Of a DNA stretch of 64,000 nt, positions 1 through 64,000 are shown piece by piece. How positions within the stretch are numbered: position 1 is the stretch's first letter; each line of letters opens with the position of its first letter. The translations under genes were made by a program, and so were the position numbers. Source of the DNA: Streptomyces sp. NBC_00224 (GTDB lineage: Bacteria; Actinomycetota; Actinomycetes; Streptomycetales; Streptomycetaceae); assembly GCF_041435195.1 (NCBI RefSeq), contig NZ_CP108106.1, forward strand, positions 2,418,001 through 2,482,000, read 5' to 3'. Under the pieces are notes generated by a model. It saw only the letters and a list, made by a program, of their open reading frames with translations, made no database searches and was not told the origin of the DNA.

Positions 1-158
1 GTCATGACCACGTCTGGGCCGTAGGGTCCCGCTGCGACGGCCATGAATCCCAGCGAGCGGACGACCGGAGCGATGCGGCGCCACTGGGCGGGCGGCACCG
101 TCTCCGCCTTCGGTGCGTAGGCCAGCAGGCGATTCGACACAGCGACCTCCAGGCGCAA
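1..158 (-). CDS. Partial hypothetical protein, runs off left edge
   Basis: Reading leftwards from a TTG at 158 (or a GTG at 140), an open frame of about 52 residues runs off the window without a stop. Its start, LRLEVAVSNRLLAYAPKAE, has an ordinary protein composition with G/C-rich third positions. I recognise no family. It would be divergent from the XRE gene at 231, with the 171-190 palindrome in the shared upstream region, which is why I think it is real. The start codon is a guess because no clear Shine-Dalgarno sequence is visible. Confidence 0.35.
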   Translation of the reverse strand, partial: MRLEVAVSNRLLAYAPKAETVPPAQWRRIAPVVRSLGFMAVAAGPYGPDVVM

Positions 159-170
159 GGCCCATGACAG

Positions 171-190
171 GTGGCCGGTTAACCGGCCAC
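171..190. promoter_or_regulatory. Perfect 20-bp palindromic operator candidate
   Basis: GTGGCCGGTTAACCGGCCAC is a perfect inverted repeat 40 bp before the XRE gene start and 12 bp before the possible divergent start at 158. The core GCCGGTTAACCGGC recurs at 2874-2887 upstream of the NUDIX gene. Small XRE regulators usually bind such dyads and control themselves, so this is probably the operator of the 231-551 product. That assignment is inference. Confidence 0.6.
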
Positions 191-230
191 TGGTGTCAGT
201 GTCGATCACGATCTGAAGGAACGCATCTTT

Positions 231-551
231 ATGACCGGAGGCCGAGCGCGCACGGCGCCGCCATGGAGCTACGCCGTCGATCCGGAGGAGTGGCCGGATG
301 CCCGGATCGCCAGGGAGCCCGCCGCGGCGGTGGTCCAGACGATTGCCCGCCGCCTCGCCGCCGCCCTGCGTGAGAGGCCGGAGCTCTCGCTGCGTGCACT
401 GGCCGCCCAGAGCAACGTCGGCAGACAGACCATCGGCGATCTGCTGGCGGGCGCCACCTGGCCGGATGTGCTGACGGTCTGCCGGCTGGAGCGTGCCCTG
501 GGTCTCGCGCTCTGGCCCGGATCGAATGCGACCCAAAGTGCTCATGACTGA
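231..551 (+). CDS. Small XRE-type helix-turn-helix regulator
   Basis: The 106-residue protein has one recognisable domain, a Cro/C1-type helix-turn-helix at about residues 40-95. Helices appear as LSLRALAAQSNVGRQTIGDL followed by LLAGATWPDVLTVCRLERALG. It is probably a cytoplasmic DNA-binding repressor. No metabolic or sensor domain is attached, and the N-terminal 35 residues are probably a flexible arm. The start ATG lies 40 bp after the perfect palindrome at 171-190, which suggests autoregulation. The same dyad core occurs before the NUDIX gene at 2352-2795, so that gene may be in its regulon. Small XRE proteins paired with NUDIX proteins are common in Streptomyces accessory DNA, including integrative elements. 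The family call is solid, the regulon is inferred. Confidence 0.8.
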   Translation: MTGGRARTAPPWSYAVDPEEWPDARIAREPAAAVVQTIARRLAAALRERPELSLRALAAQSNVGRQTIGDLLAGATWPDVLTVCRLERALGLALWPGSNATQSAHD

Positions 552-699
552 CCCCCAATTGCCTGTTTGAGGTCAGTCGTGCACGCTCAAGTGCGGAATG
601 GCGCAGACGCCCTATAGCGCCACCCGTGGGAGCGCTAGAGTGAACGTGCGCGACGGACCGGAACCCTGCTAGGAGAAGCGTCCGTTCGCGTGTTTGGCG

Positions 700-728
700 G
701 CCTCCCTCGACCGCTAATCGAGGGAGGC
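700..728. terminator. Strong hairpin terminator between convergent genes
   Basis: The arms GCCTCCCTCGA (700-710) and TCGAGGGAGGC (718-728) are perfectly complementary around a 7-nt loop. The hairpin sits between the XRE gene (ends 551) and the convergent minus-strand gene ending at 762, and could serve both. No long T tract follows, as is usual for Streptomyces terminators. Confidence 0.7.
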
Positions 729-761
729 CTGCTTGTTGGGTTAGGGTCGTTCTCGGGTAGA

Positions 762-1283
762 TCAAGCAGCCCGGGATGACAGCACGGCCCGAAACATTCC
801 CGGTGCTACGTTTTCCACCTCGCCAAGTTGCTTCATACGGTTGAGGGTTTTTCCTACGGATGAGCGGACCGTCGCGTCCGCTCCCGGGCGCACCGCCGCC
901 GCGATATCGGTGATGGACATTGCCTCTTGAGCGGCGCACAGGAGTGTGAGGATCGCATCGCGCATGCTTCCGTTACGCGGTGGCCCCAGGGTCCGAGTGC
1001 CAATCCCCGGGCGCGCATCTTCGGGCGAAGGATCCTCGTCGGCGACAGAAACTTCAGACGGACCCTCCCGGCAAGGCTGGGCGGTTTCCGCGTCCTCGCC
1101 AGTGTCCAGCGGCTCTTCGCGGACATCGGTGGATTCGGCGCCCTGGCACATCATCGCGTACACAGCTTCCAATGTCGCCAACTCGCCGCGCAGTGAAGTG
1201 ATCAGCTCCTTCACGGCATGCCGGGCCTGGCCGATGTAGACACCCTTGTCTGACGCAGGTGCGCTGGTCCGGTATCCCGCCAT
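762..1283 (-). CDS. Winged-helix-like hypothetical protein
   Basis: The product has 173 residues. The N-terminal third (about 20-50) is predicted helix, possibly coiled coil (KELITSLRGELATLEAVYAM). An acidic, low-complexity linker covers about 50-105. A C-terminal winged-helix-like unit at about 110-170 reads MRDAILTLLCAAQEAMSITD, then a recognition helix and a wing ending in PGMFRAV. Related C-terminal domains occur in actinobacterial putative DNA-binding proteins, so a regulatory or plasmid/phage-type DNA-binding role is plausible but unproven. It is convergent with the XRE gene and divergent from the IclR gene. The ATG at 1283 is preceded by AGGA in TTCCTTAGGAGTTCGCT, a good ribosome-binding site. 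Confidence 0.55.
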   Translation of the reverse strand: MAGYRTSAPASDKGVYIGQARHAVKELITSLRGELATLEAVYAMMCQGAESTDVREEPLDTGEDAETAQPCREGPSEVSVADEDPSPEDARPGIGTRTLGPPRNGSMRDAILTLLCAAQEAMSITDIAAAVRPGADATVRSSVGKTLNRMKQLGEVENVAPGMFRAVLSSRAA

Positions 1284-1559
1284 AGCGAACTCCTAAGGAA
1301 GGCCGCTGCCAGTGTAGGGACGGCACACTGTGGCACGCACGCAGTTCCTGTGAGGCGCTATCAAACGGTCAGCACTGCGCTCAAGCACGACAAGTCCGGT
1401 CGGGGTTATCGCAGGATCGACCTATCTTGGTGCAGAGTTGGCTCGCCGGGTTCGAGTGATGCCGCACCGGAACTGTGAGACGTGCCATCACAGAATCCTG
1501 ACGTGTGGATCTGTCGAAGCTCCCGGTCTCCGGGAACGTTTGAGCGTTACGGTTCCTTC

Positions 1560-2327
1560 ATGGTGGATGGCAAGCATCTGTCGGCGACGGAGGCCTTAGC
1601 GTCGGTGACGAAGGCCCTGGATGTTCTCGTCCTGGCGTATGACCGGGGGGAAGTCGGTGTTACCGAAACCGCCCGGGAGCTCGGTATCTCACGTTCCACT
1701 GCACACCGCATCCTGGTCACCCTGCAGCGCACGGGTTTCCTCCGCCACGATCCTGGTCAGCACGGATACTCAGCGGGGCCGCAGCTCGTACGCATGGGAC
1801 TGGCCGCGATCGCCCAGCTGGACGTCCGACGACAAGCGCGCAGGCCCCTGGAGGAGCTCTCCGAGAAGCTGCAGGAGACGGTGTGCCTGTACTCCCTGGA
1901 TGCGGCCGTCGTCCGACTACTCGACGGAATCGAGTGCCGGCATGTCCTGCGCGTCAGCGTTCCGCTCGGACAGGAGCTCCCCGCCCACGTCACAGCGGCG
2001 GGCAAGGCCCTGATCGCACTGCGCGACCCGGCAGATGTACGCGCGATACTGCCGGCCGTGCTCCCTGCCACGGCGGCAGGAAGCATCACTGAGTGGCCGC
2101 TGCTCGAGGTGGAGTTGGAGGAAGTCAGAGTCCGAGGATGGGCGGCAGACCTCGAGGAAAGTGCACACGACCTGCACGGCGTAGGCGTGGCCATCCGCAA
2201 CCGCATCGGGGAACCGCTCGCCGCGATCTCCGTGTACGCACCCGCCGTACGTCTGCGCGAACAGGACATGCCAGCGGTTGCGACGGCCCTGCAGGAGACC
2301 GCCACCACGATCGCCAGGGCAGAGTGA
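1560..2327 (+). CDS. IclR-family transcriptional regulator
   Basis: This is a typical IclR regulator of 255 residues. A winged helix-turn-helix lies at about residues 10-75 (ALASVTKALDVLVLAYD, then GVTETARELGISRSTAHRIL). The C-terminal IclR effector domain follows, with the conserved segments YSLDAAVVRLLDG, SVPLGQELPAHVTAAGKALI and a terminal AVATALQETATTI helix. Such proteins bind small aromatic or sugar acids and repress or activate nearby catabolic genes. I chose the ATG at 1560 because the domain starts just after it and the 26 residues from an in-frame ATG at 1482 look non-conserved; neither start has a strong Shine-Dalgarno. The nearest metabolic genes are the GMC/aldehyde dehydrogenase set at 3.8-7.6 kb, a possible but unproven target. 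Confidence 0.88.
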   Translation: MVDGKHLSATEALASVTKALDVLVLAYDRGEVGVTETARELGISRSTAHRILVTLQRTGFLRHDPGQHGYSAGPQLVRMGLAAIAQLDVRRQARRPLEELSEKLQETVCLYSLDAAVVRLLDGIECRHVLRVSVPLGQELPAHVTAAGKALIALRDPADVRAILPAVLPATAAGSITEWPLLEVELEEVRVRGWAADLEESAHDLHGVGVAIRNRIGEPLAAISVYAPAVRLREQDMPAVATALQETATTIARAE

Positions 2328-2351
2328 TAGCGGGTGCCGAGGCGCCGGGAC

Positions 2352-2795
2352 TCAAGGCCCCAACGTGATCCGCCCGTCCGGGATCCACCCCTCCAGGTAT
2401 CCCGTCAACAGCACATCCACATCTGGCAGATCGCACCGTGTGCACAACTCCTGCCACTGCTCAGGCCCCGCCCAGCGCGTCGCTCCCCAGGACAGATGAT
2501 CCGGCGGAGCGCCAGCCGCAGCGAGACGAAAGATGAACACGTGCGCCTCTCGACGGCTCCGGCCTACGGGCACAGGCACCTGAGCCCAGCGGCATCCTTC
2601 AACAGTGCCCCCGCGCACCGGCATCGCGCCGACCGCATCGCGGAGTACGCGCACTGCCGCCTCACGGTAGGTTTCTGTGGCTCGGGCGGACCCTGAAGGG
2701 AGTAGCCATCGGGGGAGAGCTCCAGGCAGGTCGTCTGTCACCAGGACAAGCCGCCCGTCCGAGCTCAGCACCGCGACGAACACCACCCGCCGCAT
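2352..2795 (-). CDS. NUDIX-fold protein with degenerate NUDIX box
   Basis: The 147-residue product begins MRRVVFVAVLSSDGRLVLVT, the first strands of a NUDIX fold. The NUDIX box region (GSARATETYREAAVRVLRDAVGA) keeps the G-x5-E spacing and the arginine, but the metal-binding REUxEExGU core is altered to R-V-L-R-D-A-V-G. At least two catalytic glutamates are missing, so a normal pyrophosphohydrolase activity is doubtful and a ligand-sensing role is possible. The ATG at 2795 is chosen because upstream in-frame sequence (to 2972) runs through the palindrome at 2871-2890 and is not NUDIX-like. The palindrome 76 bp upstream matches the one before the XRE gene. It is convergent with the IclR gene, whose stop is 25 bp away. 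Confidence 0.65.
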   Translation of the reverse strand: MRRVVFVAVLSSDGRLVLVTDDLPGALPRWLLPSGSARATETYREAAVRVLRDAVGAMPVRGGTVEGCRWAQVPVPVGRSRREAHVFIFRLAAAGAPPDHLSWGATRWAGPEQWQELCTRCDLPDVDVLLTGYLEGWIPDGRITLGP

Positions 2796-2870
2796 CCTGG
2801 GAGGCGGCACGGCAGGGCCATTGAACTCTCGGCAGCGTCCAGGAAAACAGGCACGGTCCGATCCTGACAC

Positions 2871-2890
2871 ATGGCCGGTTAACCGGCTAC
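2871..2890. promoter_or_regulatory. Second copy of the XRE-type palindrome
   Basis: ATGGCCGGTTAACCGGCTAC has a perfect 14-bp dyad core (2874-2887) identical to the core of the 171-190 site. It lies upstream of the minus-strand NUDIX gene starting at 2795. Two such long matching dyads 2.7 kb apart, each before a gene start, are unlikely by chance, so a shared operator is the simplest reading. Confidence 0.55.
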
Positions 2891-3495
2891 TCGCGCCCTG
2901 GATCGACACGAGTTTCATCTCGGTGCTCAATGCGGCGAACCTGATCCGTGTCTGGGTAGTAGCAAGCCACATGGATGCTGCGAAGGCGGGGATCTGTCGG
3001 AAAACGTGTCTGAAATTGGTGCCCAGGTGGACAGGCCCAGTCAGATGGGGTCCTAGCAGTGTGATGGCGGCCTAGCCGACGCACGGCTGTGCCACCGCCG
3101 TTAGTGTAGCGCGTGGGACCTCTGCGGCCAGCGAGTCAGTCAGGTTGCCTGCCTGATGGCCGGTCTGTGCGGGATGTGGGAGGCCGGTCTTAGGACCTCC
3201 AGAAGAACAACATGCTGGTTTCGTGTCTGGAGCTCGCCGCCGTGGCATTACTGCCTGTTCGCGAGTCACGAGGATCTACGCCATACCGGCCTGGAGGGGC
3301 GTATGTTCTGCTCCACGCGACAATGCAGCAGGTCAATACGCGCTACGGCAGTTACTCAACCGGCCGTTGAAAGCAAGGTGTTGTTCTTCTGTAGACTCTA
3401 AGCCGTCCACAATTGTCCTTGTTGCGAGAGATCGACTCTCCCGTTGTCTGGCGTCGGTAGCATGGCCGCCCCAGCGAGTATGGAGGGTCACAACA
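2891..3495. other. Intergenic stretch without recognisable gene
   Basis: I find no credible coding region in these 600 bases. The open frames are short, lack ribosome-binding sites and do not resemble proteins. Stop codons in all frames and the relaxed base composition suggest old decayed DNA. The last part probably holds the promoter for the DUF1653-GMC pair. Confidence 0.5.
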
Positions 3496-3804
3496 GTGGC
3501 GGTCAGTAATTACCAGGGTAGCGGGGCGAGCGAAAAGCCCATGGTCAGGATGGGCATGCATGCGCACTTCACCGGTCACCTCTACGAGGTGACCGGTACC
3601 GGACACCTCGTACTCGGTCAGGGGACGGACGAGCAGGTGGGCTCGGAGGTGGTCGTCTACCATGCGCTGTTCCACTCCCCTGCCTACGGCGATCGGCACA
3701 CGTGGGTGAGGCCGGTCGACAATTTCCTGGAGGAAGTGGAAGTCGACGGGCGGCGCGTACCCAGGTTCCGGTTCGTGGGAGACGGGCAGGGGAAGACCCA
3801 CTGA
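3496..3804 (+). CDS. DUF1653 domain protein
   Basis: The 102-residue product fits the small DUF1653 family: an HFTGHLYEV... opening strand set, a central VVYHALF motif, then HTWVRPVDNFLEEVEVDG and a final VPRFRFVG. Members are about 65-100 residues, usually stand-alone, and their biochemical role is not known. GTG 3496 is chosen because GGAGG at 3482-3486 sits at good spacing and the in-frame sequence further upstream is not protein-like. Translation ends 3 bp before the TTG start of the GMC oxidoreductase, so the two genes are probably co-transcribed. Confidence 0.8.
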   Translation: MAVSNYQGSGASEKPMVRMGMHAHFTGHLYEVTGTGHLVLGQGTDEQVGSEVVVYHALFHSPAYGDRHTWVRPVDNFLEEVEVDGRRVPRFRFVGDGQGKTH

Positions 3805-3807
3805 CCG

Positions 3808-5358
3808 TTGACGGCCGGATCCGCGGTGACGCCCGATCTGGTGATAGTGGGGGCCGGTACGGCTGGTTGTCTGCTGGCCGATCGGTTGTCGCGGGACGGA
3901 GCGCGTCGGGTTCTGCTGCTCGAGGCCGGCCCGGACTACCGGGCCGGTGGGCAACCGCGGGATCTCGCCTCGTGTTCCGACCTGACGGTGTCCCACGACT
4001 GGTCGTACACGGCCTCGGCCGGCCCGTTCAACCCGGCCCAGCCGCTTCCTCGTGCGAAGGTGATGGGTGGTTGTTCGGCGACCAACGCCTGCCTTGCCGT
4101 GCGGGGCAATCCGGACGACTACGACGCCTGGGCACGGGCGGGAGGCAGCCGGTGGTCGTTCCGGGAGGTGTCTGGCTTCTTCCGCTCGCTGGAGACGGAT
4201 ACCGACTTCCCCGACGACGAACACCACGGCCAGGAGGGTCTGGTCCGCGTACAGCGGTACTCGAGGGACGCGTTGACGTCCTTCAACTCTGCGTTGCTAC
4301 GGGGGGCGTGGGAGGCCGGTTGCGCGGTGGTGCACGATCACAACCGACCGGGTGCAGTGGGGGCAGGGCCGGCTCCGGTTACCTCGTGGGAGGGGCGGCG
4401 GTTGAGTACTGCCGCGGTCCATCTGGCCCGTGCACGGGGGCGTTCGAACCTCGTACTGCGTGCGGAGACCATGGTCGATCATGTGGTGATACGCCGGGGC
4501 AGGGTGCTGGGCGTCAGGCTCGTGGGAGGCGAGTACGTGCCAGCCGGCGCGGTGGTCCTGTCGGCCGGAACGTACGGCAGTTGTGTGCTGCTGCTGAGGT
4601 CCGGCGTTGGCCCCGGCGGGGAGTTGGCGGGGCTGGGCATCGAGACGCATGCGGACCTGGCCGGTGTCGGCCGCAATCTGCAGGACCACCCGGGGGTGAG
4701 CGTGCGGTGGACGACACCGGCGGTGCCGCCCCTGGAGCCCCGGTACCAGGTGCTCATCACCGCCGCGGACCCGAACCGGGCACCCGACCGGGTGGCCCTG
4801 CATCTGATCGGTGCCTGCGCGCCGACCAGGAGCCGGGACGAGGCCGAGGCGTTTCTGTCCGTGCGCGTCATGCGCTCGTCGTCGCACGGGCGGGTCCGTC
4901 TCATTGGACCGGGGCCGCACACCCCGCCGGTGATCGAGCCGTTCTACTTCACTGACCCCGCCGATGTGGATCTGTTGCGGGAAGGGCTTCGGCGGGCCTA
5001 CGCGCTCCTGCGGACCGAGCCAATGCGCGGGGCGGCGGACGCACGGCCGTTGCCCACCGCCGCAGTCCTGGAGGGTGACGCGGAGCTGCTGCGGTGGCTG
5101 CGGCGTGCGTCCAGCACCTACCACCATCCGGTCGGCACCTGCCGGATGGGCGACGACCCGGCGCGCGGGGCGGTCACCGACTGGGCCGGCGCCGTGCACG
5201 GCATCTCCGGCCTGTGGGTGTGCGACGCATCGGTGATGCCGGTGATACCGGCCGCGAACACGGCCCTGCCGACCATGATGGTGGCCGAGCGCATGGCGGC
5301 CTTGTGGGCGGAAGCGTCGCCGGGCAACAGGCTGACCCCCCGCACGGCCGCTGCCTAA
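3808..5358 (+). CDS. GMC-family FAD-dependent oxidoreductase
   Basis: This is a glucose-methanol-choline family flavoenzyme of 516 residues, the usual length for choline/alcohol dehydrogenases. The FAD dinucleotide motif VGAGTAG is at 14-20, the second signature VMGGCSATNACLAVRG at about 85-100, and the active-site segment YHHPVGTCRMG near 438-448 with H440 as the probable catalytic base. The partner asparagine is in PAANTALPTMM (about N484). Family members oxidise a primary alcohol to an aldehyde using FAD. An aldehyde dehydrogenase lies convergently at 6112-7605, so an alcohol-to-acid route is plausible; the substrate cannot be told. TTG 3808 follows the DUF1653 stop directly; GTG 3826 is an equally possible start. 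The 3' end overlaps the convergent UbiA-like gene by four bases. Confidence 0.9.
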   Translation: MTAGSAVTPDLVIVGAGTAGCLLADRLSRDGARRVLLLEAGPDYRAGGQPRDLASCSDLTVSHDWSYTASAGPFNPAQPLPRAKVMGGCSATNACLAVRGNPDDYDAWARAGGSRWSFREVSGFFRSLETDTDFPDDEHHGQEGLVRVQRYSRDALTSFNSALLRGAWEAGCAVVHDHNRPGAVGAGPAPVTSWEGRRLSTAAVHLARARGRSNLVLRAETMVDHVVIRRGRVLGVRLVGGEYVPAGAVVLSAGTYGSCVLLLRSGVGPGGELAGLGIETHADLAGVGRNLQDHPGVSVRWTTPAVPPLEPRYQVLITAADPNRAPDRVALHLIGACAPTRSRDEAEAFLSVRVMRSSSHGRVRLIGPGPHTPPVIEPFYFTDPADVDLLREGLRRAYALLRTEPMRGAADARPLPTAAVLEGDAELLRWLRRASSTYHHPVGTCRMGDDPARGAVTDWAGAVHGISGLWVCDASVMPVIPAANTALPTMMVAERMAALWAEASPGNRLTPRTAAA

Positions 5359-5981
5359 CGGGGAGTCAAATGATAGGTGCCTGCCTGCACGGCCAGGGCT
5401 CCCGCGAAGGCCCACCAGGGCAACCCGCCCAGGAGCGTCCAGGTCAGGGACGTCGCCACCAGCCCGCACGGGTAGACATAGGGCGTCGGGCGACGGTATC
5501 CGGCCAGCACCGGCACCGTCATGACGTTCTCCTCGGCGTCCTTGGCCGCGTCTCTGATGTCACCGAGCAGGTTCCGGAACGACATCAGCACCAGGACCAG
5601 GGCGGCGGAGCCCGCGGTCGTGGCCGGTGTCGCCAGCGAGAGGAACGTCTTCAGCATTCCGTTGAGCAGCGGGGAGACCGCGGCAGCCCAACGGAAGCGC
5701 TTCTTGTACGCATAGCCGACGGCGCAGAGGTAGAAGGCGACCGTCCCATAGCCGGGTACGACGAACAACGCCGCGAGCCACAACAGCGCCCATATCGACC
5801 AGTGCCAGCCCAGGCGTCCGCGGTCCCGATGGCGCCATTCGAGATGGATCAGGAACCCGAACCACAGGAGGCTGGCCCCGCACACCACCCGGAGGCTGGC
5901 GTGCAGGGCCCAGAATAGGAGCACCAGATCAACGTAGGAGTAGAACCGTAGCTGGCCGACGTAGTTGCGTATGTGGGCCAT
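5355..5981 (-). CDS. UbiA-like integral membrane protein
   Basis: The 208-residue product is strongly hydrophobic with about six membrane segments. The segment MSFRNLLGDIRDAAKDAEE followed by NVMTVPVLAG resembles the second aspartate-rich motif of UbiA prenyltransferases (DxxDxxxD then T-LPV-LG). The first NDxxDxxxD motif expected near the N-terminus is not visible (the corresponding loop reads HLEWRHRDRGR), and the protein is shorter than the usual 280-300 residues. It may therefore be a divergent or truncated family member rather than an active prenyltransferase. ATG 5981 is preferred because the 78 in-frame codons upstream are arginine/serine-rich and non-membrane. It lies downstream of the aldehyde dehydrogenase on the same strand, 130 bp away, and may share its transcript. 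Confidence 0.6.
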   Translation of the reverse strand: MAHIRNYVGQLRFYSYVDLVLLFWALHASLRVVCGASLLWFGFLIHLEWRHRDRGRLGWHWSIWALLWLAALFVVPGYGTVAFYLCAVGYAYKKRFRWAAAVSPLLNGMLKTFLSLATPATTAGSAALVLVLMSFRNLLGDIRDAAKDAEENVMTVPVLAGYRRPTPYVYPCGLVATSLTWTLLGGLPWWAFAGALAVQAGTYHLTPR

Positions 5982-6111
5982 GCGACCTCCAGCTAGGGCC
6001 GTGGCCAGGCCCTCAGCCTTCACAGGCAGCCACGGCTGTCGTCCCACTGTGCCAGCCCGGCTTTCGGGGTCGGTTCGGTCGGGGGTGGTGCCTTGCAGAA
6101 GGGTGCCGAGG

Positions 6112-7605
6112 TCAGGGAGCCCGGTAGATGACCTTCGTGGTGAGGAACTCCTCGATGCCCTCCAGGCCGAGGTCCTTGCCGTTGCCCGACAGCTTCGTCC
6201 CACCCCACGGCACATGGGGGAGGAAGTAGCCGAAGCAGTTCACCCAACAGGTACCGACCCGGACACGGTCGGCGAACGTCTCAGCCGTCGCGGTGTCACG
6301 GGTCCAGACCGAGGCGGACAGGCCGTAGTCGGAGTCGTTGGCGAGCGCGACCGCTTCGTCGACCGAGTCGAACAGGTAGACGCACCCGACCGGGCCGAAG
6401 ACCTCCTCCTGGGAGATCGGCGCGTTGGCGGGCGCCTCGGACAGGAGGGTGGGCGCGTAGAATAGCCCGCCGAGTTCGGCCGGTGAGCCGCCGGTGAGAC
6501 ACGTGGCGCCGGCCTCGACAGCCGCTGTCACCTTCGCGTGAACCGATCGCAGGTGGTCCCGGTCGATGAGGGGGCCCTGCTGGGAGGAGTCGTCGAGAGG
6601 ATCGCCCAGTCGTCGTTCCCTGGCCAGGGTCACCAGCCGGGCGACGAACTCGTCGTACGCGTCCCGCTGCACGTAAGTGCGCGCGGCCGCACAGCAGTTC
6701 TGGCCCGACAGGTCGAAGACGGCGTCCGCGGCGTTGCTGATGGCGGCCTCCAGATCAGCGTCGGCGAAGACCACGTTCGCCCCCTTGCCGCCGAGTTCGG
6801 TTGTCAGGCGGGGCATCCGCCACGAGGAGTCACGGGTGATGGCTCGTGCCGTCTCGGTGCTGCCGGTGAAGGTGATCCTGTCGATACGGGGGTCCGAGGT
6901 CAGGGCATGGCCGGCGACCTCACCGGTGCCCGTGACCACGTTGACCACTCCCGGCGGGAACCCCGCTTCCTCGAACAGCGCGGCCAGCGCGTGGGCAGAC
7001 AGCGGCGCCCGCTCGGCCGCCTTGACCACCACGGTGCAGCCCGCGGCCAGCGCCGGGGCGATCTTCCATGACATGCAGGCGAAGGGGAAGTTCCAGGGGA
7101 TGACGGCGGCGCAGACCCCGATCGGCTCCCGCTGGGTGGAGATGCGGATGGCTCCGGCGCTGGGCAGTGTCTGGCCGCAGACGCGCCCCGCCCAGTCCGC
7201 GTAGTAGCGGTACATGGTGGCCGCGTGGGGGATGTCCCAGCCGCGTACGCCGGCGAAACGCTTGCCCGCGTCGGTGGCCTCCAGCAGCGCCAGGTCCGGC
7301 AGGTCACGCTCGATGAGGTCGGCGAGCCGGTGCAGCACCGCGCTGCGGTCATCGGGGGTCATGCGGGGCCAGGGGCCCTCGTCGAAGGCGGCGCGGGCCG
7401 CCGTAACCGCGTCGTGGACATCGGCTTCGCAGGCTGCCGGAAGCGTGGCCAGTGTCCGCTCGGTCATGGGGTCCGTTACCGTCAGGGTGGCTGCCGACTT
7501 CGGTTCGACGAACGCCCCGCCGATGAAGGGGCGCAGGTCGAGGCCCGGCACGAGCTTGCCGGTGACGTGGCTGCGGCGTTCGGATGCTTCAGTGGGATAT
7601 GACAC
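6112..7605 (-). CDS. NAD(P)-dependent aldehyde dehydrogenase
   Basis: The 497-residue protein has the full ALDH superfamily fold: IPWNFPF at 169-175, the cofactor segment FTGSTETA at 246-253, the general base E270 in TELGGKGANVV, and the nucleophile in SGQNCCAAAR (C304/C305). EEVFGP and PWGGTKLSGNGKDLG are conserved too. It oxidises an aldehyde to a carboxylate; it resembles betaine/phenylacetaldehyde-type dehydrogenases, but substrate is unknown. The start is GTG at 7605, only three bases after the stop of the upstream DUF4365-like gene, with GGAG eight bases before it, so the two are probably translated from one mRNA. Its likely metabolic partner is the convergent GMC oxidoreductase. Confidence 0.92.
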   Translation of the reverse strand: MSYPTEASERRSHVTGKLVPGLDLRPFIGGAFVEPKSAATLTVTDPMTERTLATLPAACEADVHDAVTAARAAFDEGPWPRMTPDDRSAVLHRLADLIERDLPDLALLEATDAGKRFAGVRGWDIPHAATMYRYYADWAGRVCGQTLPSAGAIRISTQREPIGVCAAVIPWNFPFACMSWKIAPALAAGCTVVVKAAERAPLSAHALAALFEEAGFPPGVVNVVTGTGEVAGHALTSDPRIDRITFTGSTETARAITRDSSWRMPRLTTELGGKGANVVFADADLEAAISNAADAVFDLSGQNCCAAARTYVQRDAYDEFVARLVTLARERRLGDPLDDSSQQGPLIDRDHLRSVHAKVTAAVEAGATCLTGGSPAELGGLFYAPTLLSEAPANAPISQEEVFGPVGCVYLFDSVDEAVALANDSDYGLSASVWTRDTATAETFADRVRVGTCWVNCFGYFLPHVPWGGTKLSGNGKDLGLEGIEEFLTTKVIYRAP

Positions 7606-7608
7606 GCG

Positions 7609-9039
7609 TCAACTCCACGAGGGGTGGGACGGCAGGGGCTGCTGGGGCAGTACGAGTCGACCGGCCCCGAACAGCTCCACTGGATGGCGGATGAAGATTG
7701 ACTCTTTGGGGAACATCAGGACGGGCGTCCGGTCGGGGAGCGCGAGGTCTTCCTCGCGGATGCCGAACAGACGCGCCGCTTCCTTTCTGCCACCGCCGGA
7801 CAGCGTCAACTGGGTCTCCCGGCTGCGAGCTTCGAGGAAGTCGATGTTGTCGGCCATCGAGCGAATACTGCAGACATCGATCTCCCAGCTCGCAGAGTTC
7901 TCGGCGAGACTGATCCAGGGGAAATAGCCGATTCCGCCGCCGTAGTAGCTGTAGTCAGCTCCGGCGTCGACGCTGGGAGGTGTCACTAGTCGCACACTTG
8001 TACCCATGGCGCGGTAACGCAGCATCACATGCCAGAGGGTGACCAGTTGTACGCGTGGGACCAGTTGGGCGTCCTCGTTGGGGAGAGGTAGGAGTCGTTC
8101 GCTGGTGAATTCCGACTTGCCACGGCTTATGTCGTACGTGGCTTTCATGAAGTGGTGGTAGCACGTCGAGAACAGCCATAGATTGGCCGTTCCGAACAGG
8201 GCCTCCGGACAGTAGTTGCGCACCACGTCGATACAGGCAGCCGCGTCATGCATGCGCTCCCGGATGATGCCGAGTGCGCCGGCCAGTCCGGTGCGAAAAT
8301 TGATCTTCGCGAACTCGGCCGGGTCGAGCTCCTTGCGATAGCGCGGCAGTCTCTTCTGCAGGAAATCCCATCTGTACTGCCGGACGAGTTCAAGACTCGA
8401 TCTCTCGTCGAAGACAGTTCTGATGTCGGAGGCCAGCTCGGGCACGCTGAACACGTCCGATCCGACGAGGACGCGGAAGAACCCGTCGACCCAGTGGGCG
8501 CTCCACAGAAGGGAGAAGGTGGCCAGGTTCAGCCGGTTGTGCGCCGGGACGAAGATCGCCCCACCCTGCTTCTGCCACTCGACACGTCGAAAGTACTCCT
8601 CGAGGTCGAGGACGTACCAGTCGAAGCGATCGGTCGGCGGTAAGTACATCAGGTCGTATGCCGGAACCTCGGTGTCGCGTTGCACGGCCAGCGCCAGCAG
8701 GAGGCGTCCGGTACGGCTCGCCTCGTACAAACCCTCCATCATCTTGCGTCCTGCCTCGTACCGCAGGCATAAGCAGTCGAGCGGGCCTTCGGAGACGAGG
8801 CGGATCTTCTCCTTGTCGGTCGACTTGATCTGCCATCTGAACTCGACTTGATCCGCTGCCCGCCACAGTGAGGGAATGCGCACCAGGTAATCGATCTTCT
8901 GTGTGTCGGGCTGGGTCTTGGAAACGTGAAAGGGTGCCATGTTCGCCAACCACAGAAGCATCAGGTCGTGGAAGGTGCTCTCCGCCGCGGCACCGCGTTG
9001 CTCCGCATTGATTCCGCTTCGGCTCCGGTTGGCGTTCAT
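7609..9039 (-). CDS. DUF4365-like putative PD-(D/E)XK protein
   Basis: The product has 476 residues. The N-terminal 180 resemble DUF4365-type nuclease folds: E20 in the first helix, D50 in KIDYLVRIP, then EFRWQIKSTD with the Q70-x-K72 pair used by many PD-(D/E)XK variants, then LLLALAVQ and YDLMYLPP strands. The rest (about 190-476) is predicted globular and I do not recognise it. DUF4365 domains are common in defence and mobile-element genes, so a DNA-directed role is possible. It heads a minus-strand run with only 3 bp to the aldehyde dehydrogenase, an odd pairing, which may mean simple read-through. A promoter probably lies in 9040-9163. Function unproven. Confidence 0.6.
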   Translation of the reverse strand: MNANRSRSGINAEQRGAAAESTFHDLMLLWLANMAPFHVSKTQPDTQKIDYLVRIPSLWRAADQVEFRWQIKSTDKEKIRLVSEGPLDCLCLRYEAGRKMMEGLYEASRTGRLLLALAVQRDTEVPAYDLMYLPPTDRFDWYVLDLEEYFRRVEWQKQGGAIFVPAHNRLNLATFSLLWSAHWVDGFFRVLVGSDVFSVPELASDIRTVFDERSSLELVRQYRWDFLQKRLPRYRKELDPAEFAKINFRTGLAGALGIIRERMHDAAACIDVVRNYCPEALFGTANLWLFSTCYHHFMKATYDISRGKSEFTSERLLPLPNEDAQLVPRVQLVTLWHVMLRYRAMGTSVRLVTPPSVDAGADYSYYGGGIGYFPWISLAENSASWEIDVCSIRSMADNIDFLEARSRETQLTLSGGGRKEAARLFGIREEDLALPDRTPVLMFPKESIFIRHPVELFGAGRLVLPQQPLPSHPSWS

Positions 9040-9163
9040 GGCCCTCCCGCGGTGTCGCTCGGCCGATCATCGTTTCAATGGGGGGCTCAGTGGCGAACGA
9101 GCTCGGCCTGTGGCCACCGTGGGCGACGATATTAGCGTGTGCCGTCCCGTAGGCCAACATCGA

Positions 9164-10354
9164 TTATTCGACATTAAAGGGAGCAGGCGTTAACTCGTTC
9201 ATATGCCCGAGGTAGTTGCGCACTTCTGTCAGATCACCGCACACGCCACTGTGTGCGATCTGAGCGGCCGCACTGCGCGTTCTGTACACGACATCCGAAC
9301 GTTCCTGTGCGCCATAGAGAAACGCAAGCAGTCGGCTCGAACGCTCCACCAACTCGAATCCCCTGGTCACCGCCGATCCGGAACGGATCATTTCGGCGGC
9401 CCAGCGCACATTGCCGATCCAGGACTCCACCAGGGTCGAACAAAGCGTCAGGTTGCGGTGGTAACAGCCCAGCCAGCGACACCGACCCGAAGCCCGGAAC
9501 CGGTACGGCGCCCACACCACCCGCACCCTGTCGACCGCGAAGAGCACGCCTCCCGACCGCCATGCCCGGCCCCTCAGGCCGTGCTCGCTCAGCGGTCCGG
9601 GCCGGGCGACCCCCGCCCATCCTTCCCGTTCGGCGAGACAGGCAAGGAAACGGTGCACGTCATTGCCCTCGGCGAGGGCGCAGTCCTCGTCGCTGCCGCT
9701 GCCCTCGACGAGGGAGATCACGACAAAGGGGTCCGTGCCACGGTCCTCCGCCCCGGGCGGCCAGGCGCCCCTGGCCGCGGCAAGGCGGTCCAGCAGCACC
9801 GAGGCGGTCGCCCTGATGGATCGGGCGGTGCCGGCCTCGTCCGCCAGCTGGAGCCGCAGGTCTCTCTCGTAGCCGGCGACGCGCTCCGCCCAGCCGCGCG
9901 GATCGTCGGTTCCCCGGCATGTCAGGGACACCGTCACGGTGTTGGCCAGCGGATGGCACAGCGCCTCCACCGCCACCCGCACTGACGGCTGTGTCGAGGT
10001 CACCTTGACCGGCAGCCGCGGACGCAAGGGCACTTGAGCCTGCCACGCCTGTGCGCCGGAGGCATCCCGGTAGGACCGTGTGCGCAGGGACCGGTGCCAG
10101 AAGTTGCTGATGTCGCCCTGCGCGCTGCCGGCGCCGAGCCAGGGCAGCGTCAGCGGGAACGCGCCCGTGATCCCCGGCCACGTGCCGGCAGGTGAGCCTA
10201 TTGCGGAGGAACGCGCCTGTCCGAAGACCCGGTCATAGGAGACCGGAGTGAGGAAGCCGGGCACGACGACAGCCCGCTCCGGGGGCGCCGCGAGTCCGGG
10301 TACGACGGAGGAGAAGACGTAGCTGATCCGCACCTGATGCAACAGGATGGCCAT
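9164..10354 (-). CDS. Uncharacterised cytosolic protein
   Basis: The 396-residue product has no membrane segments or signal peptide, and I recognise no family. The N-terminal part is rich in beta-type stretches (VRISYVFSSVVPGLAAP, RAVVVPGFLTPVSYDRVFGQ), the middle has VRVAVEALCHPLANTVTVSL, and the C-terminal 130 residues are mainly helical. Start ATG at 10354 is taken as the first ATG before the conserved-looking part. It lies downstream of the membrane protein at 10508-12088 and upstream of the DUF4365-like gene on the same strand, and may work with either. A hairpin at 10467-10491 separates it from the upstream gene. Confidence 0.6.
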   Translation of the reverse strand: MAILLHQVRISYVFSSVVPGLAAPPERAVVVPGFLTPVSYDRVFGQARSSAIGSPAGTWPGITGAFPLTLPWLGAGSAQGDISNFWHRSLRTRSYRDASGAQAWQAQVPLRPRLPVKVTSTQPSVRVAVEALCHPLANTVTVSLTCRGTDDPRGWAERVAGYERDLRLQLADEAGTARSIRATASVLLDRLAAARGAWPPGAEDRGTDPFVVISLVEGSGSDEDCALAEGNDVHRFLACLAEREGWAGVARPGPLSEHGLRGRAWRSGGVLFAVDRVRVVWAPYRFRASGRCRWLGCYHRNLTLCSTLVESWIGNVRWAAEMIRSGSAVTRGFELVERSSRLLAFLYGAQERSDVVYRTRSAAAQIAHSGVCGDLTEVRNYLGHMNELTPAPFNVE

Positions 10355-10466
10355 GCCGGTCCCGCTTTCGCCCTAGTATGGGGGAGATTCGGTTCGAGGC
10401 CCGTGGCAAGCCCACGGTCGCCCGGCTACCGGGTGGGTCGAGAACCCAAACGGCGCTCGTCGCCGC

Positions 10467-10491
10467 GGGGCAGTCTCACGGAGGCTGCCCC
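10467..10491. terminator. Hairpin after membrane-protein gene
   Basis: GGGGCAG (10467-10473) and CTGCCCC (10485-10491) form a 7-bp stem with an 11-nt loop, 17 bases beyond the stop of the minus-strand gene at 10508. It is a probable terminator or processing site that would partly insulate the following gene. Confidence 0.45.
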
Positions 10492-10507
10492 GAACTCTCC
10501 ACCGAGG

Positions 10508-12088
10508 TCAAGGACCCTGCTGCCCGCCGGGCAGCGATTCCCGTAGCACCGGAGCCGGGACGAGTTCGGCGGTGATGGCCTCGGTCGTCACCTTGACCGG
10601 ATGCTGCAGCACCCCCGGCGCCCAGGAGAGCGTCACGTCCTGACGTCCGCGCACCACGCGCCACAGCTCCTGCGCGGAACCGCGCAGGGCGTTCTGTACT
10701 TCGTCGACCCGGGGCGCGGGCGCCGCCGGATCGATGACGCAGAGGATCGCTGGTACGCACCACACCTCGTCCGGTTGGTCGGGCCGGCCCGCCAGGCGGA
10801 AACCCTGCCGCTCCGGGCCGGATTCCGCTGTGAATCGCACCTGCGGCAGGACCAGCGAACCGCCCGCCCGCGCCAGCCTGCGCAGCAGGGTCCGGGGGTC
10901 ATCGCTCGTGCGGGGTGTCCTTCGGTCGGCGCTCGTCCTGGACCAGGCCCACGGCAGCGCGAACGCCGTGAAGCCGATTCCGGCCGAGGCCAGCCACACC
11001 GTGATCAGGTCCCTGACCCCGTATCCCTGGAGATAGGTGCGGGGACTGCCCAGAGCCCATGTCACGGCCCAGTACACCGGGATGGCCAGGATGGACAGCG
11101 TGGCCGACACGGCGACGAACTCCGGGGCACTGGCGTCCAGAGCCGGTAGCTCCACCCCGCGCGCCGCCGCACGCCGCGCCGGAATCCGATAGGCCATCAG
11201 CACCAGGAAGCCCGGCAGCAGCAGGAAGGACGGTACGCCGACGCCGGTGAGGAACTCCGACTCCCCGAGCACCGCGTACGAGAAGCGATGGGCCGACACG
11301 ATCTCGGCCTGCCGCTGGACCCCGGCTTCCTCGAACGACACCCGAGTGGTGAACACGGCCTCGTGGTCCCCGGACTGCGACCGCGAGAGGGCCTCCACCC
11401 GGAACCGGAACGCCCCGACCGCGCCCGGGGCGACAGGCTGTGGTGACCAGGCGGATGGTGCGCGGGCGCAGGAAGGAGGCGCGTCCCTCGCACGGGAAGC
11501 CCACCGCCAGGGACATATCCGCCCGTCCGGCGACACGGCCGCGCTCACGCTCTCCACCGCGACCGGCATGGTCGAGACGTTGTGGACCATGACGTCGACG
11601 TCTCGCGGACGGCCCTCCTGAAGCACCGTCAGCGTGGTCATCAAGGACACCTTCACCACCTGGTCGACACCTACCGGCGGCACGGGCGTGACGGACAGGC
11701 TCCCCACGCCGACGGTGCCCTCCGGTGAGGCGGCCTCGAAAACCACTTCGGCCGCGGAGGCCCGCTCCCAGGACCAGTGAAGACGCACCCGCCACCGGGT
11801 CGTTCCGGCCGACCTCTCCACCCGGGAGATCACCACCGACAAGCCCGCCACCGGCACCGAGGACAGTCTCAGCGGCTTCGACGTCCGGCCCCGCACGAGC
11901 ACATCCACCTGGCCCGTGGCGCCGGACTGTAAGGACAGCTCAGCCGGAACGACCCGGATGCCGGCCTCGTCGGCGTAGGCGCCTGCCGGGGCGGGCCAGA
12001 AAAGGGCGGAAGCGACCGTGACACCGATCAACAGTCTTACGAGCCAACTCAATGACAGGCCGCTGCGGACCCTGCACGGCATCCCCAC
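10508..12088 (-). CDS. Exported/membrane protein of unknown function
   Basis: The 526-residue protein starts with a basic N-terminus and a hydrophobic signal segment (WLVRLLIGVTVASALFWPAP, cleavage near AGAYA). Residues about 40-270 look like two extracellular beta-sandwich regions (repeated V-rich strands, paired cysteines near 193 and 207). Three membrane segments follow: about 287-305 (SFLLLPGFLVLMAYR), 330-352 and 362-388. A C-terminal cytoplasmic part of about 130 residues ends the protein. I do not recognise a family. The architecture suggests a receptor-like or transport-accessory role. The gene is divergent from the aminotransferase and upstream of two unknown minus-strand genes. Confidence 0.6.
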   Translation of the reverse strand: MGMPCRVRSGLSLSWLVRLLIGVTVASALFWPAPAGAYADEAGIRVVPAELSLQSGATGQVDVLVRGRTSKPLRLSSVPVAGLSVVISRVERSAGTTRWRVRLHWSWERASAAEVVFEAASPEGTVGVGSLSVTPVPPVGVDQVVKVSLMTTLTVLQEGRPRDVDVMVHNVSTMPVAVESVSAAVSPDGRICPWRWASRARDAPPSCARAPSAWSPQPVAPGAVGAFRFRVEALSRSQSGDHEAVFTTRVSFEEAGVQRQAEIVSAHRFSYAVLGESEFLTGVGVPSFLLLPGFLVLMAYRIPARRAAARGVELPALDASAPEFVAVSATLSILAIPVYWAVTWALGSPRTYLQGYGVRDLITVWLASAGIGFTAFALPWAWSRTSADRRTPRTSDDPRTLLRRLARAGGSLVLPQVRFTAESGPERQGFRLAGRPDQPDEVWCVPAILCVIDPAAPAPRVDEVQNALRGSAQELWRVVRGRQDVTLSWAPGVLQHPVKVTTEAITAELVPAPVLRESLPGGQQGP

Positions 12089-12255
12089 CCCAGCCCACCC
12101 TCTTCCCGCATCGCAACAGGCGTTCTTTCACCTGTAGATGGGCAGGTGCCCCCCAACCGGGCGATCGTCATAATAGTGGCGACAGCCCGTCTCGAGGCAG
12201 GCTTTCGGGCACGCCGCGTCCCTGCTCCGTCCCCGCAGACATGAGGGAAACCACC

Positions 12256-13497
12256 ATGACGGATGCCATCAGCAGCCCGCACGGCTCGGCCCCGAGCGCG
12301 TCTCTGTCACCTCGCTTACGCGGTATGCCGGAGGGCCTCGGCCGTTGGCTGGCCATCGCGACCGGGTCGGACACCGTCGACCTCGCGTTGGGCACGCCGG
12401 AATTCCCCACCGCCCCTCGCTCCGCTGTCCACGCGGCGAGCCACGCGATGCGCCAGGGGCACAACCAGTACGACGTCCCCGCCGGAAACAGCCGGCTGCG
12501 GGCCTCGGTGGCGTGTCGTCTGCGCGGCCGGCCGGACCCGGACACGGAGATGACCGTGACCGTCGGGGCCACCGAAGCCCTGAGCGCCACCTTGCTCGCA
12601 CTCCTGGACCAGGGAGACGAGGTCGTCCTCACCGAGCCCTACTACCCGAACTTCCTCTCCGCCCTGGCGCTGGCCGGTGGCCGCCCGCGCTTCGTACCGC
12701 TCAGCCCGCCCGACTGGGCCTTCGATCTGGAACGTTTCCTCGACGCGATCGGGCCGCGAACCCGCCTCGTCCTGTTGAACAGCCCGCACAACCCCACGGG
12801 TAGGCTGCTCTCGCCCGAGGCCGTCCGAGCCGTCGGGATGCGCTGCGCCCGGAACGGGGTGTGGCTGGTGTGCGACGAGGTCTATGCGGCCTACGCCTAC
12901 GACGGCCGGGCGCACGTTTCCGTCTGCGATCAGGGGGGTCTGGAGGACATCGCCGTCAGCATCGGCAGCTTCTCCAAGAGCCATGCCCTCAGCGGATGGC
13001 GCCTGGGGTACGTACGCGCCACGCCGCGCACCACGCGCGCCGTCCGCCTCGTCCACGAGGCACTGACCGGTGGTGCGCCGTCACCGCTGCAACGGGGCCT
13101 GACCGCGGTCCTGGACGAGGCGGTCCGGACGCCCCGCGAGGCGATGCAACGCCGGCGTGACGAGGCGGTGGCCATGTTCACCGACGCGCGTCTGGTCTGT
13201 ACGAACCCTGAGGGCGGCTGCTACTTCACCGCTGAGCAGCGCGACGGGTCGGCGGACGGAGACCAGCTCGCACAGCGCCTCCTCACCCGAGCGGGTGTCG
13301 CCGTGCTTCCCGGCAGCCTGTTCACCACCGCTGACGATCCCCGCATGCGGCGGTTCGTCCGTGTCGCCTTCAACCGGTCCCGCTCCACGCTAGCCGCCGC
13401 GCGCACCGGTCTGTCGGGATTCGCGGCAGCCCTACCGGACATGGCAGCCCCACCGGACATGGTGGCTTCGCCGGCGGCCGGGGCGGAGGCCGAATGA
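12256..13497 (+). CDS. PLP-dependent class I/II aminotransferase
   Basis: The 413-residue enzyme is a fold-type I aminotransferase. Visible residues: GATEAL at 104-109, NSPHNPTG at 175-182 with N179, CDEVY at 206-210 with D207 contacting the pyridine nitrogen, and SFSKSHALSGWRLGYV with K241 as the Schiff-base lysine. The product resembles aspartate/aromatic aminotransferases that act on free amino acids in the cytosol. I use ATG 12256 because GAGGGAA (12243-12249) is properly spaced; another ATG at 12241 is possible. The stop overlaps the start of the next gene as ATGA, so the two are translationally coupled. The pairing with a carboxylate-amine ligase suggests production of an amino acid or keto-acid that is then amidated. 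Confidence 0.9.
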   Translation: MTDAISSPHGSAPSASLSPRLRGMPEGLGRWLAIATGSDTVDLALGTPEFPTAPRSAVHAASHAMRQGHNQYDVPAGNSRLRASVACRLRGRPDPDTEMTVTVGATEALSATLLALLDQGDEVVLTEPYYPNFLSALALAGGRPRFVPLSPPDWAFDLERFLDAIGPRTRLVLLNSPHNPTGRLLSPEAVRAVGMRCARNGVWLVCDEVYAAYAYDGRAHVSVCDQGGLEDIAVSIGSFSKSHALSGWRLGYVRATPRTTRAVRLVHEALTGGAPSPLQRGLTAVLDEAVRTPREAMQRRRDEAVAMFTDARLVCTNPEGGCYFTAEQRDGSADGDQLAQRLLTRAGVAVLPGSLFTTADDPRMRRFVRVAFNRSRSTLAAARTGLSGFAAALPDMAAPPDMVASPAAGAEAE

Positions 13498-14615
13498 CCC
13501 GCCCGCTCCCTCCGCAGTCCTCGGCCGAGGGCACCGTCGGAGTCGAGGAGGAGTTCCTGGTGGTGGACGCCGCCACCCGCGGCCCGGTGCCCGGGGCGGA
13601 CCTCGTTCTGCCCGCCGCCGCACGGCTCGGCGCTGCCGTCACGGGGGAGCTGACACCCATGCAGGTCGAGTTGATAACACCGGTCTGCACCACGCTGGCC
13701 GAGGTCGGCGGTGCCCTGGCCCGGGGCCGCCTGGCTCTGGCCCGTGCCGCGGCGTCGCACGGCTGGCGGATCGCGGCCTCCGGCACTCCGGCACTCACAT
13801 CTGCCGGACCACCTCCGCTGTGCGAGACACCCCGGTACCAGGCACTGGCCGACCGGTTCGGCAGCCTTGTCGACGAGCAAGGTACATGCGGTCTGCACAT
13901 CCACGTCGGCGTTCCGGACCGGGACGAGGCCATACGCGCATGCGGTCATCTCAGACCGTGGCTGGCGTGTCTGCTGGCGATCAGCGCCAACTCCCCTTTC
14001 CACGCGGGCCGGGACACCGGTTACGCCAGTTGGCGCGCGGTGGTGGCCGGCCGCTGGCCCACCATCGGCCCTCCTCCGGTGATGGACGGACTGGAGGGGT
14101 ACCACCAGGCCGTCGGCCGATTACGGCACCACGGTGTCGCCGAGGGCGAGCGGGACGTCTACTGGTGGGCGCGACCGTCCGCCACCTACCCCACGGTCGA
14201 GATCAGGATCGCCGACACGCAGCCCACTGTCGCCGACACTCTCCTCGTCGCCGCTCTGGCGCGTGCCGCCGTGCTGGAAGCACTGGACGCCGTACGGCGC
14301 GGCGTACGTCCTCCCTGTCTCGAGGACGCCGAGGTGAACGCCATGATCTGGCGGGCGGCCCGAGACGGGATGGCTCACCCCCGGACCGGCGACGATCCCG
14401 CCTCCGCCGTGGCCGTCCGCGTACAGCAGCTCGTCCGCCGGCTGCGCCCGCGCCTGGAGCAGATGGGTGACCTGGCCACCGTCATCCGCCTGCGCAGGCG
14501 GATGTGTTCCTTGGGCACGGGCGCCGATCGCCAGCGGGCAGCCGTACGACAGCACGGAGGCCTTCACGCAGCTGTCGACGCAGTCATTTTCCCCGTGACC
14601 GTGCAACGACAGTAG
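13494..14615 (+). CDS. YbdK-type carboxylate-amine ligase (GCS2)
   Basis: The 373-residue protein belongs to the glutamate-cysteine ligase family 2/YbdK group of the glutamine-synthetase-like superfamily. Conserved parts are VGVEEEFLVVD (16-26), GELTPMQVELIT (51-62), TCGLHIHVGVPD (131-142; metal/ATP-site histidines) and EIRIADTQPTV. These enzymes use ATP to join a carboxylate to an amine as an acyl phosphate intermediate. True glutathione synthesis is not expected in an actinobacterium, so a dedicated small-molecule or dipeptide product is more likely. It overlaps the aminotransferase by four bases. Nothing else in the immediate area looks biosynthetic, so the two may form a minimal operon. 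Confidence 0.85.
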   Translation: MTRPLPPQSSAEGTVGVEEEFLVVDAATRGPVPGADLVLPAAARLGAAVTGELTPMQVELITPVCTTLAEVGGALARGRLALARAAASHGWRIAASGTPALTSAGPPPLCETPRYQALADRFGSLVDEQGTCGLHIHVGVPDRDEAIRACGHLRPWLACLLAISANSPFHAGRDTGYASWRAVVAGRWPTIGPPPVMDGLEGYHQAVGRLRHHGVAEGERDVYWWARPSATYPTVEIRIADTQPTVADTLLVAALARAAVLEALDAVRRGVRPPCLEDAEVNAMIWRAARDGMAHPRTGDDPASAVAVRVQQLVRRLRPRLEQMGDLATVIRLRRRMCSLGTGADRQRAAVRQHGGLHAAVDAVIFPVTVQRQ

Positions 14616-14740
14616 CGATGGCTTGGCCTGGACCAGCCGTGACGGAGGAGTGCCTCTATCCGCAGTCAGCTTCTTGATCGCCAGTGACACCGAGTGATTG
14701 CTTGCATGAACACATTGGAGTGTTCAGCGCTGGCAGCTGC

Positions 14741-15224
14741 GCGAGGCCAATCCCAACTACGTCCTGCTCGACGGCACTCTCGCGGAGTGCGGCCGACTGG
14801 GCGACGGCCGAGCCCAATACTCAGCCAAACACCGCCAGCACAGCATGAACGCGCAGTTGGTGACCGATCCGGACGACCAGCTGTTGTAGATCTCGCCTGC
14901 GCTGCCCGGCCGTACGCACAACCTCACCGTGGCCCGCACCCACCAGATTATCCGAATCTGCGAACGTCAAGGCATGCCGATCCTCGCCGACCGCGCCTAC
15001 ATGGGAGCTGGATCATGGGTGGCGACACCCCTCAGACGCCAGCCGGGTGCGACCTCACACCAACACAGCAAACCGTCAACCGCGCACTGTCCATGGCCCA
15101 AGCACCCGTCGAGGGCGGAGTCGCACGGCTCAAGTCGTGGCGGATCTTCCGCAAGGCGCGATGCAGCCCGAATCGAATGTCGTCAATCTCCGCCGCCGTC
15201 CTCGACCTAGAGCGACAGCGCTGA
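14741..15224 (+). pseudogene. IS5-family transposase remnant
   Basis: The plus strand encodes fragments of a DDE transposase C-terminal half: NYVLLDGTLAECGRLGDGRA, SAKHRQHSMNAQLVTDPDDQ, then ISPALPGRTHNLTVARTH, ILADRAYMGAG and finally TVNRALSMAQAPVEGGVARL with SPNRMSSISAAV. LLDGT and ILADRAY carry the first two catalytic aspartates. A TAG at 14887-14889 replaces the tryptophan codon expected between LL and ISPALPG, and a frameshift near 15020 is needed to join the last part. The N-terminal half is missing. It is a dead element, and a related, more decayed copy lies at 19676-19855 on the other strand. Confidence 0.85.
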
Positions 15225-15754
15225 AAGAACTCAGTGTCTGGCTGCGGGGTGTGCGAGATGGGCATGTAGCAGGGCTGAGCTATCGGCTACTTAAATAGCA
15301 ATGGGCGTGCCGCCCAGTTGGTGAGTGCCTACCGGGTCGGAGCAGGAGTGGGCTGCGAGATGCGTGCGACTGGCCACCTCGCGCCTTCGCTGGTTGTAGC
15401 GAATCAGGCTCCGCGCAGCCATTCGCGACACATGTCATGAGCTGCGAGAACACTGAAAAGGCGTTTGAGATTCGCGCTGTAGCGTTTCGGGGTGCCGCAT
15501 ATCATCAGACCTGACCTGCGGCGACGGAATTTCCCACACATCCCTGGATGCTGCGGCACCCGCTGCCTGCGAATTGTGCCGCGGCCACGCCGGTGATGTG
15601 GCTGATTACCGAGCTAAGCGTCACGGCAGCCTGGCTTGACCTACTGCAGCTGAGGCTACGACGACGGCCGACTTGGGGTGCCCCGCGCTTACAAGGCAAG
15701 CCGGCTGGTTCCCATATGCTGATGGGTGCGGGTCCTCTGAAGTGACGGTCGGGA
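15225..15754. other. Intergenic stretch without recognisable gene
   Basis: No gene-like frame is visible in these 530 bases between two transposase remnants. The composition is less G/C-biased than the flanking genes, as expected of scrambled insertion-sequence DNA. Confidence 0.5.
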
Positions 15755-16400
15755 TCAAGCTGTGAGGCTGTAGTTCTGCTGGTCGGGGCCGGGGTAGAGG
15801 CGTTGATGTTCACGGGCAGTGTGGAAGCCCCAGTAGTTGTCGAAGTCGCCGTTCGTGATCAGTGCGCGGAGTTGGAGGACGGCTTCGGCGCCGTCGAGTC
15901 CCCAGCGGGCGCCGGTGATGTCGAGGCGATCGGTGGTCAGGTGACGGCAGGCGCCTTCGACGGCGCCGGTGGCGATCGGCCAGCCGGCCGCGAGGGGGTG
16001 TCGTAGTGAAGCTGATCGAGGTGGCCGGCGAGGTAGCGGTGGCAGGGAGCCGTTCGGCTGTAGCCTGGGCTGTCATCTCGGTGGCGGCGCGTTCGGCGTG
16101 TCCGGCGAGGATCGCGGTGAGTTTGTCCGCGGCCCAGGTCTCGGCCGCACGGCTGCCGGGCGGATGAAAAGCATGCGCCGCTGCCCAGCAGTACTCGGCG
16201 ACATGGACGAAGTCGAGCAGGACGTTGAGGCGGATGCCGCGTCGGGCGGCTTCGGCTTGGATCAGGTCAAGTTGGTGGCGGGCGCCGTCAACAACTGACG
16301 ATCCAGTCCCGTAGCTGCTGCGGGTCGCGGGCCTCGGCCTGGACGAAGGCGTGGGCGACGACCTGTTCCGGAGGACGGATTACCGAGACGGTGCACCATG
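15755..16400 (-). pseudogene. ISKra4-like transposase remnant
   Basis: Translating the minus strand gives a good C-terminus: [57 protein letters not shown] and [11 protein letters not shown], ending at TGA 15755-15757. Further upstream, in a different frame, are NVLLDFVHVAEYCWAAAHAF, AAETWAADKLTAILAGHAER and [14 protein letters not shown]. The VEGACRHL...[13 protein letters not shown]...NGDFD..W signature is typical of ISKra4-type transposases. At least two frameshifts and a missing N-terminal half make it non-functional. Confidence 0.85.
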
Positions 16401-16508
16401 CACCGAAGGGTGCCGACTAGATGAAGGCCGGAACCCAACTGCTGGCTACGAAGGCCGTGGCGAAGACCGCACCTGAGCCGAAGAGGCGAGGCTTGCTACG
16501 TCCCGTGG

Positions 16509-19500
16509 TTAGGGGTGGACGATCACTTGGAGGACGCTATTGGCAGTGTCCATCGCGTACACCTCGGCGCAGGCGAGCAGATGAAGTTGGTCCTCGGAAA
16601 CGCGGGCTTTGGAGACACCGGGCTGAACGATGGTGATAGTGAACTTGGGTTCCAGGAGCGGAGCGCGCTGGGCGAGTTCGTAGAGTGTCTGGTCCGTCCC
16701 CTTTTCCAGTCCAGACCGGCCTTGGTCACGGCGGTGACCTTCGCGGCGGATCAGGTTGTTGAAGAGACGACCTGGGCGGTGCCTCCATTTAGTGGATTTG
16801 TGGACCTGGCCGCACACTTCGTACAGATCGGCGACTCGGGCACCGGGGACGTCTCCGTGCGCGTACTTGCAGTGGACGAGGTTTACATGGAGCTGGTTGC
16901 CTTCGATGCGGGCGGCGACGATGTCTGCGACTTCGCCGGCGCCGTCGTCGTCGATGACGAGGTCCCAGTCGGCCTCGCCGAGGAGGTGCTGGATGGTCTG
17001 TGCCTGGATGGAAGTGGGGTCACGGTCGGCGCCCTGGGTCTCCTTGCGCAGGTTGATGCCCGTCCAGTCGATGGTCAGGAGCCGTTCGGGGCTGAATGGC
17101 GCAACGGTTCCTGCTGGGCGAATGAGGAGCATGTCCGGTTCCAGGATCGCTTCGTCCTCGAAGAGAATCCGTAGACCGTGCTGGTTCAAGTATTCGCCGA
17201 ATGGCTGGGCTTGGCGGCTCATCGCGACTGTTGGTTCGGGACCATCGCACGTGAAATTGATGCGGCCGCCCGCGATGGTGATCTGGCATTCGACGCTCCA
17301 GTGCGGTGTGTGAAGGGTGAAGCCGATCGGGCCTTCACGGGTGAACGTGGTGATGGTGAGGTCGGTGTCGATCACTGGCCAGCTGAAGTTGTCGCGCTTG
17401 ATTTCGACGCTCTCGTTGATGCCGAGGAAGAACTGGATCGGCCACTCTAGGGCCAGCGGGACGAGCTCAGGACGTTCCGCGACTTCGGTGGGGATGATGA
17501 AACCCTTGAGGACGTCTGCAGGATCGACAGTCTCGTCGGTGAGTTTGGCGCCGACTTCATCGCACCAGTCGACCCAGCGTTTGAGTGTGTGTGCCACGCC
17601 GTAGTTCCAGACGCGCCCCTTCAGCGAGGCACCTACGTTGACGCGCTCGCCGCCCTCGTAGCCATTGACGAAAATGTTGGTCTGGCTCTTGTTGCGTCTT
17701 GCTGCCTCGGGATAGTCGAGTAGGACGTCGGCGCCGACCGCGAGCTGAAAGCGGCGGCTGCGGCTGCGGGCGTCGAGGGTCCCTACGTTGGTCGGCACGC
17801 ACCGCCGGATCTTCGCCATGATCCGGTAGACGACTGACCCCTTGATCCGGATGGCATCCGGGCCAGCCACCGCTTGGGCAAGATCTTCATGGATGCTGCT
17901 GGTGTTGGAGCTGTTGATGTAGAGCAGTCCGTGTGTCTTGTCCCAGTACAGGACGTACAGGTCGTGCGAGACGTCCTCCAGGCTTTTCACTGTGCCCCAG
18001 GCGACGGGTTTTCGCTCGCGTGCCACGAGCCAGGCGACCCGGTCTCGTTCGTTGATCGCAACCGGGTGGGTGAGCAGCCGGTCGCCGAAGAACGGCGCGA
18101 GCGCTTCGGGCTTCCACTGCAGAGTGCTGGTGCGATAGACGACGGTGCTCATCCGCGGTGCGATGTTCCGGAGTGAGACCCCGTCGGGCAGGCTTGAGAA
18201 GGCCTCTTCGAAGTCGCTGAGTTCTTCCTGCTCGCCGACCGCGTGCGCGGAGAGGATCTCAATTACGTCGTTCCAGTCGGCGTCCTCGGCATACAGCTTC
18301 TTCAAGTTCTCATCGAACTGAGTCTCGGTGCGGTTGACGACGACGGTCGCCGTCCCGATCGAGGTGCCGGCTACTCGTGTGAACCTGCCGATGAACTGCA
18401 GCGTGATGCCCAAGCTCTTGTGCTGGTCATGGATTGCCGCGATCTTGAGCGAGGGCAGATCGAAGCCTTCACCGAGCATGTCGACACAGACGACGATCTT
18501 GCTGCTCCGGTCGTGGAGCGCTCCCAGCGCGGCTTTGAGGTCTGTCCTACGGCCTTTGCTGTGCAGGATGACAGGGTTCAGGTCGGGAGCGAGCTCCTGG
18601 TAGAGCGGCAGGACATCCTCGGCGCGGCCGATCCGTTTGACCCGAGCCATGAGTAGGTGGTCGAAGCCGACAGTCAGATCCTCGCGGAGAAGTTCGACGG
18701 CCCGCTGCGCGATGGCGCGGTCCGGGTCAAACAGGTCGACCACGGGAGCGTATGTGATCTTTGAGAAGTAGCCCTGCTGATATGCGTCTTTGAGTGAGAA
18801 GCTGAACACGAATCGGCCGCCGAGGTCGGCGCCGTCGCTGCGGAACGGGGTGGCCGTGAACTGGACAACGCGCTTCCCGCCGAAATGATCGCGAATCTCA
18901 CGCCAAGTCTGCGAGGTCACATGATGGGCCTCATCGACGAACAAATGGGTGCACGCCCCAATCAGGGCATCCCGTGCTTCTGGGGAGAAGTGCTGCATGG
19001 CGGACGGTGTCGCCACGATCACATTGCAGTACGCCGCGAACTCGTGAGCCAGGACGGGATCTTGGATCCCGCGTTTGACCCGCCCGACGATCGGCTTGAG
19101 TGCCGACCCGGTTACGGTGCCGAAGTCCTGCAGCAGCCCCAGTCCTTCGAACTTGGTCGCGACCTGGTCCCGCAAGGCGTCGGAAGGAACGATAACCAGC
19201 AGGCGCTCAACGCTCCCGGCCACCAACAAGGCCACCATGGTCTCGGTCTTGCCCGTCCCTGTGGGCATGACGACCGTAGCGGGCTCAGGCCGCCTTGACG
19301 CCCAGTGCCCAAGAACTGCGTGTACGGCTCCAAGTTGCGGCTCCCGCAAGCCAGCCAAGCCCCGCTGCAAGTCCTCTTGGCGGAACCGGAAGGCTTCATC
19401 GAACGAGGCATGCACCTGGGCTGGGTCGACACGGTCGGCAGCACCATTCGGAGCCACGAGGCGCCAGGCTATGTTGCCTTCAATATCACAATGCCTGAGC

Positions 19501-19535
19501 CGGCCGGAGGGATCCACTCTCATGATGCCTCGCAC
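16509..19535 (-). CDS. SF2 DEAH-type helicase with C-terminal nuclease-like domain
   Basis: The 1008-residue protein starts with a superfamily 2 helicase core: REPQLGAV (64-71), Walker A PTGTGKT (91-97), DEAHH (201-205), TATPF (227-231), GEGFDLPSL and the arginine-finger motif QFIGRFTR. The middle 450 residues are unassigned. The C-terminal 155 contain D862-D864, a D871 in GEVADIVAARIEG and H888-C-K890 in VNLVHCKYAHG, a PD-(D/E)XK-like pattern. Helicase-nuclease fusions of this form are frequent single-gene anti-phage factors, acting on invading DNA in the cytosol. It is flanked on both sides by transposase remnants and lies a few kb from other defence-like genes. It is full-length and intact. 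The exact defence type cannot be assigned from sequence alone. Confidence 0.75.
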   Translation of the reverse strand: MRGIMRVDPSGRLRHCDIEGNIAWRLVAPNGAADRVDPAQVHASFDEAFRFRQEDLQRGLAGLREPQLGAVHAVLGHWASRRPEPATVVMPTGTGKTETMVALLVAGSVERLLVIVPSDALRDQVATKFEGLGLLQDFGTVTGSALKPIVGRVKRGIQDPVLAHEFAAYCNVIVATPSAMQHFSPEARDALIGACTHLFVDEAHHVTSQTWREIRDHFGGKRVVQFTATPFRSDGADLGGRFVFSFSLKDAYQQGYFSKITYAPVVDLFDPDRAIAQRAVELLREDLTVGFDHLLMARVKRIGRAEDVLPLYQELAPDLNPVILHSKGRRTDLKAALGALHDRSSKIVVCVDMLGEGFDLPSLKIAAIHDQHKSLGITLQFIGRFTRVAGTSIGTATVVVNRTETQFDENLKKLYAEDADWNDVIEILSAHAVGEQEELSDFEEAFSSLPDGVSLRNIAPRMSTVVYRTSTLQWKPEALAPFFGDRLLTHPVAINERDRVAWLVARERKPVAWGTVKSLEDVSHDLYVLYWDKTHGLLYINSSNTSSIHEDLAQAVAGPDAIRIKGSVVYRIMAKIRRCVPTNVGTLDARSRSRRFQLAVGADVLLDYPEAARRNKSQTNIFVNGYEGGERVNVGASLKGRVWNYGVAHTLKRWVDWCDEVGAKLTDETVDPADVLKGFIIPTEVAERPELVPLALEWPIQFFLGINESVEIKRDNFSWPVIDTDLTITTFTREGPIGFTLHTPHWSVECQITIAGGRINFTCDGPEPTVAMSRQAQPFGEYLNQHGLRILFEDEAILEPDMLLIRPAGTVAPFSPERLLTIDWTGINLRKETQGADRDPTSIQAQTIQHLLGEADWDLVIDDDGAGEVADIVAARIEGNQLHVNLVHCKYAHGDVPGARVADLYEVCGQVHKSTKWRHRPGRLFNNLIRREGHRRDQGRSGLEKGTDQTLYELAQRAPLLEPKFTITIVQPGVSKARVSEDQLHLLACAEVYAMDTANSVLQVIVHP

Positions 19536-19675
19536 AAGGTAGGTGCTTCAAGAAGCTAATCAAAAATCAGGCGTTAGTAACATTATCAGCAGTCACGAGT
19601 CACTCTTGCGATATCCGCATTGCGGGTGGCGTTCCAAATGATCGAGACGATGAGGGGTCGGTTACCAACTGAAGT

Positions 19676-19855
19676 CTTTGAGAGTTTCCGCTCTGGGGTG
19701 AAGCCAGCTGCGGCGATGCACGCCGCTCGGTTCGGACTGCACCTGGCTCCGCGAAAAATCTGCCAGGACTTCCGGTAGGTCATGGCCTGCTTGACTGGTA
19801 TACGCACCGTAGAGAGCGCGTGGTTGGCCGTGTGCTGGGGCAGCAACAGGCCCAC
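19676..19855 (-). pseudogene. Decayed IS5-family transposase fragment
   Basis: Minus-strand translation gives LLPQHTANHALSTVRIPVKQ, then MTYRKSWQIFRGARCSPNRA and CIAAAGFTPERK. It aligns with the C-terminus of the IS5-like remnant at 14741-15224 (TPTQQTVNRALSMAQAPVEG, LKSWRIFRKARCSPNR). Many substitutions separate the copies, so they decayed separately. Only about 60 residues remain. Confidence 0.65.
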
Positions 19856-20026
19856 CGCTGGGCGGGCGTCTGTCAAGTGTGGTGGGGAGCGTGCCGGATG
19901 CCGTGCGGCCGACCTGGGGAGCATGGCATGGGCGGATCCCATCCGATGCCAACTGGCTTGTGGCATCGGCGATCCCCGCTAGGGTTCATATCCCGTCCAC
20001 AATCGCTCTCGGCGGGGGTCTTGTTC

Positions 20027-21710
20027 GTGTCGCGGATTGCTGCTCGTCGTGCTTTTGACCCGGCTCGGATCGGGCGCTTCCGGGTGATCGGGGCGCTGGG
20101 CGCGGGTGGGATGGGCGCCGTGTACGCCGCGGTCGGGGAGCGGAGCGAGAGCGGGTAGCGGTGACGCCGTGCACGCCGGGCAGGCCGCGGATGACCAGTT
20201 CCGGGCCCGATTCCGGCGCGAGGTGCAAGTTCTGCGGAGGGTGTCGGGTCCGTGTCTGGTGCCGCTGCTGGAGGCCGATCCCGAGGCGGACATCCCGTGG
20301 CTGGCGACCGCCTACGTACCCGGCTCGACGCTCGGAGAGCACACGGCGGTGCACGGGCCGCTGGCCGGGATCCAGCTGCACCTGTTCGCCGCGGGGACGG
20401 CCGGGGCGCTCGCGGCCGTGCACGCCGCCGGGGTGGTCCACCGCGACCTGACCCGCGAATGTGATCCTGGCCCCGGACGGACCGCGGGTACTGGACTTCG
20501 GTATCGCCCACGTCGCCGACGGCACCGCGGTCACCCGCACCGGCCTGCTCACCGGGACCCCGGGCTGGCTGAGCCCCGAGTACTACCGTGGCAGCACCGC
20601 CGGGCCGCCAGGGGCGTCTATGCCTGGGGCGCACTGCTCGCCTTCGCAGCCACCGGCCGCCACCCCTTCGGCACCGGCAACGCCGAGGCCGTCGCCTTCC
20701 GCGTCCTGAACGCGGAGCCGGACCTCGACGGCGTCCCCGACGACATGCTCAACCTGGTGACGGCGTGCCTCGCCAAAGACCCGGACCACCGGCCGCCGTC
20801 CGCTGGCGTGGCACAGGAGACCGCCGAGCTGCTCGGCAAGCAGGCGACCCAGGTCCTCGGGGATGTCCACGACCGGCCAACCGAGGTCCCGAACCTGATC
20901 GCAGAGCAGTGGCACCCCCCGACCGTCGAAGACCCCGCCTGGTCGGCTGCCGCGATACGCCCTCCCTACAGGCGCGCCCGGCTCATCGTCGTCGCGGCCA
21001 CCGTGTTCGCCGCGGCCGCCACAGGCACCTGGTTCGCGCTGGCCCCCGGCCACGCCCCAGCGCGCGCCACCCACTCCCCGCAGTCGGCCGCGGCCCGTTC
21101 CACCCCTGGCGCCACACCGGCTGCGACCACGTCATCCCTCGCCCGCACAGCCGTCACCGAGTCACAAACCCCGACCGCCGCGGCGTCGTCCGCGACGCAG
21201 ACCCAGGTGGTCACCCTCAGCCCCTGGTCCCCAGGCGGCACCCCGGCAACCGGCATCACCATGACCGACCGGGCCAGCGGCTCCTGCTTCGGGACCGCCG
21301 AATCCACGATGCGCACGGACGCCTGGCGCTGCACCGCCGGCGACCGGATCCTCGACCCGTGCTTCTCCCCGGACTCCGATCCCGCAGACACCAGCGCGCT
21401 GTGCCTGGACGGAGCTCCCGGCCGCATGGTCGAACTGTCGGTCCCCGAGGGCTTTCCCGGCAACAACAACTACATGCCGGGCGGAACTGACATCGAATCG
21501 ATCATCTTTGCCCTGGCCGACGGCGCCCGCTGCTCGTTCAGCGGCGGAGGAACCCTGACGCTGGCGGGACAGCGCCTGAAATACGGCTGCGACAACGGCG
21601 GCTACCTGTACGGCTACCCGAACAAGACAGCCGCCGTGTGGACCATCTCCTACACCGCCCCCGGCAGCGGATCCAGCGTCTCTACATCGATCACCACCGT
21701 CTACCAGTAG
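20027..21710 (+). pseudogene. Frameshifted membrane Ser/Thr protein kinase
   Basis: Three reading frames must be joined. From GTG 20027: ARIGRFRVIGALGAGGMGAV, the glycine-rich loop. After a break near 20150: DDQFRARFRREVQVLRRVSG through VHAAGVVHRDLTR. After a second break near 20455: NVILAPDGPRVLDFGIAHVA, the HRD-N/DFG region. After a third near 20615: VYAWGALLAFAATGRHPF and the rest of the C-lobe. A membrane span at about 20980-21050 and a roughly 200-residue extracellular part with four cysteines finish at TAG 21710. The breaks hit the VAVK lysine and the catalytic loop, so no active kinase can be made. The extracellular part stays open, which suggests the decay is recent, or that sequencing errors are involved. 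Confidence 0.8.
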
Positions 21711-21846
21711 CAAATTGACGGCCGTCCAGCTGAAGCGGCGGGTGATCAGGTAGGCCACCGCCGTGACTGCTTGCGGGCAGTCCGAAACAATGGCGGGCTC
21801 GGTGCCGGGGCCGCGATTGACGCGCAGAGTGGGGCCAAGTCGGAGA

Positions 21847-23250
21847 TCAACGCAGCATCGTGGCCGGGAGCTCCAATTGCAGCAGGTGAGGCCGCGGGGT
21901 CTGATCGTTGCCACGGATGTCGGTCAGGAGGTACACCATGTCGTCGGGCCCGTGGGCGAATCCGGTGATCTGGGTGGTGTTGGGCAGACGGAGCAACAAC
22001 GTAGAGGTGTGGTCGTGGATGTCGACGGCGTAGACGGCCTTCTCGAATCCCTGGGGGCTTCGGCCTGCCAGGAGCACCGTGTGGTCGCCTACGGCGAGCG
22101 CGGCATCGGGAGTGAGGGGTGCTGAATCGGCCCAGCGGTCCGCGGGGCAGCGCCAGTTGTGCTTACAATCGGTAGTGACGCTGTGGCCGCCCCCACTGAT
22201 GTAGAGGGATCCGGCGCCAGTGAGAACGGCTTGATGGACCCAACCGGGGAAGTCGACCTCGCAGGTAACGCCGTCGGGAAAGTCCGCTGCAAGCTGGGTG
22301 AGCGTGTGGCCACCGTGGCCTTCGGCCCTACGCGGTCCGGACGAGGCGAACACCCACGCAGTGTTGTCGGGCCCGGGTAGGAGCTGTCGGCTGCCCACGA
22401 ACCCGCCGCTGGCGACATCGACGCTGCTGTCCTTGCAGAAGCGCAACGCCGCCTCCTCGACCAGCACGACCATGCTGCCGTCGGCCTCGGAGAGGGCCGG
22501 TCCGTGGCAGAAGGACGGGGCGGTCGTCCACATGCTGGCGCCACTGTCAGGAGCGACCTGCAGCACGCCTTCACGAGTCGTCCACAGCAGACGCCCGTCC
22601 GCTGTGGACGCCATGCCGTCCACTTTTCCAGCCGCCCACGGCCCGCCGGAAGTTAGCACGCTGGAGACGGTCAGCCCGGCCTCGGGCCAGGCGGGAAAGC
22701 CTTCGATCGGCTGGTCGACCGGACGCAGAGCGGGCAGCGGCTCGCCTGCTGCGGCCGGGGTGTCGAGGAGGCCGGCCAGAAGCACGTAGGCACCGCCCTG
22801 GCGGCCGGTCACCGACAGCAGCTCGTGGAAGAGACGGTCCGCGCTGAACAGGCCGGCGACCATCGCCTCCACGTGCTGCCGGTCCATCAGGAGGATCTGC
22901 GCGTGGTACTCGGCCTTGTCATAGACGGCCTTGGTGTATCCCGACATGGACACGAAGAAGCCTTGAACACCGGGACGTCGGGTTTCCAGCCGGCCCTTGA
23001 GCTTGGCGATCGCCGTCTCATCGACCCTCTCGCGTTCCCACTTGGCCTCCAGGATGCAGCTGGTGTAGCCGAGGGTGAAATGGACATCGATTTCGTCCCG
23101 CCCGTGAAGACCGCGCAGATCACTGCGCGCGTCATGCAGGTTGCCGCGGCGCAGCAAGTCGGCAAGGAAGGCGTTGAACTGCCTACCACGGGCCTGTTCC
23201 TGCCCCGGGGCCGCGTGGTGGAGTGCGCGGTAGGTGCTGATCTGGTCCAT
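21847..23250 (-). CDS. PD-(D/E)XK nuclease fused to beta-propeller-like domain
   Basis: The product has 467 residues. Residues 1-130 form a restriction-endonuclease-type domain: D55 in DEIDVHF, E68-A-K70 in CILEAKWER, then a helix and VQGFFVSMSGYTKAV, as in Mrr-like catalytic domains. Residues about 190-460 hold repeated short motifs of four-strand blades (GMASTADGRLLWTTREGVL, SLYISGGGH, AVGDHTVLLAGRS, GFAHGPDDMVYLLTD), a probable beta-propeller. Such domains usually recognise protein or ligands, so it may sense a phage product and gate the nuclease. The gene lies 55 bp after the STAND NTPase on the same strand and is probably in its operon. I know of no named family with exactly this architecture. 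Confidence 0.7.
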   Translation of the reverse strand: MDQISTYRALHHAAPGQEQARGRQFNAFLADLLRRGNLHDARSDLRGLHGRDEIDVHFTLGYTSCILEAKWERERVDETAIAKLKGRLETRRPGVQGFFVSMSGYTKAVYDKAEYHAQILLMDRQHVEAMVAGLFSADRLFHELLSVTGRQGGAYVLLAGLLDTPAAAGEPLPALRPVDQPIEGFPAWPEAGLTVSSVLTSGGPWAAGKVDGMASTADGRLLWTTREGVLQVAPDSGASMWTTAPSFCHGPALSEADGSMVVLVEEAALRFCKDSSVDVASGGFVGSRQLLPGPDNTAWVFASSGPRRAEGHGGHTLTQLAADFPDGVTCEVDFPGWVHQAVLTGAGSLYISGGGHSVTTDCKHNWRCPADRWADSAPLTPDAALAVGDHTVLLAGRSPQGFEKAVYAVDIHDHTSTLLLRLPNTTQITGFAHGPDDMVYLLTDIRGNDQTPRPHLLQLELPATMLR

Positions 23251-23305
23251 GGGGTATCAGGGTAGGACGCCGTGGGTCCCGGGAAGACACTACTGGTCGA
23301 GCCTG

Positions 23306-26300
23306 TCAAGACTTCCATGGCACCAGGCCAGCGGCGAGGAGACGGCGGGCTGCCGTGAATTTGAGACGGCTATAGAACGCCTGGTGGCTGGTGAACGCTT
23401 CGTTCCGCCGGGCCGGACTGCCGAGGTCGAAGCCGAAACCGTACAGCACCAGGACTCGCCGATGTCTGTCTGCGGCGGCGAGCCACTGCTGTTGTGGCCG
23501 GATGCGGGCGCGGGCACGTAGGACTCCGGCCGAGTCTTTGAGAGTGAGTTGGCCTCGGTGGCGGCGCAGTTGCCAGCCGGCCGGCGTGGGAACGGTGAAG
23601 GCTTCGGGGACCACCAGCCGGAAGCCTGAGCTGCAGATTCGATGGACCTGCAACTCCATGCTGAGGCCGTCGGCCGTGCCGATGGCCAGCATGTGTGTGG
23701 GCTCTATGACGGCCACAGCAATGGTCCTGTCCCTGCCGACTGTGCCAGCGGTTGGAAGAGCAGCGAAGCCGAGGATGTCAAAGGGCGCCTCGGAGCTCAG
23801 AGCCAAGCGGATGCCAACATCGGCTCGTTCCAGGACGCGGGCCAAATTGGGATCCCCTTGCCATCCTGGCGCCAGCGTCTGCAGCAGTTTCTCGCCGTGC
23901 ACTTGGAAATTCTCGTGCACAGTCCTGGCGGCGATGTCACGCAGTCGGCCAATGAGATGGTGGAGAAGATCCTCCCAGGGGGTTTCCTCGTTCGTCTCCT
24001 TGTCGAGTGGGTGGGTCCCGAGGTCGTGCATCAGCGTCTCGAAGGCTGAAGTGTCATTGCGGCTGGCTGCCGCCACGGCCTTGAGCAATGTGTACCGAGT
24101 GCGTTCGACGAGCGGCACTTGCCTGCTAAGGGTATCCACGTCCATCTCGCTGACAATGCGGTTCAGCAGGGCAGCCGCGGCTTCGTCTCCCGCCACAACC
24201 CAGGCGAGCGCGCAGGTCAGACCCACGTTGTGCACGAGCATCTGTTCCGCAAAGCGATGCAAGGAGCGAGGTCGGGTGCGGGCAAGGAAGCTTTCGAACT
24301 CCGCCTCGGCCTCTTGCCAGCGCCTCTGAACAGTCAGGGCTTCGATCAGGATCCGCTGCACTTCCGCGGAATTGCCGGTCCAGTCTTCCCCGTAAGATGC
24401 CAGCGCCTCCCGCGCGGCGCGTTCTGCTGCCTCGGTTTGCCCTGCTTCGAAGAGGCGCCCGACAGCCCGTGCCTGTGCCATCTCCGCGACGGTGGAAGGC
24501 GTGGGGAGCAGGCCGCTCAGAGTGGTGAAGGAGCGGTGCAGGTGTACGAGACGCTCGTTGCGCGCATGCCGCCGAAGTAGCTCTTCCAGGATCGCTGCAG
24601 CTTCGGCTGTGAGCACGGCAGCGGCGTTCCGTGCAGGTTCTTCCTGTCGGATGTGTTCGATGTAAGCGAGCACGGGGGTGAGCAGCCGAAGAGCCTGGTC
24701 GGCTTCTCCGGGCAGCTCCGCGATCTGGTGAGCGTGGGCCAACTGAATCCGTGTCTGTGCCTGAAGGACCTCATTCGGCTCTTCGATCTCATCGAGCCAG
24801 GCCAGCTCAAGCGTCAGCAGCTCTATGGCTTCGCGGACCTCTCCCTGGAGTTTCTTGAATCCTGCAAGGTTCCCGAGCAGAACGGCCGTGTGGTTGTCCT
24901 TCACATCCCTGCGGCGGGCGTGCGCCGCGAGGGCAGCCGCGTGCTGAGCCAATTCCCAGCTTCGGTCGGCATGTGAAACCTCCATGGAGACGTACAGCCA
25001 GCGGTCGGTGTGGAAGGCGCATTGGGAGAGTGCTTCTTTGCTGCCAGGCGTCTGTTCGTAGTACTGGCGGAGAATCTCTTGGAGAACGGCATTCATCGAG
25101 ACCGTGTCGTCGATGCCGACAGGGGACTTGCTGGACAGCGGCGCCAGAGGCTCTGTGTATCGGACGAACGAGACCTTTACCAGGGCGCGGAAGATCTCTC
25201 GGAGTGGCACGTCGCTTTCGTCGACGGCCGTAGGCAATGGAGTCGTCGGGACGTCCTCCGGGGAGAAGAAGGCGCTGACGGCGGCCAGATGGATGGGGAT
25301 GCGCTGCGGGGCGAAGTTCGTCAGGTAGCCGAGGACTTCTCGCACTTGCCGGGACAGCTGTTGGTCGCCCGCCAGAACATGGACCAGTCGGGCCAGGCTC
25401 AAGTCCACCGCGGCGACCAGGGTGCGCGGGTAGCCGTGCGGTATGGAGAAGCGGTCGTCTAGTGCCCGTGACAGCAGTGCATGGCGGTACTGGTCGATCC
25501 TGTCGACGGGGATGGCGCAGCTCCGGAGGTAGCCGCAGGCCAGTTCGATCGCAAGTGGCCACCCATCGAGGGCGTCTGCCAGCGTGGCCAGATCTTGCCG
25601 GTGGCGTTCCGCGTCACTGTCTGTCAAGGCAAGTCGACGTGTCATCAGTTCACAGGCATGGTCGGTGCTCATCCTGTCTACCGATACTCGGTGCCTTGCC
25701 CACGTCCATCCGGCATTGTCGATGGACGTGATCAGTACGTCCCCGCGGCCGAGTCGGGGGATCCAGGGGGACACGATGTCGGCGAAGGCATCGTCGAAAA
25801 CGATCAGCCAACGCCCGGGTAAGGCGCTGAGTAACTCGTGCGCCTGCTCCCGGAGGTGGTCCGCGCTGCGTGCAGACTGATCGTCGAACTGTCCGTGCAG
25901 GTGCCCGCACAGGCGTCGGAACGATGCCGTCAGGGATTCGGTCGTGGAGGCGTCAGCCCAGAAGATGAGGTCGTACCTGTCCGCGTGCTCAGCGACGTAC
26001 GCCGCCGCTGTGCTGGACTTGCCGATGCCCGACAAGCCGGTGACCACGCAGCTCTGAACACCGCCCGGAGCACTGTCTGCCGGAGTCAGTGCGTCTGCGA
26101 CTTTTGCGAGGAGCGCTGGACGGACGATGTCAGGTACGGGAGTGACAGGTCCATAGACCGCGGCCCAGTCCTTACGGCCCAGCGCGCGGATCAAGACGTC
26201 GTCTTCCACCAGGACCGCATTTGTGAAGTCTGAGATGCTCCAGAATGCCTCCTGCGGAGTGGCAGCACGGCGCAGGACCTCGGCCGTGAGATATCCCAGA

Positions 26301-26902
26301 ATCAACCCGGCCGACCTCTCGCCCAGGCCGGCTCGACGCTGCCTACGCCGCTGCCGCAGCTGATCGTGGAGATCGCGGCGCAGGACGGCCTCGTCCCGGT
26401 TGTCGAAGACGATTCGGCACCTTCCTAGGCGCTCGACCTCTTCGGCAGACAGTGCCTGTAAGCGAGCACTAGCTCGGGGAGCCTGGCCGAGTAACTGAGC
26501 CACGGAGAAACGGAGTTCTTCCGGATCCTGACTCTGGACGGCAAGGGCTGCGGCGAGTGCACGGCATTTGGTGTCCGGCATCGCGGTCGTGATCAGCTCG
26601 TAAGCCTTAGAGTCTGACTTGGTGACCATCTCGGCCAGTACTGCGAAGGCTTCGGGCGCACTGCTCCGTCGGCCAGGAGCTGCGCTCTTCACTTGCGCGG
26701 CGACCAGGCATTCGCCCTGTCGGTCGACCAAGTCAAAGTCGACGACGTCAACAGCAGACGCCGTGCTGTCGGGGGCCGGGCCCTCGATTCTGCATCCATC
26801 GACATCGGGACGGTCCCAGCCCGCCAAGAGAGCTTCCAATGTACGCAGGTATTGATACTGAAAGCCGCGCGCGGCCACTCGGCCACCATCCAAGTTGCTC
26901 AC
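23306..26902 (-). CDS. STAND NTPase with N-terminal Cap4-like nuclease and TPR-like repeats
   Basis: The product has 1198 residues from GTG 26902 (in-frame GTG 26932 is possible; 26902 has AAGGGGGC close by). Residues 1-180 resemble Cap4/DUF4297-type dsDNA endonucleases: GGRVAARGFQYQYLRTLEAL, a VVDFDLVD strand, then ECLVAAQVKS with Q70/K72. A nucleotide-binding STAND/NB-ARC core follows: Walker A GLSGIGKSS (289-297), Walker B WLIVFDDA (365-372) and the sensor GWPLAI (448-453). The remaining 600 residues are helical repeats resembling TPRs, with a C-terminal beta-rich cap. Nuclease-STAND-repeat proteins are typical of Avs-type immune sensors, which oligomerise on phage-protein binding and cut DNA. 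This is the core of the candidate system here. Confidence 0.8.
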   Translation of the reverse strand: MSNLDGGRVAARGFQYQYLRTLEALLAGWDRPDVDGCRIEGPAPDSTASAVDVVDFDLVDRQGECLVAAQVKSAAPGRRSSAPEAFAVLAEMVTKSDSKAYELITTAMPDTKCRALAAALAVQSQDPEELRFSVAQLLGQAPRASARLQALSAEEVERLGRCRIVFDNRDEAVLRRDLHDQLRQRRRQRRAGLGERSAGLILGYLTAEVLRRAATPQEAFWSISDFTNAVLVEDDVLIRALGRKDWAAVYGPVTPVPDIVRPALLAKVADALTPADSAPGGVQSCVVTGLSGIGKSSTAAAYVAEHADRYDLIFWADASTTESLTASFRRLCGHLHGQFDDQSARSADHLREQAHELLSALPGRWLIVFDDAFADIVSPWIPRLGRGDVLITSIDNAGWTWARHRVSVDRMSTDHACELMTRRLALTDSDAERHRQDLATLADALDGWPLAIELACGYLRSCAIPVDRIDQYRHALLSRALDDRFSIPHGYPRTLVAAVDLSLARLVHVLAGDQQLSRQVREVLGYLTNFAPQRIPIHLAAVSAFFSPEDVPTTPLPTAVDESDVPLREIFRALVKVSFVRYTEPLAPLSSKSPVGIDDTVSMNAVLQEILRQYYEQTPGSKEALSQCAFHTDRWLYVSMEVSHADRSWELAQHAAALAAHARRRDVKDNHTAVLLGNLAGFKKLQGEVREAIELLTLELAWLDEIEEPNEVLQAQTRIQLAHAHQIAELPGEADQALRLLTPVLAYIEHIRQEEPARNAAAVLTAEAAAILEELLRRHARNERLVHLHRSFTTLSGLLPTPSTVAEMAQARAVGRLFEAGQTEAAERAAREALASYGEDWTGNSAEVQRILIEALTVQRRWQEAEAEFESFLARTRPRSLHRFAEQMLVHNVGLTCALAWVVAGDEAAAALLNRIVSEMDVDTLSRQVPLVERTRYTLLKAVAAASRNDTSAFETLMHDLGTHPLDKETNEETPWEDLLHHLIGRLRDIAARTVHENFQVHGEKLLQTLAPGWQGDPNLARVLERADVGIRLALSSEAPFDILGFAALPTAGTVGRDRTIAVAVIEPTHMLAIGTADGLSMELQVHRICSSGFRLVVPEAFTVPTPAGWQLRRHRGQLTLKDSAGVLRARARIRPQQQWLAAADRHRRVLVLYGFGFDLGSPARRNEAFTSHQAFYSRLKFTAARRLLAAGLVPWKS

Positions 26903-27376
26903 CAACCATGCCCCCTTCAGTGCGGTGAACACTCTCTGAGCGTAGCCAGCACGTCTGACAATAGGCGCGGCGGAGTCTGTCGGCTCGGGCGCGGACCCGT
27001 TTCGGTGCTCGGGCCGACGTAACCGAGCTTGTCGATCAGTGCGACGAGCGCTGGCGTCAGATCGTGGTGCGCAACTGCTACCGCCAGCCCAGGAAGGTCG
27101 CTACCGCGGCCAGCGTCGTCCGGCGGTAGTTGATACCAGCTGTTGGGCTGACTTCTGGTTGTTCTGTCCAACGCCCCGGATTGAATGATCTGGCACCAAT
27201 CGTCCCCTCCGGTGCCTTCGCTGATCGGGCAGAGAGCGGGGGCTTCGAGGGCGTTCGTGTCGGCCTGTAGGGGAGGGGAGCCCCCGCAGACCGGCATGTT
27301 CCGGGTTGTGCGTCTGAATGTCAGTGGTCACCTCTATCGTCGTCATCAGTACGTTCAGGGGGCTTCGGGGGGAACA
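26903..27376. promoter_or_regulatory. Divergent intergenic region, STAND and ATPase genes
   Basis: This 470-base gap must hold the promoters of both large divergent genes. I see no perfect dyad. A minus-strand frame (26917 to about 27171) encodes a protein-like tail (AVAVAHHDLTPALVALIDKL) ending 14 bases before the STAND GTG, which could be a tiny upstream gene; its start is unclear and support weak. Confidence 0.4.
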
Positions 27377-30300
27377 GTGACCGACGGGCAGGGGCGGGCG
27401 AGGCGGTCCATGGGCGCTGGCGGCTCGGCCAGGCGGAAGCAGGTCGTGGCGATGGCGGTCATGGAGGCCGAGGGATGCCTCGCCGACCTCAAGCGCGGAC
27501 GACGTGCTGCCCTCGAGATCAAAGAGGTCACCGAGCGGATGCTGTCGCCCGAGTACAAGGGGCGCGTGCTCGTGGAACTGCTCCAGAACGCCCATGACGC
27601 GCACCCCGCGCGGGACGGCGTCGGCCGCGTCGAGATCATGCTTGACGAGGACGAGGGCGAACACGGCGTCCTGTACGTGGCGAACGGTGGCAGGCCCCTC
27701 GCATACAAGAACTTCGAGGCGCTGTGCAGCATCGGCCTGTCGAGCAAGCGCCCCGAAGAGGGCATTGGCCACAAGGGCGTCGGCTTCAAGAGCGTTCTGC
27801 AACTCACCGCCGCCCCGGAGCTGTACAGCGTCGTGCGAGCCACGTCCAAGACCTTCGACGGGTTCTGTTTCCGTTTCGCCCGGGACGAGGACTTCGACTG
27901 GCTGACGGACCAGGTCGCGCCCGGCCGCCCGGAGCCAGCCGGTCAACTGCGCGCGAACCTGTCGTCGTTGAAGGTCCCGGTGCCGGTGGACGACGTCCCG
28001 GCCGCAGTGCTGCCCTTCCGCCGCCGTGGACTGGTGACCGTGGTCCGGCTCCCGCTGCGGAACGCCGACGCGAAGCAGGAAGCAGTACGCCAGCTGCGCG
28101 AACTGACCGACGACGGGGTTCCGTTCGAGCTCTTCCTGGACCGTCTCGGCAAGGTTTCAGTGACGCATCGCGTGGGCGGCCGGGGGCGCCCGAGCGTCTA
28201 CACACGCAAGGTGGATTTGCTCTTCACCTCGCGCGGCCTGAAGGTCCAGCAGATCACACTGCGCCGTCACACACGCCTGATCATGGTGACGGCCGCAGTG
28301 GACCGTGAGCGCGCGCACGAGGCCATCGCCGCTGGCGTCGAATCCGGACCGCTGACGGATGGCTGGCAGGCTCTAGGACACTCGGCAGTGGTCAGCGTGG
28401 CGGTGCCCGCGGGCGAGCCACTGGAGCGCGGGAGGCTGTACACCTTCCTGCCCATGGGCGCACAGCCGGCGTGCCCGGTCCGCGGATTCCTCAACGCGCC
28501 GTTCCACACAGACGTGAGCCGACGCATCATGGCGGAGGCCACGCAGTGGAACGACCTGCTGCTCGACACCGCGGCCGAGGCCTGCGCTCAGACGGCCGTG
28601 CTGGTCGACGAGGGACGCGTCACGATGCCCGCGGGTGCTCTGGTCGACCTGATGTGCTGGGAGCACGATCAGATGCGGCGCCTGGAGCTGGCCTTCAAGG
28701 CACAGGGCCGTGAGTTCGATGACGTGCCGTTCATGCCGGTACTGCACCCTGCGGGCACACGTATCTCGTACCGGCACGGTTATTTGTGGCGCGGACCCGA
28801 TCGGGCCCGCGTGTTCACACCGCAGGCCGTTGCCGCTGCCGGGGCTCAGCAGATGATCGACCCGCGGCTCCATTCTCTGCGCGCCGAGCGACTGGTTGCG
28901 CTGGGTGCGGTTCGTGCGCTGGGGCTCCTCCCGCCCACCTCCGTGCTCGCCGGCTGGGCGGAGAGCGTCGCCTCGTACCTCTCCGAGGGGGAGTTCGACG
29001 CAGGCACGTGGGCGGACTATTACCACGACCTTTCGGTCTGCTTCGCCCGCAACGGCGAGGAACTGAAGGGGAGGGAAATCGTCCTCACGGTTGACGGGAA
29101 GCGGGCTCCGGCCGGCGATCCCGGGTTGTTCTTCCGCCGTTCGGATGGGCCGTCGGCTGCACTGCCTGCCCTGCCACGCGGACTCGCGAAGAGCATCTCC
29201 TTCGTCCATACGGAGATCGCCTGGACGGGAAGGCGAACCAGTCGGCGCTCCCGAGGTCGTACCTGGCTGGAGGAACAGGGGCTGGTGCGCGACTACAGTT
29301 CGCAAGCCCTCCTGGAGGTGCTGGGTGACGCCATGCGTAAGGTCCGTGAGGACGACGAGGCCCTGCGCGAACACCTCCTGTTTGCCTGTGACCTGTGGGC
29401 GTCGTCCCTGGACCGGCACAACAAGCGGCCTGTGATTAAGGGGCTGTTGGTGCCGGGGCGCAAGGGTTGGGTGCTCGCGACGGAGGCCATGTTCGGAGAA
29501 GGCTGGTCGGGCGGGCACGGTGGAATCGACCGGACACTGGCCCGCTTCCTCGACTGCACCGAGGCTGCCTCTCGTACCCTGGTCGCCGCCGCCGACCGGG
29601 TCGTCCGCCCCGCCCAGGACATCTGTGCCGGTACCCGCACCGACACACAGATCCTGCGACGCTTCCTCGAACAGCAGGGGGTTCGCCACGGCCTGCTACC
29701 GACCTACGTGCCCACGCTTCAGGCGGTGAAGGGGCAGCATCTCAACCATCCATCCGTCTTTCCCGGCCTGTGGGCCCTGAACCTGGCCCCGGACGAGCGG
29801 GTCCAATGGCAAGCGACGGCCCAGAGCTGGCCCAAGCGCCGCGACGATCTCTTCCAGACTGTCGAGTACCGCCCGACCCGCAGGAGGGTGGCAATGCTCC
29901 CCGGCCAGCGGGAGTACGCCGCGTTCGACGAGGAGAGTCGCCGACTCTACGCCGAACTGATCGTTGACGGTTTAGACAACTGGGCTCCCGAGGTACTCGA
30001 GTTCCGCTTCGCGGGCGGCTCGGATCAGAAGGGCACACCATGGCCCACCCCGCTGGCCGCCTTCCTGAGCCGAGCGCCGTGGATTCCCCAGACGGGCGAC
30101 GACGAAGATACCCCCGCTTTCACCACGGCCGGCCAGGCGTGGTGGTGGGCTTCGGCGGAGGCGCCGCCCGCCTACCGGACCGTTGCCTCTGCCGCGCTAC
30201 GCAGACGGCAGTCAGACCGCGTGCTCAAACGCCTGGAACTGCTCGGCGTACGCCGATGGGACGATGCCGGGACCGCCGCGGACCGGCTCCGCCACCTGCC

Positions 30301-32680
30301 CGCCCTCCTCCGCCGTATGCCCCGGCTACGGCAAGGGCGCCTCGGGCATCTGCTGCAGCGGGCGTACGAACAGGCCTGGGCGGACCTCCTTCCTCCGGAC
30401 GGGTTCGGCAGCGGGTGGCGGTCCGGGATCCTCCCCGAACTCCTTGTGAGCCGGGCCGGGACGCTGGATGTCCTGGCAGCCGAGTCCGAGCCAGAGCCGG
30501 TCTACGTGGCTGACATCCGCGGCACCCAGCAGCGGAGGCTGCTCGACCAGGCACCCCTCCCCGTCCTACCGGTCGACGACCGGGCTCTGGGCCAGCGCGT
30601 CCACGAGCACCTGGAGGCGCAGGGCCGTTTCGTGATCCGGACGACGAGCGAGGCGGACCTCGACGTCCGGGTCGACCAGCTGCCGATCGCCAACGCACCC
30701 CGAGTACCGCTGTTCACCCTGGCCGGGCCCTGGCTGGAGACCCTCATGGTCGCGCTGGTCGAGTTCGACGAGGAGCGGTCCTCCCGAGCCACGGTCCCCG
30801 CCGCGCGCCGAATAAGGCAACGGCTTCGATCCTGTGGCGTCGTCGTGGCGCGGACCGCGGTCACTCGTATCGCCGGGCATGCCCTCGACGCCTCCGGCGA
30901 TGACCGCTCCCTCCTGCACGACGATCCGGGGGAACCTCTCCTCGTCGTGGTGTGCGCGCGGCAGCGCTCCGACTGGCATGCGCTGGAGGTCGCCGCGACG
31001 GCCCTGAGTACTCTGATCGGCGCCCCGTACTTGAGCACGGCGGTGCAGCTGGCGTTCATCGCACTGAACCGGCTGGGCCGGGCCGTCGCAGACGTCACAG
31101 AGGGGGACATCGCCTCCGTGCTGGCCATCCCGCGCCAGCGCCTGGAGGCGGTGCTCGCCGACCGTGCCTCGATCCGCTCCGGCAGCGCCCGACTAGTCCC
31201 CCTGCTTGCCTGCGTCGACCTCGCCCTCGCCGAGGAACTGCAACGCGGACAGGAGACCTTGCACGATCGCGGCGAGCTCCACGACTGGCTGGTCGCCCGG
31301 CTCGATGTTGAGCGCGCCGACCACTTGCTGGGGCTCGTGGAGGAGAACGACTGGCGGCGGATGCTGTCCGCGCTCGGGGTGCCTCTGGCCGAGGCCAATC
31401 GCGCTTGGCAGACACTGGGTCTGCCGACCGTCGACAACGCGGAGACCCACCGACGCCAGTTCCAGGCATGGCTGCAGCAGAACCGGGCCCGCGCGGCCGA
31501 CCGTGTCCGAGACGCCTACGTGACCACGCACAAGGCGGGCGCTCCCCTCACGGAGTACATCCGGCTCCGCTCGCTGCCCGGACTGGAGCCGGACCCCCGG
31601 TGGGGACTCGAACATTGGGACCTTCCTGTTTACCTCCTCGACGCCCATGCCGAGGAATGGACGGTCATGCACCTGCCCCCGCCGCTGGCACGGCAGCACC
31701 ACCCGCGCCCGGTGGCTGAGATCCACGAGGACTGCGTCGACACCATCCACGCGCGCTTCCCCCGCCTGCGTGTCCGGATGGAAGCCTGGCTGAACCGCCA
31801 GGGCCGCGAGGCCCCTTCTCTGCCGTCGGCCACCGAGGTCGCGTCGGCGATGGACGCTGAGGGCCTGCTCGACTTCGAGCCGATCGGCACCCGTACGCTC
31901 ATCGCCTGGCTCCAGACCCACGGTCACTGGCCCGCCGGCATGCCCGCCACGGACCGGGCGGCCGACCTCGGCCTTCACGAACCCCCGCCCCTTCCACCGA
32001 GCCCTCCCGCTGGTAGCATCCCGCTCCCCGCCCCGCCGTTGGGCCCGTCACTTCTCTTGAACGGCCGTGCCCTACCGATCGGCCCCGACCATCTGCGCGA
32101 CCTCGCCCGACAGGTCGCCGCCGACCTCACCCCCGGCCAACTCGCCGCTGTCCCACAGCCCGGGACACCGTCGGCACCCGCCCTCCCGAGGCAACGAACC
32201 ACCTCTGCGGTCGCCGGCCGCGGCGGGGGATACCGGGCCGTCCCCCGGGACCCTCAGAGGGACAGAGCCGTCGGACTCGCCGGGGAGGTGGCCGTAGCCA
32301 CCTGGCTGGAGCAGCACTACGGTGTCCCCCGCGAAGAATCCTGGAAGTCCGGGCTACGCCAGCACGTCCTCGCCGACGGCTCGGGCGACGACAGCCTCGG
32401 CTACGACTTCCTGATCCACGATGGCGATCGCACCCTCCTGTACGAGGTGAAGGCCTCGACCGGGGACCGGGGCGAGTTCGAACTCGGCGAGTCCGAAGTC
32501 GAACGAGCCAGTCACCTCCGCCCGGACGAGACCTACACCATCGTCTACGTCACCCACGTCCTCGACCGCACCCACCGACGTATAACGCCCCTCCCCAACC
32601 CGTTCAGCGCTCCCGGCCTCGCCGGTTACCGCCTCGTCGGCACGGCTATGCGCCTGCGGTTCGAACTACCGCCGGGGTGA
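27377..32680 (+). CDS. Giant sacsin/Hsp90-like GHKL ATPase with C-terminal DUF3883 domain
   Basis: The protein has about 1767 residues from GTG 27377 (GGGGGGAA just upstream; an in-frame ATG at 27185 is a poorer start). The N-terminal GHKL ATPase has the N-box ELLQNAHDA (67-75), VANGGRPL in the D-x-G-x-G position, CSIGLSSKRPEEG, then GIGHKGVGFKSVL (129-141), as in sacsin-type Hsp90-like domains. A large middle section of about 1400 residues has no recognised domain. The C-terminal 136 residues match DUF3883: E1637 in GLAGEVA, D1677 in GYDFLIH, and E1690-V-K1692 in YEVKAST, a PD-(D/E)XK arrangement. Bacterial sacsin-like/DUF3883 giants are associated with defence islands. It is divergent from the STAND gene. 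Confidence 0.8.
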   Translation: MTDGQGRARRSMGAGGSARRKQVVAMAVMEAEGCLADLKRGRRAALEIKEVTERMLSPEYKGRVLVELLQNAHDAHPARDGVGRVEIMLDEDEGEHGVLYVANGGRPLAYKNFEALCSIGLSSKRPEEGIGHKGVGFKSVLQLTAAPELYSVVRATSKTFDGFCFRFARDEDFDWLTDQVAPGRPEPAGQLRANLSSLKVPVPVDDVPAAVLPFRRRGLVTVVRLPLRNADAKQEAVRQLRELTDDGVPFELFLDRLGKVSVTHRVGGRGRPSVYTRKVDLLFTSRGLKVQQITLRRHTRLIMVTAAVDRERAHEAIAAGVESGPLTDGWQALGHSAVVSVAVPAGEPLERGRLYTFLPMGAQPACPVRGFLNAPFHTDVSRRIMAEATQWNDLLLDTAAEACAQTAVLVDEGRVTMPAGALVDLMCWEHDQMRRLELAFKAQGREFDDVPFMPVLHPAGTRISYRHGYLWRGPDRARVFTPQAVAAAGAQQMIDPRLHSLRAERLVALGAVRALGLLPPTSVLAGWAESVASYLSEGEFDAGTWADYYHDLSVCFARNGEELKGREIVLTVDGKRAPAGDPGLFFRRSDGPSAALPALPRGLAKSISFVHTEIAWTGRRTSRRSRGRTWLEEQGLVRDYSSQALLEVLGDAMRKVREDDEALREHLLFACDLWASSLDRHNKRPVIKGLLVPGRKGWVLATEAMFGEGWSGGHGGIDRTLARFLDCTEAASRTLVAAADRVVRPAQDICAGTRTDTQILRRFLEQQGVRHGLLPTYVPTLQAVKGQHLNHPSVFPGLWALNLAPDERVQWQATAQSWPKRRDDLFQTVEYRPTRRRVAMLPGQREYAAFDEESRRLYAELIVDGLDNWAPEVLEFRFAGGSDQKGTPWPTPLAAFLSRAPWIPQTGDDEDTPAFTTAGQAWWWASAEAPPAYRTVASAALRRRQSDRVLKRLELLGVRRWDDAGTAADRLRHLPALLRRMPRLRQGRLGHLLQRAYEQAWADLLPPDGFGSGWRSGILPELLVSRAGTLDVLAAESEPEPVYVADIRGTQQRRLLDQAPLPVLPVDDRALGQRVHEHLEAQGRFVIRTTSEADLDVRVDQLPIANAPRVPLFTLAGPWLETLMVALVEFDEERSSRATVPAARRIRQRLRSCGVVVARTAVTRIAGHALDASGDDRSLLHDDPGEPLLVVVCARQRSDWHALEVAATALSTLIGAPYLSTAVQLAFIALNRLGRAVADVTEGDIASVLAIPRQRLEAVLADRASIRSGSARLVPLLACVDLALAEELQRGQETLHDRGELHDWLVARLDVERADHLLGLVEENDWRRMLSALGVPLAEANRAWQTLGLPTVDNAETHRRQFQAWLQQNRARAADRVRDAYVTTHKAGAPLTEYIRLRSLPGLEPDPRWGLEHWDLPVYLLDAHAEEWTVMHLPPPLARQHHPRPVAEIHEDCVDTIHARFPRLRVRMEAWLNRQGREAPSLPSATEVASAMDAEGLLDFEPIGTRTLIAWLQTHGHWPAGMPATDRAADLGLHEPPPLPPSPPAGSIPLPAPPLGPSLLLNGRALPIGPDHLRDLARQVAADLTPGQLAAVPQPGTPSAPALPRQRTTSAVAGRGGGYRAVPRDPQRDRAVGLAGEVAVATWLEQHYGVPREESWKSGLRQHVLADGSGDDSLGYDFLIHDGDRTLLYEVKASTGDRGEFELGESEVERASHLRPDETYTIVYVTHVLDRTHRRITPLPNPFSAPGLAGYRLVGTAMRLRFELPPG

Positions 32681-32699
32681 CCGGAACCTTCCCCGTAGG

Positions 32700-33043
32700 C
32701 AATCGAGGTCGAACTGCCCCCATGCCAGCACATGCCTGTCGACAACGGGTAGGGAGCGCGAGCCCTCGGGAGCTGCCAGCCCGTCGGGAGTCCAGAACCT
32801 GGTTGGAGAAGGCTTCGAAGATCTCTCTCCACCGGGCGATCCGCGTGTCCAGCCCGTGAGGTGTGATCTCCACTGCCCGCACTCGTCGGTCAGACCCGCA
32901 GCAGCCTTGCGTACGGCAAGACCCTTGCGCTCCAGATTATCCACGATGCGCATGGGCCCTGCCTGGTACGACCCCGTCGCCGGCACGGGGCGCAAGTACA
33001 TCCCAGCAATAATTGCATGCGCATACTCTCGGGGAGTGATCAT
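32700..33043 (-). pseudogene. Possible frameshifted winged-helix-like gene
   Basis: From ATG 33043 the minus strand reads MITPREYAHAIIAGMYLRPV, then MRIVDNLERKGLAVRKAAAG, LTDE. A plausible continuation, VRAVEITPHGLDTRIARWRE then IFEAFSNQ, is one base out of frame from about 32883. The joined product looks like a small helix-turn-helix-type protein with a wing (RAVEITPHGLD). The frameshift and the island-edge position fit decay after integration. Weak evidence: no clear family. Confidence 0.3.
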
Positions 33044-33118
33044 GCGGCTTGCGGGAACCTCAACATCGATTAGCCCTGATACGCCTGGTCAAGGGATCTC
33101 GTGAACGACCCACCACTT

Positions 33119-33145
33119 GAAAACCCCAGCTGAGCTGGGGTTTTC
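33119..33145. terminator. Perfect 13-bp stem hairpin terminator
   Basis: GAAAACCCCAGCT and AGCTGGGGTTTTC are perfect reverse complements around a single base, followed by TTGTTTTG. The A/T-rich ends make a textbook intrinsic terminator that can work in both directions. It marks the change from accessory to core-like DNA. Confidence 0.8.
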
Positions 33146-33152
33146 TTGTTTT

Positions 33153-34115
33153 GTGAGACATAGAGCCAGGATCCCGGCCGCCCCGCTCCCCCAGCGCGAC
33201 GGCATCGACCCGGTGCGGGTGCGGCTGCCCGTGGACCCGGACGGGGTCTGGGGGACGGTCCGGGAGTATCTGGTCGAGCGGTTCCGGGGCGCCATCGGGG
33301 CCGCGCGGGTGGAGGAGATGGTGCGCGGCGGGCGGTTCCTGACCGCCGACGGGCCCGTGGACGACGAGCTGGCGTACCGGCCGGGGATGTACGTCTGGTT
33401 CCACCGGGACTTCGCCCCCGAGGTACCCGTGCCGTTCGGGATCGGGATCGTCCACCGCGACGAGCGGATCGTGATCGCGGACAAGCCGCACTTCCTGGCC
33501 ACCACGCCCCGGGGCCGGCACATCACCGAGACCGCCGTCGCCCGGCTGCGGCGCGAGCTCGGCCTGCCCGCGCTCCAGCCCGCGCACCGCCTCGACCGGC
33601 TGACCGCCGGTCTCGCCCTGTTCGTCGTGCGCCCCGAGGACCGGGGCGCGTACCAGAGCCTGTTCGCCGAGCGGCGGGTGCGCAAGGAGTACGAGGCGGT
33701 CGCCCCGTACGACGCGGGCGTGGCGCTGCCGGTGACCGTGCGCAGCCGGATCGTCAAGGAGCGCGGGGTGATCGCCGCGCGTGAGGAGGCGGGCGAGCCG
33801 AACGCCGAGAGCCGGATCGAGCTGATCGGGCACCGGGGCGGGCTCGGCCGCTACCGGCTGCTTCCGGCGACCGGGCGCACCCATCAGCTGCGGGTCCATA
33901 TGAACGGCCTGGGGCTGCCGATCCTCAACGACCCGGTCTATCCGGTGGTGGCCGAGGAGCCCGACCCGGACGACTTCACCCGTCCTCTGCAACTGCTGGC
34001 GAAGGTACTGGAGTTCACGGATCCGGTGGACGGGCGGGAGCGGAGGTTCGAGAGCGGGCTGCGGCTCGCCGCGTGGTATCCGGACGATGGCGATCGCGAT
34101 ACATCGGACCAATAG
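33153..34115 (+). CDS. RluA-family pseudouridine synthase
   Basis: The product of 320 residues is an RluA-type pseudouridine synthase: a short N-terminal S4-like region (VREYLVERFRGAIGAARVEE), then IVIADKPHFLATTP, the catalytic HRLDRLTAGL with the essential aspartate, and a C-terminal ATGRTHQLRVHMNGLGLPIL. It isomerises uridine to pseudouridine in rRNA or tRNA in the cytoplasm; which positions cannot be told. Start GTG 33153 is used because an ATG at 33117 would place the start within the terminator stem. It appears to be a single gene, with the fucose operon beginning 70 bases further. Confidence 0.9.
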   Translation: MRHRARIPAAPLPQRDGIDPVRVRLPVDPDGVWGTVREYLVERFRGAIGAARVEEMVRGGRFLTADGPVDDELAYRPGMYVWFHRDFAPEVPVPFGIGIVHRDERIVIADKPHFLATTPRGRHITETAVARLRRELGLPALQPAHRLDRLTAGLALFVVRPEDRGAYQSLFAERRVRKEYEAVAPYDAGVALPVTVRSRIVKERGVIAAREEAGEPNAESRIELIGHRGGLGRYRLLPATGRTHQLRVHMNGLGLPILNDPVYPVVAEEPDPDDFTRPLQLLAKVLEFTDPVDGRERRFESGLRLAAWYPDDGDRDTSDQ

Positions 34116-34185
34116 GCCCCGGGCGGAGCGAAATTGGGGGTTCAGGGGTACCTCAACCCCTGAGACATCTGATAAATGTGCTCGC

Positions 34186-35133
34186 ATGCGCGTCACTAAG
34201 CTCGGTGCCAGCGGCTGTGCCGTCAGTGCGCTCTCCCTCGGCGCGGCCGGGCTCGGCAACCTCCTCGGCGAGGTGTCCGACGCCGACGCACGGGACGCGG
34301 TCGACGCCGCCTGGGACGCCGGTGTCCGCTACTTCGACACCGCCCCGCACTACGGCCTGGGGCTCTCCGAGCGCCGCATCGGCGCGGCGCTGCGGGACCG
34401 CCCCCGGGACGCGTACACCGTGTCCACCAAGGTCGGCCGCGTCCTGGAGCCGCTGGCGGAGCCGGCCGGTGACGATTCCGCCGAGGGGTTCGCCGTGCCC
34501 GCCACCCACCGCCGCCGCTGGGACTTCAGCGCGGACGGGGTGCGGCGGAGCATCGAGGACAGCCTCGGGCGCCTGGGCCTGGACCGGATCGACGTCGTCT
34601 TCCTGCACGACCCCGACGACCACGCCGAACAGGCCCTGGACAAGGCCTATCCGGCCCTTGAGCGGCTGCGTGCGGAAGGCGTCGTACGGGCCATAGGGGC
34701 CGGGATGAACCAGGCCCGGCTGCTGGCCCGGTTCGTACGGGAGACGGACGTGGACGCGGTGCTGTGCGCCGGGCGGTACTCACTGCTCGACCAGCGGGCG
34801 GGCGACGAGTTGTTGCCCGAGGCGGCCGCGCGCGGCAAGAGCGTGGTCGTCGGCGGGGTCTTCAACTCGGGGCTGCTCGCCGATCCCCGGCCGGGCGCCC
34901 CCTACGACTACGCGGCCGCGCCCCCGGCCCTCCTGGAGCGGGCGCTGCGGATCAAGGCGGTCTGTGAGTCGCACGGCGTCCCGCTGCGGGCCGCGGCCCT
35001 CGCCTTCCCGCTGCGGCACCCGGCGGTGGCGAGCGTGCTGGTGGGCGCACGCTCGGCGGCCGAGGTGCGGGACGCGGCCGAACAGTTCGGGCGGCCGGTG
35101 CCGCAGGCGCTGTGGGAGGAGCTGGGCGTATGA
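34186..35133 (+). CDS. Aldo/keto reductase, L-fucose dehydrogenase type
   Basis: The 315-residue protein is a monomeric TIM-barrel aldo/keto reductase: ALSLGAAGLGNLLGEVSD, GVRYFDTAPHYGLGLSERRI (D and Y of the catalytic tetrad), VSTKVGRVLEPLAEP (K), VVFLHDPDDHAEQAL (H), and the C-terminal NADP site VLVGARSAAEV. It resembles D-threo-aldose 1-dehydrogenases, which oxidise L-fucose to L-fuconolactone. The next two genes are a mutarotase and a lactonase-type amidohydrolase, each overlapping by four bases, exactly the enzymes needed to feed and hydrolyse that lactone. ATG 34186 is chosen because it begins MRVTKLG, a family start. Confidence 0.87.
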   Translation: MRVTKLGASGCAVSALSLGAAGLGNLLGEVSDADARDAVDAAWDAGVRYFDTAPHYGLGLSERRIGAALRDRPRDAYTVSTKVGRVLEPLAEPAGDDSAEGFAVPATHRRRWDFSADGVRRSIEDSLGRLGLDRIDVVFLHDPDDHAEQALDKAYPALERLRAEGVVRAIGAGMNQARLLARFVRETDVDAVLCAGRYSLLDQRAGDELLPEAAARGKSVVVGGVFNSGLLADPRPGAPYDYAAAPPALLERALRIKAVCESHGVPLRAAALAFPLRHPAVASVLVGARSAAEVRDAAEQFGRPVPQALWEELGV

Positions 35134-35441
35134 GGGTCGCACTGCACACCAGGGTCCGGGGCGACCGGATCGGGGCGTACGAGGCCGCGCACCGGGAGGT
35201 CCCGGCGGAGCTGACGGCGGCGATCCGGGCCGCCGGGGTCACCGGGTGGACGATCTGGCGCAGCGGCACCGAGCTGTTCCATGTGATCGAGTGCGCCGAC
35301 TACGGGCGGCTGCTCGCCGAGTTGGAGCGGCTGCCGGTCAATATCGCCTGGCAGGCGAGGATGGCCGAGCTGCTCGACGTCGTCCACGACTACTCCGGCG
35401 CGGGTGCGGACGCCGGGCTGCCGGTGGTGTGGGAGCTGTGA
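35130..35441 (+). CDS. L-rhamnose/L-fucose mutarotase family protein
   Basis: The 103-residue protein is of the RhaM/FucU-like ferredoxin-fold family: RVALHTRVRGDRIGAYEAAH, TGWTIWRSGTELFHVIECAD and WQARMAELLDVVHDYS, with the histidine residues that catalyse anomer interconversion. It converts sugar anomers so that the dehydrogenase can act. It overlaps the aldo/keto reductase and the next gene by four bases each, so the operon is tightly coupled. Confidence 0.85.
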   Translation: MRVALHTRVRGDRIGAYEAAHREVPAELTAAIRAAGVTGWTIWRSGTELFHVIECADYGRLLAELERLPVNIAWQARMAELLDVVHDYSGAGADAGLPVVWEL

Positions 35442-36307
35442 CGCCTGGGACGGGCGTGCGGGTCGTCGACGCGCACCACCATGTGTGGGACCTCTCCGTC
35501 CGCGACCAGGAGTGGATCGCCGGGCCCGAACTCGCCCCGCTGCGACGCACCTTCACCCTCGACCAGTTGCGGGGGGAGGCCGACGCCGCCGGGGTGGCGG
35601 CCACCGTGCTCGTGCAGACCGTGACGGTGGCCGAGGAGACCCCGGAGTTCCTGGCGCTCGCCGGGGACGACCCTCTTGTACGCGGCGTCGTCGGCTGGAC
35701 CGATCTCACCGCGCCCGGGGTCGCCGACGAGCTGGCCCGGCTGCGGGAACTGCCGGGCGGGGAGCGGCTGGTGGGGATCCGCCATCAGGTGCAGGGCGAG
35801 CGCGACCCCGAGTGGCTGCTGCGGCCGGACGTGAGCCGGGGGCTGGCCGCCGTCGCGGCCGCGAGGCTGGCGTACGACTTGGTGGTCCTCCCCCACCAGC
35901 TGCCCGCCTGCGTACGGGCTGCCGGGCTCCACCCCGGCCTCGCCTTCGTCCTCGACCACCTGGGCAAGCCGCCGATCGCCTCGGGCGCCACCGGGCCCTG
36001 GGGATCGGCGGTCCGCGCGCTCGCCACGCTCCCGAACACCGTCTGCAAGCTGTCGGGCCTGGTCACCGAGGCGGGCCCGGACTGGAAGGTGGCCGGTCTG
36101 CGGCCGTACGCGGACACGGTCCTGGAGGCGTTCGGACCCGGGCGGCTGATGTACGGCTCGGACTGGCCGGTGTGCCTGCTCGCCGCCTCGTACGGCGAAG
36201 TCCTGGACGCGGCGCGGGCGCTGGCCGAGGACCTGGGCCCGGATGAACGGGCTCAGGTCCTCGGCGGCACGGCGGACCGCGTCTACGGGCTCAGTGGCCG
36301 CGCTTGA
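35438..36307 (+). CDS. Amidohydrolase-2 family, L-fuconolactonase type
   Basis: The 289-residue protein has the amidohydrolase fold: DAHHHVWD near residues 10-17 (metal histidines), RHQVQGERD, FVLDHLGKPPI, NTVCKLSGLVTEA and YGSDWPVCLL (metal/base aspartate). COG3618 members hydrolyse sugar lactones such as L-fucono-1,5-lactone. Together with the aldo/keto reductase and mutarotase it forms an L-fucose-type catabolic operon. It starts at GTG 35438 (GTGA overlap with the previous stop). It ends convergent with the hydrolase gene at 36291, overlapping by 17 bases. Confidence 0.87.
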   Translation: MTPGTGVRVVDAHHHVWDLSVRDQEWIAGPELAPLRRTFTLDQLRGEADAAGVAATVLVQTVTVAEETPEFLALAGDDPLVRGVVGWTDLTAPGVADELARLRELPGGERLVGIRHQVQGERDPEWLLRPDVSRGLAAVAAARLAYDLVVLPHQLPACVRAAGLHPGLAFVLDHLGKPPIASGATGPWGSAVRALATLPNTVCKLSGLVTEAGPDWKVAGLRPYADTVLEAFGPGRLMYGSDWPVCLLAASYGEVLDAARALAEDLGPDERAQVLGGTADRVYGLSGRA

Positions 36308-36920
36308 CCCACTCGTCCAGGTGGGGTGCCTCGGCGCCGATGGTGGTGGAGTCGCCGTGGCCCGTCCGTACCACCGTCCCGGGCGGCAGGGTGAGCAGCC
36401 GCTCGCGGATCGAGTCGACAATCGTCGGGAAGTGCGAGAACGACCGGCCGGTCGCGCCGGGGCCACCGGCGAACAGGGTGTCACCGGTGAACACCGTGCC
36501 CAGCTCGGGGGCGTACAGGCACACCGCGCCCGGGGCGTGGCCCGGGGTGTGCAGCACGGTCAGCGTGGTGCCCGCGACCGTGACGGCCTCCCCGTCGGCC
36601 AGCTCGCCGTCGGGGGCGCGGTCCGGGTGGGTGAGCTTCCACAGCGGCAGGTCGTCGGGGTGGAGCAGCACCGGCGCCCCGGTGGCCTCGGCGAGCTCCG
36701 GGGCGGCGTCGATGTGGTCGTTGTGGGCGTGGGTGCAGACGATCGCGCGCAGGGTGCGGCCGCCCAGCGCGGCCAGGATCGCCGATGCGTCGTGGGCGGC
36801 GTCGATGACCACCGCCTCCTCGTCGTCGCCGACGATCCAGACGTTGTTGTCGACGTCCCACACGCCGCCGTCCAGCGCGAACGTGCCCGAGGTGACCAGG
36901 TGTTCGATGCGGGCGGCCAT
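36291..36920 (-). CDS. Metallo-beta-lactamase-fold hydrolase, mycothiol pathway partner
   Basis: The 209-residue protein has the MBL signature THAHNDHIDA (zinc ligands), a HTPGHAPGAVCLY histidine, FTGDTLFAGG aspartate and a final TGHGDSTT histidine. It has the size of small glyoxalase II-like enzymes. The start codon ATG 36920 overlaps the stop of the mycothiol-dependent dehydrogenase (ATGA). The family in this context hydrolyses S-acylmycothiols, for example S-formylmycothiol, releasing formate and mycothiol. That role is inferred from the operon. Confidence 0.85.
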   Translation of the reverse strand: MAARIEHLVTSGTFALDGGVWDVDNNVWIVGDDEEAVVIDAAHDASAILAALGGRTLRAIVCTHAHNDHIDAAPELAEATGAPVLLHPDDLPLWKLTHPDRAPDGELADGEAVTVAGTTLTVLHTPGHAPGAVCLYAPELGTVFTGDTLFAGGPGATGRSFSHFPTIVDSIRERLLTLPPGTVVRTGHGDSTTIGAEAPHLDEWVKRGH

Positions 36921-38005
36921 CAGAACGCCACCACCGAGCGCAGCACGTCGCCCTCGTGCATGCGCTCGAAGGCCTTCTCGACCTCGTCGAGCGCGATGGT
37001 CTCGGTGACGAAGGCGGCGAGGTCGATCCGGCCCTGCTGGTGCAGGTCGATCAGCATCGGGAAGTCCCGCGAGGGCAGGCAGTCGCCGTACCAGGACGAC
37101 TTGAGCGCGCCGCCGCGTCCGAAGACGTCGATCAGCGGCAGTTCCAGCTTCATGTCCGGGGTGGGCACGCCGACCAGGACCACGGTTCCGGCCAGGTCGC
37201 GGGCGTAGAACGCCTGCTTGTAGGTCTCGGGGCGGCCGACCGCCTCGATGACCACGTCGGCGCCGAAGCCTCCGGTCAGGGCGCGGACGGCCTCGATGGC
37301 GTCCTCGGTGCGCGAGTTGACGGTGTGGGTGGCGCCCATGATCTTCGCGGTGGCGAGCTTGCGGTCGTCGATGTCCACGGCGACGATCTTCGCCGCGCCC
37401 GCGAGCCGGGCGCCCACGACGGCCGCGTCCCCGACCCCGCCGCAGCCGATGACGGCGACCGTGTCGCCGCGGCCGACGTTGCCGGTGTTGAGGGCGGCGC
37501 CGATGCCCGCCATGACACCGCAGCCGAGCAGCCCGGCGACGGCCGGGGAGACCGAAGGGTCGACCTTGGTGCACTGCCCGGCCGCGACCAGCGTCTTCTC
37601 GGCGAAGGCGCCGATGCCGAGCGCGGGCGACAGCTCGGTGCCGTCCAGCAGGGTCATCTTCTGCTTGGCGTTGTGGGTGTTGAAGCAGTACTGGGGGCGG
37701 CCGCGCAGACAGGAGCGGCACTGGCCGCACACCGCACGCCAGTTGAGGATCACGAAGTCGCCGGGCGCCACGTCACTCACCCCGGCGCCGACCGACTCGA
37801 CCACACCGGCGGCCTCGTGGCCGAGCAGGAAGGGGAAGTCGTCGTTGATCCCGCCCTGCTTGTAGTGCAGATCGGTGTGGCAGACCCCGCACGCCTGGAC
37901 CTTCACCACGGCCTCGCCGGGCCCCGGATCCGGCACCACGATCGTCTCCACCCGCACGGGCTCGTCCTTCCCCGGCGCGATGACCCCTCGGACCTGCTGC
38001 GGCAT
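36920..38005 (-). CDS. S-(hydroxymethyl)mycothiol dehydrogenase
   Basis: The 361-residue protein is a zinc-dependent medium-chain dehydrogenase: catalytic zinc region [25 protein letters not shown], the structural-zinc cluster [15 protein letters not shown] and Rossmann motif [12 protein letters not shown]. The long N-terminal [12 protein letters not shown] and [20 protein letters not shown] segments match mycothiol-dependent formaldehyde dehydrogenases (also active in S-nitrosomycothiol reduction). It oxidises S-hydroxymethylmycothiol to S-formylmycothiol with NAD+. Start ATG 38005 follows AGGAAGGAAG, a strong ribosome-binding site. The downstream MBL hydrolase is translationally coupled. 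Mycothiol use supports an actinobacterial host. Confidence 0.9.
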
Positions 38006-38193
38006 GCGTGAACTTCCTTCCTGGCACCGCCGGTACGCGCGGACGCGTACGGGCGGAAATGTGTACGGGCCCGACCTCCGCACGTTACTCCGGTCGGCCC
38101 GGTGCAGGTCTACCGGGCGCTCCGGATGGGCCCGCTTGTCCGGCTGGGGGTCCGGGGGTTATCCCCCGGGAAGATGCAGCCCTGGCGCATGCC

Positions 38194-38228
38194 GAAGGGC
38201 GGCACCCCGCGCCGGGATGCCGCCCTTC
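38194..38228. terminator. Terminator after amino acid permease
   Basis: GAAGGGCGGCA (38194-38204) pairs with TGCCGCCCTTC (38218-38228) in an 11-bp stem, 17 bases beyond the minus-strand permease stop at 38245. It is a probable terminator; it may also serve as a barrier before the mycothiol operon promoter. Confidence 0.7.
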
Positions 38229-38244
38229 TCGTATGTACGCGGTG

Positions 38245-39693
38245 CTACTTGGCCGCGAGCTCCGCGACCCGCTTGCGGACCAGGAACCAGCCGCCGACCA
38301 GCATGCCCAGGATCACGGGCAGGCAGTAGACGGTGGTGCGGCCCACGCCGCCGCCGTACCACATCAGGTACAGCACGGTGGCGAGGAAGACCAGCGTGAC
38401 GATCTGGGTGTACGGGGCCCAGGGCAGCTGATAGGAGGGACGGGTGAGCTTGCCCTCCTGGGCGCGGCGCCAGAACAGCAGCGAGCAGATCATGATCATC
38501 GCCCAGGTGCCGAGGATGCCGATGGAGGCGAAGTTCAGCACGATCTCGAAGGCGTCGTCGGGCATCAGCTTGTTCAGGGCGACACCGGCGGCGCCGAACG
38601 CGGCGGTCAGCAGGACACCGCCGTAGGGCACATGGCCCTTGTTCATCCGGGCCGTGAACTTGGGCGCGGAGCCCGCCACGGCCATCGAGCGCAGGATGCG
38701 GCCGGTGGAGTACAGGCCCGAGTTGAGGCTGGAGAGCGCGGCGGTCAGGACCACCAGGTTCATCACACCGGCCGCGCCCGGCACGCCGAGCTTGTCCAGG
38801 ACGGTGACGAAGGGGCTCTGCTCGCCGGAGTACTCGGTGTACGGCAGGAGCAGCGCCAGCAGGACGACCGAGCCGACGTAGAAGATGCCGACGCGCCACA
38901 TGATCGAGTTGATCGCCTTGGGCAGGATCTTCTGCGGGTTCTCGGTCTCGCCCGCCGCGACACCGCAGAGCTCGACCGAGGCGTACGCGAAGACGACGCC
39001 CTGGACGACCAGGAGCATCGGCAGCATGCCCATCGGGAAGATGCCGCCGTGGTCGGTGATGTTGGCCAGGCCCGGGGTGTTGCCGTCGACGCTGTGCTGG
39101 GTGGCGACCAGGTAGATGCCCACCGCCATGAAGGCGACCAGGGCGGCGACCTTGACGATCGCGAACCAGAACTCCATCTCGCCGAAGTACTTCACCGAGA
39201 TCAGGTTGGCGGTGAGGACCACTGCCAGGGCGATCAGGGCGAGGACCCACTGCGGGATGTCGCTGAACATGGCCCAGAAGTGGGCGTAGGTCGCGGCGGC
39301 CGTGATGTCGGCCACGGCGGTGGTCGACCAGTTCAGGAAGTACAGCCAGCCCGCCGTGTAGGCGCCCTTCTCGCCCATGAACTCACGGGCGTAGGAGACG
39401 AAGGCGCCGGAGGAGGGCCGGTAGAGCACGAGCTCGCCCAGCGCCCGGACGACGAAGAACGCGAAGACGCCGCAGACCGCGTAGGCGATCGCGAGCGAGG
39501 GGCCGGCGCCCGCCATCCGGCCGCCGGCGCCGAGGAACAGGCCGGTGCCTATCGCGCCGCCGATGGCGATCATGTTGATGTGGCGGGACTTGAGGTCCTT
39601 GCTGTAACCGGCGTCACCGGCATCGATGTGGGGGGTGCCCTGCGCCGGCGCGGACGCCGACGTCTCGGCCGCAGGCATGGTGCGGTCACTCAT
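38245..39693 (-). CDS. APC-superfamily amino acid permease (AnsP-like)
   Basis: The 482-residue protein has twelve predicted membrane segments and the amino acid permease signatures IAIGGAIGTGLFLGAGG, GELVLYRPSSGAFVSYAREF, and CGVAAGETENPQKILPKAIN. These place it in the AAT family with asparagine, GABA and D-serine/proline permeases; L-asparagine (AnsP) is the closest in my judgement, but the substrate cannot be fixed. A terminator hairpin follows. The FadR-type GntR gene lies 210 bases upstream on the same strand, but that gene is better explained by the divergent gluconate genes. Confidence 0.85.
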   Translation of the reverse strand: MSDRTMPAAETSASAPAQGTPHIDAGDAGYSKDLKSRHINMIAIGGAIGTGLFLGAGGRMAGAGPSLAIAYAVCGVFAFFVVRALGELVLYRPSSGAFVSYAREFMGEKGAYTAGWLYFLNWSTTAVADITAAATYAHFWAMFSDIPQWVLALIALAVVLTANLISVKYFGEMEFWFAIVKVAALVAFMAVGIYLVATQHSVDGNTPGLANITDHGGIFPMGMLPMLLVVQGVVFAYASVELCGVAAGETENPQKILPKAINSIMWRVGIFYVGSVVLLALLLPYTEYSGEQSPFVTVLDKLGVPGAAGVMNLVVLTAALSSLNSGLYSTGRILRSMAVAGSAPKFTARMNKGHVPYGGVLLTAAFGAAGVALNKLMPDDAFEIVLNFASIGILGTWAMIMICSLLFWRRAQEGKLTRPSYQLPWAPYTQIVTLVFLATVLYLMWYGGGVGRTTVYCLPVILGMLVGGWFLVRKRVAELAAK

Positions 39694-39902
39694 GTAGCTG
39701 TATCGCCTTCGTGAGGGGTCATGCGGTCGTGCGATACCGGGCTGTGCCGGTGCCGTCCCGGCTGTGGCCGGTGATGCGGGTGAGCTCTGGGGTCACCGCG
39801 GCGTGGCTGATTCGGGACATGGTCGCGGCTCGACGGGGCATTTGGCAGTGGCCAATGTCACGTGCGGGCAGATCTGTGATGAATCTGAGGTAAATCTGAG
39901 CT

Positions 39903-40604
39903 TTAGGGGGCGAGTACGTCCAATTCCTTGAGAGCCCCGACGGCGATCTCGCGGGTGAGTCTCTCGGCCCGTTCCGCGTCCCGCTCCCGGACCGCCTCGG
40001 CCACCTGGACGTGCAGGGTGACGGCCGCCGGATCGGGATCCTCGAACATCACCTGGTGGTGGGTTCTGCCGGTCAGCACCTCGGCGACCACGTCGCCGAG
40101 CCGGGCGAACATCTCGTTGCCGGAGGCGTTCAGGACGATCCGGTGGAAGGCGACGTCGTGGACGAGGTAGTCCTCCAGCCGGCGCCCGCGCGAGGTGGCG
40201 ACCATGCCGAGCGCCTGCTCGGTGAGGGCGGCGCACTGCTCGGGGGTGGCGTGGTCGGCGGCGAGCCCGGCGGCGACCGGCTCCACGGCCGAGCGCAGCA
40301 CGGTCAGTGAGCGCAGCTGGCGCGGCCGGTCGGATCCGGCCAGGCGCCAGCGGATGACCTGGGGGTCGTACACGTTCCACTGCTCGGTGGCCCGGACCGT
40401 CACCCCGACCCGGCGCCGGGACTCGACCAGCTGCATGGACTCCAGGACCCGGATCGCCTCGCGGATCACGGTGCGCGAGACGTCGAAGCGCTGGGCGAGC
40501 TCGTCGCCGCGCAGCACGCTGCCGGGCGGGTATTCGCCCGCGGTGATCGCGCGGCCGAGGGTGTCGAGCACCTGCGCGTGCAGTCCCTGGGCCTGTGTGG
40601 TCAT
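39903..40604 (-). CDS. GntR/FadR-type regulator of gluconate genes
   Basis: The 233-residue regulator has an N-terminal winged helix (LGRAITAGEYPPGSVLRGDE, then RFDVSRTVIREAIRVLES) and an all-helical FCD effector domain with metal/ligand histidines (HDVAFHRIVLNASGNEMF, TGRTHHQVMF). It is divergent from gluconate kinase and permease genes, the standard layout for a gluconate or gluconate-6-phosphate responsive repressor. An AT-rich dyad at 40672-40684 in the divergent gap is its likely operator. ATG 40604 fits: a leading MTTQAQGLHAQVLDTLG helix precedes the winged helix. Confidence 0.88.
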   Translation of the reverse strand: MTTQAQGLHAQVLDTLGRAITAGEYPPGSVLRGDELAQRFDVSRTVIREAIRVLESMQLVESRRRVGVTVRATEQWNVYDPQVIRWRLAGSDRPRQLRSLTVLRSAVEPVAAGLAADHATPEQCAALTEQALGMVATSRGRRLEDYLVHDVAFHRIVLNASGNEMFARLGDVVAEVLTGRTHHQVMFEDPDPAAVTLHVQVAEAVRERDAERAERLTREIAVGALKELDVLAP

Positions 40605-40671
40605 GGCCGTAAGGGTACGGGGCGGTGGGGTCGGGGCAGGACGGGCACGCGGGGGCCGCGAGCGAAAAAGT

Positions 40672-40684
40672 ATTACTTATTAAT
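40672..40684. promoter_or_regulatory. AT-rich dyad, probable GntR operator
   Basis: ATTACTTATTAAT carries ATTA and TAAT arms around five bases in an otherwise very G/C-rich 190-base divergent gap between the GntR gene and gluconate kinase. Such AT-rich islands in Streptomyces intergenic DNA usually mark operators or promoters. Assignment to GntR is inferred from position. Confidence 0.45.
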
Positions 40685-40798
40685 CACGAGGTCTTGAATA
40701 CGTCGCACCTTTGGGTTTCAGTAGCGCGACGGGCAGATGGCCGGAAACGACCCCCGCCCGGAACACATCGATGTCGACGAAGACAGCGAGGCACCGCT

Positions 40799-41308
40799 AT
40801 GAGCACCCCCCACGTCGTCGTGGTGATGGGCGTGGCCGGCACCGGCAAGACCACGATCGGCCCCCTGGTCGCCGTCGCGCTCGGCGTTCCGTACGCCGAG
40901 GGCGACGACTTCCACCCGGCGGCCAACGTCGCCAAGATGTCGGCCGGCGTCCCGCTGGACGACGGCGACCGATGGCCCTGGCTCGACGCGATCGGGCAGT
41001 GGGCGCACGGCCGGGCCGGCCTCGGCGGGGTGGTGAGCAGCTCCGCGCTGAAGCGGGCCTACCGCGACCGGCTGCGGGCGGCCGCCCCCGGCCTCGTCTT
41101 CCTGCACCTCACCGGCGACCGGGAGCTCATCGAGCGGCGGATGAGCGAGCGCAGGGGCCACTTCATGCCCACCGCGCTGCTCGACTCGCAGTTCGCCACG
41201 CTCCAGCCGCTCGGGGCGGACGAGGCCGGGGTGGCCGTCGACGTCGCCGGGACCCCCGAGGACATCACCGACCGGGCCGTCGCCGCGCTGCGCCGGCTCG
41301 CCGACTGA
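40799..41308 (+). CDS. gntK: Gluconokinase
   Basis: The 169-residue protein is a P-loop gluconate kinase: Walker A GVAGTGKTT (residues 11-19), GDDFHPAANVAKMSAGVPLD (substrate site), DRWPWLDAIG, SSALKRAYRDRLR and HLTGDRELIERRMSERRGHF. It phosphorylates D-gluconate to 6-phosphogluconate for the pentose phosphate pathway. Its start ATG 40799 fits the family's short N-terminus. The permease starts 34 bases later, so they form one operon. Confidence 0.92.
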   Translation: MSTPHVVVVMGVAGTGKTTIGPLVAVALGVPYAEGDDFHPAANVAKMSAGVPLDDGDRWPWLDAIGQWAHGRAGLGGVVSSSALKRAYRDRLRAAAPGLVFLHLTGDRELIERRMSERRGHFMPTALLDSQFATLQPLGADEAGVAVDVAGTPEDITDRAVAALRRLAD

Positions 41309-41342
41309 CCCACCGGCCAACTCACCAACCAAGGACCACACC

Positions 41343-42749
41343 GTGACCAGTCTCAGCGTCGAGATCCTGGCAGCGGGCGCGGCCGAGCCGATCACCTCGG
41401 CGGGCAACGCCCGGCTGGGGATCGCCGTACTCGCCGGCATCGCCGTCATCGTCCTGCTCATCACCAAGTTCAAGCTGCACGCGTTCCTCGCCCTGACCAT
41501 CGGCTCGCTGGCGCTCGGCGCCTTCGCGGGAGCGCCACTGGACAAGGCGATCACCAGCTTCACCACCGGCCTGGGCAACACCGTCGCCGGTGTCGGGGTG
41601 CTCATCGCCCTCGGCGCGATCCTCGGCAAACTGCTCGCCGACTCGGGCGGCGCGGATCAGATCGTCGACACGATCCTGGCGAAGGCCGGGAAGTCCGGCG
41701 GGCGCGCGATGCCGTGGGCGATGGTGGTCATCGCCTCGATCATCGGCCTGCCGCTGTTCTTCGAGGTCGGGATCGTGCTGCTGATCCCGGTGGTGCTGCT
41801 CGTCGCCAAGCGCGGCAACTACTCGCTGATGCGGATCGGCATCCCGGCGCTCGCCGGTCTCTCGGTGATGCACGGGCTGATCCCGCCGCACCCGGGCCCA
41901 CTGGTCGCCATCGACGCGGTCGGCGCCAACCTGGGCGTCACGCTCGCCCTGGGTGTGCTGGTGGCCATCCCCACGGTGATCATCGCCGGGCCGGTCTTCT
42001 CCCGGTACGCGGCGCGCTGGGTCGACATCCCGGCGCCGGACCGCATGATTCCCACGCGCCCCTCCGAGGACCTGGAGACCCGGCCGAGCTTCGTCGCGAC
42101 GGTGTCGACCGTGCTCCTGCCGGTCGTGCTGATGCTGGTGAAGGCCCTGGTCGACATCGTGGTCGACGATCCGAAGAACCACCTCCAGCGGGTCACCGAC
42201 GTGATCGGCTCACCGCTGATCGCGCTGCTCGCGGCCGTACTCGTCGCCATCTTCACGCTGGGCCGGGCCGCCGGGTTCAGCAAGGAGCGGATCTCCACGA
42301 CGGTCGAGAAGTCGCTCGCCCCGATCGCGGGCATCCTCATGATCGTCGGCGCGGGCGGCGGCTTCAAGCAGACGCTGATCGACGTGGGCGTGGGGCAGAT
42401 GATCCTGGACATCTCCAAGGACTGGTCCATTCCCGCGCTGCTGCTCGCCTGGCTGATCGCGGTCGCGATCCGGCTCGCGACGGGCTCGGCCACGGTGGCG
42501 ACGATCTCCGCCGCCGGCCTGGTGGCCCCGCTGGCCGCCGACATGTCCACCGGGCACACGGCCCTGCTGGTCCTCGCCGTCGGCGCGGGCTCGCTCTTCT
42601 TCAGCCATGTCAACGACGCGGGGTTCTGGCTGGTGAAGGAGTACTTCGGGATGGACGTCGGCCAGACGGTCAAGACCTGGTCGGTGATGGAGACGATCAT
42701 CTCGGTGGTGGCGCTGGGGTTCGTGCTGCTGCTGTCACTGGTGATCTAG
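41343..42749 (+). CDS. gntP: GntP-family gluconate:H+ symporter
   Basis: The 468-residue membrane protein has twelve to fourteen predicted segments and the conserved GntP motifs IGLPLFFEVGIVLLIPVV, GLSVMHGLIPPHPGPLVAID, and FSHVNDAGFWLVKEYFGM. It imports gluconate with protons. Start is GTG 41343 after AAGGACC. It is the third part of the regulator-kinase-permease set. It overlaps the convergent cytochrome gene by 15 bases at its end. Confidence 0.92.
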   Translation: MTSLSVEILAAGAAEPITSAGNARLGIAVLAGIAVIVLLITKFKLHAFLALTIGSLALGAFAGAPLDKAITSFTTGLGNTVAGVGVLIALGAILGKLLADSGGADQIVDTILAKAGKSGGRAMPWAMVVIASIIGLPLFFEVGIVLLIPVVLLVAKRGNYSLMRIGIPALAGLSVMHGLIPPHPGPLVAIDAVGANLGVTLALGVLVAIPTVIIAGPVFSRYAARWVDIPAPDRMIPTRPSEDLETRPSFVATVSTVLLPVVLMLVKALVDIVVDDPKNHLQRVTDVIGSPLIALLAAVLVAIFTLGRAAGFSKERISTTVEKSLAPIAGILMIVGAGGGFKQTLIDVGVGQMILDISKDWSIPALLLAWLIAVAIRLATGSATVATISAAGLVAPLAADMSTGHTALLVLAVGAGSLFFSHVNDAGFWLVKEYFGMDVGQTVKTWSVMETIISVVALGFVLLLSLVI

Positions 42750-43427
42750 CGGACCACCGCTCCCCCGGCCCTCCAGCTCCTCCAGCCACAGCCCGTGCTC
42801 CCGCCGGGCCCAAGAACGCCCCACCGACCCGGTGCGCATGCCACGGCGTGCCTCCGGGTCGAGGAGCGCCATGGTCACATGGCCGGTGAGTACGATCCCG
42901 ACGGCCAGCGCCAGCCAGTCGTGGACGAACGTCGAGCCGACCCGCACCGCCAGCGGCGCCAGGTGCGTGAACCACATGAACAGACCGGTGCCGAGCAGAA
43001 CGAGCGCGGCCCCGGTGATCCACCCCGCGTAGACCTTCTGCCCGGCGTTGAACTTGCCCGCCGTACGCGGGTGTTCGTCCCGGGTGAGCGCCGACCGCAG
43101 CCAGCGCCGGTCGTGCGGCCCGAACCGGTTGAGGCGGCGCAGATCGGCGCGGAAGGCGCGGGAGACGAGCCCCGCCAGGACCGGTACGGGCAGCAGCACG
43201 CCCGAGATCTCGTGCACTCGCACCACCAGCTCCCGGCGCCCCACGGCCTCGGCGAACTGCGGGAGATAGAGGACGGCGGCCGACAGCACGCACACGCCGA
43301 ACACCAGGGCGTTGATCCGGTGCACCCAGCGCTCGGCCCGGGTGAACCGCCGTACGCGCGCGGCCGGTTCAGCTCGTGGGGTGGTCGTCGCGCCCGTTGG
43401 ACCTGCCGACCCAGGCATCCGTGTCAT
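42735..43427 (-). CDS. Cytochrome b561-like membrane protein
   Basis: The 230-residue protein has four to five membrane helices with histidines placed to hold haem b (HRINALVFGVCVLSAAVLYL, VRVHEISGVLLPVPVLAGLV, HDWLALAVGIVLTGHVTMAL). It matches the cytochrome b/b561-like membrane subunits that pass electrons to molybdoenzymes. It follows the sulfite-oxidase-like gene on the same strand and overlaps it by about 60 bases, implying a joint complex, as for MsrQ-like partners of MsrP. The stop overlaps the gluconate permease convergently. Confidence 0.8.
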   Translation of the reverse strand: MTRMPGSAGPTGATTTPRAEPAARVRRFTRAERWVHRINALVFGVCVLSAAVLYLPQFAEAVGRRELVVRVHEISGVLLPVPVLAGLVSRAFRADLRRLNRFGPHDRRWLRSALTRDEHPRTAGKFNAGQKVYAGWITGAALVLLGTGLFMWFTHLAPLAVRVGSTFVHDWLALAVGIVLTGHVTMALLDPEARRGMRTGSVGRSWARREHGLWLEELEGRGSGGPLDHQ

Positions 43428-44103
43428 AGCCCCGCTCCTCCCAGAATCCCCGCCGCACCTTGCCCGTCACGGTGATCCCGGAGAGCCATTTCGCCGACTT
43501 GTAGAAGTACATGGGCGCCACATAGAGGCGGACCGGGCCGCCGTGGGCGTGCGACACGGGCTTGTCCCGCATGCTCAGGGCGACCAGCACGTCGTCGCGG
43601 CGGGCCTGTTCGAGCGTGAGGCTCTCGGTGTACGTGCCGTCGAAGCAGGTGAAGCGGACCGCCCCGGCTCCTGGGCGCACCCCTGCGGCGTCGAGAAGCC
43701 GGGACAGCCGTACCCCCGCGAACGGTGTGCCGGGCACCCGCCAGCCCGTCACGCACTGCACGTCCCTCACCAGCCGGGTCTGCGGCAGCGCCCGCAGCGC
43801 GTCAAGGGTGTAGGTGGCCGGGCGGTCGACCAGGCCGTCGACGGTGAGCCGGTAGTCGGCGGCGCCCTTGTGCGGTACGGAGGCGGCGACCGAGTAGTAG
43901 CGGAAGCCGCCGCCGTTGGGCAGCAGGCCGGTCAGACCGGTGGGGTCCTTCCCGGCGGCGGCGCCGAGGAACGACTCCAGGCCGCGCTGGAGGACCGGGG
44001 CGGCGGCGACCCCGGCGACGCCGAGGCCGAGCATGCCGAGCACGATGCGGCGGCCGACGGGGGCGCTCTCGGCGGCGGACGGTTCGGGTGGTTCGGGTTT
44101 CAC
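43369..44103 (-). CDS. Sulfite-oxidase-like molybdopterin oxidoreductase
   Basis: The 244-residue protein is a short SUOX/YedY-family enzyme: RDVQCVTGWRVPGTPFAGV with the molybdenum-coordinating cysteine, then FDGTYTESLTLEQARRDDVL and HGGPVRLYVAPMYFYKSAKW. An N-terminal hydrophobic helix (IVLGMLGLGVAGVAAAPVLQ) may anchor or export it. GTG 44103 is preferred to an ATG at 44151 because the extra residues are unlike the family, though its ribosome-binding site is weak. The b-type cytochrome partner overlaps the 3' end. It might reduce oxidised methionine or another S/N-oxide outside the membrane; the substrate is not known. Confidence 0.85.
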   Translation of the reverse strand: MKPEPPEPSAAESAPVGRRIVLGMLGLGVAGVAAAPVLQRGLESFLGAAAGKDPTGLTGLLPNGGGFRYYSVAASVPHKGAADYRLTVDGLVDRPATYTLDALRALPQTRLVRDVQCVTGWRVPGTPFAGVRLSRLLDAAGVRPGAGAVRFTCFDGTYTESLTLEQARRDDVLVALSMRDKPVSHAHGGPVRLYVAPMYFYKSAKWLSGITVTGKVRRGFWEERGYDTDAWVGRSNGRDDHPTS

Positions 44104-44194
44104 CCCCCGATTCGAGCACCGGCGGCCCCCGGACACCAGGGGCCGAGGCACACCGTCATCGTTTGGTCAGAGTTCGCTCGGGCCCGAGGGCGGC

Positions 44195-45724
44195 CTACGC
44201 CTGGCCGCGTCCCGTCGCCCTCTCCAGCGTCTCCAGCCGGAAGGCCTCGTTGCCCTGGCCGATCCGGGCGTGCGCCTCGGGCCGCACCGCCCGTACGAAG
44301 AGGCCGTACGCCACACCCGCCGCCAGGGCGAGCGCGATGATCGAGGGCAGGAGCCAGCTGAGCGAGGAGTCCGGTCCCGCGCCGACGAGGACGTCGAAGT
44401 CCTTGACCGTGTAGACCGCGATGACGACGAGCGCGACCCCGGCGATGCCGGAGGCGAGCAGCCGCCACAGCTGGGCGGCGGCCGCGCCCCGGCGGACGAA
44501 GAAGGCGATGACCGCGAAGCAGGCGGCGGCCATCAGCACGATCACGCCGAGCGCGCCCACGTTGCCCATCCAGGTGAACAGGTGCAGGACGGCGGCGGTC
44601 GGGTCGCCGGTGGGCTTGTCGTCAGTGACGGCGAAGGCGACGACGACCACGAGCGAGATCACGGTCTGGAGCAGCGAGCCGGTGCCCGGGGCGCCGCTGG
44701 TCTGGTTGGTACGGCCGAACGCGGCGGGCAGCAGCCCCTCGCGGCCCATGGCGAAGACGTACCGGGAGACGACGTTGTGGAAGCTGAGCAGCGCGGCGAA
44801 CATCCCGGTGACGAAGAGGACGTGCAGGACGTCGGTGAAGGTGGTGCCGAGCCGGTCCTCGGTGAGCCCGAACAGCAGGCCGGGACCGTTCTTGCGGGAG
44901 GCGTCGATGATGCCGGAGGGCCCGGTGGCCACGGTGAGCGCCCAGGAGCTGAGCGCGAAGAACACGGCGGTGAAGCCGACGGCCAGGAACATCACGCGCG
45001 AGACGACCAGATGCGGGCGGCTGGTCTCCTCCGCGTACACCGGCGCCTGCTCGAAGCCGGTGAACGCGGCGATGCAGAAGCACAGGGCGGTGCCGATGCC
45101 CGCGCCGGAGAGCGTGGACGGGTTGAACGCGTGCAGCGACAGGCCCTCCTTGGCGGGGTCGGCGACGGCGGCGAAGTCGAAGACGACGACCAGGGCGACC
45201 TCGATGACCAGCAGCACGCCGAGGACCTTGGCGTTGAGGTCGATCTTCAGCCAGGCGAGCACGCCGACCAGCGCGACGGCGGCCAGCGCCGGGATCCACC
45301 AGGCGAGTTCGGTGTCGAGGTAGGTGGCGAAGAGGCTGGAGACCTCGAAGCCGAACATGCCGTAGATGCCGACCTGGAGGGTGCTGTACGCGACGAGCGC
45401 CACGAAGGCGGCGCCCGAACCGGCGGTGGGGCCGAGGCCCCTGGCTATGTACGCGTAGAACGCGCCCGCGTTGTGGACGTGGCGGCTCATCTCGGCGTAC
45501 CCGAAGCTGAACAGGACCAGGACGGCGCCGAGGATGAGGAAGAGCAGGGGCTGGCCGACGATGCCCATCACGCCGTACGTGGTGGGCATGACACCCGCGA
45601 CCACCATCAGCGGGGCGCTCGCGGCGAGCACCGAGAGCAGCAGGCCCGAAGTGCCGAGCCGGTCGGCGCGCAGGGCTCTCTCCTGCCCCTTGTACGTACG
45701 GATCTCATCGGTGTCGCTCGACAT
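44195..45724 (-). CDS. APC-superfamily amino acid/polyamine permease
   Basis: The 509-residue protein has twelve to fourteen membrane segments. SVLAASAPLMVVAGVMPTTY, VLVLFSFGYAEMSRHVHNAG, GIGTALCFCIAAFTGFEQAP and VYAEETSRPHLVVSRVMFLA are typical of the amino acid-polyamine-organocation superfamily. It is a different subfamily from the AnsP-like permease at 38245. The substrate is unknown. The next gene on the same strand lies upstream at 45827-46837, beyond a small tandem repeat. Confidence 0.85.
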   Translation of the reverse strand: MSSDTDEIRTYKGQERALRADRLGTSGLLLSVLAASAPLMVVAGVMPTTYGVMGIVGQPLLFLILGAVLVLFSFGYAEMSRHVHNAGAFYAYIARGLGPTAGSGAAFVALVAYSTLQVGIYGMFGFEVSSLFATYLDTELAWWIPALAAVALVGVLAWLKIDLNAKVLGVLLVIEVALVVVFDFAAVADPAKEGLSLHAFNPSTLSGAGIGTALCFCIAAFTGFEQAPVYAEETSRPHLVVSRVMFLAVGFTAVFFALSSWALTVATGPSGIIDASRKNGPGLLFGLTEDRLGTTFTDVLHVLFVTGMFAALLSFHNVVSRYVFAMGREGLLPAAFGRTNQTSGAPGTGSLLQTVISLVVVVAFAVTDDKPTGDPTAAVLHLFTWMGNVGALGVIVLMAAACFAVIAFFVRRGAAAAQLWRLLASGIAGVALVVIAVYTVKDFDVLVGAGPDSSLSWLLPSIIALALAAGVAYGLFVRAVRPEAHARIGQGNEAFRLETLERATGRGQA

Positions 45725-45788
45725 GGCGGGGGTGCCCTTTCGGTGGGACGCGGGGGGTGGTGCCGAGGGGGTGGAGCCGTGGTGCCGG

Positions 45789-45818
45789 GTGCCGTGGTGG
45801 CGGGTGCCGTGGTGGCGG
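45789..45818. repeat. 15-bp tandem repeat, two perfect copies
   Basis: GTGCCGTGGTGGCGG occurs twice in direct tandem (45789-45803 and 45804-45818), with a partial degenerate copy before it. It lies between the start of the permease (45724) and the stop of the helical-repeat gene (45827), so it falls in their shared gap. It is probably polymerase slippage; a regulatory role is possible. Confidence 0.75.
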
Positions 45819-45826
45819 GGATGGGG

Positions 45827-46837
45827 CTAGGCGGTGCCGAGTGCGGCGCTGCGGGCGGCCTGGAAGGCGCGGTACGGGTCCCGGTCCGGGTACGACCAGG
45901 GGGCGGGGGTGAAGTGCCGGCCGATGCGGTGGAAGAGGGCCGCGGCCTCGGCGGGGCGGCCCTCGCAGTGCTTGGCGTGGGCGAGGAAGTTGAGGTCGAC
46001 GCCGGCCCGGGGGTGGTCCTCGCGCTCCCACTCCAGCCACCAGTCGAACGCGGACTTGATCACCTGGCGGGCGCGGCGGCCGGTCCAGTGCTCCGAGTCG
46101 ACGGGGTCGCCCGGCGCCGCGCCCCCGGCCGCGAGCACCCGGTACCGCTCGGCGTGGGCGACCAGCGGGAGCAGGGCGAGCGGGGAGTCGGCGGGGGCGC
46201 GGGAGACGGAGGCGGCGGCGAAGGCGTACACCTCGTGCATCGGGTCGGCGCCGTCGCCCGGGCGGCGCTCGGCCAGCCGGGCGGCCATCAGGTGGTGGGC
46301 GTGATGGTGGTCCGGGTGGCGGGAGCACACCTCGGCGAAGATCTGCTCGGTCTCGTTGTCCGAGCCGAGGCGGCGGGAGAGCGCGAGGAGGGCGAGCCAG
46401 GGGGTGGGGTCGGCGGGGGCGAGCCGGGCCGCCTCCAGGCAGGCGTCGCGGGCGCGGTCCGTGTGGCCGTTGCCGCCACTCCCGCCCTGTCCACCCCTTC
46501 CGCCCTTTCCATCCTTTCCGTCCCTTCCGTCCTTCTCGCCGAGGCAGCGGGAGACGAGGGCACAGGCGTAGAGGGCGGCGGCGTCGGGGCTGTCCGGCTC
46601 GGCGAGCAGCCACTCGCGGGCCCAGGCCCCGGAGGTGGCGGGCTCGCCCAGGACGGTGAGGCGGTGGCCGCGGCGGTCCCAGTCGTCGCCGGTCGCGACC
46701 AGCAGCGAGCGGACCCTGGTCCACCGGCCCTGCGCCAACTGGGCACGGACGGCGACGAGTTCGGCGTCGTCGAGCGCCGGGTCGAAGGCTCGTCCGCCGC
46801 GTTTGCGGGGGCGGCCGAGCGGGGGCGGGGGCGGCAT
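45827..46837 (-). CDS. Helical-repeat protein with collagen-like linker, unknown function
   Basis: The 336-residue product starts MPPPPPLGRPRKRGGRAFDP and contains TPR-like helix pairs (AELVAVRAQLAQGRWTRVRS, AREWLLAEPDSPDAAALYAC, ACLEAARLAPADPTPWLALL). In the middle a low-complexity stretch, GRDGKDGKGGRGGQGGSGGN, has glycine at every third position for several turns. The C-terminal half ends with FHRIGRHFTPAPWSYPDRDP. I do not recognise a named family; similar proteins occur in Streptomyces without known role. ATG 46837 is chosen because upstream in-frame sequence is a Thr/His/Pro low-complexity run derived from a GT-rich DNA tract. Confidence 0.7.
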   Translation of the reverse strand: MPPPPPLGRPRKRGGRAFDPALDDAELVAVRAQLAQGRWTRVRSLLVATGDDWDRRGHRLTVLGEPATSGAWAREWLLAEPDSPDAAALYACALVSRCLGEKDGRDGKDGKGGRGGQGGSGGNGHTDRARDACLEAARLAPADPTPWLALLALSRRLGSDNETEQIFAEVCSRHPDHHHAHHLMAARLAERRPGDGADPMHEVYAFAAASVSRAPADSPLALLPLVAHAERYRVLAAGGAAPGDPVDSEHWTGRRARQVIKSAFDWWLEWEREDHPRAGVDLNFLAHAKHCEGRPAEAAALFHRIGRHFTPAPWSYPDRDPYRAFQAARSAALGTA

Positions 46838-46867
46838 CCGCGTACTTCCCGGGGGGTGGTTGGGGTG

Positions 46868-46912
46868 ATGCGGGTGTGGTGATGCGTGTGTGGTGTGTGT
46901 GGTGGGTGTGGT
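46868..46912. repeat. GT-rich low-complexity tract
   Basis: The region is almost purely G and T on the plus strand, with runs of GTG and GTGT. It lies just upstream of the gene at 45827-46837. Probably a slippage-derived tract, and possibly part of a promoter. Confidence 0.6.
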
Positions 46913-46999
46913 TATTGGGCCGGGTGACAGGGTGATCGCGGACAGCAAAGCGGTACCCAAGGCTCCACGTCAAGGTCGGGTGGGTGGGTGGTGGGGTTC

Positions 47000-47453
47000 A
47001 ACTTGGGGGGTGGTCGCGGGGTTTGACCCCCACCCCGCCCCTCCCCTAAACCCTCCGGGGGTGGGTGGGGGTGAAGGTGGGGTTTCCCGGGGGCTGCGCC
47101 CCCGGACCCCGGGCGGGGGCTACGCCCCCTGCACCCCTTTTGCGGGGCCTGCGGCCCCTGCACCCCGCTTCGGGGCTCCGCCCCGGACCCCGCTCCTCAA
47201 ACGCCGGAGGGGCTGGATTTGCCCGGGCCCCGCTCCTTGCACACCGGGGGCTGGAGTTACCTAAGGGGCGCGGGGAACTGCGCGACCAGCCCCCACCGAG
47301 CCCGCAGACGAACAGGGTCCCCCGACAACGAACCCCTAGGCCGAAAAGGGGTCTGGGGAGCGCCCCAGTGGGTGCTCGGGAGGCGTCAGGGCGCCCGGGG
47401 CGCTATCGTCGAGCAAGTTCGCAACCCCCGGCCGCACTTGAAGGTGTCCCCAC
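47000..47453. repeat. Streptomyces-type GC hairpin repeat cluster
   Basis: This gap holds a series of G/C hairpins: GGGGGCTGCGCCCCC, GGGGGCTACGCCCCC, GGGGCCTGCGGCCCC and GGGGCTCCGCCCC, followed by CTCAAACGCCGGAGGGGCTG and later GGGGCGCGGGGAACTGCGCG. The last two elements are widely repeated between genes in Streptomyces. No gene is visible from 46838 to 47453. The final part probably contains the promoter of the transporter at 47454. Confidence 0.8.
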
Positions 47454-48347
47454 GTGTCGGTTCTCGTCCTCGCTCTCGCCGTGGGCGCGGCCTGCTGTCT
47501 GGGCTTCGGGTTTGTGCTCCAGCAGAACGCCGCCCAGCACGCCCCGCTGAGCGACTTCCTCTCGCCGCGGCTGCTGCTGGACCTGGTACGGGTGCCCCGC
47601 TGGCTCGCCGGGATGGGGCTGATGGTCGCGGGCATGGTGCTCGGCGCGCTGGCGCTGGGCCAGGGCGAGGTCTCCCAGGTGGAGCCGCTCCTCGCCACCA
47701 ACCTCTTCTTCGCCATGGCCCTGTCCCGCTGGCAGACCAAGCAGTCCCTGGGCCGCCAGGGCTGGGCTGGGCTCACCCTCCTCGCGGGCGGGGTGACCGC
47801 CTTCATGGTGGCGGGCCAGCCGCACGGCGGCAACGACGTCTCCGGGGCTCTGCGGCACTGGCTGATCGTCGGGATCGTCGTCGGGACCGCGCTCGTCCTC
47901 ACCGTGTACGCCAAGCGGTCCCGCCTCAGCGCCGGACCCACCCTCCTCGCCATCGCCGCGGGGCTCCTCTACGGCCTCCAGGACGCCCTCACCCGGGTCA
48001 GCGGCGAACGGTTCAGGGCCGACGGCTTCGCCCACATGCTGACGGGCTGGCAGCCGTACGGCGTGCTGGCGCTCGGCGTGACCGGCCTGATCCTGGTGCA
48101 GAGCGCCTTCGAGACCGCCCCGCTGCGGATGTCGCTGCCCGCGCTCACCGCCGCCCAGCCGCTCGCCGGTATCGCCTGCGGCGTCGGCTTCCTGGGCGAC
48201 CAGTTGCGTACCGACGCGTCAGCGCTCGCCTGGGAGGCGTGCGGACTCGCCGCCGTCGTGGCCGGCATCGTCCTGCTCGGGCTCCATCCGGCGATGCCGT
48301 CCGGCACCGGGCCGAAGGAGCGGATCCGCGACCTTCAGCCGCACTGA
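47454..48347 (+). CDS. DMT/EamA-like membrane transporter
   Basis: The 297-residue protein has about nine or ten predicted membrane helices arranged as two similar halves. LALAVGAACCLGFGFVLQQN, RWLAGMGLMVAGMVLGALAL and the second-half LTAAQPLAGIACGVGFLGD are typical of DMT-superfamily permeases. Substrate unknown; metabolite export is common for this group. Start GTG 47454 follows AAGGTGT. It is followed 25 bases on by the NUDIX gene. Confidence 0.75.
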   Translation: MSVLVLALAVGAACCLGFGFVLQQNAAQHAPLSDFLSPRLLLDLVRVPRWLAGMGLMVAGMVLGALALGQGEVSQVEPLLATNLFFAMALSRWQTKQSLGRQGWAGLTLLAGGVTAFMVAGQPHGGNDVSGALRHWLIVGIVVGTALVLTVYAKRSRLSAGPTLLAIAAGLLYGLQDALTRVSGERFRADGFAHMLTGWQPYGVLALGVTGLILVQSAFETAPLRMSLPALTAAQPLAGIACGVGFLGDQLRTDASALAWEACGLAAVVAGIVLLGLHPAMPSGTGPKERIRDLQPH

Positions 48348-48371
48348 ACAGCCCGGTGGTTGGATGATTGG

Positions 48372-48914
48372 ATGAGCCGTATGAGCTCATCTCCGTCCTC
48401 TCCCGCCGACGAGATCCTCGACATCGTCGACGAGCACGACCGCGTCGTCGGCCAGGCCCCGCGCGGCGAGGCGTACGCCCGGGGGCTGCGCCACCGCTGC
48501 GCCTTCATCCTCGTCCGGGACGCCGAGGACCGGATCTTCGTCCACCGGCGCACCCCGACCAAACTGGTCTTCCCCTCGCTGTACGACATGTTCGTCGGCG
48601 GTGTCGTCGGCGCGGGCGAGAGCTATGACGACGCCGCCCTGCGCGAGGCCGAGGAGGAGCTCGGGGTCTCCGGGCTGCCCCGGCCCGTACCGCTGTTCAC
48701 GTTCCTCTACGAGGGCGGGGCGGACGGGCGGCAGACATGGTGGTCGGCTGTGTATGAAGTGCGCTGCACGCTGCCGGTGCGGCCGCAGGTGGAGGAGGTC
48801 GCGTGGCACGACTTCCTGGCCGAGGCCGAAGTCGAGCGGCGGCTCGACACATGGGAGTGGGTGCCGGACGGGCTCGACGCGTACCGGCGGCTGCGCGCGC
48901 ACCGGGCCGGATGA
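48372..48914 (+). CDS. NUDIX hydrolase (IPP-isomerase-like subgroup)
   Basis: The product of 180 residues has a canonical NUDIX box, GVVGAGESYDDAALREAEEE then LGV, with all glutamates present (contrast the degenerate protein at 2352). The N-terminal DEILDIVDEHDRVVGQAPRG and HRRTPTKLVFPSLYDMFVGG match YfcD-like NUDIX proteins related to isopentenyl diphosphate isomerase. It probably hydrolyses a nucleoside diphosphate derivative in the cytosol. ATG 48372 is chosen; ATG 48381 and TTG 48360 are in frame too. Confidence 0.85.
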   Translation: MSRMSSSPSSPADEILDIVDEHDRVVGQAPRGEAYARGLRHRCAFILVRDAEDRIFVHRRTPTKLVFPSLYDMFVGGVVGAGESYDDAALREAEEELGVSGLPRPVPLFTFLYEGGADGRQTWWSAVYEVRCTLPVRPQVEEVAWHDFLAEAEVERRLDTWEWVPDGLDAYRRLRAHRAG

Positions 48915-48937
48915 TCCCCTGCGGGTAGTGTGCAAAG

Positions 48938-49330
48938 GTGATCAGCATCGCGCAGACCCTGCGGCTGTGGTTCGCGCCCGAGCGCATCTCCGAGGAGGGC
49001 GAGACGCCGGACTACCGGTTCTCGCTCGCCAACGAGCGTACGTTCCTGGCCTGGATCCGGACGTCGCTCGCCCTGGTCGGCGGCGGGTTCGCGGTGGACC
49101 AGTTCCTGCCGGACCTGCGCTGGGGCGTACGGGTCGGGCTCGCCCTGGCGCTGCTGGCGGCCGGGGTGCTGTGCGCCCTGCGGGCCGTGAACCACTGGGT
49201 GCGGTGCGAGCGGGCGATGCGGCGCGGCGAGGACCTGCCCGTGTCTCGCTTCCCCACCCTGCTGAGCGTGGCGGTGGCGGTGGTCGCCGTCGCCATGGTG
49301 GTCGTCGTCGTCTTCGGCTGGGCCGGGTGA
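48938..49330 (+). CDS. DUF202 (YidH-like) membrane protein
   Basis: The 130-residue protein has the DUF202 signature RFSLANERTFLAWIRTSLAL, followed by three membrane helices (VGGGFAVDQFLPDL..., VGLALALLAAGVLCALRAVN, LLSVAVAVVAVAMVVVVVFG). The family's role is not known. It is followed directly by a second DUF202 gene overlapping as GTGA, which is the usual paired arrangement. GTG 48938 is used as the start. Confidence 0.85.
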   Translation: MISIAQTLRLWFAPERISEEGETPDYRFSLANERTFLAWIRTSLALVGGGFAVDQFLPDLRWGVRVGLALALLAAGVLCALRAVNHWVRCERAMRRGEDLPVSRFPTLLSVAVAVVAVAMVVVVVFGWAG

Positions 49331-49644
49331 CGGGCGCGCCCGACCGGGATCCCGGCCTCCAGCCCGAGCGGACCCGGCTCGCCTGGCGCCGTACGACGCT
49401 GTCCTGCACGGTGGCGGCGGTCCTCGCGGCCAAACAGGGCCTGCACGGCGGCAGGACGGCCGTCGGCCTGGTCGCCGTGGCCCTGAGCGGTCTGGTCTGG
49501 CTGGGCTTCCTGGCCGTGGCCCACCGCCGCATCCAGTCCCTGACCCGCTCGGCCCGCCCCGGGGTGCTGCGGGCCCGCGAGGCGGTCGCGGCGACGGCGT
49601 GCGTGGCGGCGCTGGCGCTGTGCGCGGTGGCGATGCTGCTCTGA
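49327..49644 (+). CDS. Second DUF202 membrane protein
   Basis: The 105-residue product carries the shorter DUF202 core: GLQPERTRLAWRRTTLSCTV and three hydrophobic helices. It overlaps the previous gene (start GTG 49327 within its GTGA stop), so the pair is translationally coupled and may act as a heteromeric membrane protein. The terminator at 49651 ends the unit. Confidence 0.85.
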   Translation: MTGAPDRDPGLQPERTRLAWRRTTLSCTVAAVLAAKQGLHGGRTAVGLVAVALSGLVWLGFLAVAHRRIQSLTRSARPGVLRAREAVAATACVAALALCAVAMLL

Positions 49645-49650
49645 ACGGCA

Positions 49651-49684
49651 GCACGGCCCCGCGCCCTCGCAGGCGGGGCCGTGC
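49651..49684. terminator. 12-bp stem terminator after DUF202 pair
   Basis: GCACGGCCCCGC (49651-49662) pairs perfectly with GCGGGGCCGTGC (49673-49684) across a 10-nt loop, six bases after the stop at 49644. Confidence 0.85.
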
Positions 49685-49729
49685 CCTGCGTATTAGCCTG
49701 AGAAGTAAGCGATCTTGAGGGTGAACGCC

Positions 49730-50029
49730 ATGACCGTGAGCCACGAGGAACACCCCACCACCCACGAGCACGCGCACGGCCCCACCTGCGGGCACCGGGC
49801 GGTGCCGCACGGCGACCACACGGACTACGCCCACGACGGGCACATGCACCGCGAGCACTCCGGCCACTGGGACGAGTGCGAGCCGGCCGGTCACGTCGCC
49901 CACGACGGGCACGCGCACGAGCACGGCGTCGGCTGCGGCCACCAGTCCGTGGAGCACGGCGACCACCTGGACTACGTCCACGACGGCCACCGGCACGCCG
50001 AGCACGAGGGCCACTGGGACGACCACTGA
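49730..50029 (+). CDS. Histidine-rich, two-repeat metal-binding-like protein
   Basis: The 99-residue product is about one quarter histidine. It has two similar units: CGHRAVPHGDHTDYAHDGHM then HREHSGHWDE, and CGHQSVEHGDHLDYVHDGHR then HAEHEGHWDD. Each repeat begins with a cysteine-histidine pair. Zn, Ni or Cu binding or storage is likely. No signal peptide is visible, so it is cytoplasmic. ATG 49730 has GAGGGTG at 49718-49724. It is a single gene. I see no certain metalloregulator box upstream. Confidence 0.8.
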   Translation: MTVSHEEHPTTHEHAHGPTCGHRAVPHGDHTDYAHDGHMHREHSGHWDECEPAGHVAHDGHAHEHGVGCGHQSVEHGDHLDYVHDGHRHAEHEGHWDDH

Positions 50030-50082
50030 GCCCTGGTCCCCCATGGGCGGCCGCATCCGGGAGCGACGACATCTGGACGACA

Positions 50083-50098
50083 TACCGACTGGTCGGTA
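50083..50098. promoter_or_regulatory. TetR-type operator candidate, left site
   Basis: TACCGACTGGTCGGTA has perfect 6-bp arms (TACCGA/TCGGTA) around CTGG. It is 42 bases before the phosphotransferase-like gene at 50141. A related sequence sits at 55508-55523 upstream of the SDR gene. The TetR at 52409-53002 lies between the two operons and is the likely binder. Confidence 0.65.
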
Positions 50099-50140
50099 GC
50101 GTGTCCGTGACACGATCGCCGTTCCCGGAGGTAGCCCGCC

Positions 50141-51178
50141 ATGAGCACAGTCCCGCCAGGTCTCGATCCGAAGCGGCTGCGCGCCCATCTCGACCGCGAG
50201 CGGCCGGGGCTCGTGACCGGGCCGCTCAGCGCCCGGCTGATCGAGGGCGGCCGGTCCAACCTCACGTACATCGTGACCGACGGGACGGGCCAGTGGGTGG
50301 TCCGGCGGCCGCCGCTGGGGCATGTCCTGGCCACCGCGCACGACATGAAGCGCGAGCACCGGGTGATCAGCGCCCTGCACCCGACGTCGGTCCCGGTGCC
50401 GGAGCCGCTGCTCCTGTGCGAGGACGAGTCGGTGCTCGGCGCGCCGTTCTACGTGATGGAGTACGTGGCCGGGACCCCGTACCGCACGGCCGAGCAGCTG
50501 GCTCCGCTGGGCCCGGAGCGCACCCGGGCCGCGATCCTCGGCCTGGTGGACACGCTGGTCGAGCTGCACGCGGTGGACCCCGAGGCGGTCGGCCTCGGCG
50601 ACTTCGGGCGCCCGGAGGGCTTCCTGGACCGCCAGTTGCGGCGCTGGGGCAAGCAGCTCGACGCCTCCCGCAACCGGGAGCTGGCCGGCATCGACGAGCT
50701 GCACGCGGCGCTCGGCCGTGAGCTCCCCGTCTCCCCCGCCCCCACGGTCATCCACGGCGACTACCGGCTCGACAACGTCCTGGTGGGTGAGGACGACCGG
50801 ATCAACGCCGTCCTCGACTGGGAGATGTCGACCCTCGGGGATCCGCTGACCGACCTCGGGCTGCTCGTGATGTACAGCGCCGAGCTGACGGTGAAGGACT
50901 CCCCGGTGTCCACCACCGCCGGGGCCGCCGGGCACCCCACCCCCGCCGAGCTGATCGAGCGGTACGCCGCCGGCTCGGGCCGGGACACCTCGGCCATCTC
51001 CTGGTACACGGCGTTCGCCTGGTTCAAGCTCGCCGTGATCCTGGAGGGCATCCACTACCGCTACACCCTGGGCCAGACCGTCGGCGCGGGCTTCGACCGC
51101 ATCGGGGACCTGGTGCCCGTCTTCATCGACCACGGCCTCACCACCCTCCAGTCACCGCAGTCACCGCAGGAAGGCTGA
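50141..51178 (+). CDS. Aminoglycoside-phosphotransferase-like protein (ACAD10-type)
   Basis: The 345-residue protein has the APH kinase-like fold: LIEGGRSNLTYIVTDG (nucleotide loop), VIHGDYRLDNVLV (catalytic loop with aspartate), and AVLDWEMSTLGDPLTDLGLL. Such proteins, often next to acyl-CoA dehydrogenases in Actinobacteria, are thought to phosphorylate a hydroxyacyl-CoA in fatty acid oxidation, like the human ACAD10 N-terminal module. The acyl-CoA dehydrogenase starts nine bases later. The role is by analogy. Confidence 0.85.
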   Translation: MSTVPPGLDPKRLRAHLDRERPGLVTGPLSARLIEGGRSNLTYIVTDGTGQWVVRRPPLGHVLATAHDMKREHRVISALHPTSVPVPEPLLLCEDESVLGAPFYVMEYVAGTPYRTAEQLAPLGPERTRAAILGLVDTLVELHAVDPEAVGLGDFGRPEGFLDRQLRRWGKQLDASRNRELAGIDELHAALGRELPVSPAPTVIHGDYRLDNVLVGEDDRINAVLDWEMSTLGDPLTDLGLLVMYSAELTVKDSPVSTTAGAAGHPTPAELIERYAAGSGRDTSAISWYTAFAWFKLAVILEGIHYRYTLGQTVGAGFDRIGDLVPVFIDHGLTTLQSPQSPQEG

Positions 51179-51187
51179 ACTCCCGCC

Positions 51188-52402
51188 ATGGACTTCGCAT
51201 TCGACGCACGGACCCAAGAGCTGCGCGGCAGGCTGCTCACCTTCATGGAGCAGTACGTCTACCCGGCCGAGACCACCGCGCACGAGCAGCGCCTCCTCCT
51301 GAAGTCGCCTTGGGACACGCCCGCCGTGGTGGCCGAGCTGAAGGCCGAGGCCCGCAGCCAGGGGCTGTGGAACCTGTTCCTGCCGGACGCCGAGCACGGC
51401 GCCGGGCTCACCAACCTCCAGTACGCGCCGCTCGCCGAGATCACCGGCCGCTCCCCGCACCTGGCGCCCACCGCCCTCAACTGCGCGGCACCGGACACCG
51501 GGAACATGGAGGTGCTCGCCCAGTTCGGCTCGGACGAGCAGAAGAAGCGGTGGCTGGAGCCGCTGCTTGCCGGGGAGATCCGCTCCGCGTTCGCGATGAC
51601 CGAGCCGGAGGTGGCCTCCTCGGACGCCACCAACATCGAGACCCGGATCGCCAGGGAAGGCGACGAGTACGTCATCACGGGCCGCAAGTGGTACATCTCC
51701 GGCGCGATGAACCCCGACTGCAAGATCTTCATCGTGATGGGCAAGACCGACCCGAGCAACGAGGACGTCCGCCGCCAGCAGTCGATGGTGCTGGTGCCGC
51801 GCGACACCCCGGGCGTCGAGGTCCGCCGCGCCATGCAGGTGTACGGGTACGAGGACCACTCGCACGGCGGCCACGCCGAGGTCGTCTTCCACGGGGCCCG
51901 GGTGCCCGTGGAGAACCTGGTGGGCGAGGAGGGCGGCGGCTTCGCCATCGCCCAGGCCCGCCTCGGGCCCGGCCGGATCCACCACTGCATGCGGCTGATC
52001 GGCATGGCCGAGCGGGCCATCGAGCTGATGTGCCGGCGGGCGGTGGCCCGGACCGCCTTCGGCAAGCCGATCGCCCAGCAGGGCGTGGTGCAGGAGTGGA
52101 TCGCGGACGCCCGCGTGGCGGTGGAGCAGCTGCGGCTGCTCGTCCTGAAGACCGCCTGGCTGATGGACACCGTGGGCAACCGCGGCGCCCACACCGAGAT
52201 CCAGGCCATCAAGATCGCCACGCCCCGGACGGTCCTCGACATCCTCGACAAGGCCGTCCAGGTCCACGGCGCGGGCGGCGTCAGCCAGGACTTCCCGCTC
52301 GCCGAGCTGTGGGCGGCGGCGCGGACGCTGCGCATCGCGGACGGCCCCGACGAGGTCCACCAGCGCTCGCTGGCCCGCCGGGAGCTGAAGAAGTACCTGT
52401 AG
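51188..52402 (+). CDS. Acyl-CoA dehydrogenase
   Basis: The 404-residue flavoenzyme is a full-length ACAD: FAMTEPEVASSDATNIETRI, IVMGKTDPSN, LGPGRIHHCMRLIGMAERAI, TAFGKPIAQQGVVQEWIADA and VQVHGAGGVSQDFPLAELWA. It introduces a trans-2,3 double bond in acyl-CoA using FAD. It forms an operon with the phosphotransferase-like gene and is convergent with the TetR gene (7 bases between the stops). Its CoA-ester substrate is not clear. Confidence 0.9.
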   Translation: MDFAFDARTQELRGRLLTFMEQYVYPAETTAHEQRLLLKSPWDTPAVVAELKAEARSQGLWNLFLPDAEHGAGLTNLQYAPLAEITGRSPHLAPTALNCAAPDTGNMEVLAQFGSDEQKKRWLEPLLAGEIRSAFAMTEPEVASSDATNIETRIAREGDEYVITGRKWYISGAMNPDCKIFIVMGKTDPSNEDVRRQQSMVLVPRDTPGVEVRRAMQVYGYEDHSHGGHAEVVFHGARVPVENLVGEEGGGFAIAQARLGPGRIHHCMRLIGMAERAIELMCRRAVARTAFGKPIAQQGVVQEWIADARVAVEQLRLLVLKTAWLMDTVGNRGAHTEIQAIKIATPRTVLDILDKAVQVHGAGGVSQDFPLAELWAAARTLRIADGPDEVHQRSLARRELKKYL

Positions 52403-52408
52403 TTCCGG

Positions 52409-53002
52409 CTACGGGCGCAGCGCCCGCAGCAGCAGGTCGGCGAGGTGGTCGGCGACCTGCTGCGGGGTGAGCGGGCCGTCCGGCCGGTACCAGGTGGACA
52501 GGTGGTGGACCGACCCGAAGTGGTAGTCCACCACCAGGTCGGCCGGGGTGGCCGTGGAGAAGACCCCGGCCGCCTGGCCCTCCTCGATCAGGGCCCGGAA
52601 CCGCTCGTGGTAGCGGCGCCGCTCCACCCGTACCTGCTTGTTCTTCTCGGGGCTGAGGTGGTGCATCGAGCGGAAGAAGATGGACGCGTCGTCGAGGTTG
52701 TCGATGGTGGTGACGACCACGTCGGCGGCCGCGTCGCGCAGCCGACGCTCGACCGGCGCGTCCGCGTCCGCGAAGGCGTCGAGCCGCTCCTGCTGGAGGC
52801 GCAGCACGCGCGCGTAGACCTCCTGGAGCAGGTCCTCCTTGGAGCCGAAGTAGTGATACAGCGCTCCCTTGGTGACGCCCGCCGCCTCGACGATCTCCTG
52901 GACCGAGGTCCTGTCGTACCCGTTCTCGGCGAAGAGGCGGGTGGCGGCGGCCAGCAGCCTCTGGGGGACGGGGGTGCCGCTCCCGTCCGTCGTCCTGGCC
53001 AT
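52409..53002 (-). CDS. TetR-family regulator of acyl-CoA locus
   Basis: The 197-residue regulator has a clear N-terminal helix-turn-helix (LLAAATRLFAENGYDRTSVQ, then EIVEAAGVTKGALYHYFGSK). The rest is a helical ligand domain. It lies in the middle of an acyl-CoA locus with matching palindromes at both outer promoters, so it probably represses both until an acyl-CoA ligand binds. ATG 53002 is preceded by GAGAGGCGG. It lies 46 bases after the CoA ligase on the same strand and may be in the same transcript. Confidence 0.88.
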   Translation of the reverse strand: MARTTDGSGTPVPQRLLAAATRLFAENGYDRTSVQEIVEAAGVTKGALYHYFGSKEDLLQEVYARVLRLQQERLDAFADADAPVERRLRDAAADVVVTTIDNLDDASIFFRSMHHLSPEKNKQVRVERRRYHERFRALIEEGQAAGVFSTATPADLVVDYHFGSVHHLSTWYRPDGPLTPQQVADHLADLLLRALRP

Positions 53003-53048
53003 GCCGTCGCCGCCTCTCTCCTGGTCCACCCGTTGCTTTTGCGCCGTT

Positions 53049-54701
53049 CTAGTGGCGGGAACGCAGTTCCCGTCTGAGGATCTTCCCACTCGCCGTCTTG
53101 GGAAGCTCCGCGAGTACCTCGACCTGCCGGGGATATTTGTACGCGGCCAGCCGCTCCTCGCAGTACGCGGAGAGCTCGCCGGGCGTGGCCTCGGCGCCGG
53201 GGCGCAGGCTCACGTACGCCTTGACGTTCTCGCCCCGGTACGGGTCGGGGACGCCGACGACGGCCGCCTCGCGCACCGCGGGGTGACCGTAGAGCACGTC
53301 CTCGACCTCGCGCGGCCACACCTTGAAGCCGGACGCGTTGATCATGTCCTTCTTGCGGTCGACGACGTAGAGCCAGCCGTCCCGGTCCATGAACCCGATG
53401 TCGCCGGTGCGCAGTTCGCCGTCCGGGAAGGTCTCGGCGGTGGCCTCGGGGCGGCGCCAGTAGCCGGGGACGACCTGCGGGCCGCGCACCACGATCTCGC
53501 CCTGCTCGCCGAAGGCCACCTCCTCGCCCTCCTCGTCGACGATCCGTACGACCGTCTCGGGGCCGGGCAGACCGACCGAGAGGGTCCCCGAGACCGGGTC
53601 GACCGGGGCCTCCCGCTCCGGCGGCACCGAGGCACAGGGGGCGGTGCACTCGGTCAACCCGTAGCCGTTGCGCAGATACGGGCCGAACGCCGCCCGGAAC
53701 TTCTCCACCAGCGCGGGCGGCACCGGTGCGCCGCCCGAGGAGATCACCCGGAAGGAGTCGAAGTGCTCGCGGGTGGCGCCGGGTGCGGCCGCGAGCGCCA
53801 TGAAGGCGGTGGAGGGGCCCACGGTGTACGCGGGCCGGTGCTCGGTGAAGGCGTCGAGGACCACACCGGGGTGGAAGCGGTAGGCCAGGATCAGCGTGCC
53901 CGCGTTGGCGACGCACGCGGCGAGCTGGCAGACCATGCCGGTGATGTGGAAGAGCGGGGCCAGCGCGAAGTAGCCCGCGCCCTCGGCTATCGGGTGGCCG
54001 GTGCGCTGGCGCTCGGCGTTGTAGGTGATGCCCCGGTGGGTGTTCATGGCCCCCTTGGGGGTGCCGCTGGTCCCCGAGGTGTAGCTGATCAACGCCGTGG
54101 CGTCGGGGGCGGGTTCGCGCCCGCCCGGCGCGGGCAGGCCCTGCCGGGCGACGGCCAGCAGGTCGTCGGTGTCGGCGGGGCGGGGCAGCCGCTCGAAGGC
54201 GAGCACGCGCGCGTCGTCGCGGCTCTGCAGGTCGAGCTCGCAGGCGGTGAGCGCGATCCGGACGGGCGAGGCGGCCGCGGTGTCCCGCAGATACGCCTCC
54301 CAGGCCCGGTCGGAGCAGATCAGCGCGGCGGCCTCGGAGTCGCCCAGGACGTGCCCGACCTCGGCCGACTTGTACATCGGGTTGAGCGGGACGACGGTCG
54401 CGCCCGCCTTCCAGGCGCCGAGCAGCGCGATCACGAAGTGCGGGGTGTTCTGGAGCATGATCGCGACCCGGTCGCCGGGCTTGAGGCCCCGGGCGGCGAG
54501 GTGGCCTGCCACCGAGTCGGAGAGCGCGTCGGTGTCGCGGTAGCTGAGCCGCCCGTCGAAGTAGGCGAGCGCGGTGCGGTCGGGGGCGCGCAGGACGGCC
54601 GCGCGGAAGGCGTGCACCACGCTCGCGGGCGGGCTGACCGGTGCCCGCTGGGCCTCGGTGAGCTGCCCGAGCCAGGGCTTGGCCGCGTAGCGGGAGGTCA
54701 T
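53049..54701 (-). CDS. Long/medium-chain acyl-CoA ligase
   Basis: The 550-residue AMP-forming ligase has the adenylation motifs YTSGTSGTPKGAMNTH, SSGGAPVPPALVE, NGYGLTECT, GELRTGDIGFMDRDGWLYVV followed by DRKKDMI, and PKTASGKILRREL with the catalytic lysine. It converts a carboxylic acid to its CoA thioester with ATP. It overlaps the SDR gene by four bases (ATGA), so they are coupled. Given the acyl-CoA dehydrogenase nearby, it probably activates a fatty or cholesterol-like side-chain acid. Confidence 0.9.
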   Translation of the reverse strand: MTSRYAAKPWLGQLTEAQRAPVSPPASVVHAFRAAVLRAPDRTALAYFDGRLSYRDTDALSDSVAGHLAARGLKPGDRVAIMLQNTPHFVIALLGAWKAGATVVPLNPMYKSAEVGHVLGDSEAAALICSDRAWEAYLRDTAAASPVRIALTACELDLQSRDDARVLAFERLPRPADTDDLLAVARQGLPAPGGREPAPDATALISYTSGTSGTPKGAMNTHRGITYNAERQRTGHPIAEGAGYFALAPLFHITGMVCQLAACVANAGTLILAYRFHPGVVLDAFTEHRPAYTVGPSTAFMALAAAPGATREHFDSFRVISSGGAPVPPALVEKFRAAFGPYLRNGYGLTECTAPCASVPPEREAPVDPVSGTLSVGLPGPETVVRIVDEEGEEVAFGEQGEIVVRGPQVVPGYWRRPEATAETFPDGELRTGDIGFMDRDGWLYVVDRKKDMINASGFKVWPREVEDVLYGHPAVREAAVVGVPDPYRGENVKAYVSLRPGAEATPGELSAYCEERLAAYKYPRQVEVLAELPKTASGKILRRELRSRH

Positions 54702-55471
54702 GCGCCGTCCGCCTCCCACTTCTGCTGGAGGTGGTTCATGGAGGTGAGCCAGCGGTCCGGATCGCCGGCCCGCGCGCCGTAGTAGCCGGCGACCTCCGGG
54801 TGCGGCAGCACCAGGAAGCGCTCCTCGGCCATCGCCTCGAAGAGCGCGTCGGCGACGGCCGCGGGCTCTATCGCGGTCGGCGCGAGCACCAGGTCCCCGG
54901 CCGAGCCGGTGGCGGCCAGCATGTCGGTGCGCACGCCCTGCGGGCAGATCGCGTGGACCTGGAGGCCCCGGTGCCGGTAGGTGAGCGAGAGCCACTCCGC
55001 GAAGGCGAGGGCGCCGTGCTTGGTGACGCTGTACGGGGCCGCGCCGATCATGGTGAGCAGCCCGGCCGCCGACACGGTCGACACGAACCGGCCGCCGCCG
55101 CGCTCCAGCCAGTCGGGCAGCAGCTCGCGGGCGGCGCGGACGTGGGCCATCACGTTGACGTCCCAGGCGGCCGCCCAGACGTCCTCGGGCGCGGCTTCGG
55201 AACCGCCGGAGCCCAGGCCCGCGTTGGCGCAGTAGACGTCGATGGTTCCGCCGAGGGCCTCGCGGGCGAGCGGGACGACGTCCGAGGCGTCCCCGGGGAC
55301 GGCGATCGCGCCGATCTCCTCGGCGGTCCTGCGGGCCTTGGCCTCGTCGAGGTCGTTGACGACGACCCGGGCGCCCTCCGCCGCGAATCTGCGCGCGAGC
55401 GCGGCGCCGATGCCGCCGCCCGCCCCGGTGACCACCACTGCCGCGCCCTGGACGCCCTGAACCGAACCCAT
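54698..55471 (-). CDS. Short-chain dehydrogenase/reductase
   Basis: The 257-residue SDR has the cofactor motif TGAGGGIGAALARR, NAG in CANAGLG, the catalytic serine in STVSAAGLL and YSVTKHG (Y-x3-K). In this operon a 3-hydroxyacyl-CoA dehydrogenase role is possible. ATG 55471 begins MGSVQGVQGAAVVVTGAG. It is the first gene of the minus-strand operon with the CoA ligase and TetR. The likely TetR operator lies 37 bases upstream. Confidence 0.88.
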   Translation of the reverse strand: MGSVQGVQGAAVVVTGAGGGIGAALARRFAAEGARVVVNDLDEAKARRTAEEIGAIAVPGDASDVVPLAREALGGTIDVYCANAGLGSGGSEAAPEDVWAAAWDVNVMAHVRAARELLPDWLERGGGRFVSTVSAAGLLTMIGAAPYSVTKHGALAFAEWLSLTYRHRGLQVHAICPQGVRTDMLAATGSAGDLVLAPTAIEPAAVADALFEAMAEERFLVLPHPEVAGYYGARAGDPDRWLTSMNHLQQKWEADGA

Positions 55472-55507
55472 CGAGAATCCGCCTCTCCATATGCCGACTG
55501 ATGTGCA

Positions 55508-55523
55508 GACTAACCAGTCGGTA
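55508..55523. promoter_or_regulatory. TetR-type operator candidate, right site
   Basis: GACTAACCAGTCGGTA, read on the minus strand, is TACCGACTGGTTAGTC, and it matches the left site TACCGACTGGTCGGTA in its first 11 bases. The second arm is imperfect. It lies upstream of the SDR start at 55471 and also between it and the divergent NamZ-like gene at 55637. Confidence 0.6.
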
Positions 55524-55636
55524 TGTACGGGCGGAAGGGGCCGTCGCGAACCGTCCCGTGCGGCTCGTTCCCCCTCGCACGCCCGCGCGCTAGCGTGCGT
55601 GGCCATGACACCGCGAGCGGCCGTGGAGGTACGCCG

Positions 55637-56887
55637 ATGAGCCTGTCCAGACGGGGCCTGCTGGCGGGGACGGGGACAGTGGCGGGCGCGGTGGTCACCG
55701 GCGCGGCCGCCTCCCCCGCCTCCGCCCACCACCTCCCCAAGCCCGTGCGGACCGGCTTCGACCGGCTGGCCGCCGACGGTTACCGGGCGCTGGAGGGCCG
55801 CAAGGTCGGGGTGGTCACCAACCCGACCGGGGTGACGGCGGACGTCCGGCACATCGTGGACGTCATGCACGCCGACCCGCGCGTGAACCTGGTCGCGGTG
55901 TTCGGGCCCGAGCACGGCTTCCGGGGCACCGCGCAGGCGGGCGGCTCCGAGGGGCGCTACGACGACCCGGCGACCGGGCTTCCGGTGTACGACACGTACG
56001 GCGTGAGCGGAGCGAAGCTCGCCGCCGTGTTCACCGCGTCGGGCGTGGACACGGTCGTCTTCGACATCCAGGACGTGGGCGCGCGCTTCTACACGTACAT
56101 CTGGACGCTCTACGACTGCATGGAGGCGGCCGCCCTCGCCGGGAAGCGGTTCGTCGTCCTGGACCGGCCGAACCCGGTGACCGGCCGGGCGGCTAGCGGA
56201 CCCGTGCTCGACAAGGCGTTCGCGACGTTCGTCGGGCGCGAGCCGATCGCGCAGGCGCACGGGATGACGGTGGGCGAGCTGGCGGGGCTCTTCGACGCCG
56301 AGTTCCTGGGCGGGCGCGTACGGGTGGAGACCGTACGGATGACGGGCTGGCGGCGTGACGGCTTCCACGACTCCACCGGACTGCCCTGGGTCCCGCCGAG
56401 CCCCAACATGCCGACTCCCGACACGGCACTCGTCTACGCGGGCACCTGCATGTTCGAGGGGACGAACCTCTCGGAGGGGCGCGGCACCACCCGCCCCTTC
56501 GAGCTGCTCGGCGCCGAGGGGATCGACGGGCGCTGGGCGGCCGCCGTGAACGCCCTGGAACTGCCGGGGGTCCGCTTCCGCGAGGCGTACTTCACGCCCA
56601 CCTTCTCCAAGTTCCAGGGAAAGACCGTCGGCGGCGTCCAACTCCACGTCCACGACCGCGAGTCGTACGACCCGGTACGCACCGGTGTCGCGCTCCTGGT
56701 GACGGCGAGGAAGGAGTGGAGCGGCTTCGCCTGGCGGGCGGACCACTGGATCGACAAGCTCACCGGGTCGGCGGCGGTGCGCACCCTCATCGACGCGGGC
56801 GCGGGCACCGACGAGGTGGTGGGCGCCTGGCAGACCGGGCTCACGGCGTTCCGCGCGACACGGGCGCGGTATCTGCTGTACCGGTGA
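55637..56887 (+). CDS. Secreted DUF1343 (NamZ-like) exo-N-acetylmuramidase
   Basis: The 416-residue protein begins with a twin-arginine-type signal (SRRGLLAGTGTVAGAVVTGA AAS... cleavage near ASAHH). The DUF1343 core contains KVGVVTNPTGVTADVRHIVD, FGPEHGFRGTAQAGG, IQDVGARFYTYIWTLYDCM, ERLNPV-like RPNPVTGR and FEGTNLSEGRGTTRPFELLG. NamZ enzymes remove terminal N-acetylmuramic acid from peptidoglycan fragments outside the cell. The start ATG 55637 has GGAGGT at 55625-55630. The following terminator at 56891 ends the transcript. Function follows the family; it has not been tested here. Confidence 0.85.
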   Translation: MSLSRRGLLAGTGTVAGAVVTGAAASPASAHHLPKPVRTGFDRLAADGYRALEGRKVGVVTNPTGVTADVRHIVDVMHADPRVNLVAVFGPEHGFRGTAQAGGSEGRYDDPATGLPVYDTYGVSGAKLAAVFTASGVDTVVFDIQDVGARFYTYIWTLYDCMEAAALAGKRFVVLDRPNPVTGRAASGPVLDKAFATFVGREPIAQAHGMTVGELAGLFDAEFLGGRVRVETVRMTGWRRDGFHDSTGLPWVPPSPNMPTPDTALVYAGTCMFEGTNLSEGRGTTRPFELLGAEGIDGRWAAAVNALELPGVRFREAYFTPTFSKFQGKTVGGVQLHVHDRESYDPVRTGVALLVTARKEWSGFAWRADHWIDKLTGSAAVRTLIDAGAGTDEVVGAWQTGLTAFRATRARYLLYR

Positions 56888-56890
56888 GGG

Positions 56891-56910
56891 CCCGGGGGAA
56901 AACCCCCGGG
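56891..56910. terminator. GC hairpin terminator
   Basis: CCCGGGGG (56891-56898) and CCCCCGGG (56903-56910) enclose AAAA just after the NamZ-like stop. Confidence 0.8.
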
Positions 56911-56967
56911 GGCGGACGGTGGCTGGCGGGATGGGCCCGGCCGCCACCCGGCCGACAGGCTGGGGCC

Positions 56968-58293
56968 ATGCATCTGTTCCACGACACACACCACCGTCTG
57001 CGCCAGGCCTTACTCCTGCTGCTCGGTCTGACGCTCGGCGTGTTCACGGCGGCCGCCCCGGGGGCCCGGGCCGCCGAACCCCCCACCCCGGAACGGCAGT
57101 TGGCGCGATCGGCACACCCCCTCGACGATCTGCGACCGCTCGGCCGCATGGTCGGCTCGGCGGACATCGTCGGCCTCGGCGAGGCGACGCACAACTCGCA
57201 CGAGTTCTTCGCGACCAAGCAGCGCGTGTTCCAGTACCTCGTCGAGAAGAAGGGCTTCACCACCTTCGCCCTGGAGACGGCCTGGTCCTCGGGGATGCGC
57301 GTCAACGACTACGTGCTGCGCGGCGAGGGCGACCCCGAGCGGATCGTGCGCGAGGAGTTCCAGAGCTCGTACGCGATGTGGGAGACCCGGGAGTACCTGG
57401 ACCTGATCCGCTGGATGCGCGGCTACAACCTGCACCACAGTCGCAAGGTCCAGTTCATGGGCGACGACATGGGGTACGCGGGCCCGGAGCTCTTCAGCAA
57501 GGTGACCGCGTACACCGCGAAGCGCTACCCCACGCTGCTGCCCCGCGTCACGGCGCTCTACAAGGCGTCCCGGCCCACCGCGGGCGTCGGCGACACCATG
57601 AACAGCACGCTCAAGCGCCCGCTCGCCGAGCGGAAGCGGCAGGCCGACGAGGTGCGCCGGGCCTATGAGCTGCTCGCCGCCCAGCGGCCCGGACCGGACC
57701 GGGCCGAGCACGCCTGGATCCTCCAGTACGCGCGCACCATCGCGCAGACCGGCGCCATGTGGGCGTTCGACTTCTTCGACGCGGACCAGCTCAAGGAGTC
57801 CCGGCTCTACCGGGACCGGATCATGGCCGAGAACACCGTGTGGTGGCAGCGCCAAACCGGGCACAAGATGCTGCTCTCCGCGCACAACGGCCATGTCGGG
57901 TACGCCCCGACGCTCAGCGCCGAGTACCCGAAGGTGCAGGGCGCCTTCATCCGGGAGGCGGTCGGCTCCGCGTACATGAACATCGGATTCACCTTCGGGC
58001 AGGGCTCGTTCAACGCGCTCGACCTGAACGACCCGGCCGAGCCGATCCGCGAGTTCACCGTCGGGCCGCACGAGCCGGGCAGCAACGAGGAGGTCCTCGA
58101 ACGCGTGTCGCCGCGCGACTACTACCTCGATCTGCGCAAGGTGGCGAAGCCGGCGAAGGACTGGCTGGGCACTTTCCGGCCGACGCGGTCCATCGGCAAC
58201 TCCTGGCCCCAGGACACCGACCAGATGCGGCTCGGACCCTCGTTCGACGTACTGGTGCACCTGCATCGGGTCACGGCGGCGCACCGGCTCTGA
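56968..58293 (+). CDS. Secreted erythromycin-esterase-like protein
   Basis: The 441-residue protein has a signal peptide (LRQALLLLLGLTLGVFTAAA, cleavage near ARAAE) and the erythromycin esterase family core: IVGLGEATHNSHEFFATKQR, FALETAWSSGMRVNDYVLRG, VQFMGDDMGYAGPE, AHNGHVGYAP and FTFGQGSF. EreA/EreB esterases act on macrolide lactones, but many secreted actinobacterial members have other, unknown substrates. The catalytic histidines (THNSHE) and glutamates are present. ATG 56968 fits the signal peptide start. Confidence 0.8.
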   Translation: MHLFHDTHHRLRQALLLLLGLTLGVFTAAAPGARAAEPPTPERQLARSAHPLDDLRPLGRMVGSADIVGLGEATHNSHEFFATKQRVFQYLVEKKGFTTFALETAWSSGMRVNDYVLRGEGDPERIVREEFQSSYAMWETREYLDLIRWMRGYNLHHSRKVQFMGDDMGYAGPELFSKVTAYTAKRYPTLLPRVTALYKASRPTAGVGDTMNSTLKRPLAERKRQADEVRRAYELLAAQRPGPDRAEHAWILQYARTIAQTGAMWAFDFFDADQLKESRLYRDRIMAENTVWWQRQTGHKMLLSAHNGHVGYAPTLSAEYPKVQGAFIREAVGSAYMNIGFTFGQGSFNALDLNDPAEPIREFTVGPHEPGSNEEVLERVSPRDYYLDLRKVAKPAKDWLGTFRPTRSIGNSWPQDTDQMRLGPSFDVLVHLHRVTAAHRL

Positions 58294-58412
58294 CCTCCTC
58301 CGATCTCACCCTTTCTGCGATGTCCTGCGTATGGTCAGCCCTCCGGTCCGGCGGGACGATGTGAGGCCTCAACCTCGCCCCATCGTCAGCGAACGGACCG
58401 GAGGGCCACGCC

Positions 58413-59729
58413 ATGCCCGACATCGGAGTCGAGCCATATCGGGAGATCACCTTCGACGCGGACGGCGACGCCGATCCGGCCGAGCGCGCGGCCCTCGCCG
58501 ATCTGAACGTCACCGATCTGGTGATGTTCTCGCACGGCTGGAACAACACCCCATCGGTCGCGACGGCCCTGTACCGCCACTTCTTCGCCCCCTTCCCCGG
58601 CCTGCTGGCCCAGTCGGGCCCGGCCGGGGCGCGGGTGCGCCTCGGATACGCGGGCATCGTCTGGCCCTCCATCCGCTTCGCCGACGAGCACATCCCGAAC
58701 TTCCCGCACGCCGCCCTGGGCGTGGAGCCGGGCCCGGGTCTGGACGCGGCGACCGTGGACGCGCTCAAGCGGGCGTTCCCCGGGCAGGAGGTGACCGTCG
58801 ACGCGCTGGCCCGGCTGCTCGGCGAACAGCCGGACTCGGAGGAGGCATTCCGCCAATTCGGGCTCCTCACCCGACAGTTGGTGGCGGATGACGTGGAATC
58901 GTCTGGCTTCGCCGCCGACACCGTGCATCACGGCGCGGGCGGCGCGACGCTCCTCACGGACGACATGCTCGGGCTGTGCCGGGAGTTCACGCTCGCCCTG
59001 TCCGACACCGGCATGCGGGTCGAACCGGGCCCGCCCGGCCCCTCGTTCTCGCTCGGCAACTCGCTCAAGCACCTGTGGCACGGCGCCAAGGAGGTGCTGC
59101 GGCAGACCACGTACTACGAGATGAAGCGCCGGTCGGGCAAGATCGGCCAGCTCGGGCTCGGGCCGCTGCTCGGCGAGCTCGCCCGGACCAGACCCACGCT
59201 GCGGATCCATCTGGTCGGGCACAGCCAGGGCGGGCGGCTGGTCGCGTTCGCGCTGAAGGGGCTGCCGGAGGAGGCGCGCAACATCAAGTCGGTGACCCTG
59301 CTCGAAGGGGCCTTCTCGCACTACGCGTTCGCCGAGCGGCTGCCGTCGGGGCTCGACGGGGCGGGCGCGCTCGCGGCGCTCCAGCGGCGGGTCGACGGCC
59401 CGGTGGTCTCCTGCTACTCGCGCTTCGACACCGCCCTCGGGGTGATCTACCCGCTGGCGTCGAAGCTCGCCGGGGACTACCGGGGGCTGCTGCAGCTCGA
59501 CCGCCGCTGGTGGGCGATCGGCCACGACGGCATCCAGTCGGTGGCGCCGTGCACCGAACTCACCCTGGCGGAGGTGCTGCGGGACGGCGTGCCCGACTCG
59601 GGGTGCGTGAGCGTGAACGCCGAGTCGGTGGTGCGCGCGGGCGGCCCGCCGTCGGGCGCCCACAGCGACATCTGCCATCCGGAACTGGCGAGGGTGGTAC
59701 TGGCGGCAGGACGGATCGCCTGCACCTGA
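58413..59729 (+). CDS. Alpha/beta hydrolase-like protein, lipase-type serine motif
   Basis: The 438-residue product has a nucleophile elbow GHSQGGRLV in IHLVGHSQGGRLVAFALKG, an N-terminal strand region VMFSHGWNNTPSVATALYRH and a late histidine-containing region GHDGIQSV. It appears cytoplasmic (no signal). Large insertions between the first strand and the elbow make it longer than a minimal alpha/beta hydrolase. Substrate unknown, likely lipid or ester. ATG 58413 follows GGAGG. It is convergent with the penicillin acylase, separated by a hairpin. Confidence 0.7.
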   Translation: MPDIGVEPYREITFDADGDADPAERAALADLNVTDLVMFSHGWNNTPSVATALYRHFFAPFPGLLAQSGPAGARVRLGYAGIVWPSIRFADEHIPNFPHAALGVEPGPGLDAATVDALKRAFPGQEVTVDALARLLGEQPDSEEAFRQFGLLTRQLVADDVESSGFAADTVHHGAGGATLLTDDMLGLCREFTLALSDTGMRVEPGPPGPSFSLGNSLKHLWHGAKEVLRQTTYYEMKRRSGKIGQLGLGPLLGELARTRPTLRIHLVGHSQGGRLVAFALKGLPEEARNIKSVTLLEGAFSHYAFAERLPSGLDGAGALAALQRRVDGPVVSCYSRFDTALGVIYPLASKLAGDYRGLLQLDRRWWAIGHDGIQSVAPCTELTLAEVLRDGVPDSGCVSVNAESVVRAGGPPSGAHSDICHPELARVVLAAGRIACT

Positions 59730-59734
59730 CAACC

Positions 59735-59772
59735 CCCCGCGCCCCTATCCCCCTTCCTTTAGGGGCGCGGGG
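59735..59772. terminator. Bidirectional hairpin between convergent genes
   Basis: CCCCGCGCCCCTA (59735-59747) pairs perfectly with TAGGGGCGCGGGG (59760-59772), 12-nt loop. It belongs to the same AGGGGCGCGGGG family of Streptomyces intergenic repeats as the element near 47265. It can terminate both genes. Confidence 0.85.
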
Positions 59773-59836
59773 CTGTGACATTTTGCGGCTCCGCCGCGTG
59801 GGCGCGACCAGCCCAAGACGGCCCGCAGCCAAGCAA

Positions 59837-62614
59837 CTACCGGTGCGAAGCGAATTCCACGACCTGCTGATACGTAGGCCGGTTCTGCCAGTTGATGGAA
59901 TTCTGCGAAATTCCACCCAACGGCCGCTGCACGATGGAATCGGCACACCACTGATTGCCCGCCGCACAACCACCGTCACCGGGATACACCTGCGCCGGTG
60001 TCTTCGCGGCGGCCTGCCCAAGCGTGGCGAGCAGGACGTCGCGGCAGGCGGACAGCTGCCCCCCGCCGCAGTACGCGCGGGCCAGCGGCCCCTGCACCGG
60101 CTCCCCCAGGACCGTACGCAGATCCTTGTCGGCGTAGCTCCACCAGCCGTACTGGAAGGCGGATCCGGCGTGCGCCCCGGTCGGGCCGTGCCCGGCCGAC
60201 GGCGCCTCGTCGGTGGACAGGTTCGACGTGAGCGCCGAGTAGAGCCCGTCCCCGAGGCCCGGCCGGAACTCGGCCTCGATCATCAGCGGCCACCAGGCGT
60301 CCATCAGTCGCACGGCCTCGGGGTGGGTGTAGGTGTGCGAGCCCTGCGCGGTCTCGCGGCGCTGGGTCCCGTCGGCCTTCCACGACTCCAACTGCTGGAC
60401 GGCGGTCGCCAGTTGCGGATCGGTGACGGGGGCGCTGCGGATGACCTTCAGGAGCTCGGGCAGCACGTCCTCGCCGCGCAGATCGGTGACGGCGGCCTGC
60501 GCCATGGCCCGGGTGAGCGCGGCGCGGGTCACCCCGCCCTGTGCGACCAGCGCCTTGACGCGGTCGTCGAGGAGGTTGCCCCGGTGCACCGAGCCGTTGC
60601 CGAACCCGGCGGCCGTGTAGTCCTTGGCCTGCTTGTTGTTCCAGGAGATGTAGTAGTCCTGCCCGACGGACTGCGGGTGCTGGGCGGGCGGGGTGTAGTC
60701 GGCGGTGTTGTACGCGGGGTCGAAGCCCTGCCACTCGTAGGCGCGGTCGGCCGCGATCGGCAGCGACGGGTCGACGGCGGGGTTGCGGACCGGGTTCTTG
60801 CCGCTGTTGTAGTACGCGGCGGTGCGGGAGTCCGCGTAGAACCAGTTGAAGGCGTAGTCGACGTGCTGGGCGGCCTGCTGGAAGGTGGCCGCGTCCTTGA
60901 CGTAGGTGGGGTCGTTGAACATCTGGAAGCCGATGATCGAGTCGGCCTCGTGGCGGTAGGTCGAGCGCAGTGCGGTGTACGCGATCCGCTTGCCGCCGAC
61001 CGTGGCGCGGGCGGTCACGATGCCGTAGTTGGTGCGCCAGACCTGCATCCGGTAGGAGCCGGCGGCCGTGTTGTCGGCGGTGGTCGGCTTCCAGGCGTTG
61101 GTCTTCTCCAGCTTCTCCATCGGGGTGCAGACACCCCGGTAGAGGTAGTGGGCCGCGTCCTGGCAGAGCTCGACGGAGTAGGTGTCGGTGATGTCCTGCC
61201 CGGCGGAGGTGGCCGACCAGGCGTAGTCCTGGCCCCGGCCGAGCTGGACGTACATGCCGACGCCCGCGAAGGAGGCGCCCCGGGCGCTGATGCCCGGGCC
61301 CTGGATCTCCTGGAGCATCAGCAGCTGTGGCGCGAAGTAGCCGGTCTGCGGTCCGAAGACGGCGACCGGGTTGCCGCTCGCGGTGCGGCTGCCGGAGACG
61401 AGCAGTGCGTTGGACATCCCGCGTGGCTTGCCGATGTCGAAGCCGGGCAGCGCGCCGTTGTTGAAGATGCCCTTGAGCGACTTGAGTTGCTCGGGCACCC
61501 GCACCTCGGCCCTGGCCTTGGTGACGGCCGAGCCGGTGCGGTCGTAGACGAGCTGTTCGGGCACGACCGTGCCGGCGTCGGGCATCGCGGTGCCCTGCGC
61601 GTTCGCGGGCTTGGTGGCGTACGGGAAGCTGGTGCCGTCGTGGACGGTGAGGGCCGCCTCGGGGTCGTTGCGCTCGCGGAACGACTCCCAGACCTTGGTG
61701 CCCTCGGTGACGCCGTACTTGGCCTGGGCGGCCTGCAGCGAGAGCGCGGCCTGCACCTCGCCGCCACCGCCCCCGCCGAAGAGCCCGCCGACGACGGAGG
61801 CGAGCGCGATCAGGTCGGTGACCTTGAACGGCTGGATCTCCCCCACGTTGGTGATGGCGTCGATCTTGCCGGTGAGGACGTACTCGCCGGGGAAGTACCG
61901 GCCGTCCTTGGACTGCTTGGCGTAGGCGTTGATGCCGTCCACGTACGCCTGCGCGTCGGTCATCGCCTGCTCGCCGCGCGGGCCGTTGGCGGAGCGGATC
62001 CGGTCGACCTGGGCCTGGAGGTCGGCCTCGGTGTACGGGGCCTGCGGCCAGAACTCCTGCTCCAGGCCCTGGTTGGCGAGCGCGCCGCCCGCGAACGAGG
62101 TGAGCTCGCCGCGCCCGATGTGCCGGAACAGGTCCATCAGCCACAGCCGGTCCTGCCCGGCCGCGAACCCGGCGCCGAACTCCGTTCCGTAGCGGGTGGT
62201 GCCCTTGATGTGCGGGACGCCGGTCGCCTTGTCCCGGGTGATGGTGACGTCGGGGCGCGGGGAGCTGGTGGAGGCGACCTGGCCGCTGGGCACCCCGAAG
62301 GAGGCGTCGTTGAAGAAGGAGTTGAGCTTGTCGTCGGTGAGCGAGGACTGGCCGGCGACCAGCGCGTCGTACTTGCCGAGCTGGTCGTCGCTGTGCGCGG
62401 GATGGGTGCCGAAGGCCTTGTTGCCGAGGATCTCGACGAGGGTGGCGTTGCCGTTCTCGCCGGGCGGCAGGATGTCGCCGCAGCGCCCAAGGCAGTAGTC
62501 GCTGTTGGGTGGTTCGGCGGCGCCGGCCTGGCTGAGCGGGGCGAGCAAAGCGGCCGAGAGGGCGATCACGGTGGCGGCGGTGGCGGTTCTGAGCCGTGCG
62601 GTGGGTCGTCGCAT
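59837..62614 (-). CDS. Secreted penicillin acylase family Ntn hydrolase
   Basis: The 925-residue preproprotein has a signal peptide (VIALSAALLAPLSQAGAAEP). A PGENGNATLVEIL region and ITRDKATGVPHIKGTTRYGT, then GFAAGQDRLWLMDLFRHIGR, are typical for the alpha chain. A linker leads to GKPRGMSNALLVSGSRTASG, where S401 becomes the N-terminal nucleophile of the beta chain after autocleavage. Beta-chain motifs such as GQDYAWSATSAGQDITDTYS follow. Family members cleave amides: penicillins, acyl-homoserine lactones or aculeacin. The substrate here is not clear. The upstream region carries direct repeats (62684-62750). Confidence 0.88.
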   Translation of the reverse strand: MRRPTARLRTATAATVIALSAALLAPLSQAGAAEPPNSDYCLGRCGDILPPGENGNATLVEILGNKAFGTHPAHSDDQLGKYDALVAGQSSLTDDKLNSFFNDASFGVPSGQVASTSSPRPDVTITRDKATGVPHIKGTTRYGTEFGAGFAAGQDRLWLMDLFRHIGRGELTSFAGGALANQGLEQEFWPQAPYTEADLQAQVDRIRSANGPRGEQAMTDAQAYVDGINAYAKQSKDGRYFPGEYVLTGKIDAITNVGEIQPFKVTDLIALASVVGGLFGGGGGGEVQAALSLQAAQAKYGVTEGTKVWESFRERNDPEAALTVHDGTSFPYATKPANAQGTAMPDAGTVVPEQLVYDRTGSAVTKARAEVRVPEQLKSLKGIFNNGALPGFDIGKPRGMSNALLVSGSRTASGNPVAVFGPQTGYFAPQLLMLQEIQGPGISARGASFAGVGMYVQLGRGQDYAWSATSAGQDITDTYSVELCQDAAHYLYRGVCTPMEKLEKTNAWKPTTADNTAAGSYRMQVWRTNYGIVTARATVGGKRIAYTALRSTYRHEADSIIGFQMFNDPTYVKDAATFQQAAQHVDYAFNWFYADSRTAAYYNSGKNPVRNPAVDPSLPIAADRAYEWQGFDPAYNTADYTPPAQHPQSVGQDYYISWNNKQAKDYTAAGFGNGSVHRGNLLDDRVKALVAQGGVTRAALTRAMAQAAVTDLRGEDVLPELLKVIRSAPVTDPQLATAVQQLESWKADGTQRRETAQGSHTYTHPEAVRLMDAWWPLMIEAEFRPGLGDGLYSALTSNLSTDEAPSAGHGPTGAHAGSAFQYGWWSYADKDLRTVLGEPVQGPLARAYCGGGQLSACRDVLLATLGQAAAKTPAQVYPGDGGCAAGNQWCADSIVQRPLGGISQNSINWQNRPTYQQVVEFASHR

Positions 62615-62683
62615 GCGTGCTCCTTGTGAGGACCGATGCGGCGGACGTTACTGAGGGGTACCGCCGGAGGGAAGATGAACACA

Positions 62684-62750
62684 CGTCACCTTTCCCGAAC
62701 GTGCGTGACCTTTCCGGAATCACCACAGGGCGACATCACCACAGGGCGAC
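62684..62750. promoter_or_regulatory. Two sets of 16-bp direct repeats upstream of acylase gene
   Basis: CGTCACCTTTCCCGAA (62684-62699) and CGTGACCTTTCCGGAA (62704-62719) differ at two positions and start 20 bp apart. ATCACCACAGGGCGAC is then repeated perfectly at 62719-62734 and 62735-62750. They lie 70-136 bases before the penicillin acylase start at 62614, typical for tandem activator-binding sites, in the 300-base gap before the next gene at 62914. The binder is not known. Confidence 0.55.
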
Positions 62751-62913
62751 GGAGGCGGGGCGCCCGGAGCACGCGGGGGGCGTGCGACGGTATCCGGTCA
62801 GCGCTGCCTGATGGGGCCCATCGGATTTTCGATGGAGCCGGATCGGGTAGCCGTACGTCCATTCCTCGACGCCGAGCATTCGCCGAAGTACGAGTGACGG
62901 AGGTGGCAGGGCC

Positions 62914-63525
62914 ATGGCTGGTTTCCGCAGCCTTGCGAGACAGGTGCGCGACCCAGGGAACGATCTCGCACTGCGCCGGTATTCGCTGCGCAAGTGCCTT
63001 GAACGGTTCGCCCCTTATGGACACCGGGCGACCTGGGACCATCTGTGTGCGGGGCACGGCATCGGGCCGGAGGACCGGGCGCCCGATCCGGCGCGGCTGG
63101 TGGCCGCGCTCGACGAGCTGGAGGCGGCGCGGGCCGTCTGGCTCGGATACGAAGCGGAGTTCGCGGCCCGCAGGAAGCGTGAGAAGCACGCCGGCCTGCG
63201 CAACCCCGGCTCCTTCGACGACTGGCACCGGCGGACCTGGGGCGGTTTCGGGGTCGCCTGGTGCGACGACCCGTCGGTGCATCCGACGCGGCCGCTGGCC
63301 GAGGTGCTCGGCCGGATCATCGCGGCCCTGCGGACGGTGCCGGGCGCGGGTTGCCCGGTGTGCGACGGGCAGGCGCTGGTGTGGCAGCGGGACCTGGCCC
63401 ACGATCCGTGGTGCGGCCCGGTCTGCACGGGCTGCGGAATCCTGGTGCCGCAGCCGGTGCTGACCGCCGAGGCACTGGTGCGCGCCAAGTCGGTACGGCG
63501 CGGAGCGCTGGCATCGGTGGCCTGA
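62914..63525 (+). CDS. Hypothetical protein with CxxC zinc-ribbon-like motif
   Basis: The 203-residue product is soluble. A central helical part (AALDELEAARAVWLGYEAEF) is followed by a cysteine pair GAGCPVCDGQALVWQRDLAH and a second pair WCGPVCTGCGILVPQP, a probable zinc ribbon. Related proteins occur across Streptomyces without a known role. ATG 62914 has GGAGG at 62898-62903. The function is unknown. Confidence 0.7.
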   Translation: MAGFRSLARQVRDPGNDLALRRYSLRKCLERFAPYGHRATWDHLCAGHGIGPEDRAPDPARLVAALDELEAARAVWLGYEAEFAARRKREKHAGLRNPGSFDDWHRRTWGGFGVAWCDDPSVHPTRPLAEVLGRIIAALRTVPGAGCPVCDGQALVWQRDLAHDPWCGPVCTGCGILVPQPVLTAEALVRAKSVRRGALASVA

Positions 63526-63530
63526 GACAC

Positions 63531-63574
63531 GCGGGGGCGGAGGCGGCCACGGGCCGCACGGGGGCCGCCCCCGC
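63531..63574. terminator. GC hairpin between convergent genes
   Basis: GCGGGGGCGG (63531-63540) pairs with CCGCCCCCGC (63565-63574), with further pairing inside. It lies 6 bases after the stop at 63525. Confidence 0.7.
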
Positions 63575-63590
63575 GATGTCAGGACGCCCG

Positions 63591-63649
63591 CTTCCCGTAC
63601 GGCCGACTCCCGTACGCCCACTTCCCGTACGGCCAGCTTCCGTACGGCT
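63591..63649. repeat. Imperfect CTTCCCGTACGGCC tandem repeat
   Basis: Four adjacent copies of about 13-16 bases share CCGTACG: 63591-63606, 63607-63620, 63621-63636 and 63637-63649. They lie at the 3' end of the soxR gene (stop 63648-63650). This looks like slippage in non-coding DNA. Confidence 0.75.
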
Positions 63650-64000
63650 AACAGGCCTCGCACGCGGCGGCGTCGGGCGCGACCTGCTTCTTCTTGCGCT
63701 CGGGCAGCAGTCGCGAGCCGGTGAGGCGTTCGCCGGAGATGTCGTCCGGGTTGGACAGGACACAGGTCTCCAGCGACAGACACCCGCAGCCGATGCAGTC
63801 CGTCAGATGGTTGCGCAGCCGGTTCAGCTGCTTGATGCGCTCGTCGAGTTCGGAGCGCCAGGTCTCGGAGAGCCGCGCCCAGTCCTCGCGGGTCGGGGTG
63901 CGCTCCTCGGGGAGTTCGGAGAGGGCGTCCCGGATCGTGGCGAGCGGGATGCCCACGCGCTGGGCGGCCCGCACGAAGGCGACCCGGCGCAGCACGTCGC
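63648..64000 (-). CDS. soxR: SoxR redox-sensing MerR-family regulator, 3' part
   Basis: The visible 117 residues are the C-terminal part of SoxR: DVLRRVAFVRAAQRVGIPLA, DALSELPEERTPTREDWARL, a dimerisation helix and the [2Fe-2S] cluster cysteines in CIGCGCLSLETC (C-x2-C-x-C-x5-C). The gene continues past the right edge, where the DNA-binding winged helix would be. In Streptomyces SoxR responds to redox-active secondary metabolites such as actinorhodin-type pigments and controls efflux genes. The usual terminal ACEAC tail is present. Confidence 0.92.
   Translation of the reverse strand, partial: DVLRRVAFVRAAQRVGIPLATIRDALSELPEERTPTREDWARLSETWRSELDERIKQLNRLRNHLTDCIGCGCLSLETCVLSNPDDISGERLTGSRLLPERKKKQVAPDAAACEAC

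Follow-up and report, generated by a model that had tools for sequence, protein, structure and literature searches.

The three neighbouring genes analyzed here lie in a window of 64,000 nucleotides of Streptomyces sp. NBC_00224 (by window, we mean the whole stretch of DNA that was analyzed) and probably represent three independent single-gene units of defence or candidate defence, each with its own family assignment, at a variable chromosomal site to the left of an rluA-like gene. This view follows from the lack of linkage among the three families in the other loci examined, from blocks of homologous DNA that stop at single genes and from the 5.7 Mb that separate two of the families in S. lavendulae. 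The original prediction, namely that the three genes form one defence module, is not sustained outside this window, so that a chance cluster of defence genes does not enter the record as a new system of three parts. Gene 3 is assigned to the Tiamat system, and gene 2 is singled out as the best lead: the new part of the locus, in the sense of being unnamed in PADLOC, is the gene 2 family, a compact, lone NLR-like nuclease and candidate immune gene.

Organization of the locus

The ORF listing confirms the coordinates and strands originally given for the three neighbouring genes (Table 1) as well as the gap of 55 bp (23251-23305) between genes 1 and 2, which are located on the same strand. The likely start of gene 2 is the GTG codon at 26902, which is preceded by AAGGGGG and is close to the start point of the relatives, and that of gene 3 is the GTG codon at 27377, the point where the alignment with the closest relatives begins. 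With these starts, genes 2 and 3 are spaced ~470 bp apart, and the lysines of the nuclease motifs are K70 in gene 1, K72 in gene 2 and K1692 in gene 3, exactly those named in the original prediction (in the numbering of the longest ORFs, the same residues are K70, K82 and K1756). Profiles, motifs, AlphaFold models and structural comparison all agree with the earlier claim that each of the three genes links a nuclease-type domain to one or more other domains. Structure prediction, which had been proposed as a check, backs the domain assignments with the exception of the nuclease part of gene 1, for which no solved structure was matched, the structural match list being filled by the propeller. 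The label of candidate defence is reasonable for the three genes.

Table 1. Coordinates of the three genes, of the blocks of homologous DNA and of the borders of the site
Feature	Coordinates	Strand	Size or identity	Remarks
Gene 1	21847..23250	-	467 aa	ORF listing
Gene 2, longest ORF	23306-26932	-	1208 aa	ORF listing
Gene 2, likely GTG start	23306..26902	-		ORF listing, relatives
Gene 3, longest ORF	27185-32680	+	1831 aa	ORF listing
Gene 3, likely GTG start	27377..32680	+		ORF listing, relatives
TmtA block shared with genome G171 (L075)	27286..32815	+	88% identity	TmtA and upstream region, without genes 1 or 2
TmtA block shared with S. lavendulae (L112)	27307-32720	+	83% identity	Without genes 1 or 2
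Gene 2 block shared with Streptomyces sp. STR69 (L077)	23306..26959	-	73% identity	Stops at the gene 2 stop codon, without gene 1
Decayed AfsK-like protein kinase gene	20106..21710	+		Frame shift in catalytic region; left border of the cluster
rluA-like pseudouridine synthase gene	33117..34115	+		Conserved right border of the variable site

The right flank of the cluster (rluA and beyond) is retained in the three relatives whose rluA is most similar, and none of the left-side proteins of the window was found in the 15-16 kb preceding rluA in these relatives; therefore, the site is variable. No tRNA that could have served as an insertion site is present within the window. In G171, a fragment matching positions 20430-20678 (80% identity, from the decayed kinase gene) sits 32 bp before the TmtA block, and accordingly there is a kinase-TmtA neighbourhood that lacks the 6.6 kb segment with genes 1 and 2, a segment either gained in the source genome or lost in G171. 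The earlier description of the surroundings as decayed accessory DNA with transposon remnants is partly supported by the frame-shifted kinase gene and the variable left side; the remnants themselves, transposase-like segments at ~14.7-16.4 kb (14700-16400), were recognized by eye only, on reading the DNA. The same side of the window (16509-19535) encodes a 1008-aa ResIII/DEAD-type helicase weakly similar to PbeA, RadD and restriction helicases, which may be another defence gene.

Genomic distribution of the three families

The adjacency of the three genes in the window and the presence of a nuclease-type domain in each of the proteins could point to a genuine three-gene system built on cooperation between the propeller nuclease, the NLR-like nuclease and TmtA. 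Recurrence of the three families together, the test by which the original prediction was to stand or fall, is however not observed in any other locus examined. In tblastn searches, neither gene 1 nor gene 3 has a match at E 1e-3 in 37 gene 2 loci (32 distinct neighbourhoods, given that five are a genome seen twice; L131 and L138 are two copies in one genome), neither gene 1 nor gene 2 has a match in 13 TmtA loci, and neither gene 2 nor gene 3 has a match in 11 gene 1 loci, within flanks of at most ~10 kb, many of which are cut off at that distance or by the edge of a contig. Furthermore, the TmtA blocks shared with G171 and S. lavendulae lack genes 1 and 2, and where one genome has more than one of the families, these are far apart. 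We therefore consider such a system highly improbable.

At the level of whole genomes, among 199 genomes of the genus (the source genome included in each count), TmtA is detected at >900 bits in 13, a gene 2 relative over most of the protein (~residues 15-930 or more) in 3 and a gene 1 relative in 8. Apart from the source genome, one of these (G163) carries both TmtA and gene 2, but each on a contig of its own. The 24 genomes that contain gene 2 include three with a full-length TmtA (G163 among them) and one with a partial match, along with two that have strong gene 1 relatives and two in which these are weak and confined to the nuclease part. In Actinospica, all three families are present but are distributed over three contigs, and the complete chromosome of S. 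lavendulae has gene 2 at ~7.11 Mb and TmtA at ~1.42 Mb. The frequency of TmtA in gene 2 genomes (3/24, vs. 12/198 in the other genomes of the genus) is compatible with a possible mild tendency of the two families to share genomes.

A more limited form of association, in which genes 1 and 2 comprise a two-gene operon of an NLR-like nuclease and a propeller nuclease, with TmtA as an unrelated neighbour, would be in line with their shared strand and short spacing. This arrangement appears improbable as well, considering that a gene 1 relative is found in 0/37 gene 2 loci and gene 2 in 0/11 gene 1 loci, that the closest gene 2 DNA (L077, 73%) stops at the stop codon of gene 2, and that the relatives of genes 1 and 2 each stand alone, so that the pairing is not conserved. 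Within the interpretation of the three genes as independent units, genes 1 and 2 may nevertheless have a local partnership (55 bp, one strand, possible co-transcription here). Loci that naturally carry TmtA or gene 2 by itself provide clean starting points for single-gene tests.

Gene 3 belongs to the Tiamat system

Gene 3 is a full-length TmtA, which we take to be the single protein of the Tiamat system, with a predicted sacsin-like GHKL ATPase and a DUF3883 nuclease-like domain. The match to the PADLOC TmtA profile (PDLC03971) reaches 1697.5 bits and spans residues 82-1827 of the protein and positions 12-1779 of the 1782 in the profile. The N-terminus matches NCBIfam P_loop_sacsin (4.6e-22) and Pfam SACS (3.3e-6, under its cut-off), and the C-terminus matches Pfam NOV_C/DUF3883 (NO VEIN C-terminal; 1.8e-5, over its cut-off). 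N71, D74, N103, G131, G134, G136, D1677 and E1690-V-K1692 are invariant in 11/11 aligned TmtA proteins, of which the other ten are 26-81% identical to the one in the window. Together with the domain architecture, the intact motifs and the occurrence as a lone gene, this full-length match likens gene 3 to Tiamat, from which no difference was seen in a comparison of sequence and genomic context. Therefore, one third of the proposed module is already known: as regards the trio, the original statement that no named system consists of all three components may be correct, but gene 3 taken singly does have a name, TmtA of Tiamat. TmtA stands alone genomically (gene 1 or 2 in 0/13 loci), and the two shared TmtA neighbourhoods that were seen (L066/L073) belong to near relatives.

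A table of PMC12926258 lists the mechanism of Tiamat as unknown, PMC10740426 calls it poorly understood, and PMC3710099 terms DUF3883 a novel REase domain. We propose that an infection cue would act on the sacsin-like GHKL ATPase together with the long middle region, and that this would then license the C-terminal DUF3883 nuclease, a scheme to which we would give an even chance.

At 1e-10, the TmtA profile matches 191/199 genomes of the genus, mostly through the N-terminal ATPase region of another protein (frames of ~1050-1700 aa), so that counts made without a length check would overstate the presence of Tiamat in Streptomyces. In two genomes, G171 (L075) and G109 (L076), the TmtA copy is split into two frames. 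Three IMG/VR viral contigs (L159-L161) encode TmtA relatives that are 28-29% identical across most of the protein, and TmtA is present in 25 plasmid records, with coverage of the query above 80% in 3; the two plasmid neighbourhoods that were read contain no annotated NB-ARC or Mrr gene near TmtA, and one of them has an AAA-family ATPase.

Gene 2 as a candidate NLR-like nuclease

The AlphaFold model of gene 2 suggests a nuclease of the Cap4/LmuA type joined to an Apaf-1-like NB-ARC STAND ATPase that is followed by TPRs, i.e., an N-terminal effector, a central STAND ATPase and a C-terminal repeat sensor, as in antiviral STAND proteins. In structural comparison, the nuclease domain has a fold of the Cap4/LmuA type, and the structures closest to the ATPase are those of Apaf-1 and plant NRC proteins. 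Of the aligned proteins, 21/21 have the same residues in the Q-V-K motif, at its acidic positions and in Walker A (a GTDB species scan yielded 24 gene 2 loci, two of them short fragments, and 4 of the 24 were left out of the alignment), and an additional C-terminal alpha/beta region (~residues 1005-1195 of gene 2) is present in one subclade only. The window's own copy is matched by neither the LmuA nor the Cap4 profile; weak matches were obtained with the former in 11/21 relatives (best 4.5e-8) and with the latter in 6/17 (best 0.0036). Given that a search of the nuclease profile against the sequences of solved structures gave matches at chance level only, the assignment of the nuclease rests on the fold, the motif and these weak profile matches.

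Gene 2 differs from the closest known systems in several respects. Unlike LmuA of Lamassu and other Cap4/DUF4297-type nucleases (LmuA/Cap4 nucleases are treated in PMC10586767), it has the nuclease fused to NB-ARC and TPRs, and in the window no LmuB-type SMC gene adjoins it, its neighbours being gene 1 and TmtA. Compared with the NLR-like Avs proteins (treated in PMC10286901), it falls well short of the 2028 residues in the chain of 8dgc, and its ATPase is nearest to Apaf-1 and plant NRC proteins. With an E limit of 1, the window's gene 2 has no match among the PADLOC models, and the 7 models matched by any of the 21 relatives with an E limit of 0.1 do not include Avs; for this reason, gene 2 is not filed as Avs.

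By analogy with what other NB-ARC-TPR proteins of Streptomyces may do, gene 2 could instead be a regulator of development or peptide signalling, considering that its NB-ARC part matches the FxSxx_TPR model (146 bits, below the cut-off of 300) and that the same genome has three further partial NB-ARC matches. We regard this role as unlikely in view of the invariance of the nuclease-type residues, the patchy spread (12/297 genomes in the family survey) and the defence-rich neighbourhoods. Elsewhere, the neighbours of gene 2 are rich in known defence genes: a set of 123 of the 125 proteins called within 6 kb in 22 loci matches 279 PADLOC families at 1e-10 or better, a figure that counts families, not loci, and is inflated by redundant PADLOC models, vs. 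5 families (the best a candidate family, 5e-137) for a control of 121 proteins from eight rluA neighbourhoods. Among the matches listed (first 25 families) are PtuA (1.4e-301), DrmA (4.6e-287), Cas3e (2.2e-173), PtuB (2.7e-167) and a CBASS cyclase (2.1e-166).

Taken as a defence gene, gene 2 could typify a family of immune receptors in Actinomycetota, each encoded by one gene and uncatalogued in PADLOC, with a Cap4/LmuA-type DNase, an Apaf-1-like NB-ARC switch, a TPR sensor and, in one subclade, the C-terminal alpha/beta region that might set phage specificity; we see the arguments for such an apoptosome-like DNA degrader in defence islands as evenly balanced. For its mode of action, the architecture makes it somewhat more likely than not that the TPRs and the C-terminal part would bind a phage-made protein, upon which the ATP-bound NB-ARC domains would oligomerise and the clustered nucleases would cut DNA indiscriminately, so that infection and cell would stop together.

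Gene 2 relatives were not found in phage records or viral contigs; 15 plasmid records contain gene 2, none over >80% of the query. Two relatives (L131 and L138) lie near both ends of one contig of G720 with most of their surroundings in common, which suggests terminal inverted repeats.

Gene 1 combines an Mrr-type nuclease with a beta-propeller

Gene 1 is predicted to consist of an Mrr-type nuclease (~residues 18-130; Mrr_cat, 5e-10, 40 bits vs. a cut-off of 21) and a beta-propeller (~188-465). The nuclease domain, with the putative motif D55...E68-x-K70, resembles that of Mrr-type restriction nucleases, whereas the propeller is common to gene 1 and the actinobacterial propeller-kinases (~930-1080 aa), from which gene 1 differs in having no kinase. 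The possibility that gene 1 is a cut-off piece of a propeller-kinase was considered and rejected: the E-x-K motif is lost in 8/8 rows of the kinase-type relatives, and forms that keep it exist in Actinospica (L109, 529 aa, 34%, with no kinase judging by length and alignment) and in Catenulispora (L110, matched over residues 4-360). Gene 1 accordingly looks like a form of its own, an uncommon Mrr-propeller unit. Among 396 genomes surveyed in the phylum, only the window's own copy was recovered at E 1e-8, and there are no relatives in viral contigs; gene 1 is present in 10 plasmid records, with coverage of the query above 80% in 1. Very tentatively, and with the least confidence among the three mechanisms, we suggest that the propeller would provide recognition or scaffolding for the Mrr-type nuclease.

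A family of Streptomyces proteins (L059-L063, L065, L113, L114), represented also on linear plasmids, combines a motif-less nuclease-like domain with the propeller and a Ser/Thr kinase. In one genome (G007, L062), the gene beside the propeller-kinase fuses an AbiJ_NTD3 domain to a related kinase.
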